Assembly (NCBI GenBank): GCA_951799425.1
Contig: OX637402.1
Location: forward strand, 1,240,501 to 1,304,500
From: Ilex aquifolium
Lineage: Eukaryota > Streptophyta > Magnoliopsida > Aquifoliales > Aquifoliaceae
Reading direction: 5' to 3'
Length of the DNA: 64,000 nucleotides
Shown: positions 1 through 64,000 of the stretch, piece after piece
Layout: each line of letters begins with the position of its first letter
Position numbering within the stretch: the stretch's first letter is position 1
The notes under the pieces: generated by a model
Told to the model about the DNA's origin: nothing
The model's database searches: none
What the model saw: only the letters and a program-made list of their open reading frames with translations
Translations under genes and position numbers: made by a program

Positions 1-803
1 GACCACCAGAGACTTTCCTTGTAAGAACCTCTCACCACTAGCCAAATCATCTTCTTTACCCAATGAATAATATTTGGGATCAACAATTATATTGAATTAG
101 GTTTTCAAATTATGTCAAACATAATATTTTTCTATTAATATTTACTCTCAGGCTGGATTAATTACCCTGCAATATATGAACTGGATTGTCACATCATGAC
201 ATGCATGCGAGAATAATATTCTTTTATGGAGTTGTCTCCTGTAATATGAATTTTTTTTTTTTTTTTTTTAGTACCGTACCGTTATTATAATTTTTATGAT
301 TTAAGTGATAACTTTTATAAATCATTTATAATTTGAGAGTTATTTGCGATCGATATGAATAATTTTAGTTTAAACATCAAAAATTGTAAATTACAGAAAA
401 AAATTGTAAGTTAAACCATAAAAGTTATAAATGATTGTTAAAACTTATACATGACTCTCAAAAATTATAAATAATCATCAAAGGTAAAAAAAAATTACAA
501 AATTTATAATATGACATGAAAAGTTAGTGTTATAAATAAACTTAATATATATATATATATTCGCATAGTCATCTTGTTTTATTTTGCCAAAAAGTGGGTA
601 TCACAATCACAATCGTGACCCACGGAAAGACCTAATCCAACCACTAGGGATAAACAATTATATTAATTGCAGTTAAAGTAAGCATGACAGCAACCTGCAA
701 CCGTAGTAATGACAACTAAATCATGGCCATGCATCGTATAGATGAGAAAAAAGAAAAACTCAATCCCATGAACACTGAATTTCATAGTGAGCAGTGTGAG
801 CTT
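1..803. other. AT-rich intergenic DNA, no gene seen
   Basis: No supportable coding region. The stretch from about 256 to 545 holds a long T tract, repeated GTACCG and many short variants of 'aaaattataaat'. It resembles the interior of the TIR element at 2675-3019 and may be a decayed relative; this is inferred from motif content only. Confidence 0.4.
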
Positions 804-806
804 TTA

Positions 807-1099
807 TGCTCCATTTGGTACGATGGAAAAATAGAAAGATGGAAAGTTGGAAGGATGGAAAGTGGGATGGATAAATAAAACATCATGTTTGGTAAGGAAT
901 GAAAGTAGGAAGGATGAAAAAGTGGATGGATTAACTTTCCTTCTAACTCACCAAAATCAATCCCTCCAAAATCGGAAGGAAAGTGGATGAAAAGTTAATT
1001 ATTTGTTTTGAGATGTATTTTATTTGTCTATATATCTTTTAATATATACACATATTATATATACATTAATTTCATACAAAAATACAATGATAAAATATG

Positions 1100-1152
<53 letters not shown>

Positions 1153-1488
1153 AAAAAATAAAAAATAAAAAATAATTATAATAAACAAGTCAACTCGTAA
1201 CTCGACACGACACAATTAATTAAATGAGTTGAGTTAGATTTTACTAATGTTCGACATAAATCTGTAATGACTCAACACAAATCTGCCACGATACAACTCG
1301 ATTGTCACCCCTAATCTTATCCAGCACAAAAAAAAAAAAAATATTAGTCATTTTTATTTTCCATCCATCCAACCAAACACGCAGGAAGGAAAGTGTATTC
1401 ATCATACTTTCCTTCCTTGAAGGATAGAAAGTGTATCCCTCCTACTTTCCATCCTTCCTACTTTCCATCATTCTTACCAAACGGAGCA
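807..1488. mobile_element. Non-autonomous TIR DNA transposon (MITE-like)
   Basis: The left end TGCTCCATTTGGTA and the right end TACCAAACGGAGCA are inverted repeats, followed on both sides by inverted 'ggaaag/ctttcc' rich subterminal sequence. The element is flanked by TTA at 804-806 and 1489-1491. A 3-bp TTA/TAA duplication is typical of the PIF/Harbinger superfamily, but three bases can match by chance and the terminus is not a canonical Tourist end, so the superfamily is uncertain. The interior (682 bp in all) has no transposase ORF and carries an (AT)n run at about 1101-1140. Confidence 0.75.
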
Positions 1489-1699
1489 TTAGTGTAATTC
1501 AATCTCTTGATTATGACTGTGATTTCTAATAATAAGGTTCTTTATGTAGTCCAGGCTGTCTAGCTGCGTTGTTTCTCAAATAAGGGTGTGTTGCTAAACA
1601 AAATGATGGTCATTCAATTGAAAGATTGAAGACGGAATAAAATGACAGCTAAACCATAACTGCCTATCATCATTATCATATCATCATCAGTATCATTAG

Positions 1700-2650
1700 A
1701 ATAAAATTTACTAACATCCGTGGAGATTGACCTAATTATAGAGATACCCCTATAATTTTTGAAATATCACTGTACACCCTTATAGTTTATCATGAGTTTC
1801 ACATAATACACCATAATCATTAGCATTACTATTATCATCTAATAGAATAGGTGATGTCATAACATATGTTATAGTGATCTACCAAATTGACCGTCAAGTT
1901 GACTGAGATCTATCTTCTCATATCCTACACTTTCATCTTTTTTATATTTCGTGATAAATTTTTTTTTTTTTATATTTCACACACACGCACACCCATACAC
2001 ACATATACATGTACATACACAAACACATTCATCCAAGTAGTAAGCTAGGGATGAATTTAAAGTTCAATTTGATAAAACTAAATTCTAAATTAATTAAATT
2101 GAATGTTAATTTGACGAAATTAAATTTTAAAATATGAATTTGATGAAATTGAATATGAATTTGATAAAATTAGATATTAATTTGGTATTAAATTGATGAA
2201 ATTTGTGTTACTATGATGAAATTAATATTTGAATTAATGAAATTAAATCTCAATCGATAAAATTGAAGGTCAAGCAGTATTAATTTAATAAAATTAAATG
2301 TTAGTTTGGTATATATATATATATATTCATATTATGTCTATTTGTGTATATAAAAAATAAGAGTTATTTTACTATGACTAAATTATTTTAATATTGGTCA
2401 AATAATTATTTAATTAGAGATTAATTAAATTATAAGTATTGGATAGTATAGTACATAATCCGGTTAAACAAGGGTTTTTTCCTACTGTAGTTAGGGTTAA
2501 AAGGTAATGCAATAAAATCACAATCGCAATCTCCATTTAATCTGTTAATCGACATAATCTAACAGACGGTGACAGTGGCATTTCAAAAATCATAGGGGTT
2601 GTCCCTGCAATTAGGCCAATCTCGGTGAGGTGGCAGAAAAATTTACCCTT
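1700..2650. mobile_element. TIR element with long imperfect inverted ends
   Basis: About 70-80 bp at the left (around 1704-1780) matches in inverted orientation the right end (around 2560-2648). Shared blocks include AAATTTac, GAGATTG-CCTAATT, ACCCCTAT-ATTTTTGAAAT and CACTGT. No ORF with a transposase appears inside. Long TIRs suggest a Mutator-like non-autonomous element. The flanking bases ('tcattag' against 'tcattat') are only a weak target-site duplication, so the exact ends are approximate. Confidence 0.5.
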
Positions 2651-2674
2651 TTCATTATTATTATTATTAGGAGT

Positions 2675-3019
2675 AGTTTATGGTACCAAAAAAAAAAAAA
2701 GGGGTATCGTACCAACATTTACAAAATTTTTTGAATATTTTTACTACTTTTATAGTAATGTTTTTACCACTTTTGTGATAACTTGCGACCAATCGTAAAA
2801 TGTTAGGATTGTTCGAAAGTAAAAGTGGTAAAAAAAATTACCACATAAGTTATAAAAATACCCCACAAAAATTGTAAAAATACTTACAAAAATTGTAAAT
2901 CACCCACAAAAGTTATAAATTTTTTTGGGTAAAATGACACACAAAAATTATAAAATACAACCATTAAAATTATAAAATTTGAAGGTACATTACTGAATTT
3001 TTTTTTGGTATCCTAAACT
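2675..3019. mobile_element. Small TIR element with A/T homopolymer ends
   Basis: The left end AGTTTATGGTACCAAAA followed by an A tract is the near inverse of the right end, a T tract followed by GGTATCCTAAACT. The 345-bp interior is non-coding and rich in 'aaaattataaa' variants. Trinucleotide ATT runs flank both sides (2653-2670 and 3025-3047), so the insertion seems to lie in a microsatellite and the target duplication cannot be read securely. Confidence 0.5.
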
Positions 3020-3938
3020 TCGCTTTATTATTATTATTATTATTATAGTTCAAACTGCTATTACTGGTATCTTGAAAAAAAAATTAGATGTAAGCAGTGT
3101 AGAGAGCTCGTTTCTAGAACTAAAACTAATGACGCAAAGGTACAGTAGAATAGGACAAATTCTCGAAAAGTATTTCCTTATTCCAATGCAAAAAGATGTG
3201 TATGTAATGTATTTTACCACACATAATACGGTCGTATATTGAGTTAGTCACACATTGTTTCAAAAGAAAAAGGAGTGGAAAGAGAGGAAATTAAAGAACT
3301 CGGCAAAAATTTGCATGGCAAAATAAACACAGTAAAACAAAAAGCAATGTGTTTGGACTCAATGGCAGATCCAATGTACTTTCCAACAGACCATAGTTAA
3401 GAATGTTGGTTACATTTAAATGAAAGCTTTAATGATGTTGTCATTATGAATAACTACAAACCAAATAAAAAATAGCAGTAGGAATATTCAGAAAACTACA
3501 AGTACAATTTATTAACTCATAAACATGTACATATTTGTGATCTAATGAAGAAATTAAGGTTTCAGTTACGGCTGATTTGTCGAGACTCATTCAGTGCAAC
3601 GACCCTTTTGGCGGTCGCCTGGTGGGGGAGTGAGTGAGTTCAGAAATACCAGTAAATCACAACATACAAGTATTATTTTTCCACTTTGCTATAGGAAGAC
3701 TGCTTTTTGAACATTATTCATTACTCTTTTTGAAACATAGCTCTGATATCACTTGTTGAAATATAATTTTGATATCACTTGTTAATTTTACATAGCAGAC
3801 AATTAATACAAATAATATTTATTTAAAGACAGGAATTCAAAGATAAGAAAACAATAAAATAAAATACAAAGATATACCATGGTTCGATATAGAGTACCCA
3901 CTTTAGTACACCGTACCTATATCTACGGACCAAAAACT
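3020..3938. other. No gene; probable relic of an older minus-strand LTR element
   Basis: Non-coding. At about 3730-3775 the phrase 'tctgatatcacttgttg' occurs once and a shorter 'tgatatcacttgtt' once more. This resembles the reverse complement of an iMet-type primer-binding site and leader, so an old minus-strand retrotransposon may begin here. Sequence up to 3938 appears to continue after the copia insertion at 11895. Confidence 0.35.
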
Positions 3939-4142
3939 TGATAACGTTCATGGATCAAAGTCTGATGATAGCCACAAATAATTCAAATACTCTAGTAGAT
4001 CGTTGATAGGCATTATCTTAACTTTTTATTTATCTTATACTTACCCATTTAATTGGGTCACATTCACTTTGTAATATTTTTATATAAACTGAATACAAAC
4101 TCCTCTTATCTCATCGTGAGATAGAGTTCTCAAAACTCTTTA
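3939..4142 (+). repeat. Copia 5' LTR
   Basis: Starts TGATAACGTT and ends CTCTTTA, immediately before the primer-binding site. It matches 11691-11894 at the same length with eight substitutions. The terminus is TG...TA rather than TG...CA. Confidence 0.9.
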
Positions 4143-4154
4143 TGGTATCAAAGC
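4143..4154 (+). other. Primer-binding site, tRNA-iMet type
   Basis: TGGTATCAAAGC directly abuts the 5' LTR. It differs from the perfect initiator-methionine complement TGGTATCAGAGC at one position. Confidence 0.8.
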
Positions 4155-4247
4155 TTTTAACAGTGAGATAAGAGAGTTCTGTTGTTTTTTCTCTTTTTTT
4201 TTTTTTCATCAGACTCTGTCTATCAGATTTTTTCCTTCTTTGAAGAC

Positions 4248-4973
4248 ATGTCAACTACGTCCAGCTTTCCTACCCAAAGCCTGTCTTCAGCAACCGAAAT
4301 TCCAGACTACCCATACCCAGTGACGCAAAACATTGCTAATTTTGTGTCGCTCCGTCTCTCTTCGACTAACTTCCTTCTATGGAAAACGCAAATGCTCAAC
4401 ATTCTTGAGAGTTATGATCTTCAAGGATTTATAAATGGTGACATCAAACCACCATCTCAGTTCATCACAATTGGTGAATCTGATTTCGAACCTAATCCCG
4501 CATTTGTCAAGTGGCGCAAGTCTGATCGTCTCGTTAAGGGATGGCTCACTGCCACTCTTTCAGAAGATGTGCTCGGCATTGTTGTAGGCCTTAACACTAC
4601 AGTTGAGGTCTGGAATGCCTTAGTCCATGCTTTTGCTCGAGTTCCGTCTGACCGCAGTCTCGCCCTGAAGCAGCGGCTCACTTTCATGACCCGCAGGAAT
4701 GATACCTTAGCAGTCTATCTACGATGGTTTAAAGCAGCTTGTGATGATCTTGCGGCCATAGGAAAGCCTGTTTCCGATCACAAGAAATCTTGGTGGCTTC
4801 TCAATGGGCTTGGCAAAGAATATGAAATTTTTTCAACAATGATGCTTCACCCTCCCGTTCCTCCATATTCTGAGGTTGTAACTATGTTAGAAAGTTATGC
4901 CGATCGTCATCATCTTGACGCTCCTCAAATGGCTTTTTATGGGCAACGTCCTTCCACTCAATCCCACTGGTAA
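4248..4973 (+). CDS. Copia Gag (UBN2-type), frameshifted at its end
   Basis: Structural Gag that would assemble the cytoplasmic virus-like particle. The first ATG consistent with the family is at 4248 (MSTTSSF...); the upstream T tract is leader. The protein carries the plant copia Gag core: LRLSSTNFLLWKTQ, a W-A-L-V-H-AF-RVPSDRS region, then LKQRLTFMTRRNDTLAVYL and SWWLLNGLGKEY. The frame stops at 4971, but a Gag-like reading (GNSNKFKRHGGPP) resumes one base away, so a small deletion truncates the protein before the zinc knuckle. Confidence 0.85.
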   Translation: MSTTSSFPTQSLSSATEIPDYPYPVTQNIANFVSLRLSSTNFLLWKTQMLNILESYDLQGFINGDIKPPSQFITIGESDFEPNPAFVKWRKSDRLVKGWLTATLSEDVLGIVVGLNTTVEVWNALVHAFARVPSDRSLALKQRLTFMTRRNDTLAVYLRWFKAACDDLAAIGKPVSDHKKSWWLLNGLGKEYEIFSTMMLHPPVPPYSEVVTMLESYADRHHLDAPQMAFYGQRPSTQSHW

Positions 4974-5940
4974 TTCCAACAAATTTAAACGACATGGTGG
5001 ACCTCCTGCAACATTTAACTCCAAAGGGAGAGGTTTTTCTCAAGGCCATAATTCTGCCCCAAAATAGGGGTAGTCTTCTACTTCTTCTCATAAACAGCCG
5101 GCTTATGCCAATAAGGCCGAAACCCCCATCTATCAGATTTGCAACAAGCGAAATCATACATCACTCAAGTGCTTTAACCGATTCAACAATTCCTTCTCCA
5201 CAGACAATATTCCACAAGCACTTGCGGTTGTAAAATTTGCTGATACTCAGGACTCTGCTTGGTTTCCGGACACAGGCGCCATAGATCACATCACGAGCAA
5301 TCCAGGTAATATCCATTCTTTTCTCCCTTATCGCGGCTCCGATGGTGTCATGGTTGTAAATGGCCATACTTTGCCGATCACTCATACTGGTTAAGCCACA
5401 ATTGGTGTTGGTACTTCATCTCTTAAATTGAATAATGTGCTATTGGTCCCAGATATAAAAAAAAGATTTGCTTTATGTTAGCAAGCTTACCACTGAATTT
5501 CCTCTCACTTTTATATTTGATGGGCATGGTTTTGTGATCAAGGACTTGATGATCAACAAGATAGTGGCGAAAAGGAGTAAGCACAGTGGATTGTATGCCT
5601 TGGATGAAGCTCCAGCGGCCTGCTTCTCTCATTGGTTTCGACAAGTTGATAATGTTTGTTGGCATCATCGTCTAGGGCATCCACATCAACGTGTCATCGA
5701 CTACTTGCACTCTAGAGCATTCATTTTGACTCAAAAAATAAGTCCTCTATAGTTTGTACTAGCTGCCAAATGGGCAAGTCATGTCGTTTACCATTTTTAT
5801 AGGTTGATCGTGAAATAAATTCACCATTTCATAAAATTCATTGTGATTTTTGGGGACCGGCTCTGGTTAGATCTAGAGAACAATTTCGATTCTATGTTAT
5901 TTTTGTTGACGAATTCACCAATTTTACATGATTTTTTCCT
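4974..5940 (+). pseudogene. Copia zinc knuckle, protease and N-terminal integrase, broken
   Basis: Continues the polyprotein in several frames. A zinc knuckle is readable near 5131-5170 (ICNKRNHTSLKC), but the first cysteine of CX2CX4HX4C is replaced by tyrosine. The aspartic protease active site DTGA is encoded at 5269-5280 in WFPDTGAIDHIT. The integrase zinc domain HHRLGH lies near 5663, with CTSCQMGKSC near 5757. The start of the catalytic core (HCDFWGP) follows. Stops and frameshifts interrupt the region, including an in-frame TGA at 5929-5931 where tryptophan is expected. Not expressible as one polyprotein. Confidence 0.8.
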
Positions 5941-7746
5941 ATGCGGTACAAGTCTGATCTGCTTGCATGTTTTGATCAGTTTTACAAGTATGTCACATGT
6001 CAGTTTGATGCCAAAATTCAGGTGTTTCAAAGTGACAAGGGTGGTGAATTTGCTGCTACTCCTTTCAAACAATACTTGGCAAATAAGGGTATTCATCATC
6101 AATCTGCCTGTCCCAAAACCCCCGACCAAAATGGGAAATTCGAACGAAAACATCGCAATATCACAGAATTGGGACTTACTATGATGTTTCATGCTCATCT
6201 TCCACAACGATTTTGGGTTGATTGTTTCTCTATGGCTGTTTTTTTAATCAATCGTTTACCATCTCATCGTCTTGGAATGGATTCTCCGTTTCTTCGCCTC
6301 TATGGAAAGCCTCCGGATTATTCTACATTTCGTGTATTAGGATCCAAATGTTTTCCCTATCTTGGAGACTATCGAGCAAACAAATTACAGGCCAAATCCC
6401 TTCCTTGTGTATTTATTGGCTACAGTATCAAGCATAAAGGATACAAATGCTTTTATCCACCCATGGGCCGTGTATATATCTCTCGCCATGTTGTATTTAA
6501 TGAAAAAGTTCTACCTTTTTTGGAGCCCACTCGCTTATATGACACAGGGTTTTTTGATGGTGATCTTTGCACATTTTCAGATTGGGAATCGCCTTCCAGT
6601 AGTGGTGCCATCCCAGCCCCATCTGCCTTTGCACCCCCTTTGCCACCTGGATCAAAGTCTGATGATTCTTCTAGTTCAACGCCCCCTGTACTCTCTGGAC
6701 AGCCCACTACTCCTCTTTTTGGCCAAGGTTCCATGAATGCACTGGTTTCACCATGCTCTTCCGCAATATCCCCACAGTGTACATTGCCACTGTCCAACAG
6801 TTCACGAGCTACATCACCTGACCCCAGTTCATTGCCTGATGCATCTAACATGCATTCTGCTGCCTTACCACTACCTCCACCACATCCCATGATCACACGC
6901 TCCCAGTTGGGCATCCAAAAACCAAATCCTAAATACCTAAATCTTCATATTTCTCATCCTTATGGTGACATTCCTACTGAACCAAGTTCTATTAAGGCTG
7001 CCAAACAACACCCTGGTTGGGTAGCTATCATGGATGAGGAGTTGGCTGCGTTAGCTGCAAACCAAACTTCGGTTTTATTTCCCTTCCGTCCTGAGATGAA
7101 TGTTGTCGATTGTAAATGTGTTTATAAGACTAAGCTCAAGTCGGATGGCTCCCTAGACCGACTAAAAGCTCACCTCGTGGCAAAGGGGTTTAATCAGGTC
7201 GATGGGATCGATTTTTCTGAGACATTTTCTCTAGTCATTAAACCTGCAAGCATTCGCCTTGCTTTGACTGTTGCCATGGTTAAAGGATGGGAAATTCGTC
7301 AGCTAGATGTCAAAAATGCGTTCCTTCATGGTTCACTATCCAAACCAGAATACATGGCCCAACCTCTTGGCTATGTTGATTCGTCCTATCCCACTCATGT
7401 TTGTCAACTCAGTCGTGTATTGTATGGTCTTAAACAAGCTCCTCGCGCTTGGTTTGACCGAATTAGTGAGTTTCTTCTCATAATTGGATTTTATTATACT
7501 ACAGCTGATCCCAATTTATTTACATGTTGTTCACATCATGGTATTCTTGTATTGCTTCTTTATGTTGACGATATGATAATAACAGGTGATAACCCTTCTC
7601 GGATCCACTGGCTCATTTCCACTTTGGCACGCGAGTTCTCTATCAAAGATGTAGGGTTCCTTCATCATTTTCTTGGTATTGAGGTTCAACGGTTTGCTAA
7701 AGGCCTGTTTTTCTCTCAAACCTACTATATTCTCTTGATCTTTTAA
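5941..7746 (+). pseudogene. Copia integrase core and reverse transcriptase (601-codon open segment)
   Basis: The longest open segment of the copia pol; its first ATG is fortuitous because the frame continues upstream through a TGA. It encodes the integrase core (QSDKGGEF, then PDQNGKFERKHR with the catalytic glutamate), the GKPPDYSTFRVLGS connector, a proline/serine-rich linker, and the reverse transcriptase from about codon 365 (DEELAALAANQTSVL, VYKTKLKSDGSLDR, LDVKNAFLHG, LYGLKQAPRAWF). The catalytic YVDD is at 7561-7572. The frame ends near 7744 because of an apparent two-base CT duplication at about 7731-7735, after which the C-terminal RT continues in another frame. Confidence 0.88.
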
Positions 7747-7757
7747 ATCGTGCATCT

Positions 7758-8179
7758 ATGGGAGCTTGTAAACCCATTTCCACTCCGATGTCTGCCAAAG
7801 GATGCATGATTTCCTCGGGTAATGAGCCATATCCCAATCCTACTACATATCGCTGTATTGTTGGGGGATTACAGTACCTTACTTTTACTTGTCCAGATAT
7901 TTCTTATAGTGTCAATTTCATTTGTCAATTCCTGCATCCTCCTACAATGGCTCACTTTCAACTCGTTAAACGCATTGTACGTTATGTTCATGGCACTGCT
8001 CACTTTGGCTTACGCATTTTGGCATCTAGCACCCTAGACCTATATGCTTTCTCAGATGCTGATTGAGCAGGTTGCCCTAGCAGTCGTTGATCGACAACTG
8101 TGTTTTGTACATTTTTAGGTGGCCATTGTATTTCTTGGAGTGCTAAGAAACATTCCACGGTTGCTCGCTCTAGTGCTGA
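7758..8179 (+). pseudogene. Copia RT C-terminus and first half of RNase H
   Basis: Encodes GACKPISTPM, YRCIVGGLQYLTFTCPDISYSVN and the RNase H start LYAFSDAD. A TGA at 8064-8066 replaces the expected tryptophan of SDADW, and another TGA at 8088-8090 replaces an arginine. Both fit C-to-T decay at methylated sites. Coding continues to SSA at 8179, where the solo LTR is inserted, and resumes at 11343. Confidence 0.85.
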
Positions 8180-11100
8180 TGTGACGCCCCAAAATCCCGG
8201 GGGTCCGTTGATTACCCATCAACCCGCGGAATACCCGTAGATACCGAGTAACTCGATATCACACCGTTATGCCCCATTTACCGGGGTCCATAACTTAACA
8301 AAATTTGGGTAGAGTCTCCTTTGTACGGGGAGCTCTACCCAAAACCCAACCTGTGCAATATATATTCAAATGACCCATCCGAGGTCCAATATAAAGCAAT
8401 GACCGCACCGGGTCCATTTATAAGTAAACATTGGCCACACTGGGTCCAATTTTCCATACTTATATCAAAACATGCAAGGTTATTTTAAAAACAATCCATA
8501 TACGTTCTAATACAGTTATTTGTAAAAGACTACATGTCCAAAAACATAATTTCCGCAAGTGTTTTACAATAACACAAAATAAAGCCACATACGGCTTTCT
8601 TCAAACATGAGGGTCCAACATGGAGCCATCCGCCGGTGTATCTCTCCCACCTGAAATGTTTCCCGTATAGGGTGAGCCAATGCCCAGTAGAGAATTTCCT
8701 ACAGAGGCTACTCCCCCCCTTAGATGCACATGAAGAGTGTACATGCAACAATTTACACACACATCCACTATTCCTTAAAAGAACATGCATTAAGGGCTGG
8801 ACTTCTACTATGTTATGCCATGAAATGAGATGTGACTCACTCATGCAGATTTCCCCGAGTCCTCCCCGACTCACACGACACAATGCAGTACCAATATGTA
8901 ATGAACCCGTCATTGACGGAAAAACATCCAATGATCGCTTTGAATAAAAATCATGCATTTTATTAAGCAGATCATTATGGGATGATACTCATTGACAGAG
9001 TATGTTTTTATTAACAAAATCTTGTGTCTTGTTGGGCAACGGATTTTGGTATCTCAACCTCCGGTTCCGTAAACACCAGTACTTTTCTGGAATTTCACAG
9101 CCGGCAAAGTTCCTGAACCATGTGACTGGGCTTTGCACCCGAGGGAGAGTCTAGCCCTACTTGCTATATCCGACACAAGTTTTTCTCATGCAATCATGCG
9201 ACTTCATGTGACCATCGATCCACATTTCCAAGTCCACATATCAACCACCAAATAAGGTGTTTGATTAAACATGCACCTCACACCCCCACACCCATGACTT
9301 ATGCTCATGAATGTGATGCTCCCATACACATGCAATGCAATGCCTCATTGCACACTTTCCACATGTTCAAGATGCAATGAATGCCTTATGAACAATTTAA
9401 ACCACATATCAACATATGTCATGGCAATATATGTCTTAAGCATACAATTACCATAAAACATCATGAAACTAATATCTTAGCAACATATTAACATATTTCA
9501 CCACAACATTCAACATGCTAAACATAGTCATGTAACACATGATTTCAATCACTCAAGGTGTTTTATCAATCATCTTCAAGGCAACCTTCATGTTGAACAC
9601 AAATCATGCCCAAATTCCACTAAGTTACAAGAAAATTCACAAGTAACTATCATGCATCATTCTCAAGCTAAGAGATAGCCTAAGCCAATTCTCTACCATT
9701 TTTCCTTAATTCCATAACTATACACAATAGGAGGAACCCAAATGGAAGGAAAACTCTACAAGTCATCCTATAATTCATGTCACCAATCCATTTTATTCAC
9801 AAGACACAATATTAACATTTAGAGTCCCTACACACTACCATGTCCTAAGTGGTTTCACAAAGAATTTCCACACCAAATCTCATGATAGAATTTGTTTCAA
9901 GTCATTTCTACCGGAATAATCCCAAATAGGAGGATCCCTACATCCAATTAAACAAGGAAGTGATCTAGGCCATTTCCATAACCATTTAGTAAGTGTTAAG
10001 TCCCTAACACCCTACTCATCCCATATAAACATTTCATATAAAACACCTAGGTTAGGAATAATCCCAAATAGGAAGAATCCTACAAGTATCATATAACACA
10101 AGAATTTATTCTAAGTAATTTCTACTCCACTATTTCAAGATGGAATATATTCTCTCCATTTCCAACACCCATTTAATCAAGTCACCAACAATAGGTAAGA
10201 GTCCTATACAAGGTCTCATACATCAATCTCTTTCACATGAACATCATAGAATGGAATAAGCCCAAAACAGTCCATAAATTCAACCCAAAACAGTCCATAA
10301 TTTCAGCTCCAAATCAGTCCAAAAACAGTCTACAATTTCAATCCAAAACAACTTAAAAACAGTCCGCAATTTCAGCTCCAAATCAGTCCAAAAACAGTCC
10401 GCAATTTCAATCCAAAACAACTTAAAAACAGTCCGCAATTTCATTCACTTACAAGAAGATATACAAGTAACTTCCATGTATCAATTTCAAGCTAGAATTT
10501 AGCTTAAGTTATTCCTACACTCAATTCTTCATTTTCCTTAACAATACACAAGTGATATACATCAACATACACTTAACCACCACTTATGAACATGCTAGGT
10601 AGGAAATGAACCAAAGTAGGAAGAACCCTACCTCTAGTAGCGTGAAGGGAATGATAGAATTCCCAAAAACACCAAAGAAAGCCTCCAAGACTTGATTTCT
10701 CCAAGATCACCCTTTTGGATCTTCGGTGAAATATCTTGTTTTTGGTACGTAGACGCAGCCCTCGTCGAGGAGATCGTCTTTCACTCTTGGTCTGAAGCAA
10801 TCCGAGCGACGAAACTTCGAAGATCTTGGATTGGAAGCTTGAAGAACTAATTTTCTCTCTTCTCTCTTTTCTCTCCCTTATGGCCGGCCACCCTCTTTGA
10901 CTAAATGAGATATTTTCTCAAAATTTCAGATTTAAGTCTCTATTTATAATTTTAATTGTGCGATCCACATTGCACCGCATATTTCCGACTTCCGGGTCCG
11001 TTTTTCGTCCCAAAACGATTCATTATAACTCGGATTAAGTTCAAATTAATTTTATTTGAATTTTAACTTATTTTTAAGGATATTTTTTTAAAAAAATGTT

Positions 11101-11337
11101 TTTAGGGACCCCTGCCATTTTAGTCGCCACGCAGTCGCCTCGAATGACGTGCAAAAATCCGACTATCTTAGAATTCGACAAAATTTGACAGGGTAACTAG
11201 ATTCCGCATTGCGAATACAATGGCGAACTCCGTTTCCCCCTCCGAGCTCTAGAACATGAGTATTTTAAATACACATTATAGTGGCAAATTACTATTTTAC
11301 CCTTTCCGGAAAAAGTTCAAATTTCCCGGGTTTTACA
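8180..11337 (-). mobile_element. Solo LTR of a chromovirus-like Ty3/gypsy element
   Basis: Starts TGTGACGCCCC and ends GGGTTTTACA, the same termini as the LTRs at 18778, 35468, 39622 and 62123, which makes it minus-oriented. A perfect 5-bp duplication GCTGA flanks it (8175-8179 and 11338-11342). There is no internal region, PBS or PPT, so it is a solo LTR left by LTR-LTR recombination. Removing it with one target copy restores the RNase H reading across the join. It contains a 69-bp duplicated block around 10302-10441 rich in 'aaaacagtcc'. Confidence 0.9.
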
Positions 11338-11342
11338 GCTGA

Positions 11343-11690
11343 GGCAGAGTACCGTGTTATGGCCTCCAAAGCGGCCGAACTCACTTTACTATCTTTTTTA
11401 TTGCGTGATCTCAATATTCCCCTATCCACATCTCCTATATTGCATTGTGATAACATTAGTGCTTTACACATGACAATTAACCGAGTTTTTCATGGCCGGT
11501 CTAAACATATTGAGTTAGACTATAATTTTGTTCGAGAACGGGTGGCTCTTGGTTCTCTAGAAACTTGCTTTGTTCCATCCACCTCCCAACTTGCTGATAT
11601 CTTCACCAAGCCCTTATCCAAGACATCATTCATCCAATTGAGAAACAAACTTGCCCTTTGTCATTATCCTCGTCCGACTTTGCGGGGGAG
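11343..11690 (+). pseudogene. Copia RNase H C-terminus and polypurine tract
   Basis: Resumes the RNase H with AEYRVMASKAAELTLL, then ILHCDNISALHM, RSKHIELDYNFVRE and the terminal LADIFTKPL. These are the standard last motifs of plant copia RNase H. The frame continues into the 3' LTR. The polypurine tract GCGGGGGAG at 11682-11690 ends immediately before the LTR and would prime plus-strand synthesis. Confidence 0.9.
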
Positions 11691-11894
11691 TGATAACGTT
11701 AATGGATCAAATTCTGATGATAGCCACAAATAATTCAAATACTCTAGTAGATAGTTGATAGGCATTATCTTAAATTTTTATTTATCTTGTACTTACCCAT
11801 TTAATTGGGTCACATTCACTTTGTAATCTTTTTATATAAACTAAATACAAACTCCTCTCATCTCATCGTGAGATAGAGTTCTCAAAACTCTTTA
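11691..11894 (+). repeat. Copia 3' LTR
   Basis: Starts TGATAACGTT directly after the polypurine tract and ends CTCTTTA. Same length as the 5' LTR with eight differences. Confidence 0.9.
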
Positions 11895-12440
11895 AAACCT
11901 ACATCGATATATTATTCATTGAAAAATTGGTCATTTGGTAACTGATTACATAATACACATTCCTATATTTAGGGATAAAATACTGTAACAAAAACCTATT
12001 TAGATAAAACTTGATTTTTATGTTTCCTATAACATATCTAATATACATATTCATCATATATTAAAACTCTTTCAATTTGTTTCCTATTTAATTAGGTCAC
12101 TAATAAACCTATCTATGGGTTATTATGACTCTTACATTGATTACCCAATAAACTCTCATTCATGATAATTAGAGAGCCTAGCAACCTCCCTTGAAATAAA
12201 CTCTTTAAATGTGGTCATATCCAACATCAGGATTAGCACCTTTAATTTTGATCCACCAATTTTTTAAAGTACAATGTGTAAACCTACTCTTCTATGTCCC
12301 CACAATTCTCTCTGTCTTTCAAGAACCTGCGTCGTGGCCTTTATCATCTATGTATCTCTACCTGTGTCTTACCTGCTCTTGGGAGGTTTCAATGGCTCAG
12401 TGACTTTTAACCCATATGACATTACATCACTACTGGGTTT
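11895..12440. other. No gene; continuation of the older sequence split by the copia element
   Basis: AT-rich and non-coding. It appears to continue the sequence interrupted at 3938 (a 'ggaccaaaaac' / 'aaacctacatcg' join across the target duplication). Probably a decayed minus-strand LTR; no secure ends are visible. Confidence 0.35.
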
Positions 12441-14370
12441 ATGATTAACCCTAAATAATGTGTGAATAAATGAGGTTATAAAGTTCTTTGTGTGCTTAAA
12501 TTAGGTTAAAATAATTAAGTTATAGAGTATTAGGGTTAATGCATAAATTTGGGCATTTTGCAGGGTTTCAAGCGAAAATACGAAAATTCAGGAGGGTTAA
12601 AGTGTACAAGCTAAATAAGGAAGGGGAGGCAAGTGCAATTATCAAATTAATACATCAAACAAAGGGGCTGCCAAACATGCAAAATCTAGAGGAATGCCAC
12701 CGTCCAGACGGTCATTCAACCGCCTTAACTCTCTCTCCCCTCCTATTGGTCCAATTATGCAACAAATTCTCCTAATTGGCCAGCTAGGGTGTCTGCCCCC
12801 TTAAAGCATCCTTCCGGTGCCTATAGATAGCTTGTTTCAGCTTATTTTTCATAGGGAATCTAGGAGATTTCAGTCCAGGCAAGAGGGAAGGAAAGAGAGG
12901 AAGAAAGGAAGAGTGAAACCCTGCTAGAATTACTTCCCAGCCAGAATTTTTCTCTACTTCTACATTTCTGTTTATCCTTTCTACCTGGAGGGTTGAACCT
13001 CTCCCACTTTGGTGCCCTAGATGGTAATAAGAGTGGCAGTGTTTCAACTATTCCTTTGGAAAGAATGTGTTGTATTTTTTTTTCGGTTGTAATGGGATTA
13101 TATCATTTCTTTTGCACGTCTATAACAATGAGGCGTAAGTAGTCTATTTATACTCTTTGTTGAAGGGTGAATACATGTGTAATATTGTTTACATTATGGA
13201 AATGCCGATATTTTACTTATTCATTAATATTTGTACCTCCCTTAATTGATGGCTAGTTATATTTAATTGATATTTTTTAAATTTTTTTTTTAAGTAAAAT
13301 GTTTATTTGCGACGTTTTTTAAAAACGTCGCCAAAAGTGAATTAAATTGTTATTTTTTTTAAAGTTTTTTTTAAGTAAAATGTTTATTTGTGACGTTTTT
13401 TAAAAACGTCGCTAAAAGTGAATTCAATTGATATTTTTTTTAAATTTTTTTTAAGTAAAATGTTTATTTGCGACGTTTTTCAAAAACGTCGCTAAAAGTC
13501 AATTAAATTGATATTTTTTAAATTTTTTATTCAAATAAAATGTTTATTTGCGACGTTTTTGAAAAACGTCGCTAAAAAATTTACCAAAACTGAAATTTGC
13601 GACGAAATTAAAAAATCGTCGCTAATAGTAAACTATTTGCGACAAATTTAAAAACGTCGCAAAAAAAAAACAGTCGCCAAAAATGCTTTTTGTTGTAGTG
13701 AATTTGTTCATGATTATGAACGCTGAGTAAAGCCTAATGCTATATACCATACTATCTATGATTATTACGCACTTCATGTATGATATAGTGATGTATATAG
13801 TTGGACTTTATGTAATAGTCGGGAGATTGGTTATAGAAGGGTTAAATCTTGCCATAGCCAATGCTTTTGATTCAATACATAATCTGGAACTCCGTCATCA
13901 TTGAATCATCACTCTGCCAATTGAATAACTGGTGTACACCTTTTGAATGGTTCACCTTTTGGTTTACTAGGGTTATTTGATTGATGCATGGTACAAAGAT
14001 CTTCCGGCTAACCTAATCAGTTGTTGTGTTATGGTTCGATATACATCAAACCTACTTGTTAACTTTCCAGTAAAATGAGAGTTAATTGTTGTAAGGTGAC
14101 ATTTTCATAAACAAACAATATAATGCATGTTGGATCGCCGAACTAAAGAGTTCCTTTTATCATTGTCTTTCACAGTTTAGTTAAGTATTAATTTGATAGT
14201 TCTAAGCTTATACCACAAGCTATTCCATTGCACGTTACATCCACAAAAATTTTACCATTTCTGTTTTAAATCCTGACAGTTAGCTCCCTGTGGGTTCGAC
14301 ATCGGACTTAAACCGAGAAATATTATAATTTGATCACTTATACTTGGGTGTATGACATAAATCAGGTCAG
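12440..14370 (+). repeat. Probable 5' LTR of a decayed Athila-like element
   Basis: This region lies directly upstream of a tRNA-Asp-type primer site. Near its 3' end it has the phrase 'ccctgtgggttcgacatcgg' and 'cttgggtgtatgacata'. The Athila-type LTR at 60326-61407 has a matching 'ccctgtggattcgacctcgg' and 'cgcttgggttt' near its own end. The left boundary is not determined and no 3' partner LTR was found. A CACTA-like fragment is inserted within it. Confidence 0.45.
13260..13701 (-). mobile_element. One-ended CACTA-like terminal fragment with subterminal repeats
   Basis: Read on the minus strand it begins CACTACAACAAAAAGC at 13701, a CACTA-type terminus. It continues with repeated GCGACG...CGTCGC units. 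Four direct repeats of 80-81 bp start at 13301, 13382, 13462 and 13542, each containing an inverted 'gcgacgtttttt/aaaaacgtcgc' pair able to form a hairpin. No matching left CACTA end was found, so this is a truncated copy or a lone terminus. No transposase is present. Confidence 0.6.
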
Positions 14371-14381
14371 ATCAAGCCTTT

Positions 14382-14399
14382 TGGCGCCGTTGCCAGGGA
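14382..14399 (+). other. Primer-binding site, tRNA-Asp type
   Basis: TGGCGCCGTTGCCAGGGA is complementary to the 3' end of plant tRNA-Asp (ending TCCCCGGCAACGGCGCCA) with one mismatch. Such sites are characteristic of Athila-type Ty3/gypsy elements. Confidence 0.75.
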
Positions 14400-14539
14400 A
14401 TATTTTGTATTATATATATGCACTGTTTGTTGTATTTTCATTTTTTATATCTATTAAGTCATCAGTAACATCTGTTAATTAGTCTAGTCCTTTATCTTCG
14501 TCATCGTCACAAGCATCATCAGACTCTTTTGAGTTCAGC

Positions 14540-15850
14540 ATGACTAATAATAATCTTTCTTTTTTTTAAATGGGGAGGGGGAAGGGGGCTTGAACCCTTG
14601 ACCTCAAGAAGACAAAACTTTCACAAGGTAATGAGTACCATTGGATGAAAGACCTATTGGTAACTAATAATAATCAAAGGGAACAAGAGGTAGTTCAGAA
14701 TGTCCGACCCTTAAGAGAATACTTGCACCCCACACGCACTAGTGTCCCGTCATGTTTTAATTTTCCCACTAATGCTCCAAATTTCAACATTAAGGGAGGG
14801 ACAATACAACTTTTACCACAGTTTCATGGTCTGGAGTCTAAAAACCCATATTTGCATATGAAAGAATTTGAGGAAGTATGTGGTGCTTTGCAAGATAATC
14901 CTGAGATGGCTCGGTTGAAACTTTTTTCTTTCTCTTTGAAGGATAAGGCTAAAAAGTAACTAAATTTTTTAAAAGCCCAATCTATTCCAAGTTGATAAGT
15001 TTTGCAAACTGAATATTTTTAAAAAAAAATTCCTGTGCATCGCACTAATGCATTGGGACGTCAAATTATGAATTTTTCTGTAAAAAAAGGAAATTTTTTT
15101 TTATCAATGTTGGAAGAGATTTAAGGATCTTCTGCAAGCTTGCCCACATCATGCATTTGAAAGTTGGACTTTAGTTAGTTTCTTCTATGATGCCCTCTTA
15201 TCCGCACTGCATCAGTTTGTTGAAATGATGACCCAGGGGAAATTCACGAGTAAGAGTCCCAAGGAGGCATTCTAGTTTTTTGACACCATTTTTTAGAGTT
15301 CTCAAATGTGGGACTCGACCTCACCAAATATTGTTGAAACCAAGTCATCTTCATCCCAAGGATGAAAATATGTGTTAAAAGAAGATGATGACTTAAGGCC
15401 CCGAATGGCTACCTTGTACCAAAACCTTGAAGCCCTCGAAATGAAAAAAATCAAAGAAGTTTATGTTGTGTATTCCACTGAGCATTCATGTGGAATCTAT
15501 GCATTGTCAGGACATCCCAGGGGGGAATGTCCCACCATTCCAGCATTCAAAGAGAGCTTGATGGAACAAACCAATGTCATTTCAAATTTTAACAAGCCTT
15601 ACTCCAACCCCCATTCTAACACCTATAACCCAGGGTGGAAGAATCACCCAAATTTCAGTTGGAAAAACACACAACCCGTGAGTCAGCCACCAGATCCACC
15701 TTCACCACAACTATAGACTCAACAGCCTTAGTAGCCTTATCAACCCCCACGTAAGAGGATTTTAGAGGACACCATGAACCAGTTCATTCATTTAATGAGT
15801 TTCAATACTCAAACCATCCATGCATTTAATGATTTCAAAGCTTAAACTTC
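14540..15850 (+). pseudogene. Decayed Athila-like gag
   Basis: Begins with ATG ACT AAT AAT AAT at 14540, is interrupted by a SINE, and resumes at 14663. It reads RPLREYLHPTRTSVPSC, GGTIQLLPQFHGLESKNPYLH and LKLFSFSLKDKAKK, then stops at 14957. Later fragments include RFKDLLQACPHHAFESW (near 15110-15170) and a knuckle-like segment at 15372-15716 with NPHSNTYNPGWKNHPNFSWKN. These align by eye with the better preserved Gag at 58651-60132. The knuckle (CGIYALSGHPRGEC) has lost the second cysteine. Many stops and frameshifts. No pol follows, so the element is truncated. Confidence 0.8.
14556..14662 (-). mobile_element. Short SINE inserted after the gag start codon
   Basis: Flanked by perfect 13-bp direct repeats ACTAATAATAATC (14543-14555 and 14663-14675). 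The left side is a T tract, the poly(A) tail if read on the minus strand. The minus strand contains GGGTTCAAGCCCC, close to a Pol III B box (GGTTCRANYCC). These three features mark a tRNA-derived SINE mobilised by target-primed reverse transcription. The body is 107 bp; a clear A box was not identified. Confidence 0.75.
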
Positions 15851-16458
15851 ACAGAATATTGCTACTAAATGGACACCTGCATTTTCAATGACGACAACTT
15901 ATTTCATTTTTATTTTGACAGTCACCACCCTTAATTTTCCTTGGAATTTATATTTGGAAAATGTCATTTACAACTAATCATTTGGAAAATGTCATTTACA
16001 ACTAATATACGTATGCATTGAATTAGATCTCTGACTAGGTGATGTAGAACGACTTTATGTTTATTCTATTCTATTTTTATTATTTTTATTCTGATTATTT
16101 ATTTAGAAATGAGAATTAATTAGGAATACTCTAGAGTTATTTACTACCTAAATCATGTCCATTTTCTTAATTTATTGTTTTATGTAACCTCCTTAGAGTT
16201 AGGGATTTGTTTTCGTTTTGAAAGCCTTTAGGATTTTGAGTTTTCTTATAAATTGTCATATGTATTACGATTTCATGCAATTGATGAACTAATTATTCCA
16301 ATATTTTGGGATTTTTATTTTCCTTATCTCTATTGATTCAAAGTGTTTTTATTCTTTACACTTAGAGACGGTGATCTCTTCGTGTCCACGTTTACTGCTA
16401 CATCACTAGCTAGATCCTATTATATGTCTTTATGGCATTTCTCTTATTTTTTTTCTTC
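15851..16458. other. No gene; AT-rich relic with a 28-bp tandem duplication
   Basis: Downstream of the gag relic, with no pol motifs. A direct tandem repeat of 28 bp (ATTTGGAAAATGTCATTTAC...) starts at 15952 and again at 15980. Nothing else is supported. Confidence 0.5.
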
Positions 16459-16476
16459 TAACTATTTAACTAGTAA

Positions 16477-16719
16477 ATTTTTTTGATAAGTAAAAAAAGG
16501 GGTGGGAGAAAAGGAGAGTGCCCAGAGACCACCCCGATAGGCCCTTATTGGTGGGATTAAAAAGCCTCTGGTCGCGTCTGTTACTCCTCTTGGGAACGAA
16601 CCTAGCTAGGCTAGCAAAGCGGTCAACCACTGAGGCCCAATGTGGACTCCAAGACTTGAACTTCCAACCTCAGGGTGAGAAGTTTGGCCGATACCCCTAT
16701 GGACCACCCTACTTAGTGG
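16477..16719 (-). mobile_element. tRNA-derived SINE with 18-bp target duplication
   Basis: Direct repeats flank it at 16459-16476 (TAACTATTTAACTAGTAA) and 16720-16737 (one C/T difference). The left edge is T-rich ('atttttttgataagtaaaaaaagg'), the reverse of a SINE tail. The interior has 'gacttgaacttccaacctc', a degenerate reverse-complement B box, and 'aagcggtcaaccactgaggcc', which resembles a tRNA-like loop. No protein is encoded; the short ORF crossing it is fortuitous. Confidence 0.7.
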
Positions 16720-16737
16720 TAACTATTTAATTAGTAA

Positions 16738-17380
16738 CTATTATCAGTTTAGATGTCATTGCATTCAAGGGATCAAACCTTTCTTCTTCTTTTTTTTTTT
16801 TTTTTTATGAATATGCAAATATAGAATACATTAATATATTACTTTGCCTAAAAATCATACTATAATTACAAGAATGCGATCAAACTTTTGTTTACAAGTG
16901 TTAAAGTGAGGCTATTTTTAAGGAATTGTGCAAGAATTGATTGGGTTCGGATAGTTGGTAGGTGTGAAAAGTAACTGGGTTTAGGGCTCATGATGGTTTC
17001 GTTTGGGCATGGCCGTATATTTCTTTGGTCCGTCAGTCACAGACCTTCTCAACACAATCCAATCGTTATATAGTAGGGAAATTTGGAGGTCTGTCCCTCT
17101 ATACGGACTTATTTGGTGATAAGTCCATCAATGAAACTTATTTGGTTTTAAGTCCGTTTTTATCAATTTTACTATTGTAACCATTCCCTGTAAGAATATA
17201 ATAAACGACGTTTGAAAAAACGTTTCCTTCACAGACAGACACAATATACAGCGATATACTACTCCTTCATAATCGCCTTCAAATCCGGCTATAATCTTCC
17301 AAGCGACAATGTTTCCTTCTCCGAAAAACAAATAACCAGCATTTACCCAAAACCGTTCATATTCAAATTTCAAACCAATT
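16738..17380. other. No gene identified
   Basis: AT-rich. A roughly 80-bp minus-strand reading frame at 17128-17373 shows no recognisable domain. The region could be promoter or leader DNA of the decayed gene that follows, but nothing in it proves that. Confidence 0.35.
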
Positions 17381-18777
17381 ACATTCCATAAAATACAATT
17401 TTGATTTTACTATTCAAGTTTATTGTGGACTCCATTGACGAAGTTGTAGTTAACTCATGGCATTCAAAACAACTTCATGGCTTTGGGATTCAAAAATAGA
17501 GTTAAGGTATGTGATTTTATGAGAAAGTTGATGTTCATTGTAGGGTTTTAAAAAATCTACTACATAATCTATATTTCAAAATTTTCATTATTTTTTTACA
17601 TTCCTAATTTTAAAATTGTGATTCGTTATTACTAAATTAAAGTATTATAGATTTCGATTTTGTTGATTTGTTTGTTGTGCAAGACAATCAATTATTCCTT
17701 GGTTGTGTTACTGTGGAAAAAGTTCATGTTACTGTGTGTGAACAGAAAAATGGAGTTCCGAATTTCGATATCTTAATGTTCACAATTGGTGTTTAGTGTC
17801 CTAATTCAATTGTCGATTGTGTGTTACTACTCAAATTTTTTTAAATTTCCAATTTGTGGATCATATTTTCACTAAAATCATTTGAAAGTTGATGTTACTG
17901 TGAAAAAACTATTGCCTTGTATTTTGTAAAATTTGATGTGTTACTGAACACAAATTTTTGATGTTACTATGAATATTAAAATGTATGTTACATAATATAT
18001 GTCTCAAGGTTTGCAATTGTTATTGTAAGTGAAAATTGGGGCTGGGTATGTGTTACTATTTGAAATGATGTCATTCTTCAATTTGGTATTGTTGTTTTGT
18101 GGAAAACAATCCCATTTTGAATCATTCTGTTATTGTGGAAAGAACTAGAGTACAATTTACTGTGGCCCAAGACACTTTGAAGCATCATATTTGGTTTCTG
18201 AAATTTTGACGGGGTTGTTGTTTGCTTTTAAGTGTAAATTGGGAGTGAATCATTCTTATTGAAATAATGAAAATGATGTTAGTGAACTAATGTTATTATA
18301 ATATCAAAAGTTCACTCAACTGTTCAAATTACTTTTGGACAATTTTATGTATAATGTAATGTTCATTCCATAAAATTGTAACATGAAAACTCAAAAATGT
18401 ATTTGGATTGATGTTACTAAAATACATGTTACTGAATTTCATTTAGGAATTAATACTACTAAGCTGATGTAACTATTTTTACATCAGCTACTTGGGTGGC
18501 AATGCTCATGTTACTTTTGCACATTGTTTTTGCTAAGTGTTTTATATCCATTACGTTGGGTGATTTTGTATCAATGTTACTATATGCTGGTTAGATATTG
18601 ATAATACAATGTTATGTTATAGGTTGATGTTAATTATAGGTAAATCTGCTGCTCCGAAAGCAGGTTCATTTCACCAATTCAGGTCAAACTTGCTTCCATT
18701 GGTAAAGGTTATTAATGACCTAAAAATCAAAGATATTCACAAAGAACAGCTGAAGAGAACACCGTCTTGACAATTAT
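17381..18777 (+). pseudogene. 5' part of a decayed plant gene (exon, long intron, exon start)
   Basis: A possible exon ends 'agttaag|gtatgtg' at about 17507. An AT-rich intron-like stretch follows, ending 'aattatag' near 18640. The next exon reads GKSAAPKAGSFHQFRSNLLP and on to IHKEQLKRTPS, with a TGA just before 18770. Reading continues directly across the ATTAT target site into 38491, giving QLFHTISTTEVDKDWF. The combined protein resembles plant-specific proteins linked to transposon-carried Ulp1/mobile-domain genes (see the second half). The function of the original gene is unknown. Confidence 0.5.
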
Positions 18778-20311
18778 TGTGACACCCCAAAATCCGGGGG
18801 TCCCTTGATTACCCATCAACCCGCGGAATACCTGTAGATACCTAGTATCTCGATATCACACTGTTATGCCCCATTTACCGGGGTCCATAACTTAACGAAA
18901 TTTGGGCAGAGTCTCCTTTGTATGGGGAGCTCTACCCAATACCCAACCTGTGCAACACACAATTACCAGACCCATCCGAGGTCAAATATAAATCAATGGC
19001 CGCACCGGGTCCATGTATAAGTAAACATTGGCCACACTGGGTCCAATTAACCATACTTAAATCAAAACATGAAAGGCTAATCTAACAATAGTCTTTATAA
19101 GTTCTATTACAATTATTTTACGCATTACATGCCCCAAAATATAGTTTCTAACATGTAATTACACAAAACATTAAGTAAAGCCACATGCGGCTTTCTTCAA
19201 GCATGAGGGTCCAAAATGGAGCCATCCGCCGGTGTATCTCTCCCACCTGAAATGTGTTTCCGTATAGGGTGAGCCAACGCCCAGTAGAATATTTCCTACA
19301 GAGGCTACTCCTCAACCTATATGCATATGAAATGTTCACACGCAACATCCATAAATCCGTAACCATTCCATCAAATAATATACAATTAAATGATGTAATG
19401 CTATAATGTCATGCCATGAATGAGGTGAGACCTACCCATGTGCACTCAACCCGAGTCCACTCTGACTCCCTTTACATGTCAATGCCATGTATGTTAAACC
19501 GGGCTACCTAAGCCCCATGAAATGAGATGAGACTCATGTACTCAACCCGAGCCCTCCCTGGCTCCTCAACACAATGCTAATGCCAACGTGTTTGATGTAT
19601 CATGAAATGAGATGTGACTCATTTATGCACTCACCCCGAGCCCTTCCCGGCTCGACAACACAATGTAATGTTAATGTGTATAACATGTCATGAGTGAGAT
19701 GAGACTCAATCATATAACACAACCCGAGCCCTCCCGGCTCCCACACACACAATGAGATGTCAGTGTGTTGTAAATCCTCCGTTGATGTTATACATTCAAC
19801 GACCATTTATAAATCAAAACTCTTGTGTCTTTGTTGGGCAACGGATTCTCGGAGTCACACCGCTGGTTCCGTACACCATGTCACTTTTCCGGAATTTCAC
19901 CTCAGGGGAGTGACTGAACCAAGTGATTCCGGGTCTTTCACTCGAGGAAGTCGCCATGCCCCTTCTTGCTATACCCAGACACAAGTTTTTACTTATGCAA
20001 TGCAACCATGCGACTTAAAAAGGATCGTCGATCCACTTTTCTCCCGAGTCCACATATCAAGCACCAAACAAGGTGTTGATTTAACCATGCACCAACCACA
20101 CATGCTTCCACTCACGGCTAATATTCATGAATGGAGTTACCACTGTCATGCTCTATATGCGATAATGCCAATGAGCAATTCCCGTAACCACATGCATTTA
20201 ATACCACATAGATTGTGGTACAATCATCCATGCACAATCACACCCACACCCATGCTAACATCCCATGAATGTGATGCCTCACCATGTCCCATATGCAATG
20301 TATGCAACTTG
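18778..20311 (-). repeat. First portion of the split 3' LTR
   Basis: Aligns without gaps to 35468-37001 and stops after 'tgcaacttg', where a plus-strand LTR begins. Short ORFs here (for example 19757-20341) are not conserved coding genes. Confidence 0.88.
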
Positions 20312-22045
20312 TGTAAAACCCGAGAAAATTTAAACTTTTGAGAAAAAAGGGCAAAATGGTAAATTACCACTATGGTACAAGTTGTAAACCTGAAATTTTC
20401 TAGAGCTCGGATGACGAAACGGACATCACCGTTGGATTCGTCTCGCGGAACCTAGTTACCCTGTCAAATTTCATTGAATTCCGAGTTAATCGGATTTTTC
20501 GCGTTTTACGAGGCGATCGGACCTCGGGAGACCCAAAAACGAAATTCTGAATAAAATTTTAAATTTTGGGAAATAAATGACGGCAAGTTAAAATAAAAAT
20601 ATTTTGAACTTGAACCGGAGCGAAATTTAATTGTTTCGGGGTTAAAACGGACCCGGGAAATAAGGGCCGTGTGGCGCGTTGTGGGCCAAGAATTTAAAGG
20701 GTATTTAAAGGGGAGAAAATCAGATTTCTCTCCCCATTTGCTCAGCCGATTTTAACGTGAGAGGAAGAGAGGGAAATAGCAAGTCTTCTCCACCTTCTCT
20801 CTACGATCTACACCCATTGAGAGCTCAAATCCACTTGGGCCAAGAACAAGAGTTGTTCTACGCATCAAGGGCTACAAGACCATACCAAGGAGGTCGGATT
20901 TTGGAGTGATTTGAAGAGCGGGATTTTGGGAAGCTAGGGCTTAGAGCTTGAATCGGGTCTTGGAGGCTTCTCAAGGTTGTTCTCCACGCTTCAAGAGGTA
21001 GGGTTCCCTCCTACTAAGGTTTATTCCAAACCTAGGATGTTTTTATGAAATGGGTAGGATGATAGATTGTATATCTCTTGCCTATTGTTGGTAATGTGTT
21101 GAAATGGGTATTGGAATGGGTAAAGATCAATTCTAATTGGATTGGTAATTAGAAATTTTTAAATGAAATTTCTAGAATTGGGTATATGGGATTGACCTAA
21201 TGTAATTCTTGGATTATGTGAATTGTGGGCATGCTATGTGCTTATATTATGCCATGAGAATTAAAGTGTGTTATTACTTGATTTTGTGATGACATGCTTG
21301 GGTATCATTCAAGATAAAATGTTGATATATGTATACATGTTATAATATATTGACATTGTAGAGAATTATGGAAATTATATGCTTACGATGTAATTTTGCC
21401 ATGAAATATGTAAAACGTGATTAGAATGTTCATGTGTTACTCATATCATATTGAACATGATAATATTGTTGCAATGGAGCATCACATTGCATATGCACGG
21501 GAACATCGCATTTAGTGGGTGTGTGTGCATGGTGGTTGTCTTCACCACGCTTGGTGGATGACGAGTGGGCTCGGGTAATATGGGTCGATGACCTAGTCGA
21601 GTCGCACGGTTTGCATGGGTGATAGGGTTGGGGTAGCAAGAAGGGCTAGAAAATCCCTCGGGTGAGAGACCCGGTGATTGGATACGCACTCCGTTGGTAT
21701 AAGAGTCTATAAAGTGTGTCGGTGTACGCGGAACCGTTGGTGGAAGTCCATGAATTCCGTGTCGGTTGGGTGCCGTTGGTGTAAGTCCATAAATATCCAC
21801 CCCAAGAAAGACCCTAGAATAAAAGGTCATTTGATGTGCAACATCAATGACAGATTGGTACACATTGGCACTTGCATGTGTAGAGGAACCGGGAAGGGCT
21901 CGGTTGATATGCATGAGTGGGTCTCACCTCATTCCATAGCATGGCATTGCAAATTCCATCATTGAATATATTTCCTTGCTTGGGATGTTATGAATTGTTG
22001 TTTTGTGGCATGTGAACATTTCATATGCATATAGGTTGGGGAGTA
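20312..22045 (+). mobile_element. Truncated plus-strand LTR inserted in the older LTR
   Basis: Starts TGTAAAACCCGAG, the plus-oriented start of this LTR superfamily. It continues through recognisable LTR landmarks ('caagaggtaggg' at about 20993, 'catatgcatataggttggggagta' at 22022-22045). It then ends abruptly at the start of another LTR at 22046. The remaining 3' LTR, internal region and target duplication are absent. Most simply, the tandem array inserted into it and a later deletion removed the right side. Confidence 0.75.
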
Positions 22046-25015
22046 TGTGAAACCTCGGAAAATTTAAACTTTGATGAACAAGGGCAAAATGGTAAATTGC
22101 CACTCCGGCTGTAAAACTGAATTTTTCTAGAACTCGGATGACGAAACGGACTTCACCGTTGGATTCGTCTCGCAAAATCTAGTGGACATGTAAAATTTCG
22201 TCGAATTCCGAGATAGTCAGATTGTTCGCGTTTTACGAGGCGGTCGAGTCTCGGGTGACCCCCAAAAACGAAAATTTTGTTAAAATATGGAGAATTTGAA
22301 AATAATTTAAATAAAGTTCATATAAAATATTTTGAACTTGAACCGCGACGAAAATTAATCGTTTCGGGATTGAAACGGACCCGGAATTAAAAGGGACGTG
22401 TGACCAATTGTGGGCCAAGTATTCTATAATTATAAATAGGGTCAATTTTGGAGATATTTCAGCAGAAATATCCCCAAGGTCAGCTGGTCTCACACGTTGG
22501 AGAGAAAAGATAGAGAAAAAGGGTTTCCTCAAGCTTTCTCCGGCGATTTCTCCGGCAACCATCGCTCGGATTCCGTCGAGCTAGAAGAGAGAGTTGCTCT
22601 ACGCGACGAGGGCTACGTGTGGGTACCAAAAACAACAACTTTCACCGAAGGTGAAAAGATGGAAGTGTACGAAAATCAAGCTTCGAGTTGGTTTTCGGGT
22701 CTTGGGAGCTTCCTACGTCGTTCCTCACGCTACAAGAGGTAGGGGTTTCCTACTTTGGTTTATCCCTAACCTAGAATGTGTATTGGAAATGGGTAGGGTG
22801 TTAGAGGCCAATGACCTTTGCCTATTTTGATTTAATTGGTGAAAGCATGGATAGGTTGTTAAGAAAGTACACTTACCTATTGATGCAATTGGGGTAAACT
22901 AATTTTATCCTAAATTGTTTAATAGAAATTGCCTATAGGAATTTCTTGAGAGAAATTGAACAACTTATGTGATAACATGTTGTTTGCCTTGAAGGTGTTT
23001 GTTTAAATGCCTTGGTTGTGGAATTGGTTGTTATTCCAACGAAATTGTGATAACATGTTTAGATGAGTAGAGCTATGTGAAATTATGCACCAAGATGCCA
23101 ATATATGCTCCTTGATGTATTGACATGGTTAAGGAATTTGGTAGTTATATGTTATTGATATAATTGCCATGAATGTGAACATGTGAAACTATGAATTAAT
23201 TTTCCATATGGCATTCATATCATAAGGCACATGGCATGGATATGCAATGGTGCATTACATTGCATTGGCATGAAATCATTTATTTCATGGGTGAGTGCAT
23301 GGTTGACGTCGATATCCGGCATGGTAATTGACGCAAGGAGTAGTCCAAGTTGCATACATTGCATATGGGACATGGTGTGGCATCACATTCATGAGATGTT
23401 AGCATGGGTGTGGGTGTGTTAGTGCATGGGTATTGTACCACAATCTATGTGGTATTAAATGCATGTGGACATGAAAAGAGTTGCTCATTGGCGGCATAGC
23501 ATATTGGGCATAAGGTTGTGTCACATTCATGGGAGTCATTCATGAGTGTGGGTGCATGGTTCATTCAAACATCATTCTTGGTGGTTGAAGGGTGGGCTCG
23601 GGAAAGTTGGATTGAATATCCGACTGAGTCGCACTGTTGCATGATAAATTGGGTCGGGATGAGCAAGAAGAGGCATGGCGACCTCTCGGGTGAAAGACCC
23701 GGTGATTTGGAGGGTGCACTCCGATGGTATAAGAGTCCATAAAGTGTACTGGTGTGGAAGACCATTGGTAGGAGTCCATGAAGTTTCCGATCCCAAGAAA
23801 GACCCTAGCTTTGAAAATGTCATTTGATGTGAAACATAGATGACGACATTATTACACATTGGCATTGCATTGTGTTGAGGCAGCCGGGGAGGCTCGGATT
23901 GAGTTACATGGTTGAGTCTCATCTCACTTCATGTCATGTTAAACACATTGGCATTAGCATTGTGTTGTCGAGCTGGGAAGGGCTTGGGGTGAGTGCATAA
24001 ATAAGTCACATCTCATTTCATGTTGAGCCGGGGCGGACTCGGGTTGAGTACATGAGTCTCATCTCATTTTATGGGGTTTGGGTAGCCCGGGTTTAACATA
24101 CATGGCATTGACATGTAAAGGGAGTCGGAGTGGACTCGGGTTGGGTGCACATGGATGGGTCTCACCTCATTCATGGCATGACATTCTAGCATTACATCAT
24201 TTAATCATATTACTTGATGGAATGGTTATGGGAATTGTGGTTGTGCATGTGAACATTTCATATACATATAGGTTGAGGAGTAGCCCTTGTAGGATTTACT
24301 CTACTGGGTGTTGGCTCACCCTATACGGGAAACAATTTCAGGTGTCGGGTTTACAACGGCGATTGGCTCCCATGGAGAGCATCAAGGGTGAAGGGGGCCT
24401 ATGTGTGGCCTTACCTCAAGATTTTGTAAACCTTTTGTTTTAAAATGGTTTATGACATGTAAATATTGTGATCATATTTGAATACTTATAATAGAACCTT
24501 GTAGAGATCATGTATAATGTAAGAAACTTTGTTATACATGTTTTGGGTGACCTTGGGAAGGTTTGAAATGAGTTGGAAATGAAAAACAGGTAAAAAGGGC
24601 AATTCTGGGCCAGGCGTACCGGTACGCGTACCGGTACGGTGAGGTCCAGAAGGCGTAGCGTACCGGTACGCGTACCGGTACGGTCAGGTCCAGTAGGCGT
24701 AGCGTACCGGTACGCGTACCGGTACGCTCTCCAAAATTCAGAATTTTTTTTATTTTCTATTTCTTTTGCCAAGTCTTTGGGCTATGTTTTCCTCCCTTCT
24801 AATGTTACAAATGGATAATAAGGGGATACCAATGGTGGTATATTGGATCTCGGATAGGTCAACCAACCGAAAGAAATTGGACTTGTATTTTTTTTTTATC
24901 CCGGTAAAAGGAATGTGGTGCCGTGGTATCGGGTTAAGCGACATCCACGGGTATTTCCGCGGGTTGACGGGTTGTCAACGGTTAATACAGGACCCCCGAA
25001 AATCGGGGTGTCACA
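22046..25015 (+). repeat. Array LTR 1 (2970 bp)
   Basis: TG...CA boundaries with TATAAATA at 22431-22438 marking the likely promoter, so U3 is about 400 bp and R/U5 about 2.5 kb. I count about eight substitutions and two indels relative to LTR 2. All lie in the first 575 bp; the rest matches LTR 3. Confidence 0.88.
24614..24727 (+). repeat. Palindromic GTACCGGTAC cluster in array LTR
   Basis: Six copies of the 10-bp palindrome start at 24616, 24628, 24660, 24672, 24704 and 24716. They are pairs 12 bp apart within a 44-bp tandem unit repeated about 2.6 times. The unit also carries 'aggtccag(a/t)aggcg'. The same cluster lies at the equivalent site of LTR 2 (near 28713-28826). In LTR 3 only the first unit and half of the next palindrome remain. 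Confidence 0.9.
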
Positions 25016-26148
25016 GTTTGGTATCAGAGCCTAGGTATACGATTACCTAGGGCTTGAGGGAAATGGGTTTACACCATTGCATTCCATGTGCATTCATGTT
25101 ATGTGTTTTATTTGTTACATGATTATGTGTGCTACATGATTATGTGTTATGTGTAAATTGTATACATGGTAAAATGTATATGGAAAAGAGGAACATTAGG
25201 GTTAGAAAACATAACCTTGGGAGTTCGAAAAAGAATGAATGGGATAGTTCATGGGTTAAATGTCTACCAGTGAGACGGTGAGGGAATTCTCCTTGTTTTG
25301 AACTTGGTTCCTACATTGGGATATTAAGTTATTGTCCTATGACAATTTAACTTCAGTAAGGGAATGGGCTCAGAGATTGTAATCTTGGAAGAGCCATTGT
25401 TTGTGAGTTCTCTCCTAAGAACTAGGGTGAGTACTAAATGGGTATGTCTGGAATGTGAGCTAGGATTCTTGGGGATTTTACTCCACGGACATGTTAGAAT
25501 TTGATGTCATCCTTGGGATGGACGGATTGACGGCACACTGAGTCGTCAGTGATTGTGATCGTCAGCGGGTCACTGTTTACACCTCGGAGTGTGTATGTTT
25601 TAAGTTTTAGGAGAAACGCATGACGTTTTACCTCAAGTAAAGTATGAATTCAGTTGGTACGGGCACTTGGTGGGTTAGCTAGCAAGCTTTACCCTAGGGA
25701 ACGAGGTGAGACAGGAATTTAGTCCACCTCAGATGTTTAGGAGCTTACGAATGTTGTCTCCACGTAGGGATGTAGACTTCAGTGTTAAGTTACACCCCGG
25801 TATGTTGTCTACTCTATGGCTCCTCATAGAATGACATGGGTAGAGTTGTGAGAACTCTAGTTTGAATAAGAACTTCACTACCGAATGCTTCGCCTTGGGA
25901 TGCTTCGGTACTATTGTCAAATTACAGAGGAGGTTAATTTATCTCCTATTCTAGTAGTTCCGGAATGGGACAGAGGTACACGGGATATGTGGTGCCTTTA
26001 CGAACAGACTTGATTGCGTTTAGAACCTAGTCCGGGAGAGAGACGGATACATGTGGGACAGTTTAGACTGTATTTTTGTAGCACGTGTAGTTGAATGCGC
26101 ATGTGGGTGTGAATTTCGGGGACGAAATTCTTTTAATGGGGGGAAGAA
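25016..26148 (+). pseudogene. Array internal region 1: PBS, deleted pol remnant, PPT
   Basis: The PBS TGGTATCAGAGC is at 25019-25030. The middle encodes cognates of the chromovirus at 39622-64000: FDVILGMDGLTAH (protease end), RDVDFSVKLHPG (RT start), then a decayed match to the [18 protein letters not shown] motif. The RT catalytic core is missing, and sequence jumps to a decayed SPILVVPE match to the RNase H start. No gag, RT active site or integrase remains. The PPT is at 26138-26148. The region would provide only cis signals. Confidence 0.85.
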
Positions 26149-29114
26149 TGTGAAACTCCGGAAAATTTAAACTTTGATGAACAAGGGCAAAATGGTAAAT
26201 TGCCACTCCGGCTGTAAAACTGAATTTTTCTAGAACTCGGATGACGAAACGGACTTCACCGTTGGATTCGTCTCGCAAAATCTAGTGGACATGTAAAATT
26301 TCGTCGAATTCCGAGATAGTCGGATTTTTCGCGTTTTACGAGGCGGTCGAGTCTCGGGTGACCCCAAAAACGAAAATTTTGTTAAAATATGGAGAATTTG
26401 AAAATAATTTAAATAAAGTTCATATAAAATATTTTGAACTTGAACCGGGACGAAAATTAATCGTTTCGGGATTGAAACGGACCCGGAATTAAAAGGGACG
26501 TGTGGCCAATTGTGGGCCAAGTATTCTATAATCATAAATAGGGTCAATTTTGGAGATATTTCAGCAGAAATATCCCCAAGGTCAGCTGGTCTCACACGTT
26601 GGAGAGAAAAGATAGAGAAAAAGGGTTTCCTCAAGCTTTCTCCGGCGATTTCTCCGGCGATTTCTCGGATTCCGTCGAGCTAGAAGAGAGAGTTGCTCTA
26701 CGCGACAAGGGCTACGTGTGGGTACCAAAAACAACAACTTTCACCGAAGGTGAAAAGATGGAAGTGTACGAAAATCAAGCTTCGAGTTGGTTTTCGGGTC
26801 TTGGGAGCTTCCTACGTCGTTCCTCACGCTACAAGAGGTAGGGGTTTCCTACTTTGGTTTATCCCTAACCTAGAATGTGTATTGGAAATGGGTAGGGTGT
26901 TAGAGGCCAATGACCTTTGCCTATTTTGATTTAATTGGTGAAAGCATGGATAGGTTGTTAAGAAAGTACACTTACCTATTGATGCAATTGGGGTAAACTA
27001 ATTTTATCCTAAATTGTTTAATAGAAATTGCCTATAGGAATTTCTTGAGAGAAATTGAACAACTTATGTGATAACATGTTGTTTGCCTTGAAGGTGTTTG
27101 TTTAAATGCCTTGGTTGTGGAATTGGTTGTTATTCCAACGAAATTGTGATAACATGTTTAGATGAGTAGAGCTATGTGAAATTATGCACCAAGATGCCAA
27201 TATATGCTCCTTGATGTATTGACATGGTTAAGGAATTTGGTAGTTATATGTTATTGATATAATTGCCATGAATGTGAACATGTGAAACTATGAATTAATT
27301 TTCCATATGGCATTCATATCATAAGGCACATGGCATGGATATGCAATGGTGCATTACATTGCATTGGCATGAAATCATTTATTTCATGGGTGAGTGCATG
27401 GTTGACGTCGATATCCGGCATGGTAATTGACGCAAGGAGTAGTCCAAGTTGCATACATTGCATATGGGACATGGTGTGGCATCACATTCATGAGATGTTA
27501 GCATGGGTGTGGGTGTGTTAGTGCATGGGTATTGTACCACAATCTATGTGGTATTAAATGCATGTGGACATGAAAAGAGTTGCTCATTGGCGGCATAGCA
27601 TATTGGGCATAAGGTTGTGTCACATTCATGGGAGTCATTCATGAGTGTGGGTGCATGGTTCATTCAAACATCATTCTTGGTGGTTGAAGGGTGGACTCGG
27701 GAAAGTTGGATTGAATATCCGACTGAGTCGCACTGTTGCATGATAAATTGGGTCGGGATGAGCAAGAAGAGGCATGACGACCTCTCGGGTGAAAGACCCG
27801 GTGATTTGGAGGGTGCACTCCGATGGTATAAGAGTCCATAAAGTGTACTGGTGTGGAAGACCATTGGTAGGAGTCCATGAAGTTTCCGATCCCAAGAAAG
27901 ACCCTAGCTTTGAAAATGTCATTTGATGTGAAACATAGATGACGACATTATTACACATTGGCATTGCATTGTGTTGAGGCAGCCGGGGAGGCTCGGATTG
28001 AGTTACATGGTTGAGTCTCATCTCACTTCATGTCATGTTAAACACATTGGCATTAGCATTGTGTTGTCGAGCTGGGAAGGGCTTGGGGTGAGTGCATAAA
28101 TAAGTCACATCTCATTTCATGTTGAGCCGGGGCGGACTCGGGTTGAGTACATGAGTCTCATCTCATTTTATGGGGTTTGGGTAGCCCGGGTTTAACATAC
28201 ATGGCATTGACATGTAAAGGGAGTCGGAGTGGACTCGGGTTGGGTGCACATGGATGGGTCTCACCTCATTCATGGCATGACATTCTAGCATTACATCATT
28301 TAATCATATTACTTGATGGAATGGTTATGGGAATTGTGGTTGTGCATGTGAACATTTCATATACATATAGGTTGAGGAGTAGCCCTTGTAGGATTTACTC
28401 TACTGGGTGTTGGCTCACCCTATACGGGAAACAATTTCAGGTGTCGGGTTTACAACGGCGATTGGCTCCCATGGAGAGCATCAAGGGTGAAGGGGGCCTA
28501 TGTGTGGCCTTACCTCAAGATTTTGTAAACCTTTTGTTTTAAAATGGTTTATGACATGTAAATATTGTGATCATATTTGAATACTTATAATAGAACCTTG
28601 TAGAGATCATGTATAATGTAAGAAACTTTGTTATACATGTTTTGGGTGACCTTGGGAAGGTTTGAAATGAGTTGGAAATGAAAAACAGGTAAAAAGGGCA
28701 ATTCTGGGCCAGGCGTACCGGTACGCGTACCGGTACGGTGAGGTCCAGAAGGCGTAGCGTACCGGTACGCGTACCGGTACGGTCAGGTCCAGTAGGCGTA
28801 GCGTACCGGTACGCGTACCGGTACGCTCTCCAAAATTCAGAATTTTTTTTATTTTCTATTTCTTTTGCCAAGTCTTTGGGCTATGTTTTCCTCCCTTCTA
28901 ATGTTACAAATGGATAATAAGGGGATACCAATGGTGGTATATTGGATCTCGGATAGGTCAACCAACCGAAAGAAATTGGACTTGTATTTTTTTTTTATCC
29001 CGGTAAAAGGAATGTGGTGCCGTGGTATCGGGTTAAGCGACATCCACGGGTATTTCCGCGGGTTGACGGGTTGTCAACGGTTAATACAGGACCCCCGAAA
29101 ATCGGGGTGTCACA
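26149..29114 (+). repeat. Array LTR 2 (2966 bp)
   Basis: Full LTR between the two internal regions. It differs from LTRs 1 and 3 by A instead of G at 27695 and 27777, and shares its first 575 bp with LTR 3. It carries the GTACCGGTAC cluster near 28713-28826. Confidence 0.9.
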
Positions 29115-30247
29115 GTTTGGTATCAGAGCCTAGGTATACGATTACCTAGGGCTTGAGGGAAATGGGTTTACACCATTGCATTCCATGTGCATTCATGTTA
29201 TGTGTTTTATTTGTTACATGATTATGTGTGCTACATGATTATGTGTTATGTGTAAATTGTATACATGGTAAAATGTATATGGAAAAGAGGAACATTAGGG
29301 TTAGAAAACATAACCTTGGGAGTTCGAAAAAGAATGAATGGGATAGTTCATGGGTTAAATGTCTACCAGTGAGACGGTGAGGGAATTCTCCTTGTTTTGA
29401 ACTTGGTTCCTACATTGGGATATTAAGTTATTGTCCTATGACAATTTAACTTCAGTAAGGGAATGGGCTCAGAGATTGTAATCTTGGAAGAGCCATTGTT
29501 TGTGAGTTCTCTCCTAAGAACTAGGGTGAGTACTAAATGGGTATGTCTGGAATGTGAGCTAGGATTCTTGGGGATTTTACTCCACGGACATGTTAGAATT
29601 TGATGTCATCCTTGGGATGGACGGATTGACGGCACACTGAGTCGTCAGTGATTGTGATCGTCAGCGGGTCACTGTTTACACCTCGGAGTGTGTATGTTTT
29701 AAGTTTTAGGAGAAACGCATGACGTTTTACCTCAAGTAAAGTATGAATTCAGTTGGTACGGGCACTTGGTGGGTTAGCTAGCAAGCTTTACCCTAGGGAA
29801 CGAGGTGAGACAGGAATTTAGTCCACCTCAGATGTTTAGGAGCTTACGAATGTTGTCTCCACGTAGGGATGTAGACTTCAGTGTTAAGTTACACCCCGGT
29901 ATGTTGTCTACTCTATGGCTCCTCATAGAATGACATGGGTAGAGTTGTGAGAACTCTAGTTTGAATAAGAACTTCACTACCGAATGCTTCGCCTTGGGAT
30001 GCTTCGGTACTATTGTCAAATTACAGAGGAGGTTAATTTATCTCCTATTCTAGTAGTTCCGGAATGGGACAGAGGTACACGGGATATGTGGTGCCTTTAC
30101 GAACAGACTTGATTGCGTTTAGAACCTAGTCCGGGAGAGAGACGGATACATGTGGGACAGTTTAGACTGTATTTTTGTAGCACGTGTAGTTGAATGCGCA
30201 TGTGGGTGTGAATTTCGGGGACGAAATTCTTTTAATGGGGGGAAGAA
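29115..30247 (+). pseudogene. Array internal region 2
   Basis: A 1133-bp copy of 25016-26148, with the same PBS, pol deletion and polypurine tract. I saw no differences between the two copies by eye. Confidence 0.88.
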
Positions 30248-32862
30248 TGTGAAACTCCGGAAAATTTAAACTTTGATGAACAAGGGCAAAATGGTAAATT
30301 GCCACTCCGGCTGTAAAACTGAATTTTTCTAGAACTCGGATGACGAAACGGACTTCACCGTTGGATTCGTCTCGCAAAATCTAGTGGACATGTAAAATTT
30401 CGTCGAATTCCGAGATAGTCGGATTTTTCGCGTTTTACGAGGCGGTCGAGTCTCGGGTGACCCCAAAAACGAAAATTTTGTTAAAATATGGAGAATTTGA
30501 AAATAATTTAAATAAAGTTCATATAAAATATTTTGAACTTGAACCGGGACGAAAATTAATCGTTTCGGGATTGAAACGGACCCGGAATTAAAAGGGACGT
30601 GTGGCCAATTGTGGGCCAAGTATTCTATAATCATAAATAGGGTCAATTTTGGAGATATTTCAGCAGAAATATCCCCAAGGTCAGCTGGTCTCACACGTTG
30701 GAGAGAAAAGATAGAGAAAAAGGGTTTCCTCAAGCTTTCTCCGGCGATTTCTCCGGCGATTTCTCGGATTCCGTCGAGCTAGAAGAGAGAGTTGCTCTAC
30801 GCGACAAGGGCTACGTGTGGGTACCAAAAACAACAACTTTCACCGAAGGTGAAAAGATGGAAGTGTACGAAAATCAAGCTTCGAGTTGGTTTTCGGGTCT
30901 TGGGAGCTTCCTACGTCGTTCCTCACGCTACAAGAGGTAGGGGTTTCCTACTTTGGTTTATCCCTAACCTAGAATGTGTATTGGAAATGGGTAGGGTGTT
31001 AGAGGCCAATGACCTTTGCCTATTTTGATTTAATTGGTGAAAGCATGGATAGGTTGTTAAGAAAGTACACTTACCTATTGATGCAATTGGGGTAAACTAA
31101 TTTTATCCTAAATTGTTTAATAGAAATTGCCTATAGGAATTTCTTGAGAGAAATTGAACAACTTATGTGATAACATGTTGTTTGCCTTGAAGGTGTTTGT
31201 TTAAATGCCTTGGTTGTGGAATTGGTTGTTATTCCAACGAAATTGTGATAACATGTTTAGATGAGTAGAGCTATGTGAAATTATGCACCAAGATGCCAAT
31301 ATATGCTCCTTGATGTATTGACATGGTTAAGGAATTTGGTAGTTATATGTTATTGATATAATTGCCATGAATGTGAACATGTGAAACTATGAATTAATTT
31401 TCCATATGGCATTCATATCATAAGGCACATGGCATGGATATGCAATGGTGCATTACATTGCATTGGCATGAAATCATTTATTTCATGGGTGAGTGCATGG
31501 TTGACGTCGATATCCGGCATGGTAATTGACGCAAGGAGTAGTCCAAGTTGCATACATTGCATATGGGACATGGTGTGGCATCACATTCATGAGATGTTAG
31601 CATGGGTGTGGGTGTGTTAGTGCATGGGTATTGTACCACAATCTATGTGGTATTAAATGCATGTGGACATGAAAAGAGTTGCTCATTGGCGGCATAGCAT
31701 ATTGGGCATAAGGTTGTGTCACATTCATGGGAGTCATTCATGAGTGTGGGTGCATGGTTCATTCAAACATCATTCTTGGTGGTTGAAGGGTGGGCTCGGG
31801 AAAGTTGGATTGAATATCCGACTGAGTCGCACTGTTGCATGATAAATTGGGTCGGGATGAGCAAGAAGAGGCATGGCGACCTCTCGGGTGAAAGACCCGG
31901 TGATTTGGAGGGTGCACTCCGATGGTATAAGAGTCCATAAAGTGTACTGGTGTGGAAGACCATTGGTAGGAGTCCATGAAGTTTCCGATCCCAAGAAAGA
32001 CCCTAGCTTTGAAAATGTCATTTGATGTGAAACATAGATGACGACATTATTACACATTGGCATTGCATTGTGTTGAGGCAGCCGGGGAGGCTCGGATTGA
32101 GTTACATGGTTGAGTCTCATCTCACTTCATGTCATGTTAAACACATTGGCATTAGCATTGTGTTGTCGAGCTGGGAAGGGCTTGGGGTGAGTGCATAAAT
32201 AAGTCACATCTCATTTCATGTTGAGCCGGGGCGGACTCGGGTTGAGTACATGAGTCTCATCTCATTTTATGGGGTTTGGGTAGCCCGGGTTTAACATACA
32301 TGGCATTGACATGTAAAGGGAGTCGGAGTGGACTCGGGTTGGGTGCACATGGATGGGTCTCACCTCATTCATGGCATGACATTCTAGCATTACATCATTT
32401 AATCATATTACTTGATGGAATGGTTATGGGAATTGTGGTTGTGCATGTGAACATTTCATATACATATAGGTTGAGGAGTAGCCCTTGTAGGATTTACTCT
32501 ACTGGGTGTTGGCTCACCCTATACGGGAAACAATTTCAGGTGTCGGGTTTACAACGGCGATTGGCTCCCATGGAGAGCATCAAGGGTGAAGGGGGCCTAT
32601 GTGTGGCCTTACCTCAAGATTTTGTAAACCTTTTGTTTTAAAATGGTTTATGACATGTAAATATTGTGATCATATTTGAATACTTATAATAGAACCTTGT
32701 AGAGATCATGTATAATGTAAGAAACTTTGTTATACATGTTTTGGGTGACCTTGGGAAGGTTTGAAATGAGTTGGAAATGAAAAACAGGTAAAAAGGGCAA
32801 TTCTGGGCCAGGCGTACCGGTACGCGTACCGGTACGGTGAGGTCCAGAAGGCGTAGCGTACC
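30248..32862 (+). repeat. Array LTR 3, truncated
   Basis: Matches LTR 2 for 2615 bp. It then stops inside the second GCGTACCGGTACGC palindrome, exactly at its centre (GCGTACC), and joins minus-strand LTR sequence. About 350 bp of the LTR, including the PBS-side end, are missing. Confidence 0.9.
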
Positions 32863-33359
32863 ATATTTCTTAACCATGTTCAAATTCACAACTTAATTCA
32901 CAACTTAGCATGTTCAAATTCTAATTTAATTCACAACTTAGCATGTTCAAATTCATGGCAATTATATCAATAGCATATAACTACCATATTTCTTAACCAT
33001 GTCAATACATCAAAGAGCATATATTGACATATCATAGTGCATAAGTTCACGTACCTCAACACACTTAAACATGTTATTTCAATTTCATTGAATAACAACA
33101 TTTATATCAACCAAGACATTTAATCAAACACCTTCAAGGCAAACAACATGGTAGCACATATTATGCCCAATTTTCACGTAGCTTTCACATAATTCAAGAA
33201 ATCCCAATAGGCAATTTCTACATACTCATTTAGGATAGAATCATTTTACCTAAATTCCACCAATGGGCAAGTGAAATTTTCTAACAAACTACCAATTTAC
33301 CTCATTATTCCATAACCATATACATATAAATATATGTATACATAGGGCAATATATATAG

Positions 33360-33431
<72 letters not shown>

Positions 33432-34319
33432 CCAGCCCATTTATCATAGACATTTCTAGGTAAGAAATCAACCCAAGTAGGAGAACCCCTACCTCTTGTA
33501 GCGTGAGAATCCCGTAGGAAGCTCCCAAGACCCGAAAACCCAACTCGAAGCTTGATTTTTCCAAATCCCGATTTTTCACCTTCGGTGAAAATCTTCATTT
33601 TTGGTACCCACGCGTAGCCCTCGTCGACGTGATCACTTCTCCCTTCTAGCTCGACGGAATCCGAGCAAAGAAATACAACTCGAATCTTGATTTTCGTACA
33701 CCCCCACCCGTTCACCTTCGGTGAAACTTGTTGTTTTTGGTACCCACGCGTAGCCCTCGTCGCGTAGATGAATTTTGCCTTTTGAATCGACGAATTCCGA
33801 CGGACGGAACTCCCGGAATCGGAGCGGGAAGCTTGGAGATCAAAATTTTTCTTTCTCTTTTCTCCCCAACGTCCAGCACTGAAGACACACTGGTTTTGAG
33901 TGATTTTTTGGCTAAAAAATCAGATATTTGCCGATATTTATAGTCGCAAATGAGCGGTCCACATCGCACCGCATATTTTCGACTTTCGGGTCTGTTTTTC
34001 GTCCCGAAACGATTCATTAAGTCCAAATTAATTTTATTGGAACTTTAATCCAATTATAAGGAAATTTTATAAAATCCATTATTGGGGACCTTTAAAATTA
34101 CATTCGCCACGCAGTCGCCTCGAACGACGTGCAAAAATCCGACTATCTCGGAATTCGACGAAATTTCTATTGATTACTAGATTTCGCGTTGCGAATCCAA
34201 TGGCGCACTCCGTTTCCTCATCCGAGGTCTAGAACATGATTATTTCAAATACGCATAAGGGTGGAGAATTACCATTTTGCCCTTTTTCGGAAAAAGTTCA
34301 AATTTTCCCGGGTTTTACA
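32863..34319 (-). repeat. Second portion of the split 3' LTR
   Basis: Corresponds to about 37150-38490 of the partner LTR and ends GGGTTTTACA. Relative to that partner about 150 bp are missing at the break. The first 75 bp are scrambled: 'aattcacaactta' and 'catgttcaaattc' are repeated three times, and 'accatatttcttaaccatg' is out of place. A 12-bp deletion occurs near 34020. Confidence 0.85.
33364..33432. repeat. (AT)n microsatellite
   Basis: A long AT dinucleotide run inside the LTR; the partner LTR has only a short run at 37573-37590. The tyrosine-isoleucine ORFs predicted across it are artefacts. Confidence 0.95.
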
Positions 34320-35467
34320 TTCTTCCCCCCTTTAAAAATAATTTCGTCCCCGAAATTCACACACCCACGTGCACATTCAACCATATGCATATGTCACAAC
34401 AATACAGTCTAAACTGTCCCACATGTATCCGTCTCTCTCCCGGACTAGGTTCTAAACTCAACCAAGTTCGTTCGTAAAGGCACCACATATCCCGTGTACC
34501 TCTGTCCCATTTCCGGGACTACTAGAATACGAGGTAAAGTAAGCTTCTTTGTAATTTGACAATAGTACCGAAACATCCCAAGGCGAGGCATTCGGTAGTG
34601 AAGTTCTTATTCAACCTAGAGTTCTCACAATTCTACCAGTGTCATTCTATGAGGAGCCATAGAGTAGACAACATACCGGGGTGTAACTCGACACTGAAGT
34701 CTACATCCCTACGTGGAGGCAAACATTCGTAAGCTCATAAACATCTGAGGTGGGCCAAATTCCTGTCTCACCTCGTTCCCTAGGGTAAAGCTTGCTAGCT
34801 AACCCATGAACTGTCCGTACCAACGGAATTCATACTTTATTTGAGGTAAAACGTCATGCGTTTCTCCTAAAACTTAAAACATACACACTCCGAGGTGTAA
34901 ACAGTGACCCGCTGACGATCACAATCACTGACGACTCAGTGTGTCGTCAATCCGTTCATCCCAAGGATGACATCAAATTCTAACATGTCCGTGGAGTAGA
35001 ATCCCCAAGAATCCTAGCTCACATTCCCGACATACCCATTTAGTACTCACCCTAGCTCCTAGGGGAGAACTCACCCACAATGGCTCTTCCAAGGTTTCAA
35101 CCTCTAAGCCCAATTCCTTTATGCAATTTAAATTGTCATAAAACAATAACTAGTATCCCAATGTAGGGACTCAGTTCAAAACATTGTGAATTTTCTCACC
35201 GTCTACCTAGTAGAGCAAGTGTCTCACACTAGTACACATTTAACCCATGAACTATCCCGTTCATCCCTTTTCGAACCTCCAAGATTATGTTTTCTAACCC
35301 TAGTGTTCTTCTTTTTCCATATACATTTTACCATGTATACAATTTACACATAACACATAATCATGTAACAAATAAAACACATAACATGAATGCACATGGA
35401 ATGCAATGGTGTAAACCCATTTCCCTCAAGCCCTAGGTAATCGTATACCTATGCTCTGATACCAAGC
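34320..35467 (-). pseudogene. Internal region of the minus-strand non-autonomous element
   Basis: Starts (right) with the reverse-complement iMet PBS at 35453-35464 and ends (left) with the polypurine complement TTCTTCCCCC. Between them it contains the same pol remnant and the same RT deletion junction as the array internals, but more diverged. No ORF of significance. Confidence 0.82.
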
Positions 35468-38400
35468 TGTGACACCCCAAAATCCGGGGGTCCCTTGATT
35501 ACCCATCAACCCGCAGAATACCTGTAGATACCTAGTATCTCGATATCACACTGTTATGCCCCATTTACCGGGGTCCATAACTTAACGAAATTTGGGCAGA
35601 GTCTCCTTTGTATGGGGAGCTCTACCCAATACCCAACCTGTGCAATACACAATTACCAGACCCATCCGAGGTCAAATATAAAGCAATGGCCGCACCGGGT
35701 CCATGTATAAGTAAACATTGGCCACACTGGGTCCAATTAACCATACTTAAATCAAAACATGAAAGGCTAATCTAACAATAGTCTTTATAAGTTCTATTAC
35801 AATTATTTTACGCATTACATGCCCCAAAATATAGTTTCTAACATGTAATTACACAAAACATTAAGTAAAGCCACATGCGGCTTTCTTCAAGCATGAGGGT
35901 CCAAAATGGAGCCATCCGCCGGTGTATCTCTCCCATCTGAAATGTGTTTCCGTATAGGGTGAGCCAATGCCCAGTAGAGTATTTCCTACAGAGGCTACTC
36001 CTCAACCTATATGCATATGAAATGTTCACACGCAACATCCATAAATCCGTAACCATTCCATCAAATAATATACAATTAAATGATGTAATGCTATAATGTC
36101 ATGCCATGAATGAGGTGAGACCCACCCATGTGCACTCAACCCGAGTCCACTCTGACTCCCTTTACATGTCAATGCCATGTATGTTAAACCGGGCTACCTA
36201 AGCCCCATGAAATGAGATGAGACTCATGTACTCAACCCGAGCCCTCCCTGGCTCCTCAACACAATGCTAATGCCAATGTGTTTGATGTATCATGAAATGA
36301 GATGTGACTCATTTATGCACTCACCCCGAGCCTTTCCCGGCTCGACAACACAATGTAATGTCAATGTGTATAACATGCCATGAGTGAGATGAGACTCAAT
36401 CATATAACACAACCCGAGCCCTCCCGGCTCCCACACACACAATGAGATGTCAGTGTGTTGTAAATCCGCCATTGATGTTATACATTCAACGACCATTTAT
36501 AAATCAAAACTCTTGTGTCTTTGTTGGGCAACGGATTCTCGGAGTCACACCGCTGGTTCCGTACACCATGTCACTTTTCTGGAATTTCACCTCAGGGGAG
36601 TGACTGAACCAAGTGATTCCGGGTCTTTCGCTCGAGGAAGTCGCCATGCCCCTTCTTGCTATACCCAGACACAAGTTTTTACTTATGCAATGCAACCATG
36701 CGACTCAAAAAGGATCGTCGATCCACTTTTCTCCCGAGTCCACATATCAGGCACCAAATAAGGTGTTGATTTAACCATGCACCAACCACACATGCTTCCA
36801 CTCACGGCTAATATTCATGAATGGAGTTACCACTGACATGCTCTATATGCGATAATGCCAATGAGCAATTCCCGTAACCACATGCATTTAATACCACATA
36901 GATTGTGGTACAATCATCCATGCACAATCACACCCACACCCATGCTAACATCCCATGAATGTGATGCCTCACCATGTCCCATATGCAATGTATGCAACTT
37001 GGACTACTCCTCGCGTCAATCACCAAGCCTGGTGTCGACGTCAACCATGCACTCACCCATGAAATGAATGATTCCGTGCAAATGCAATGTGATGCACCAT
37101 TGCATATCCATGTCATGTCCCATATGGAGTGAATGTCATATGGAAAATTTAATTCACAACTTTACATGTTCAAATTCATGGCAATTATATCAATAACATA
37201 TAACTACCATATTTCTTAACCATGTCAATACATCAAAGAACATATATTGGCATATCATAGTGCATAAGTTCACGTACCTCAACACACTTAAACATGTTAT
37301 CTCAATTTCATCGAATAACAACATTTACATCAACCAAGACATTTAATCAAACACCTTCAAGGCAAACAACATGGTAACACATATTATGCCCAATTTTCAC
37401 GTAGCTTTCACATAATTCAAGAAATCCCAATAGGCAATTTCTACATACTCATTTAGGATAAAATCATTTTACCTAAATTCCACCAATGGACAAGTGAAAT
37501 TTTCTAACAAACTACCAATTTACCTCATTATTCCATAACCATATACATATAAATATATGTATACATAGGGCAATATATATATATATATATTCAGCCCATT
37601 TATCATAGACATTTCTAGGTAAGAAATCAACCCAAGTAGGAGAACTCCTACCTCTTGTAGCGTGAGAATCCCGTAGGAAGCTCCCAAGACCCGAAAACCC
37701 AACTCGAAGCTTGATTTTTCCAAATCCCGATTTTTCACCTTCGGTGAAAATCTTCATTTTTGGTACCCACGCGTAGCCCTCGTCGACGTGATCACTTCTC
37801 CCTTCTAGCTCGACGGAATCCGAGCAAAGAAATACAACTCGAATCTTGATTTTCGCACACCCCCACCCGATCACCTTCGGTGAAACTTGTTGTTTTTGGT
37901 ACCTACGTGTAGCCCTCGTCGCGTAGATGAACTTTGCCTTTTGAATCGACGAATTCCGACGGACGGAACTCCCGGAATCGGAGCGGGAAGCTTGGAGATC
38001 AAAATGTTTCTTTCTCTTTTCTCCCCAACGTCCAGCACTGAAGACACACTGGTTTTGAGTAATTTTTTGGCTAAAAAATCAGATATTTGCCGATATTTAT
38101 AGTCGCAAATGAGCGGTCCACATCGCACCGCATATTTTCGACTTTCGGGTCCGTTTTTCGTCCCGAAACGATTCATTAAGTCCCGGATTAAGTCCAAATT
38201 AATTTTATTGGAACTTTAATCCAATTATAAGGAAATTTTATAAAATCCATTATTGGGGACCTTTAAAATTACATTCGCCATGCAGTCGACTCGAACGACG
38301 TGCAAAAATCTGACTATCTCAGAATTCGATGAAATTTCTAGTGATTACTAGATTTCGCGTTGCGAATCCAATGGCGCACTCCGTTTCCTCATCCGAGGTC

Positions 38401-38490
38401 TAGAACATGATTATTTCAAATACGCATAAGGGTGGAGAATTACCATTTTGCCCTTTTTCAGAAAAAGTTCAAATTTTCCCGGGTTTTACA
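35468..38490 (-). repeat. 5' LTR of the minus-strand non-autonomous element
   Basis: 3023 bp, TGTGACACC at the PBS side and GGGTTTTACA at the outer edge, followed by the ATTAT duplication. It lacks the GTACCGGTAC cluster found in the plus-strand array LTRs, so it belongs to a different subfamily. Confidence 0.88.
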
Positions 38491-39280
38491 ATTATTTCAC
38501 ACCATATCAACAACAGAGGTGGATAAAGATTGGTTCAACAAGAATGACAAGAGTATCGTCGACATAATTACCACTTTTGATGTTGAAACATCAAAATTTT
38601 GAATTGGTGGAAAAGACTTAAAGTTACGGAAGAATGATGTAACCCTCATTTTCGATATAGAAGATGGTGTGAATCCAATTGTTTCCCCCCAAAGTGCAAG
38701 GAAAATGTCACCATTTGTGAGGAAGAGATTCAATAACACTAAAAGGTTTAATGCCCCAATAATAAAAAGTAGGCTGGAGGATGCAACAATGGGTGTTGAG
38801 AAAGACAACTGTGAAGATTTTGCTAGGTTGTTCTCTTTTTATGTGTTAGTGACACTACTTATTACAAATATGGGACAGACGACTGTGAAGATTTTGGGTG
38901 GGGATATGTGCCATACATAGAAATTTTGGATAAAATAAAAAATTATGAATGGTCTCAAGCAACACTTGATGCAAAGATGAATTCCATAAGGTTGAAGATA
39001 ACACACTGTGTGCAATAACTGGATGTGGACTAATGTTACCTGTAAGTATATGAGTGTTGACTTTTATGAAATGTTTTTTTTTTTTATTAAACGTTATCCA
39101 ATATATCTAATGTAACTAAATCTAATTTGCAATACTGGATATGTGAACACACATCTATTATTGTGGTGGACAAGCCAGAGGCTTTCCCACGGTGGATGAA
39201 ATGAGATTTAAGAAAACTTTGGACGTCTCTCGCACAATACAAACTGTCCGACATCGCACGTGATCAGGCATTCTAAAAAA
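38491..39280 (+). pseudogene. 3' part of the decayed plant gene
   Basis: Continues from 18777. It reads STTEVDKDWFNKNDKSIVDI, then after a TGA GGKDLKLRKNDVTLIFDIEDG, CEDFARLFSFYVL, and after a frameshift WGYVPYIEILDKIKNYEWSQA, a decayed GCGLMLP and LQYWICEHTSI...FPRWMK. The series 'Y-W-x-x-A', 'W-x-x-EHT' and 'FPRW' is familiar from plant proteins annotated as mobile-domain or Ulp1/DUF1985-associated, often carried by Mutator-like elements. A GTAAGTAT donor near 39040 suggests an intron. Stops and shifts show it is dead. Assignment is by memory of family motifs. Confidence 0.55.
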
Positions 39281-39621
39281 ATTAGTTTACCATGTTACTA
39301 TTAATTTTGACATGTTGTTGATCATATGACAATGTTACTTAATGATCAATGTGTTAATGAATGACATTCAGTTATGAGCTGCATGTCACTATGTAAAGCA
39401 TGATCCAATGAGTTCCATGCTACATTATGAACAGGAGAATGAGTAATTGATGTGAACATTTCTTATATATAATTTCCACGTTACTATTGATGTAATATTA
39501 CAAATATCAGATTTTCAAAAGGAAATTTACGAAAACTCTTGTTGAGAAGCGCTTAATAAAAGTAAATCAGGAAAATACCAAGAATGTTCCAAATAGTGTG
39601 GAGGTTGTAGAACAATGCACT
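39281..39621 (+). other. Probable remainder of the decayed gene; no clear domain
   Basis: AT-rich with a short exon-like open stretch at about 39510-39621 (KRKFTKTLVEKRL...). It is interrupted by the chromovirus LTR at 39622. The expected left target duplication would be GCACT (39617-39621); its partner lies outside the window. Confidence 0.35.
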
Positions 39622-42237
39622 TGTGACGCCCCACAATCCGGGGGTCCGTTGATTACCCATCAACCCACGGAATACTCGTGAATACCGAGTAACTCGATAT
39701 CGCGCCGTTATGCCCCATTTATCGGGGTCCATGATTGAACAAAAATTCGGGCAAAGTCTCCTTTGTACGGGGAGCTCTACCCAAAAACACAACCTGTGCA
39801 TCATACAATCACAAGACCCATCCAAGGTCCAATATTCAACATTGACCACACTGGGTCCATTTATAAGTAAACATTGACCACGCCGGGTCCATTTATCCAT
39901 ACTCATATAAAAATGTGCAAGGTTATATTAAAAATAGTCCAGAAATATGGAGTTTTGAGAAAACCTACCCAAACTCATATCAAACTCATACATCATGAAA
40001 TTTACATTCAAAACAGTCCATGTGAGTTCCACTACGACTATTTCCAAATATTTACATGCTCAAAATCATAATTTTCACAATGATTTTACACGAACTCAAA
40101 ATAAAGCCACATCTCGGCTCTTCTTCCTCCTTAACTGCCCGAGTGAGTGCCGTCCATTGGCGTATAACCCGCACCTGAAATGTTTTCTCGTATAGGGTGA
40201 GCAACGCTCAATAGAGTATCTCCTATAGAGGCTACTCCCCATCCTAGATGCATATGAAATGTCACATGCAACAATCAATCATTCAAAACATTCCAATCAA
40301 GAATATGCATTCAATGATAGGAATCTTATGCCATGTCATGAAATGAGACGAGACTCACTCACGCAACTTCGACCCGAGTCCTCACAGATTCCCACAACAC
40401 AATTCAATGCACATGTGTAATGAATCCGTCAATTGACGAAAATACATCCAATGATTATTTGAAATAAAAGTTATGTATTTATAAAACCAAATCATTGTGG
40501 ATGTTACCCATTGAATGGGTGTTTTATAAACAAAATCTTGTGTCTTTGTTGGGCAACGGATTTTGGTATCACAACCGTCGGTTCCGTACACCATCACACT
40601 TTTCAAGAATATCACCTCAGGGGAGTGTGTGAACCAAGTAGCCGAGTTTTGCACCTGAGGTAGAGTCTAGCCCTTATTGCTATACCTAACACGAGTTTTT
40701 CATGCATGCAACCGTGCGACTCAGTCAGATCTTCAACCCAACTTTTTCGAGCCCACCACCAACCACCAAGTATGGTGTTTGATTAAACCATGCACCCATA
40801 CACCCACACTCATGTATAAATCCATGAATGTGATGCCTCCATACATATGCACTGTAATGAACCATTGCACTACCAACGTCATGCTCCATATGTAATGAGT
40901 GTCATATGAGCAAATTTAACCACATATCATGTCCCATATGTAATGAATGTCATGGATCAATTTAACCATACATTTCAACATGTATCATGGACAATTATAT
41001 CATATGCATATAATCTCCAAAAAAATTCATGACAATGTCAATATATTAATACACATATATCAACATTTCATACTTAACACAATCACAAGCATGCTATTTC
41101 ATAATTATGCCAATAACACACTTTATTACAAAGGCACATATAAGCACATAACATCCCCTATAATAGCCCACATAACAGCCCAAAACAGCCTACATAACAG
41201 CCCACATGACAGCCCCAAAACAACCCACATAACAGCCCTAAAACAGTCCATATAACAGCCCCAAAATAGCCCATAAAATAGCCCCCAAAATAGTCCATAT
41301 AACAGCTCCAAAACAGCCCATAAAATAGCCCCCATAATAGCCCCAAATTCCATGGAATTACACAAGTAATTACCACATATCAATTCCAAGCTAGGGATTT
41401 GTTTTAAACCATTCCCATATCCATTTCCTTATTTCCATGACTATAGGCAAGTCATAGATAGTTCTATACATCTAACCAATCCATTTGGACACCCTAGGTT
41501 AGAAATAAACCAAAGTAGTAGGGAACTCTATCTCTTGGACCGTAATAGAAGTGGTAGAACCTCCAAGAACACCAACACCAACCTCAAAGTCTTGACTTCC
41601 CAAAATCTTCTCTTTGGATCTTCAGTGAAATCAGCTCTTTTTGGTATGTAGGCGTAGCCCTCAACGAGGTGATCGACTTTAACTCTTGGTCCGCAGGATT
41701 CCGACCGACGGAACTTCGAAAATCGTAGGGAGAAAGCTTGAAGTTTGATTTTTTTCATCTCTTGCTCTCCATTCAGCTCCAACATTCAGACCAGCAGAGA
41801 ATGGGGTGAGAAAATGTCAGATTTTCAGATATTTAGACTCTATTTATAGCCTTAAATTTCGCGGTCCACATCGCGCCACACGTTTCCCACTTTCGGGTCC
41901 ATTTTCGTCCCGAAACGATTAAATTCATCTCGGTTTAAGTTCAAATTAATTTTATTTGAACTTTAATTCAATTATAAGGAAATTCTATAAAATTTATTTG
42001 TGGGGACCTTCGTGAGGTTAGCCGCCACCTAGTCGCCTCGAAATACGTGTAAACTCCGACTATCTCAGAATTCGATGAAATTTGACAAGATAATTAGATT
42101 TCGCGATACGAATCTAACGACGAAGTCCGTTGTGTCATCCGAGCTCTAGAAACATGAGTATTTTAAATACGCATTATAGTGGTAAATTATCGTTTTACCC
42201 TTTTTAAGAAAAAGTTCAAATGTACCCGGGTTTTACA
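39622..42237 (-). repeat. Chromovirus 3' LTR (2616 bp)
   Basis: Starts TGTGACGCCCC and ends GGGTTTTACA. Matches the partial LTR at 62123-64000 by eye. Between about 41146 and 41345 it carries a tandem array of roughly 10-bp units (cataacagcc / aaaacagccc); the glycine/leucine/tryptophan-rich ORFs there are low-complexity translations. Confidence 0.88.
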
Positions 42238-42252
42238 TTCTTCCCCCCTTAA
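42238..42252 (-). other. Polypurine tract
   Basis: On the minus strand it reads TTAAGGGGGGAAGAA, directly adjoining the 3' LTR start, as in the plus-strand array. Confidence 0.85.
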
Positions 42253-42401
42253 AAGAATTTCGTCCCCGAAATTCACACACACATACACATTCAACCACAT
42301 GCATATGTGACAAGTATATCAGACTTAAAACTATAAAAAAAAATTGTACCTCCATCCTCAAATAAGAAAGGATAATTGGTACGGATAGTGTCCTCGCACT
42401 C

Positions 42402-43809
42402 TCATGTCGCCTCATCCACTCCTCGGTGCTGCCACAACACCTTCACTAGCCTCACGGTCTTGCCTCGCAAAACCTGATCCCGACAATCCATGATACGTAC
42501 TGGTCCCTCCTCAAAGGTCCCATCCGCATCAGCAATCAACTCACCCCAATCCACCACATGTGTCGGATCTGGAGTATACTTCCGGAGCATAGAGACATGG
42601 AATATCGCACGAACACCCGATAGATTTGGCGGTAACGCCAACTGGTAAGCAACTATACCTACGCTCTCGAGTACCTCGAAGGGCCCGATATACCTCGGCG
42701 ACAGCTTTCCCCGCTTGCCGAATCTGACCATTCCTCTCTTAGGCATCACCTTCAAGAAGACATGATCTCCCACCTCAAACTCTAGAGGTCGCCGCCGTCT
42801 GTCAGCGTAGCTCTTCTACCGACTCTGAGCCGTGAGAAGACGCTTCTGTATCAAGTCCACCTTCTCAGAGGTGTCCCTAACCAAATCCAGACCCGTAGAG
42901 GGTCTCTCTCCTACCTCCGTCCAACAAACCGGAGATCGACAAGGCCTCCCACATAGTGCCTCATAGGGTGTCATCTGTATGCTCGCCTGATAACTGTTAT
43001 TGTAGGCGAACTCCACCAAAGGTAGGTGCTCTTCCCAGCTACCCTTGAGATCTAGGACGCATGCCCGTAGCATATCCTCTAAAGTCTGGATGGTCCTCTC
43101 CGACTGACCGTCCGTCTGGGGATGAAAAACAGTGCTAATCATCAACTGTGTCCCCATGGCTCGCTGGAAACTCTAAAAAATGAGCCGTAAACCTGGGATC
43201 CTGATCCGATACTATAGATACGGGCACCCCATGCAACCAGACAATCTCCCGTATATACAACCTGCAGAATTCCTCCAGTGTGAAGGTCATCCGCACCGCC
43301 AAAAAGTGTGCCGACTTCATAAGCCGGTCCACTATCACCCATACCGCGTCATGTCCTCACGATGTTCATGGCAAGTGGGTCACAAAATCCATCGTGACAT
43401 GCTCCCACTTCCACTCAGCTACCTCCAAGGGCTGGAGTAACCCTGCTGGTCTCTGGTGTTCAGCCTTCACTTGCTGACACGTGAGACATCGGCTAACAAA
43501 ATCCCCAACGTGTTTTTTCATCCCGCTCCTATAATACTGGCGACGAAAATCTTGATACATCTTCGTGTCACTGGAGTGTACAACAAAACGGGAGCAATGA
43601 AACTCCCTAAGGATCTCCTCTCTCAGCTTTGCTAACTGGGGAACCACAACCCTTTCCCTAAATCGAAGACTACCATCCGTGTGAATGGCCCAGCCCTCGT
43701 CACCCGTACCCAACCGTACTCGGTCCTTAATAGACAATATCGCTGGGTCTTGCCCCTGAGACTCAATCACTTTGCACAGTAGGGAAGGCGTAGCCACCAA
43801 ACTTCCCAA
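42402..43809 (-). pseudogene. Chromovirus integrase and chromodomain-like tail, broken
   Basis: From the right: VVHSSDTKMYQDFRRQYYR and CLTCQQVKAEHQ (zinc domain), TMDFVTHLP (first catalytic Asp), VSDQDPRF (second Asp), [14 protein letters not shown] (Glu), [20 protein letters not shown], then GKLSPRYIGPFEVLE and the tail VKVLWQHRGVDEAT. A frameshift near 43175, a TAG near 42816 (Gln expected) and a TGA at 42402-42404 (Trp expected) interrupt it. The catalytic triad is still readable. The tail matches chromodomain-like ends of plant chromoviruses, which guide integration into heterochromatin. Confidence 0.85.
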
Positions 43810-45450
43810 AGTACCTTAAGCTTGCCCCATATAGTGTAGCCCGAACTGTCCCACAGTCTCGAGCATCTGCCACTCCCTGGAAGCTACACTTGCCACAACT
43901 CCTCGTGACTTCAGACTAAGTGCATCAGCTACCACATTTGCCTTACTGGGATGGTAGTGCAAAGTGAAATCGTAGTCCTCCAAGTACTCCATTCACCTGC
44001 GTTGCCTCATGTTGAGGTCCCGCTGTGTAAAGATGTACTTCAAACTCTTATGGTCCAAAAACACCTCAAACTCCTCACCATATAAATAGTGGCGCCAAGC
44101 ATTCAAGGCAAAGACAATGGCCGCCAACTCCATGTCATGTGTGGGGTAATTCTGCTCGTGGTTCTTTAACTTCCGAGAACCATAAGCCATTACTCTCTCG
44201 GACTGCATCTAAACGCATCCAAGTCCGTCCTTAGAGGCATCACAATACACTGTGTACCTCTGTCCCCTTTCTGGGACTATCAGAATAGGAGCTGAAGTAA
44301 GCCTTCTCTTCAACTCCTAGAATGCCTTCTCACACGAGTCATTCCACTCAAACTTGACCTCCTTCTGGGTCAATCTCGTCATAGGTGCAGCTAGTCAGGA
44401 GAAGTCCTCAATGAACCTCCTGTAATACCCCGCCAATCCCAAGAAATTGAGTATCTCAAAAACTGACTTCGGTCTCTCCCAACTCATAACTGCCTCAACC
44501 TTCTCCGTGTCCACGGATACACCCGAAGCTGACACCCCATGCCCCAAGAATTTCACCTCAGTCAGCCAAAATTCACACTTGCTGAACTTGACGTACAACT
44601 GATGGTCCCTCAAGGTCTGGAAGACAATCCTCAAGTGACCCTCATGCTTCTCCTCAAACTTGGAGTAGATCAAAATGTCGTTAACGAAGACCACAACGAA
44701 CTGATCTAGGTAAGGTTGGAACACCCTATGCATAAGATCCATGAATGCCGCTGGAGCATTTTTCAATCTGAATGGCATCACTGTGAACACAAAATGCCCA
44801 TATCGCGTCCTAAACGCCATCTTAGGGATATCCGCCTCCCTAACCCTCAACTGATGGTAACCGGTGCGGAGATCTATCTTGGAGTAGACCCGTGCCCCTC
44901 TCAGTTGATCAAACAAATCGTCAATCCTCGGTAAAGGGTATCTATTCTTGATAGTAACCCTATTCAACTGCCGGTAGTCTATGCATAGACGAAGGGTCTT
45001 GTCCTTATTCTTGGCAAACAACACCGGAGCGCCCCAAGGTGAGGTGCTCGGTCTAATAAAACCCCTGTTCAACAATTCCTGCAATTGGACCTTGAGTTCT
45101 TGCAACTCAGCAGGCGCCATCCTATGTGGAGTCATAGAAATGGGTGATGTACCTGGGTGCAACTCAATAGTGAAGTCTACATCCCTATGTGGAGGTAATC
45201 CTGGTAGTTCATCTGGAAAAACCTCCTCATACTCACAAACCACCCGAGGTAGACCCAACTCCTGTCTCGCCTCATTCTCTAGGGTAAGGCTTGCTAGCCA
45301 ACCCATCAACTGCCCGTACCATCTAGAGTCGTACACGGCTTGGGGTAAAACATCGTGCTTATCCCCCTGAAACATGAAACAAACACCTTTCGGGGTGTAG
45401 GCAATGACCCTCTTCTGATCACAATCAATGACGACTCGGTGTGTTGTCAA
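43810..45450 (-). pseudogene. Chromovirus reverse transcriptase and RNase H, active site lost
   Basis: The open segment 44395-45450 encodes [58 protein letters not shown] and the palm motif. The palm motif reads FVNDILIYS: the first Asp of the DD pair is Asn (codon AAC at 44680-44682). RNase H follows with [20 protein letters not shown] and [19 protein letters not shown]. Stops: TGA 44395-44397 (Arg expected), TAG near 44320 (Gln expected), TGA at 43993 (Trp expected), TAA near 43815 (Gln expected). All match C-to-T or G-to-A transitions. Confidence 0.88.
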
Positions 45451-46551
45451 CTAATCCATACCAAGGATAACATCGAACTCCGACATGTCCTTGACCCTAA
45501 GGTCCATGATGAGTAGAATCCCTGAGATCTCTAACTCACAACCCCGATATATCTGATCAACGCTTACCCTAGCTCCTAGGGGAGAACTCACATGCAATGG
45601 CTCTTCCAAGGTTTCGACCTCTAAGCCCAAATCTTTCACACATGATGCAATAATAAAAGAATGAGATGTACCAGAGTCAAATAACACCCTTGCCCATAAG
45701 CGAGAAAGTAGAAATGTACCCTGGATAACCGACTGATCCGCTGGCTCAATCTGAGGTGTAATGGCGTAGACACGCCCCTCGGTCCCTGAAGTCCCGACTT
45801 GTGAACCTTGCCCTTGACCTCTACCCATGCTCTGGCCCATCTGGTCTGATTGCGGAATCCCCGCACGTGACGTAGTAGGGCCCTGTGCGGCACTCTGTAA
45901 CTGGTACTGGCTCCCCTGGCCCATGGTGGGGTAGGGAGGAATAAAATGAGTCTGTGAGTGTCCCACCGATGATTAGGACTGAGATGTCCCAAAGCTTTGG
46001 GATCCTTGCCTTAGAGGACAATCCCGCTTCATATGCCCAGGCTGGTGGCAATGATAGCAAGTTTTTTGGCCTGCCTGGTAGGAAGGCCTCTGATTTCTCC
46101 CACCTTGGGAGGATTTACCCTAGCCTTGGCCTTGATAGCTGTGGTCCTGTGGAGTCGAAGTCCTTTGCTTCTTCCCCGAACTCGACGAAAAAGATTGGCC
46201 CTCATTCTTCTTGTCTTTAGCACCCAACTCCCGGATGCTCCTTGTGTCATCCACTTCTCTCTCAATGGCCATAGATGCCTCGACCATCGAGTCCAAGTTT
46301 TGTAGGCAGAGGCCCACAATTTAACCCCGGATGGACAATTTCAAGCCATCCTGAAACTTACTCACCTTGGCCATGTCTGTGGCCACATAGTCGTCGGCGA
46401 AACGGGCTAACTCCGTGAACTTAGCCACGTATTCGAGCACCATCATAGTCCCATGCCTCAAGTCTAGGAACTCCCAAGCCTTAGCTTGTCGGACAGAAGC
46501 CGAAAAATATTTTCCCATGAAGAGCTCTCGGAACTCTCCCCATGTCGTTGT
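45451..46551 (-). pseudogene. Chromovirus Gag C-terminus, zinc knuckle and protease
   Basis: Gag resumes after the nested element with TTWGEFRELFMGKYF, LDLRHGTMMVLEYVAKFTEL and VSKFQDGLKLSIRG. An intact CCHC knuckle (CYHCHQPGHMKRDC) lies near 46015-46060 and the protease active site is DSGTSHSF. The protease end is FDVILGMD followed by TAG at 45451-45453, where tryptophan of 'GMDW' is expected. The knuckle and protease lie in different frames with stops between them, so no continuous polyprotein is possible. Confidence 0.82.
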
Positions 46552-47714
46552 TGCTTCAGCTTTAAAAGTGTAAACCCAAGCGTAGGTTGAGCGAAGTAGT
46601 ATATTCTCGGAAGCCCGAGGTCGAATCCACAGGGAATTGGAACAAGTCAACAATCACACAAACACTACTAAATTAAAATGGAGAAAATTTGTTTGAAGAG
46701 TTGTTGATTGAAAACAATTTAATTTAATAATTAAAACAGTAATAAAATTACTAGAGCATCAGGTACTCCCTCTCAATGTCATACGGTAATAATTAAAGAC
46801 TCAAGGCTTGATTTGAAACAGGAATTAAATGTCGGTTAAACCAGATAACAAATCAAGTAAGAAAACCAAAAGTTATAACCAAAAGATTATTCAGAAACCT
46901 GAATAATAAATCAATCATAATATTTTATGAAACAATGTTAACACTTCAAGCGTGGAATAACCAGTTATTTATTCGCAGGGAAACTCAAGCAATCGATGTA
47001 CATGGCACAACAACTTAGGAGTTTTTACAGAATAAAAACTTTGCTATAAGATTAGAAATTAGATTAACACAATATCATAAATCATTAAGTGCAAAGTCTA
47101 TAAAAATACCGTACTTCACTGAGAGGTTTTCCCTAGCCCTAGCTTAACCTTTTAGCCGGCCATAAAAGAATTGCAAAATACACTCAAGAATTCATGAGCA
47201 AAAAGATGAAAAAAGATCTCTATTACAAAGTCTTCAATTTGTATTTATAACCCCTTCCGAAAGAGATTGATTTTCGTCAGAATTCTAAGTCTGGCATCAG
47301 CAGATCCTTGACACGCGTCCGGACGCGTGTTCTTATTCCGTCCGGACGCAAGTTCCAGTAAATTTGTTCTTCTTCTGATCGCCTTTCTGCCACTCGCGTC
47401 CGGACGCGTGTTCATCTTCCGTCCGGACGCAAGTTCCAGTAAATTTGTTCTTCTTCTGATCGCCTTTCTGCCACTCGCGTCCGGACGCGTGTTCATCTTC
47501 CGTCCGGACGCGTGATCCAGTGTGTTTTCCTTTGAGCTATGCTTCGTCTTCCCATAATTTAACTCCAAAATTACGCTTTTGTCCTGTAAATTAACACAAA
47601 TCAACATTTGATAGCATAACACCCAAACTTGGGTAAACTTTTATATTTATCACACTTTTACAATTAAATAATCAATCTTTCATAATAATAAATGTGATTT
47701 TTCGGCCTTAATCA
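46552..47714 (-). repeat. Athila-type 3' LTR (1163 bp)
   Basis: TGATTAAGG at 47714 (start) to GAAGCA at 46552 (end), preceded on the minus strand by the purine run TGAGGGGGTG. TATAAATA sits at 47242-47249 (minus). It is 81 bp longer than the 5' LTR because of one extra unit of the palindrome repeat. Confidence 0.9.
47317..47509 (-). promoter_or_regulatory. Paired GTCCGGAC palindromes upstream of the LTR TATA box
   Basis: GTCCGGAC starts at 47317, 47340, 47398, 47421, 47479 and 47502, spaced 23, 58, 23, 58 and 23 bp: three pairs in an 81-bp tandem unit. Outer bases extend several copies to the 12-bp palindrome GCGTCCGGACGC. On the minus strand the array lies 68 bp upstream of TATAAATA (47242-47249). 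A role as transcription-factor sites is inferred from position and symmetry. Confidence 0.75.
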
Positions 47715-48584
47715 CACCCCCTCACTTAGTTCTTGCTAGTCCCTAGTAAGACAACCACTGATTTTAAGAAACAAAACAAAGTAAAATAAGACAAAACCAC
47801 TTTCGTATGACTCACGATTGCATTTAGCATATGCAACAAGCCTTTAAACCCCTAGGTTTCCCCTAGTGGATGAGTATAGTCTCGTGAGGGTTTCCAGAGA
47901 TGGTACCCACAAACATCACCCTGTGATCAAACATCTGAATAAAAATTTTATAATATAAGTTGCTACCACAATATTAACATTCTAAGATGCTAATTTTTCA
48001 TAAGCATATGCAAAACAACATATAGAATTCTACGCTATATAAATGTATGCACTTATCATATTCTCAAATAAACTCGTGTGTAGTGTGAATTAGCTATACC
48101 AAGTCAATAATTTTAGTTGATAATCACCTCTACAACCATCAACCATTCGTCTCAATGCCAAATCTCAATAGATAATTCACTCATGAACAATTCTCTCAGA
48201 TTATAGTGACTATACACTCAAGTATCACATGTGAGTGGAGGATATTTAAATCAACACAAAATAGTGCTCACATGTTCCATTAAGAAGATCGTAGTCCAAA
48301 AGAAAAGGATTTGACAAAATCTCATGAAAGGACATCAACACACCATAAGTAAATAATCACCCTTCTCTTCCCTATTCACACAAGTCATGCATCAATCAAT
48401 ACACTCTTGAGATCAAATAGGTCTTTATTTAAGGTTGTAATGAGGCCTTGGGATTAGGATTTTGAAATGAAGGATATTCAGGAATTCAAAAGACTATCCC
48501 GAGAGAACATGTACATTACACAACCAAACTTCTTTCCATAATCTTTCACTCTTCATCCTTTAGAAGCACAATTTACATCACTTG

Positions 48585-48629
<45 letters not shown>

Positions 48630-49566
48630 AACACATGCTTGCTATTTTTTATTTTTTATTTTTTTTTTATCATTATTGTTTTTTAAGCAAGACATCTAAT
48701 GCAAATATTCACAAGTATGTACAACTCTTTTTTTTTTTTTTTTTTCTTAACCAACATCTCCCAAATTACATAAACACTAAAAGTTCAATCTCAGGATAAC
48801 CAAGGGTAAAAGATATTATTTTTTTCTCATTGGCCTGGTTATTATATGTTGGGTATAAGAAATAAAATTTTGCTTTAAAGGCTCAATCATGGCTTCTAGG
48901 GATAATAATATTCAAAGAACAAGGTTTAGGCTCAAATAATGACAAAGATGGCCTAAAATCATATCTCAAGAGCTTTTGATAACACACTTCTCATGCAAAT
49001 AATTCGAAGTCAAGCAATCATTCACAATATTGGTGTTAACCAAAACAAACATAATGAGACTATTGAAGGAGATTAGCTGAATACAAATATTTTTTATTGA
49101 GTAAATGTAAATAAGCCTCCAAGAAAGATTGGAACAAAACTCACTAGGGTTTTTATGCATCTCCACTATATGTTTCAAGTTCTCAAGGTAACATACCTAA
49201 CAAATTTTCAACTTGGTAAAGTCTAAAGTGCACAAATTGTGAGTTTTTATAAGAACATGATATGAAATACAAAAATATAGAATAAAGTTCTATGTAATGC
49301 TTAAACAACTACAAATTTAAAGCTAAGCAAATTATTTCTATACTGTGGTATCAACTTATTCATAACAATGTTATTTAGATACTTGATAACACACCAAACA
49401 AAATATGCATTTTATAATATTGAGAATTCAGGTACAATGCATATTCAAAAGATAAAAGAAATCAAGCCTAACAAAAACTACCCCAAAATAGGCCTTGATT
49501 TCACAGATATGGTAAAGAAAATAAAAGAAACAATTTTAAAAACACCAGGACCTAGAAGAAATCATC
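47715..49566 (-). other. Non-coding stretch between ORF3 and the 3' LTR
   Basis: About 1.85 kb, AT-rich, with (AT)n at 48588-48614 and long T tracts at 48615-48630 and 48730-48745. No domain-bearing ORF. Long untranslated 3' regions are usual for Athila elements. Confidence 0.6.
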
Positions 49567-50652
49567 CTAAGATGAAGGGCTTGCCTGATCCTGAGAACTC
49601 TGCCCTAGCCCCCTCATCTGCGCCCTCAACTCTCTCATCTCCTTCCTCATCTCTCTCTGCCCTCTCAACAGCTCAAACAAAATCTGCCTGTCAGTCCTGG
49701 GATCAGTGTCCTCATCCACTAGAACCTCAAAATCCTCATCAATATTGAGGAACTGATCCCAATCCTCCTCATCTGGTTCCACCCCTGGTGGTGGTGCTTG
49801 CTCACCCCCTAGACCCCTTTCTCCTGGAACTGGTCTGGCTACACTCTGACTTTTCAAAAGGGTGCCAGAGTTGAGTGCCACCACTTTCTTAGCTCGCTCC
49901 ATAGTGGCGTCGATTACCACTCCTGCCTGTTCGCACATCGCAGTGGCCAAACCAGCAAAAGGGAGAGATGGTTTTTTCGGATCGACGATGGCTCGTCTCA
50001 TCTTAGAAAAAATCAATGATGGGAGGTCAATGGACTTTCCGGTGCCCATAGCGTATAACAAGCGAGCTCGGTCCGGATAGATGTGGTTATTTCTCAGTAG
50101 AGGAAGGATGTTTGACACTGAGATTAAGTTCAGTATTTTATACTTACTGGTCAGATCCCCTTGCTGAAGATATTTGAGGTTGTCTGTCCAAATAAAATCA
50201 CCATCCTCCAGTAACTCTCGTCCGACCTCATTCCCAGGATAAGCCTGGGGGTAATCCGGGTTGGCCACCCGAGCCTGCGTCATCCCAATCAGCCTGGCAA
50301 TAGCCACAACATCCACCCTAATCTCTATGCCCCGAACATAGGTGTGGATTTGGCCATTTCCAAGATCGTCTGCATTGCTAAAAAATTCTCTCGCTAAGAT
50401 AGGGATACACAACCACTCTTTTCCCATGAAACCTGCCCATCGCCTTGAAGTGACAATGTCTCGGACTCCCAACCGGACGAAGTCCTCATATTCTATTTTT
50501 CTCTCACAGACTACAGGCTTATGAGCGTAGTATTTAAAAAATCTTACCCGCGCCTCCAAGGTTTGGAAACGAATGGGGTCAAAGGTGGTATCCTCCTCCT
50601 CCTGAGTATTTACTCGGGGTCTCTTTGAAGTGGACGCTCGAGGTGGTGCCAT
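49567..50652 (-). CDS. Athila-type ORF3 (position of env-like gene; plant transposon-protein domain)
   Basis: An uninterrupted 361-residue ORF starting MAPPRASTSKRPRVNTQEEE. The N-terminus is basic and nuclear-signal-like (KRPRV). Then come F-Y-H-P-V-ER(K)-like residues, GWxGF-like RRWAGFMGKEWL, PILAREFFSNA, HTYVRGIEI and a helix-rich middle with ARLLYAMGTGKSIDL. The C-terminus is acidic, then charged and coiled (RGQREMRKEMREL). The 'REFFSN...VRG' segment resembles the plant retroelement domain often labelled Transposase_32. It lies between integrase and 3' LTR, the env-like position, but no signal peptide or membrane span is visible, so it is unlikely to be a fusion protein. Function unknown. 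Confidence 0.75.
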   Translation of the reverse strand: MAPPRASTSKRPRVNTQEEEDTTFDPIRFQTLEARVRFFKYYAHKPVVCERKIEYEDFVRLGVRDIVTSRRWAGFMGKEWLCIPILAREFFSNADDLGNGQIHTYVRGIEIRVDVVAIARLIGMTQARVANPDYPQAYPGNEVGRELLEDGDFIWTDNLKYLQQGDLTSKYKILNLISVSNILPLLRNNHIYPDRARLLYAMGTGKSIDLPSLIFSKMRRAIVDPKKPSLPFAGLATAMCEQAGVVIDATMERAKKVVALNSGTLLKSQSVARPVPGERGLGGEQAPPPGVEPDEEDWDQFLNIDEDFEVLVDEDTDPRTDRQILFELLRGQREMRKEMRELRAQMRGLGQSSQDQASPSS

Positions 50653-50749
50653 AGTGAAAATTGTGAAGAAGAGAGAAAGGATTTAAAGTGAAGAGTTGTA
50701 TTCTGGTTTTGGAAGTTTGCAATGCAAGAAATTCTAACCGGACAGTCGG

Positions 50750-51020
50750 TATTTATAATTTTTTCACACGCGTCCGGACGCATGGGGTTATACCGTCCGG
50801 ACACGCCTCAACTGCCGCCTTAATTAGCCTTAAAAGTCACGCGTCCGGACGCATGGGGTTAACCCGTCCGAACGCGTACTATGAATTTCAAACGGTTGGC
50901 TTTCCCGTCCGGACGCATGACAAATCACCGTCCGGACGCATTTTCCAGTGAGTTCAGACTCGTTGGTTCCGTCCGGACGCGACTTCCAGTAGGTTGTGCT
51001 CTCTATTCTGGCGTCCGGAC
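50750..51020 (-). promoter_or_regulatory. Internal promoter candidate for ORF3: TATA box plus GTCCGGAC array
   Basis: On the minus strand TATAAATA at 50750-50757 lies 98 bp before the ORF3 ATG (50650-50652). Upstream are eight GTCCGGAC sites starting at 50772, 50795, 50843, 50866 (one mismatch), 50907, 50930, 50971 and 51013. Three pairs (50772/50795, 50843/50866, 50907/50930) are exactly 23 bp apart, the same spacing as in the LTR array. The intervening bases differ. Several sites are followed by TTCCAGT. This copies the LTR promoter design. Confidence 0.7.
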
Positions 51021-51429
51021 GCGTGTTCCAGTGAGTTGTTTTTTCTACACTTAGAAAATTTTTTATATTTTCACATTTTTTTTTTTTTACTCTTTCCTCC
51101 CAAATGACTCCATTCTACTCATAAAAATTCCTAAGTCCCTAAAAAAAAAACTACATGACTATACTAAAAACAAAACAATAAACACAGTTGCATGTGCACA
51201 AAGCTCAAAATTCAAAATCCCGTATGCTTTTTATCAAAGTGAATGCTCCACCCCCCCACTCAAAAATCTACATTGTCCTCAATGTACGAATACCTAAAGT
51301 AAGATCAAATAAAGGATAGGAAGAACATATCGGATGCGCTTAAACTGTGCTCATGCATCTGTAGAAAATTAAAGAAAAAAAAAAAATACACTAATATACA
51401 ACAATATAAATCAAATGGTGAGAGAAAGA
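51021..51429 (-). other. Spacer between integrase and the ORF3 control region
   Basis: AT-rich with T and A tracts; no ORF or motif beyond the end of the palindrome array. Confidence 0.5.
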
Positions 51430-52824
51430 TTATTCATAGTGGGGATCCATCAATTCGATGGATTCCACTTCTACAATACCTTCCTCCAAGAATGGTTTCA
51501 GTCGTTGTCCATTAACTTTAAAGGTGTTCCCATTTTTTGGGTTCTCAATCTCTATCGTTCCATAGGGGAATACCTCCTTAACAATGTATGGACCACACCA
51601 TCTGGTTCGAAGCTTTCCTTTGAATATGTGAAGCCTAGAATTATATAGCAGAACTTTTTGTGCCGGTGTGAACGTTTTTCGCACAATATTCTTATCATGG
51701 AACACCTTCATTCGTTCCTTACTAATCCTAGAATTCTCATAGGCTTCATTCCTAATCTCCTCAAGCTCATTTAATTGTAATTTTCGTAAGGCACCAGCTT
51801 TGTCAAAACTAAAATTGAACATCTTAATGGCCCAGTATGCTTTATGCTCTAGTTCCACAGGTAAGTGACAAGCCTTTCCATAAACCAATCTGTACGGAGA
51901 CATGCCAATCGGGGTTTTGTATGCAGTTCGGTATGCCCATAACGCATCGATTAATCGTAACGACCAATCTTTATGATCTGGGTTCACCGTTTTTTCCAAA
52001 ATGTAAGAAATTTCCCGATTGGCAAGCTCTGCTTGACCACTTGTCTTAGGGTGATAAGGAGTTGCAACTTTGTGTGTGACACCGTATTTTTTCATTAAAT
52101 TCTCAAAAGGTCTATTACAAAAGTGCAATCCCCCATCACTGATAATGACTCGAGGTATACCAAATCTGGACAAAATGTTTTCTTTTAAAAATTTCAAAAC
52201 AACTTTATGATCATTTGTCCGACATGGTATAGCTTCGACCCACTTAGAAACATAGTCTACTCCCACTAAAATGTACATATATCCAAAAGATGGGGGAAAA
52301 GGTCCCATGAAATCTATGCTCCAACAGTCAAAAATTTCTATTATCAAAATTGGATTTAGAGGCATCATATTTCTACGGGTTAATCCCCCCAGTTTTTGAC
52401 ATCGCTCACATACCTTACAGAAATTATATGCATCCTTAAAAATTGTCGGCCAATAGAACCCGCATTGCAAAACTTTTGCCGCGGTTTTTTCCATAGAAAA
52501 GTGGCCTCCACATGCTCCCGAATGACAAAATGATAGAATGCTACTTACCTCATCATCGGGCACACATCTCCGGATAATTTGATCTGAGCAATACTTGAAA
52601 AGGTATGGGTCATCCCAGAAAAAACTTTTCACTTCAGTTAAGAACTTCCTTCTATCCATTGTAGTCCAAGCTGGTGGCATGTTACCTGTAACAAGAAAAT
52701 TCACTATATCAGCAAACCAAGGTACTGCAGAAACTGCCAGCAATTGTTCATCAGGAAAAGTGTCCTTGATCGGCACTGTCTCAATGGGTATGTCACTCAC
52801 AAGTCTAGACAAATGGTCAGCCAC
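51430..52824 (-). CDS. Athila-type integrase segment of pol (open, 464 codons)
   Basis: Starts after a frameshift with [10 protein letters not shown] (end of RNase H). Integrase shows the HHCC zinc domain ([15 protein letters not shown]...C-x2-C in [11 protein letters not shown]), the core with [11 protein letters not shown] (Asp), [15 protein letters not shown] (Asp) and [12 protein letters not shown] (Glu), and the C-terminal [20 protein letters not shown]. All catalytic residues are present. The upstream frame change is a single extra A in an A7 run near 52840, so the segment is no longer joined to RT-RH. Confidence 0.85.
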
Positions 52825-53257
52825 TACATTCTCTACCCCTTTTTTTATCTTTAATAGTTATATCAAATTCTTGGAGTAGGAGGATCCACCTAAGCAGTCT
52901 TGGTTTGACATCTTTCTTTGTAAGTAAATATTTAAGAGCCGCATGGTCTGTGAAAATAACAATGGGGAATCCCACTAAATATGACCTAAATTTGTCCAGT
53001 GCAAATACTACTGCCAGTAATTCCTTTTCTGTGGTAGAATAATTCATTTGTGCACTATTTAAAGTTCGACTAGCATAGTAGATGACATGTGGCTTTTTCT
53101 CATTCCTTTGCCCTAAAACTGCCCCTACGGCATAGTCACTGGCATCACACATAATTTCAAAAGGAAGACACCAATTCAGGGGTTGCATAATTGGAGCAGT
53201 GACGAGCATGCCCTTTAACTTATCAAAAGCCTCTTGGCATAACCCATCCCACTCAAA
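52817..53257 (-). pseudogene. Athila-type RNase H, interrupted upstream by a TIR element
   Basis: Encodes [60 protein letters not shown] and [14 protein letters not shown], the standard gypsy RNase H series. The 5' side is cut by the TIR element at 53258; the 3' side shifts frame at the A7 run. Confidence 0.85.
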
Positions 53258-54201
53258 GGGTCCGTTTGTTTAACAAGATAATGCTAGAAAATGCAAGAAA
53301 GAGAAAATTTTAAAATTTTACATGTGTTTGTTTAGCATGAAATAGAAAATGATAGAAAAAATAATTTTCTTCCATGCATAGATTTTCTCACATCTAACTA
53401 ACTTTTTTTTCTTGCAAAAAACACAAGAAAAAGCAAGAAAGTTGTGTTCAATAACCTAACTTCCCATTTTACCCTTATTTTTCTTAAAATATTCAATTAG
53501 TTATTAATTTTAAAAAAATTTGTACAAATTAGGCTAACCATATAATTTGGTCTAGAGATCAGGATTCGAGTCGATTCTTGTCCTTGATTTAGGTTAGAAG
53601 CCAATTTTTAAAAAATTTGAATAATAAAAAATATTTTTTTTCTTCTTTAAACCGAGTTAAAATAATTAAGGATAATTTAGACAATTAGAAAAAATTTCTT
53701 CTAATTTTCTTTTCTTTCAAACAATGTAATGAAATTGTTTTAAAATTTCTTAAAAGTTTTTTATGCTAACCAAATGCATACATGAAAATATATTTTCTTT
53801 CATTTTCTTTTCTTACATGAAAATATATAAATCTATTTTTTTAACAAATAATTTTAACTTGAAAAAAAATAAAGGATCATAAATTAATTTACAATGCAAA
53901 ATAATTTATGTGAAAGCAACAGAGAGAAAATTTATTGTCAATTTCTTGTTCTGTAGTCATATGGGTAGAGCCATTTTTGAATAATTATACATAAGGGTAA
54001 TTTAGACATTCAAAAAAATTTCTTGTAACTTTCTTGCTTTCCAAACTACAGAATGAAATTTTTTTAAAAATTTTCTTACAAAATTTTCATCCTAATCAAA
54101 CACAAACAAGAAAATATATATTTTTTCACTTTCTTTTCTTTCACTTCACTTTCTATCACTTTCACTTTCTATCATCTTTTTCTTTCTAACCAAACGGACC
54201 C
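53258..54201. mobile_element. TIR DNA element inside Athila-type pol
   Basis: Ends GGGTCCGTTTGTTTAAC (left) and CTAACCAAACGGACCC (right) are inverted repeats. Removing the element joins RT-RH sequence. The flanks are A-rich (CTCAAA before, AAAAGG after), suggesting an AAA duplication, so the superfamily cannot be fixed. The 944-bp interior is AT-rich with many 'agaaaatg / ctttct' subterminal variants and no transposase. Confidence 0.78.
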
Positions 54202-55212
54202 AAAAGGTATATCCTTCCCTAAGAGATTGCAAAGTGGTCTAGATATAGAGCTAAAATCTTTTATGAACCTTCGATAGAAACCAGCATGACCCAAAAAAGA
54301 TCTGACATCCTTAAGGGTTTTGGAAGAAGGAAAAATTAGCAATTAATTCTATCTTAGCTTTATCTACCTGGATTCCCTCAGATGAGACAATGTGACCAAG
54401 AACAATTCCCTTTTGAACCATAAAGTGGCATTTTTCCCAATTAAGCGCGAGGTTCTTTTCTTCACATCGAAGAAGCACTTTCTTTAAATTTGACAAGCAT
54501 TCATCAAAAGCATCACCAAAAATAGTAAAATCATCCATAAAAACTTCAAGAAAACGCTCTACCATGTCACTGAAAATACTTAGCATGCACCTTTGAAAGG
54601 TCGAGGGTGCATTGCAAAGTCCAAAAGGCATCTTGCGATATGCAAAAGTACCAAAAGGGCAAGTAAATGTGGTTTTCTTTTGGTCTTCTAAGGCAATTTC
54701 AATCTGATTATATTTTGAATAGCCATCTAGAAAACAGTAGTACAAATGCGATGCTACCCTTTCTAGAATTTGATCCATAAAGGGTAAAGGGAAATGATAT
54801 TTTCTAGTAACAGAATTTAATTTTCTGTAGTCTATGCACATTCTCCAACCAGTAACTGTCATAGTTGGCACAAGTTCATTATTTTCATTGGCAACTACAG
54901 TGACTCCAGATTTCTTAGGAACTACCTGTGTGGGGCTTACCCATTTGCTGTCTGCAATAGGGTAAATAATTCCTATGTCTAACAATTTCAGCACTTCCTT
55001 CTTTACAACTTCTTTCATATGTGGATTCAGTCGACGTTGCATTTCCCTAGATGTTTTAGCATTATCTTCCAAATAAATCTTGTGAGTGCAAACTAATGGA
55101 CTAATTCCTTTTATATCAGCTAAAGTCCAGCCAATTGCCTTTTTATGTTCTCTAAGAAGTTGTAATAACATACCTTCCTGTGCTGAATTCAATTGAGAAG
55201 AAATTATTACCG
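54202..55212 (-). pseudogene. Athila-type reverse transcriptase
   Basis: Resumes after the solo LTR with YPVIISSQLNSAQEGML. Contains WTLADIKGISPLVCTHKI, RRLNPHMKEVVKKEVLKLLD, WVSPTQVVPKKSG, RMCIDYRKLNSVTRKYHFPL and MPFGLCNAPSTFQRCM. The catalytic FMDDF is near 54527-54541. After IELIANF one extra base changes frame; the thumb continues as [19 protein letters not shown] toward the TIR insertion. Active-site residues are intact, but the frameshift and insertions disable the gene. Confidence 0.87.
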
Positions 55213-55217
55213 GATAA

Positions 55218-57451
55218 TGTAACACCCCGCATTTTCTTTTATATATGCATATAGATATATAGATATAGCAAATAATGGTTGTAAAGATGTGGATAGGGGT
55301 ATTGAAGTGTGTTTGAACTTTGTAAATTTGAAAAGTAAAGATTTAAAATGTTAATGAAAATCATAGTTGAAATTTAGTTTTAGTGAGTGAAAATATAAAA
55401 TGTTAGGTCCTATAACTTGTATTAGATAGGTTTGGTGCATAAATATGTGTTGGAGAGGTTTGTGATAGATTTGGTTAGTTTTGGAATGGATTGGAAATGG
55501 AAAACAAAAGAAATAGGCAAAACTGGGTAAATGGTACCGGTACTGAATGGTACCGGTACTGAGTACCGGTACCCCCGATTCCAGAAGGTTTCTTGTATCG
55601 GTACTGGGTACCGGTACTGAGTACCGGTACTACCGAAACCAGACTGTTTATTTTAAGTCGCGAACAAGCCGATTTTTCCTCCACTATAAATACATTTTGT
55701 CACCTCCTTAGCCTTCATTACACCACTCCAAACCCTAGGCACCTTTAGAGAGAAAGGGAGGGAGAGAAGAACATCAAAGATAAGGAGAGATACACCATTT
55801 TAGAAGATTAAAACCCTAGATTTCTAAGATTTCACTTCTTTACTCATTCTCTTTTCTTCCATTCTTCACCCACTCTCATCCAAATCTTTTGAAAACCTAG
55901 GGAGAGGAGATTAAAAGGAAAAGAAAGGAAAGCAAGAAGGTCTTGAAGCTTGGGTATTTGGCTAAAACTCTTGAGCATTGAGGTAGGGGATTTCTTCCTA
56001 ATCTCTTACATTGAGGCTAGGGTTATCATATATGTATGTTTTCCATATTCTTGATAGTTATATGATAAATAGTTAAGAATTCTTGGTTCCTTGTTTATTG
56101 AAACATGATTTTGAACAAAATGTATGTTTGGGTTCAAGAGACCTTGTTCTTGAATTTCCAAAATAGTAGTTTTAGAAATTACCTATTTGGGTTATGCAAA
56201 ATACATGGATTATTGATTTCTAAATGCCTATAGTTGATTAAATCATGTTTTCATCAAATCCTTGTTCTAGTTCCAAGAAATTATGTTTTGTTTGGAAAAC
56301 TCTAGAATTTTGATATCTTTAGTGTTTGATATTGTACACCAAAAATGTTACTTATGATGATCTCTTGCTCATTTTCTTCCATCATATTATGAAACATTAT
56401 ATTAGAAATTGTGGAATTTGGTAATCCCTTGAAATGTTGATGAATTGAGAATATTTTGGTTTCCTCAATTGTATGGTTGTTGTGAGGGACTTGGATTGCC
56501 TTCGAGAGATGCCGTAGAGTGTTAGAGGTTAGTCTACCCTAGTGGGGGTGAGATGGTTTCCTAGCACTTGTAGTGGGTTGTCATTTGGTAATGAAACCAC
56601 TATCGTTCACTGGAGTTCGAACAAGGGATATTATACTTTTCCTGGGAAGGGACTCGTCACTGCCATTGGGATGGTAGACGCCCTTTCCTAAAATGCTTGT
56701 GAATGTGATTGTGATTGGTGGACTAGGTATAATCGTTGGGTAGATTCATGAGAAACAATCAACATACATGGTACGGGGATGAACCAATATACATGGGATG
56801 ATGAGTTGGAACGTCTTGGCCGGTGCATTGGTATGGAACAATGCATCGGAAGACGCCCTTCCGAATTGGCCTAACTTTGGACACGGTGTATTGTTGTTCA
56901 ATTTAATTGATTCTTTTACTTGATTGTTGTATGGCTTAAACTTGAGATCTCTTTAAACTGTCCTGTTTTTCCTTCAAAAATTGATATATATTATTTTCGA
57001 AATGTGACCCACCCGTTTTATATTTTTATAAACCTTGTTTGAGTTGGGAAGATTTTGCTACAGAGCTTCGTGCTCATCCCCTACAAATTACATTTTTCAG
57101 ATTTGGTGCTAGAGGAGGATCTCGGCATCGACGGGTCAGGGCATTGGGAGGCTCCACTCGAGGGGAACCTAGATCCCGAGGTGGATATGTAGAGATGTAG
57201 CTTCTTTTGTACTAGACTAGGTTATTCTTTTGGACACTGTAAGGTCTAGTTTCTTTTGCTATTCCGCTGTGCTACTTCAATTAATTTTTGAGATGTAAAT
57301 GCCATGGTTGGGCATATTCTTTTGGATAATGATGTAAATATTTTATGGATGATGAATGAAGTTTAATTTATTTATGGATGATATTAGTGCTCTCATGACA
57401 TAAATGGTTTTAGTATGTAATGCCGTCCAGGGTGTGTTTTGGGGTGTTACA
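55218..57451 (+). mobile_element. Solo LTR inserted between PR and RT
   Basis: Starts TGTAACACCCCGC and ends GGGGTGTTACA. Perfect GATAA duplications at 55213-55217 and 57452-57456. TATAAATA at 55684-55691 sets the plus orientation. At 2234 bp without internal region, PBS or PPT it is a solo LTR, of a family different from the chromovirus LTRs. Its removal restores the reading DDATYPVIISSQ between PR and RT. Confidence 0.9.
55534..55630 (+). repeat. GTACCGGTAC palindrome cluster before the solo-LTR TATA box
   Basis: Copies start at 55534, 55550, 55563, 55595 (GTATCGGTAC, one mismatch), 55608 and 55621, with spacings 16, 13, 32, 13 and 13 bp. 'ttccagaagg' separates the two triplets. The last copy ends 53 bp before TATAAATA. 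The core is identical to that at 24616-24725. Confidence 0.85.
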
Positions 57452-57456
57452 GATAA

Positions 57457-58709
57457 GTTGCATCATCTCCCAGAAATGCATACTTTAACTCAACCGGTAG
57501 CTGCTTGAGGTCAAGCTTAGGTGCTTTCTCACTGGATGGGATTGGTGGGTCAATTCTTGGTGGAAGCTCCTCAAATTTCTGTCTGAACTCTTTCATTTCA
57601 AGTACCTGTAAAGAGTTTAACACATCAGTGGAAACAGAAATTTCAGAATTGAGTTCATCTATCTCTATCATAGAAGATTGTTCAAGCAAGCATGCTTCAA
57701 GTGGATCAAATAGAGAAGAATCATATAATCTGCTTGGAACAAGAGACTCAATCATGTTAACCTCATGCACATCTTCATCAACATTCCCTGGTTGTTTGCA
57801 CACATGAAAAATGTTGAGCTCTAATGTCATATTCCCAAAAGTTAATTTCATCACACCATTCCTACAATTAATTAAAGCATTTGAAGTTGCTAGGAATGGT
57901 CTGCCTAAAATAACAAGAATTTGAGCATTAGCATTTAATACAGGTTGAGTATCCAAAATTATGAAATCCACAGGAAAATAAAATTTGTCAACCTGTACTA
58001 AGACATCCTCCACCATACCCCTCGGTACTCTTATTGATCTGTCAGCTAATTGGAGTGTAACTGAAGTGGGTTTTAATTCACCTAACCCTAATTGTTCATA
58101 TACTGAATATGGGAGCAAGTTCACACTAGCTCCAAGATCCAGTAAAGCCTGTTCAATTCGGTGGTTGCCTATGACACAAGAAATGGTAGGACAACCTGGG
58201 TCTTTATACTTTGGTGGAGTATTATGCTGTATGATGGAGGATACCTGCTCAGTTAAAAATGCCTTCTTTTGCACATTCAATTTCCTTTTGACAGTGCATA
58301 ATTCTTTTAAAAACTTTGCATAAGAAGGTATTTGTTTAATGGCATCCAACAAGGGAATATTGATTTTTACCTGCTTAAAAATCTCTAACATATCATTATG
58401 CATATGAGGCTTAGTAGAAGTAAGCAATCTCTGCGGGAATGGTGCAGGATGAACATACTTCTCAGGCTCATTAACTTCAGAGGGATTAAGTTTATCATCA
58501 CTTTCCATAGGTTTTGAAATTTTCTCAAATTTTTGAGTTTGCGAAGGAATAGTTTTATCAATTTCTTTCCCACTACGGAGTGTGGTGATAGACTTAACCT
58601 GATCATGCTCAGTACTAGGAGTGCCAGTATCATTCACAAAAAAATTGACCCTATGGATTTGGTTGTGGTTGTGCTGGGAACTTACCCTTCTCCTGATGAC
58701 ACGGGTCAA
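57457..58709 (-). CDS. Athila-type protease segment
   Basis: An open segment overlapping the end of gag in another frame. It contains TTLRSGKEID, a conserved PFPQRL motif, EICKQVKINIPLLDAIKQIP-like sequence, YAKFLKELCT, then the retropepsin fold: GCPTISCVIGNH, active site LLDLGASVNLLPYSVY and VILGRPFLATSNALI. The DLGA form (Leu for Thr) is common in this lineage. The frame runs into the solo LTR at TYL. Cleaves Gag-Pol in the particle by family function. Confidence 0.85.
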
Positions 58710-60132
58710 TAGTCAGTTTAGTGATTGCACTCCTAATGTCATTTAAAGCCTGTGTGGTTTGATTGACTGTACCTCTGAGATCATCAATGGCCTGAGTAGT
58801 TTGCCTATTATAATTTGACTGACTCTGCATGAACTGTGTTAATGCTTCATCCATACTTCTCTTAGGAGGTGGGACATAAGGTGCAGCATTGGAAGAATTT
58901 TGTTGAGGTGGTTGTGATGCATTATTTTCATTCCTCCAACTAAAGTTGGGGTGATTTTTCCACCCCGGATTGTATGTATTTGAATAAGGATTATTGTAAG
59001 GTTTTGAAAAATTGTTTGCAGCATTTGCTTGATCATGCAAAACCTCTTTTAACACAGGCAATGTTGGACACTGTTTAACTGGGTGTCCGGGGGTGTCACA
59101 AAAACTACAGACTTCCTCAACAGGTATTGTGTCAACCTCATTAACCCTTTTATATTCCATAGCTTCTACCCTCCTAGCTAAGGTGGCAATCCTAGCCCCA
59201 ATGTCATCTTCCTCCTTCAACTGATACTTACCCCCACCAGATGATGATGATTGTGCAGTTTTACCTCTAGAGGGTTCCTGGGATGTAGTGTCCCAAGATT
59301 GTGCATTCTCGGCTAATTGGTCTAAATAGTCAAAAGCATCATCTGGTTCCTTATTCATAAAATCACCATTACACATCATCTCAATAAATTGACGCAGCTG
59401 TGGGCCTAAACCCTCATAAGAGAAACTTATTATGCGCCAACTTTCATAACCGTGATGTGGACAAGATGCAAGAAGGTCTTTAAATCTTTCCCAACTTTGA
59501 TAAAAATTTTCAGGCTCCTTTTGAGAAAAATTCATTATTTGTCTTTTCAAAAAGTTTGTGCGATGTGTGGGAAAAAATTTCTTTAAAAACTGTTTCTGCA
59601 TCTCTTGCCATGTTCCTATAGACCTAGATCTCAACGAATATAACCAAGTTTTAGCTTTCTCCTTTAATGAAAAAGGAAATAACTTCAGCTTGACTATATC
59701 CATTGCAACATTCTGGTCATGAAACGTAGCACATACATCCCTAAATTCTCTGATGTGCAAATATGGGTTTTCTTCACCTATACCCAGGAATTTTGGAAGT
59801 AATTGAATCATGCCAGGTTTGAAAACAAAATTAATGGCATTCAATGGAAAAATTATGCATGACGGTTCAGTGAGTAATACAGGTTGTAGATATTCACGCA
59901 AAGTCCTACCCTGATTAACATTCAAATTATCCACATCATTCTCATCATGATTGCTTACTCTATCAATATGGTCCTCATATGGGGGAAGTTCATTCTGCCT
60001 ATTAATGTTAGGATTAACAGCCATTGTGTGCACAGAAAAATTTAAATCAGACGAATCAAATAGATTTCCAAACAGAGTATCTAACTCCTCTCTTATTAAA
60101 CGTCCACTCAAATCACGATGCCAAGAGCTCAT
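58651..60132 (-). CDS. Athila-type Gag
   Basis: Starts at the ATG at 60130-60132 (MSSWHRDLSG); upstream in-frame codons lack an ATG. It contains TLREYLQPVLLTEPSC, GMIQLLPKFLGIGEENPYLH, LKLFPFSLKEKAKTWLYSL, TWQEMQKQFLKKFFP and NFYQSWERFKDLLASCPHHG (retrotransposon gag domain). A CCHC-like knuckle follows (CSFCDTPGHPVKQC), then NTYNPGWKNHPNFSWRN and a Gln/Asn-rich C-terminus ending PNP at 58651. About 494 residues. The frame to protease changes near the end. It is the best preserved gag in the window. Confidence 0.9.
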   Translation of the reverse strand: MSSWHRDLSGRLIREELDTLFGNLFDSSDLNFSVHTMAVNPNINRQNELPPYEDHIDRVSNHDENDVDNLNVNQGRTLREYLQPVLLTEPSCIIFPLNAINFVFKPGMIQLLPKFLGIGEENPYLHIREFRDVCATFHDQNVAMDIVKLKLFPFSLKEKAKTWLYSLRSRSIGTWQEMQKQFLKKFFPTHRTNFLKRQIMNFSQKEPENFYQSWERFKDLLASCPHHGYESWRIISFSYEGLGPQLRQFIEMMCNGDFMNKEPDDAFDYLDQLAENAQSWDTTSQEPSRGKTAQSSSSGGGKYQLKEEDDIGARIATLARRVEAMEYKRVNEVDTIPVEEVCSFCDTPGHPVKQCPTLPVLKEVLHDQANAANNFSKPYNNPYSNTYNPGWKNHPNFSWRNENNASQPPQQNSSNAAPYVPPPKRSMDEALTQFMQSQSNYNRQTTQAIDDLRGTVNQTTQALNDIRSAITKLTIDPCHQEKGKFPAQPQPNP

Positions 60133-60301
60133 AAAACAACTAAACAAAACAAATAAAATAGAAATCTAAATAAATAACGAAAAGTAAATAAATTGCCAGA
60201 AAATACAAATAAAAGAAATTGGAACGAAGTTACCGGTTCTCCGACGAATCGCAAATACCGAACACCTCGAAAGATGTGATGGCTCCTTGTTTTTTTTCAA
60301 T

Positions 60302-60319
60302 TCCCCGGCAACGGCGCAA
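60302..60319 (-). other. Primer-binding site, tRNA-Asp type
   Basis: Minus strand TTGCGCCGTTGCCGGGGA, complementary to the tRNA-Asp 3' end with one mismatch, six bases from the LTR edge at 60326. Confidence 0.8.
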
Positions 60320-60325
60320 AAAACT

Positions 60326-61407
60326 TGCTTCAACTTTAAAAGTGTAAACCCAAGCGTAGGTTGAGCGAAGTAATATATTCTCGGAAGCCCGAGGTCGAAT
60401 CCACAGGGAATTGGAACAAGTCAACAATCACACAAACACTACTAAATTAAAATGGAGAAAATTTGTTTGAAGAGTTGTTGATTGAAAACAATTTAATTTA
60501 ATAATTAAAACAGTAATAAAATTACTAGAGCATCAGGTACTCCCTCTCAATGTCATACGGTAATAATTAAAGACTCAAGGCTTGATTTGAAACAGGAATT
60601 AAATGTCGGTTAATCCAGATAACAAATCAAGTAAGAAAACCAAAAGTTATAACCAAAAGATTATTCAGAAACCTGAATAATAAATCAATCATAATATTTT
60701 ATGAAACAATGTTAACACTTCAAGCGTGGAATAACCAGTTATTTATTCGCAGGGAAACTCAAGCAATCGATGTACATGGCACAACAACTCAGGAGTTTTT
60801 ACAGAATAAAAACTTTGCTATAAGATTAGAAATTAGATTAACACAATATCATAAATCATTAAGTGCAAAGTCTATAAAAATACCGTACTTCACTGAGAGG
60901 TTTTCCCTAGCCCTAGCTTAACCTTTTAGCCGGCCATAAAAGAATTGCAAAATACACTCAAGAATTCGTGAGCAAAAAGATGAAAAAAGATCTCTATTAC
61001 AAAGTCTTCAATTTGTATTTATAACCCCTTCCGAAAGAGATTGATTTTCGTCAGAATTCTAAGTCTGACATCAGCAGATCCTTGACACGCGTCCGGACGC
61101 GTGTTCTTATTCCGTCCGGACGCAAGTTCCAGTAAGTTTGTTCTTCTTCTGATCGCCTTTCTGCCACTCGCGTCCGGACGCGTGTTCATCTTCCGTCCGG
61201 ACGCGTGATCCAGTGTGTTTTCCTTTGAGCTATGCTTCGTCTTCCCATAATTTAACTCCAAAATTACGCTTTTGTCCTGCAAATTAACACAAATCAACAT
61301 TTGATAGCATAACACCCAAACTTGGACAAACTTTTATATTTATCACACTTTTACAATTAAATAATCAATCTTTCATAATAATAAATGTGATTATTCGGCC
61401 TTAATCA
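60326..61407 (-). repeat. Athila-type 5' LTR (1082 bp)
   Basis: Same ends as the 3' LTR. TATAAATA (minus) is at 61016-61023. Four GTCCGGAC palindromes start at 61091, 61114, 61172 and 61195 (spacings 23, 58, 23), one 81-bp unit fewer than in the 3' LTR. Confidence 0.9.
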
Positions 61408-61802
61408 GTTGCCTCCAAGTTCTTTGAGGCCTTGACCCAATCCCACCACAATTGGGATTCTCCCTCTAGCTGAAATGTAGCCAGCATTATCTTAGTGGCA
61501 TCGAAGGTGATCTCCATAGCCCCTATGATCTTGTCTACTTGTCGGAACCAATGGTCAGTCACTATCGGATCTGCCCCTCCCATGAAGATCGTAGGCTGGT
61601 GTGCCTTGAACTTCTGGAGGTGACTTGAACCTCCTTGGCCTCCACTTGCACTAGCCTGTGCAATGGTAGCAGCTGTAGCACTGGCCTGTGCAATAGTAGT
61701 CGCCGCAGTACCAATAGCCTCTATGAAGGCTTGTTGGTTAAAGGCCGGTGGTGGTGGTTGGTTGTTCCGTCCACCCCGACGTCCCCTTCCTCTAGTTTCC
61801 AT
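61408..61802 (-). pseudogene. Chromovirus Gag N-terminus
   Basis: Starts METRGRGRRGGRN at 61802 and continues through an Ala/Thr/Gln repeat, FKAHQPTIFMGGADPIVTDHWF, WFRQVDKIIGAMEIT and GESQLWWDWVKASKNLEA. It breaks at the nested element and continues at 46551. Typical plant chromovirus Gag, intact until the insertion. Confidence 0.88.
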
Positions 61803-62122
61803 CTATACACACATAAGATAACAGTAGGCTAATAACTTAGTATCCCAAGGTTAGAGATCAAAAGTTAAAACCGTAGGATATAGTAGATGCCCAAACAGTG
61901 GCTCACACATCCTTTCCCTTCCTGACCCTAAGGTTATATTTCCTAACCCAAGTGTTTCCCTTTCCATATACATTTTACCATGCATATTGTTCACATAACA
62001 CGTAGTACATAATCATGTAGCAAGTTAAAGCATATAACATGAAATGCACAATGAATGCAATGGTCTAGACCCATGCCCATCAAGCCCTAGGTAATTCGTA
62101 TACCTAGGCTCTGATACCAAGC
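61803..62122 (-). other. Chromovirus leader with iMet primer-binding site
   Basis: Non-coding leader between gag and 5' LTR. GGCTCTGATACCA at 62107-62119 is the reverse complement of TGGTATCAGAGCC, three bases from the LTR at 62123. Confidence 0.85.
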
Positions 62123-64000
62123 TGTGACGCCCCACAATCCGGGGGTCCATTGATTACCCATCAACCCGCGGAATACCCGTGAATACCGAGGAACTCGATA
62201 TCGTGCCGTTATGCCCCATTTACCGGGGTCCATGATCGAAAAAAAATTTGGGCAAAGTCTCCTTTGTACGGGGAGTTCTACCCAAAAACACAACATGTGC
62301 ATCATACAATCACAAGACCCATCCGAGGTCCAATATTCAACATTGACCACACCGGGTCCATTTATAAGTAAACATTGACCACGTCGGGTCCATTTATCCA
62401 TACTCATATAAAAACTTGCAAGGTTATATTCAAAATAGTCCAGAAATACGGAGTTTTGAGAAAATCGACCCAAACTCATATCAAACTCATACATCATGAA
62501 ATTTACATTTAAAACAGTCCATGTGAGTCCCACTATGACTATTTCCAAATATTTACATGCTCAAAATCATAATTTTCACAATGATTTTACAAGAACTCAA
62601 AATAAAACAACATCTCAGCTTTTCTTCCTCCTTAAGTGCCCGAGTGAGTGCCGTCCATCGGTGTATAACTCGCACCTGAAATTTTTTCCCGCATAGGGTG
62701 AGCAACGCTCATAGAGTATCTCCTACAGAGGCTACTCCCCATCCTAGATGCATATGAAATGTCACATGCAACAATCAATCATTCAAAACATTCCAATCAA
62801 GAATATGCATTCAATGATAGGAATCTTATGCCATGCCATGAAATGAGACGAGACTCACTCACGCAACTTCGACCCGAGTCCTCACTGACTCCCACAACAC
62901 AATGCACTGCACATGTGTAATGAATCCGTCAGTTGACGAAAATACATCAAATGATTGTTTGAAATAAAAGTTATGTATTTATAAAACCAAATCATTGTGG
63001 ATGTTACCCATTGAATGGGTGTTTTATAAACAAAATCTTGTGTCTTTGTTGGGCAACGAATTTTGGTATCACAACCGCCAGTTCCGTACACCATCACACT
63101 TTTCCGGAATTTCACCTCAGGGGAGTGTGTGAACCAAGTAGCCGGGTTTTGCACCTGAGGGAGAGTCTAGCCCTTCTTGCTATACCTAACACGAGTTTTC
63201 CATGCATGCAACCGTGCGACTCAGTCGGATCTTCAACCCAACTTTCTCGAGCCCACCATCAACCACCAAGTATGGTGTTTGATTAAACCATGCACCCATA
63301 CACCCACACTCATGTATAAAGCCATGAATGTGATGCCTCCATACATATGCAATGTAATGAACCATTGCACTACCAACGTCATGCTCCATATGTAATGAGT
63401 GTCATATGAGCAAATTTAACCACATATCATGTCCCATATGTAATGAATGCCATGGATCAATTTAACCATACATTTCAACATGTATCATGGACAATTATAT
63501 CATATGCATATAATCACCAAAAAAAATTCATCACAATGTTAATATATTAATACACATATATCAACATTTCATACTTAACACAATCATAAGCATGCTATTT
63601 CATAATTATGCTAATAACACACTTTATTACAAAGACACATATAAGCACATAACAGCCCACATAATAGCCCAAAACAGCCTACATAACATCCCACATGACA
63701 GCCCTAAAACAGCCCACATAACAGCCCATAAAACAGCCCCAAAATAGCCCATAAAACAGCCCCAAAACAGTCCATATAACAGCCCCAAATTCCATGGAAT
63801 TACACAAGTAATTACCACATATCAATTCTAAGCTAGGGATTTGTTTTAAACCATTCTCATATCCATTTCCTTATTTCCATGACTATACACAAGTAATTAC
63901 CACATATCAATTCTAAGCTAGGGATTTGTTTTAAACCATTCTCATATCCATTTCCTTATTTCCATGACTATAGGCAAGTCATAGATAGTTCTATACATCT
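62123..64000 (-). repeat. Chromovirus 5' LTR, cut by the window edge
   Basis: Starts TGTGACGCCCC and matches 39622 onwards. It has the same 'cataacagcc' array (about 63650-63790). It differs from the 3' LTR by an 85-bp tandem duplication whose copies begin at 63801 and 63886 (TACACAAGTAATTACC...). Roughly 0.7 kb of LTR should lie beyond 64000. Confidence 0.85.

Follow-up and report, generated by a model that had tools for sequence, protein, structure and literature searches.

LTR-type palindromes and a TATA box make up a probable ORF3 promoter in an Athila-type retrotransposon

How plant retroelements express their env-like and accessory genes is a long-standing question, and the published accounts propose splicing, stop-codon suppression or internal promoters for various elements. 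The closest described case is that of the Sireviruses. According to the sections of PMC2829016 that deal with it, numerous short CCG/CGG palindromes precede the LTR TATA box, and more stand upstream of the env-like gene; palindromes in the linker were described for nine env-bearing elements out of thirteen, 77 of the 79 linker copies being located upstream of env, and four env-less elements had no linker copies. The same sections state that the authors favoured an internal env promoter, although none was conclusively identified, so that the promoter for the env-like gene could not be pinned down. In maize, gene23 of Grande is reported to have its own promoter (Gomez-Orte 2013, as described in PMC7264820), and a maize palindrome, CACCGGACNNNGTCCGGTG, is described as common to Copia elements and Helitrons (PMC10760457). 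Among the titles listed in searches of the open-licence literature, none dealt with GTCCGGAC palindromes of plant retroelements or with a promoter for an Athila ORF3.

The element considered here lies in the window, by which we mean the whole 64-kb stretch of Ilex aquifolium DNA that was analysed, and consists of the following parts:

46551-61407, minus strand: whole element, in the order 5′ LTR, gag, protease, reverse transcriptase (RT), integrase, ORF3, 3′ LTR
60325..61407, minus strand: 5′ LTR, with two 23-bp palindrome pairs (61091/61114, 61172/61195) and TATAAATA at 61016-61023
58651..60147, minus strand: gag (PF03732)
57447..58709, minus strand: aspartic protease region (PF13650)
54311..55225, minus strand: RT (PF00078)
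51430..52824, minus strand: integrase, end of pol (PF17921, PF00665)
49567..50652, minus strand: ORF3, 361 aa, PF20167 (Transposase_32), E 2e-27
46551..47714, minus strand: 3′ LTR, with an 81-bp tandem repeat that contains three 23-bp palindrome pairs (47317-47509); TATAAATA at 47242-47249

The two LTRs are 98.9% identical across 890 bp and 97.5% identical across another 323, and a single 81-bp repeat makes the difference between the three pairs of the 3′ LTR and the two of the 5′ LTR. Gag, protease, an RT that precedes integrase and two LTRs are all present, as is a sense ORF3 of family PF20167 between pol and the 3′ LTR. Shortly past the LTR end stands GCGCCGTTGCCGGGG, a candidate tRNA-Asp primer site. 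A position about 5 bp past the LTR is given as the rule for the primer sites of Calypso and Diaspora (PMC1142308), and PF20167 is reported from the extra ORF of sunflower Athila (PMC11728184). Domain order, LTRs and ORF3 family together point to an Athila-type Ty3/gypsy element. An assignment to Ty1/copia (Sirevirus) was rejected, PF00078 and PF03732 being found and PF07727 and PF14223 not.

ORF3 is called env-like from its position only: a hydropathy scan found no 19-residue stretch with a mean hydropathy above 1.6 and so no candidate for a membrane span. The protein has a basic KRPR at residue 10 and a charged C terminus that might form a coiled coil. A search for relatives in a general protein database returned 5832 candidates with none at E 0.001, and two pattern matches in viral contigs yielded none that was confirmed. 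An AlphaFold2 model of ORF3 alone, with a mean pLDDT of 36, was discarded as unusable evidence of a DNA-binding fold. Elsewhere in the window, near-identical 4.1-kb tandem repeats occupy 22038-32862 (99.7% across 6.7 kb, at an offset of ~4100 bp), and inverted relatives of them are found at 34116-37383.

The palindrome GTCCGGAC occurs at 17 exact sites in the 64-kb window, against 0.30 expected under a first-order Markov model. All 17 are confined to three places, the two LTRs and the front of ORF3, with none elsewhere in the window:

47317, 47340, 47398, 47421, 47479, 47502: GTCCGGAC, 3′ LTR
61091, 61114, 61172, 61195: GTCCGGAC, 5′ LTR
50772, 50795, 50843, 50907, 50930, 50971, 51013: GTCCGGAC, ORF3 front, exact
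50866: imperfect site of the ORF3 front, GTCCGAAC, one mismatch
50772..51020, minus strand: ORF3-front cluster of eight sites, at intervals towards ORF3 of 42, 41, 23, 41, 23, 48, 23
51026-51032, 50984-50990, 50943-50949, minus strand: three ACTGGAA boxes, shortly before palindromes 1, 2 and 3
50750-50757, minus strand: TATAAATA (TATA box) of the ORF3 front, starting 14 bp past the last palindrome
50653..50729, minus strand: putative ORF3 leader, without ATG

These counts confirm the core of the original prediction, namely that the front of ORF3 carries LTR-type palindromes, a TATA box and the ATG. Some of its details need adjustment. Eight palindromes with three 23-bp pairs had been claimed; there are indeed eight sites, but only seven are exact, forming two exact pairs and a third with an imperfect partner. 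The TATA box is where it was expected, although at a gap of 14 rather than 15 bp, and the ORF3 ATG follows 98 bp beyond it, as stated. The 23-bp pairs described upstream of the LTR TATA boxes are likewise present, three in the 3′ LTR and two in the 5′ LTR. The idea that the LTR promoter design is duplicated at ORF3 holds for the sites, and the ACTGGAA boxes occur before LTR palindromes too, but the layouts are not identical: the last palindrome stands 67 bp from the TATA box in both window LTRs versus 14 bp at the ORF3 front, and across copies the distance is typically 65–68 bp in LTRs versus 13–14 bp at the ORF3 front. A scan for bacterial-type promoters, which is irrelevant to plant DNA, gave no promoter-like site. 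Genome-wide counts were made on the 800-Mb assembly, with the reversed pattern as control. They include 2109 GTCCGGAC pairs at exactly 23 bp among 3299 spaced 18–28 bp, the control giving 0 for both.

Fifteen stretches around listed palindrome pairs of one contig contained six loci with similarity to ORF3. The cluster was seen in five of them (L005, L008, L010, L012 and L014), with the intervals 42, 41, 23, 41, 23, 48, 23 kept wholly or mostly and one pair each at 24 bp in L005 and L010; in the sixth (L017) it would fall beyond the fetched stretch. The LTRs of these single-contig loci show the intervals 23, 58, 23 or part thereof. Two short elements (L011 and L016), whose LTRs start ~4.0–4.3 kb apart, have Athila-like LTR palindromes and an internal polypurine-like tract; no ORF3 is detectable in these two, and neither has an internal palindrome cluster. 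Genome-wide, the pattern GTCCGGACN{8,30}TATAAATA, which joins the last palindrome to the TATA box, matched at 303 places versus 3 in the control. Among the 100 matches listed of these 303, classed from the matched strings, 86 belong to this subfamily, 10 to a second subfamily and 4 to others, and the ORF3-front layout was found in 26 of the 30 loci fetched with this pattern. Four ORF3-front copies at C1:40562343-40731146 (L046-L049) have an identical matched string and follow one another in 50–60 kb steps, perhaps through segmental duplication.

So that copies would not be chosen by the feature under test, a further set was anchored on a polypurine tract (PPT) inside the element:

51249..51261, minus strand: internal polypurine-tract-like GAGTGGGGGGGTG, searched with a pattern of 32 places around the tract

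This pattern requires an exact match at 29 fixed bases and is therefore biased towards well-kept copies; it matched at 90 places genome-wide and at 0 in the control. Both lists are complete for C1-C3 and for C4 up to 33.7 Mb. This part of the assembly has 30 PPT places, 26 of which are followed downstream by the exact last palindrome and TATAAATA. Twenty of the other 60 places were fetched and constitute the PPT-anchored set. Before ORF3, every one of these 20 copies has between six and eight palindromes, none with more than one mismatch, and 15 have an exact TATAAATA in place; the start of ORF3 was not located in one copy (L075). The distance from the internal tract to the ORF3 cluster resembles that from the 3′ polypurine tract to the LTR palindromes, and the arrangement might be a fossil LTR.

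Both ways of sampling give the same picture of conservation. The pattern-found set comprises 20 non-redundant of 28 copies, 26 of the 28 having been found via the pattern that fixes only palindrome 8 and the TATA box; its mean pairwise identity is 0.967 in palindromes 1–7, 0.764 in the bases between them (p 8e-9) and 0.575 in the leader. For the PPT-anchored set, chosen neither by palindrome nor by TATA box (17 non-redundant rows from the 20 copies plus the window), the values are 0.949 for palindromes 1–8, 0.757 for the bases between, 0.903 for the TATA box and 0.523 for the leader (p 1e-8). Since 9% of the other 8-bp windows in this set are kept as well as the worst palindrome, other conserved boxes exist too. 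The LTR palindromes are 0.970 identical versus 0.743 between them, in 12 copies that were themselves found through palindromes.

Could this conservation be only apparent, and the cluster a neutral leftover of tandem duplication? The interval lengths and the shared CTGGA boxes do point to a tandem, LTR-related origin, and indel events per base are no rarer inside the pairs. The palindromes are, however, far better kept than both their flanks and the four-fold sites of ORF3 in the same copies: across the 11 copies with an open ORF3 (the window and 10 of 19 examined), identity is 0.626 at four-fold sites versus 0.979 in palindromes 1–7. This conservation holds despite the CpG content of the palindromes; of the 19 changes seen in them, all but one are C>T or G>A, the bias expected for decay of methylated cytosines after insertion. 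We therefore regard a neutral leftover as extremely unlikely. ORF3 itself is under purifying selection, with a median dN/dS of 0.10 and a range of 0.05–0.21 (55 pairs; median dS 1.07, near saturation), and we infer that palindromes and ORF3 protein were both maintained across many rounds of copying.

A transcript start between the TATA box and ORF3 would need a leader without ATG, and such a leader is found. From TATA+28 on, 20 of 20 copies contain 0 ATGs versus 6.7 expected in all (in L041, where the ORF3 ATG was not located, 70 nt were taken as the leader), and in the PPT-anchored set the count is 0 in all 15 scorable copies of 20. One copy (L037) has an ATG directly after the TATA box, ahead of the assumed transcript start. 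Alternatively, ORF3 could be translated from an RNA initiated in the 5′ LTR and spliced to an acceptor just past pol, with the palindromes serving some other function. The window has a suitable tract:

51359..51387, minus strand: 3′ splice-acceptor-like T-rich tract ending CTACAG, just past the pol stop

A T-rich tract ending CTACAG or TCACAG is conserved 530–650 bp before the TATA box in 17 of 20 copies, and in published accounts BAGY-2 is reported to be spliced, with acceptors predicted both there and in Athila (PMC7264820, PMC2829016). Yet the spliced RNA would place a ~700-nt leader with many ATGs before ORF3, the 340 bp upstream of the cluster alone having 4–12 per copy and 169 in all across 20 copies, and splicing leaves the palindromes, the TATA box and the ATG-free stretch unexplained. 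We consider this route doubtful as the sole one; an internal promoter and splicing may also operate side by side.

Compared with shuffled sequences, the cluster folds much better as RNA (z −6.0), which is what an array of palindromes should do, and PMC10760457 describes small RNAs as attracted by the palindromes of maize Sireviruses. Both points would fit pairs that act as RNA or DNA hairpins, whether as a source of small RNAs or as a pause for reverse transcription, instead of as protein sites. Against this, mutated pairs lack a compensating change in the partner in 11 of 11 cases (20 copies), sites 1 and 2 are kept as well as the paired sites although they lie outside the 23-bp pairs, and dyad symmetry is preserved within each single site, although a two-site hairpin would not require it. 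A hairpin function thus seems quite improbable to us.

Further evidence for a promoter comes from a second, distant subfamily, met at ten loci (L038-L040, L078-L084). In L038 and L040, where the upstream sequence is long enough for the comparison, the end of the integrase is 53–72% identical to that of the window, and ORF3 hits in nine of the ten loci are 28–49% identical to the window protein. Here ORF3 is preceded by a 20-bp pair and a TATATAAATA-type box. Both sites of the pair have at most one mismatch in seven of ten loci, and an ORF3-type ATG lies 219–224 bp past the TATA box in all ten, with an earlier ATG (at +16, +58 or later) in four. Because the inner palindrome and the TATA box served to find these loci, the independent evidence consists of the outer site and the gene behind it; the identity of the outer palindrome, 0.811, is hardly above the 0.783 of the leader.

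The families beyond Athila described next came to light as the pattern was followed and do not amount to a complete census. L015 (750-5648) and L018 (892-5792) are Ty1/copia elements with PF07727 and PF14223 in 1314-aa ORFs, and L024 (1093-5993) is Ty1/copia-like by LTR arrangement alone; with LTR identities of 99.3–100% within each element, we take all three to be young. Their LTRs contain two 23-bp pairs each, with a one-mismatch site in one of the six LTRs, and over a stretch of 135 columns L015 shares 78.5% identity with the window LTR, which suggests that the Ty1/copia cassette is homologous to that of the Athila LTR. Another Ty3 lineage, with RT 55–84% like the second RT of the window, has 22-bp pairs in LTR-like sequence (L020, 3771-3863; L023, 3273-3365), and a 22-bp palindrome pair of the same lineage was seen at L022:3267-3337. 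L025 (377-5430) is caulimovirid-like, with movement and coat protein domains, and has a 20-bp pair followed by TATATATA; L026 has a promoter of this type at 2989 and at 8700, and the one ORF checked there has no known domain. Outside the motifs, the similarity between the caulimovirid-like and the second-subfamily promoters (z 1.6–3.3) is too weak to support common descent.

These families bear on the possibility of a circuit like that of foamy viruses, in which the ORF3 protein would bind the palindromes and activate both its own promoter and the LTR. The sites at the LTR and at the ORF3 front are identical, the protein is selected, and its basic KRPR, possible coiled-coil C terminus and lack of a membrane-span candidate are compatible with such a role; Tas of foamy virus is described as binding both the LTR and the internal promoter (PMC4929722). 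The sites nevertheless recur in a Ty1/copia element and in the caulimovirid-like sequence, the tested ORFs of which contain no ORF3 domain (though both might be parasites of the factor), and no DNA-binding fold could be demonstrated, the model having a mean pLDDT of only 36. We judge the circuit to be distinctly unlikely. A host factor is our first guess, as the sites also occur in elements that yielded no ORF3.

The original prediction further held that selection had acted on spacing. As a whole it would have been refuted by other copies that lack the 23-bp spacing, but these copies keep it: of the 60 pair cells in the 20 PPT-anchored copies, 55 could be scored, with a spacing of 23 bp in 52 and of 24 bp in 3. 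In the same copies each linker has at least two lengths, and by our own count, which leaves out one cell (23 bp, sites 1–2) as an assignment error, 28 of 73 scorable cells differ from the commonest length, the variants clustering in a few groups of copies. Expressed as events, we estimate some 3–4 length changes in the 45 bp of pair spacers and about 6 in the 140 bp of linkers. The argument for selection on spacing rather than copying is consequently weak: per base, length changes were no less frequent in spacers than in linkers, and the modules share sequence outside the palindromes. The proposal that paired factors sit on nearly the same helix face is also loose, as 23 bp corresponds to 2.19 helical turns and other families have 20 or 22 bp. 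By family the spacing is 20, 22 or 23 bp, always near two turns, a regularity across families that is suggestive only. At 10.5 bp per turn the ORF3-front sites cluster in helical phase (R 0.76, p ~0.008; the sites look tandemly duplicated) and the LTR sites show no clustering (R 0.52, p 0.35), and neither result is used as evidence here.

Aligned on both palindromes, the ORF3-front and LTR modules are 0.348 identical outside the palindromes versus 0.264 when shuffled. For copia against LTR modules the values are 0.443 versus 0.260, and for copia against ORF3-front modules 0.390 versus 0.254. A CTGGA shortly before the first palindrome is mostly common to the LTR, copia and ORF3-front site 3–4 modules and is absent from the ORF3-front modules of sites 5–6 and 7–8, and GTGGCAGAA or a near form past the second palindrome is mostly common to the upstream modules of LTR and copia. 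This likeness outside the palindromes, including the CTGGA box, makes it likely that the LTR and ORF3 modules come from one module, and the cassette seems to have been passed around through descent or recombination.

Taken together, these results suggest, with a probability that we put at roughly 78%, that 50750-51020 is a dedicated sense-strand RNA polymerase II promoter for ORF3 which answers to the dimeric factor of the LTR. The observations behind this reading are the sites, their conservation and spacing, the ATG-free leader, the selected ORF3 and the second-subfamily version, and from them we infer promoter activity, start site and factor identity. The prediction of an ORF3 promoter of its own with LTR sites is accordingly supported by conservation, TATA box, leader and the second subfamily. 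In the proposed mechanism, the palindromes CGTCCGGACG, used singly and as pairs about two helical turns apart, would be bound by dimeric DNA-binding proteins, most probably a single host transcription factor. Once bound, the factor would bring RNA polymerase II to the TATA box at 50750, and the transcript would start ~30 bp past it, with the ORF3 ATG as its first ATG. One and the same factor would also drive the genomic RNA from the LTR, so that the two RNAs would come on at the same time. A copy of the module probably passed between the LTR and the ORF3 front, after which selection would have kept the palindromes while the rest diverged. A wider and more speculative view, which we think unlikely, is that Athila (LTR and ORF3), the young Ty1/copia elements, the other Ty3 lineage and the caulimovirid-like sequence form one CGTCCGGACG-pair regulon under one regulator; in its boldest form the Athila ORF3 protein would regulate in the manner of Tas and the others would parasitise it.

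With sites, TATA box, leader and gene all present and conserved, the question of how such a gene is expressed is open here to simple experiment. Palindromes in unrelated retroelements of one genome mean that one regulator may control all of them, and the CpG within the shared palindrome could make the switch methylation-sensitive.

Collectively, the arrangement resembles that of the Sireviruses in having palindrome clusters both upstream of the LTR TATA box and upstream of the gene in env position. Unlike the Sireviruses, which are Ty1/copia elements with CGG..CCG half-sites, the present element is Ty3/gypsy with a PF20167 ORF3, its half-sites overlap as CCGG, and it has pairs with fixed spacing as well as a TATA box and an ATG-free leader before ORF3. 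The accounts of maize CACCGGACNNNGTCCGGTG likewise describe one GTCCGG-type palindrome across unrelated transposon orders of a single genome, but there it was RNA structure that was studied, while here the palindromes stand beside the TATA boxes of Ty3, Ty1 and caulimovirid-like sequences. As described for foamy viruses, we propose a second promoter for an accessory gene with an activator common to the LTR; there the activator is Tas, whereas binding by ORF3 is only a candidate here. Grande gene23 offers a Ty3/gypsy accessory gene with its own promoter, located between pol and the 3′ LTR, but it is antisense to gag-pol whereas ORF3 is sense. Judged from its sequence, the present case would be the sense-strand Ty3/gypsy counterpart of these known systems, with a complete promoter layout.
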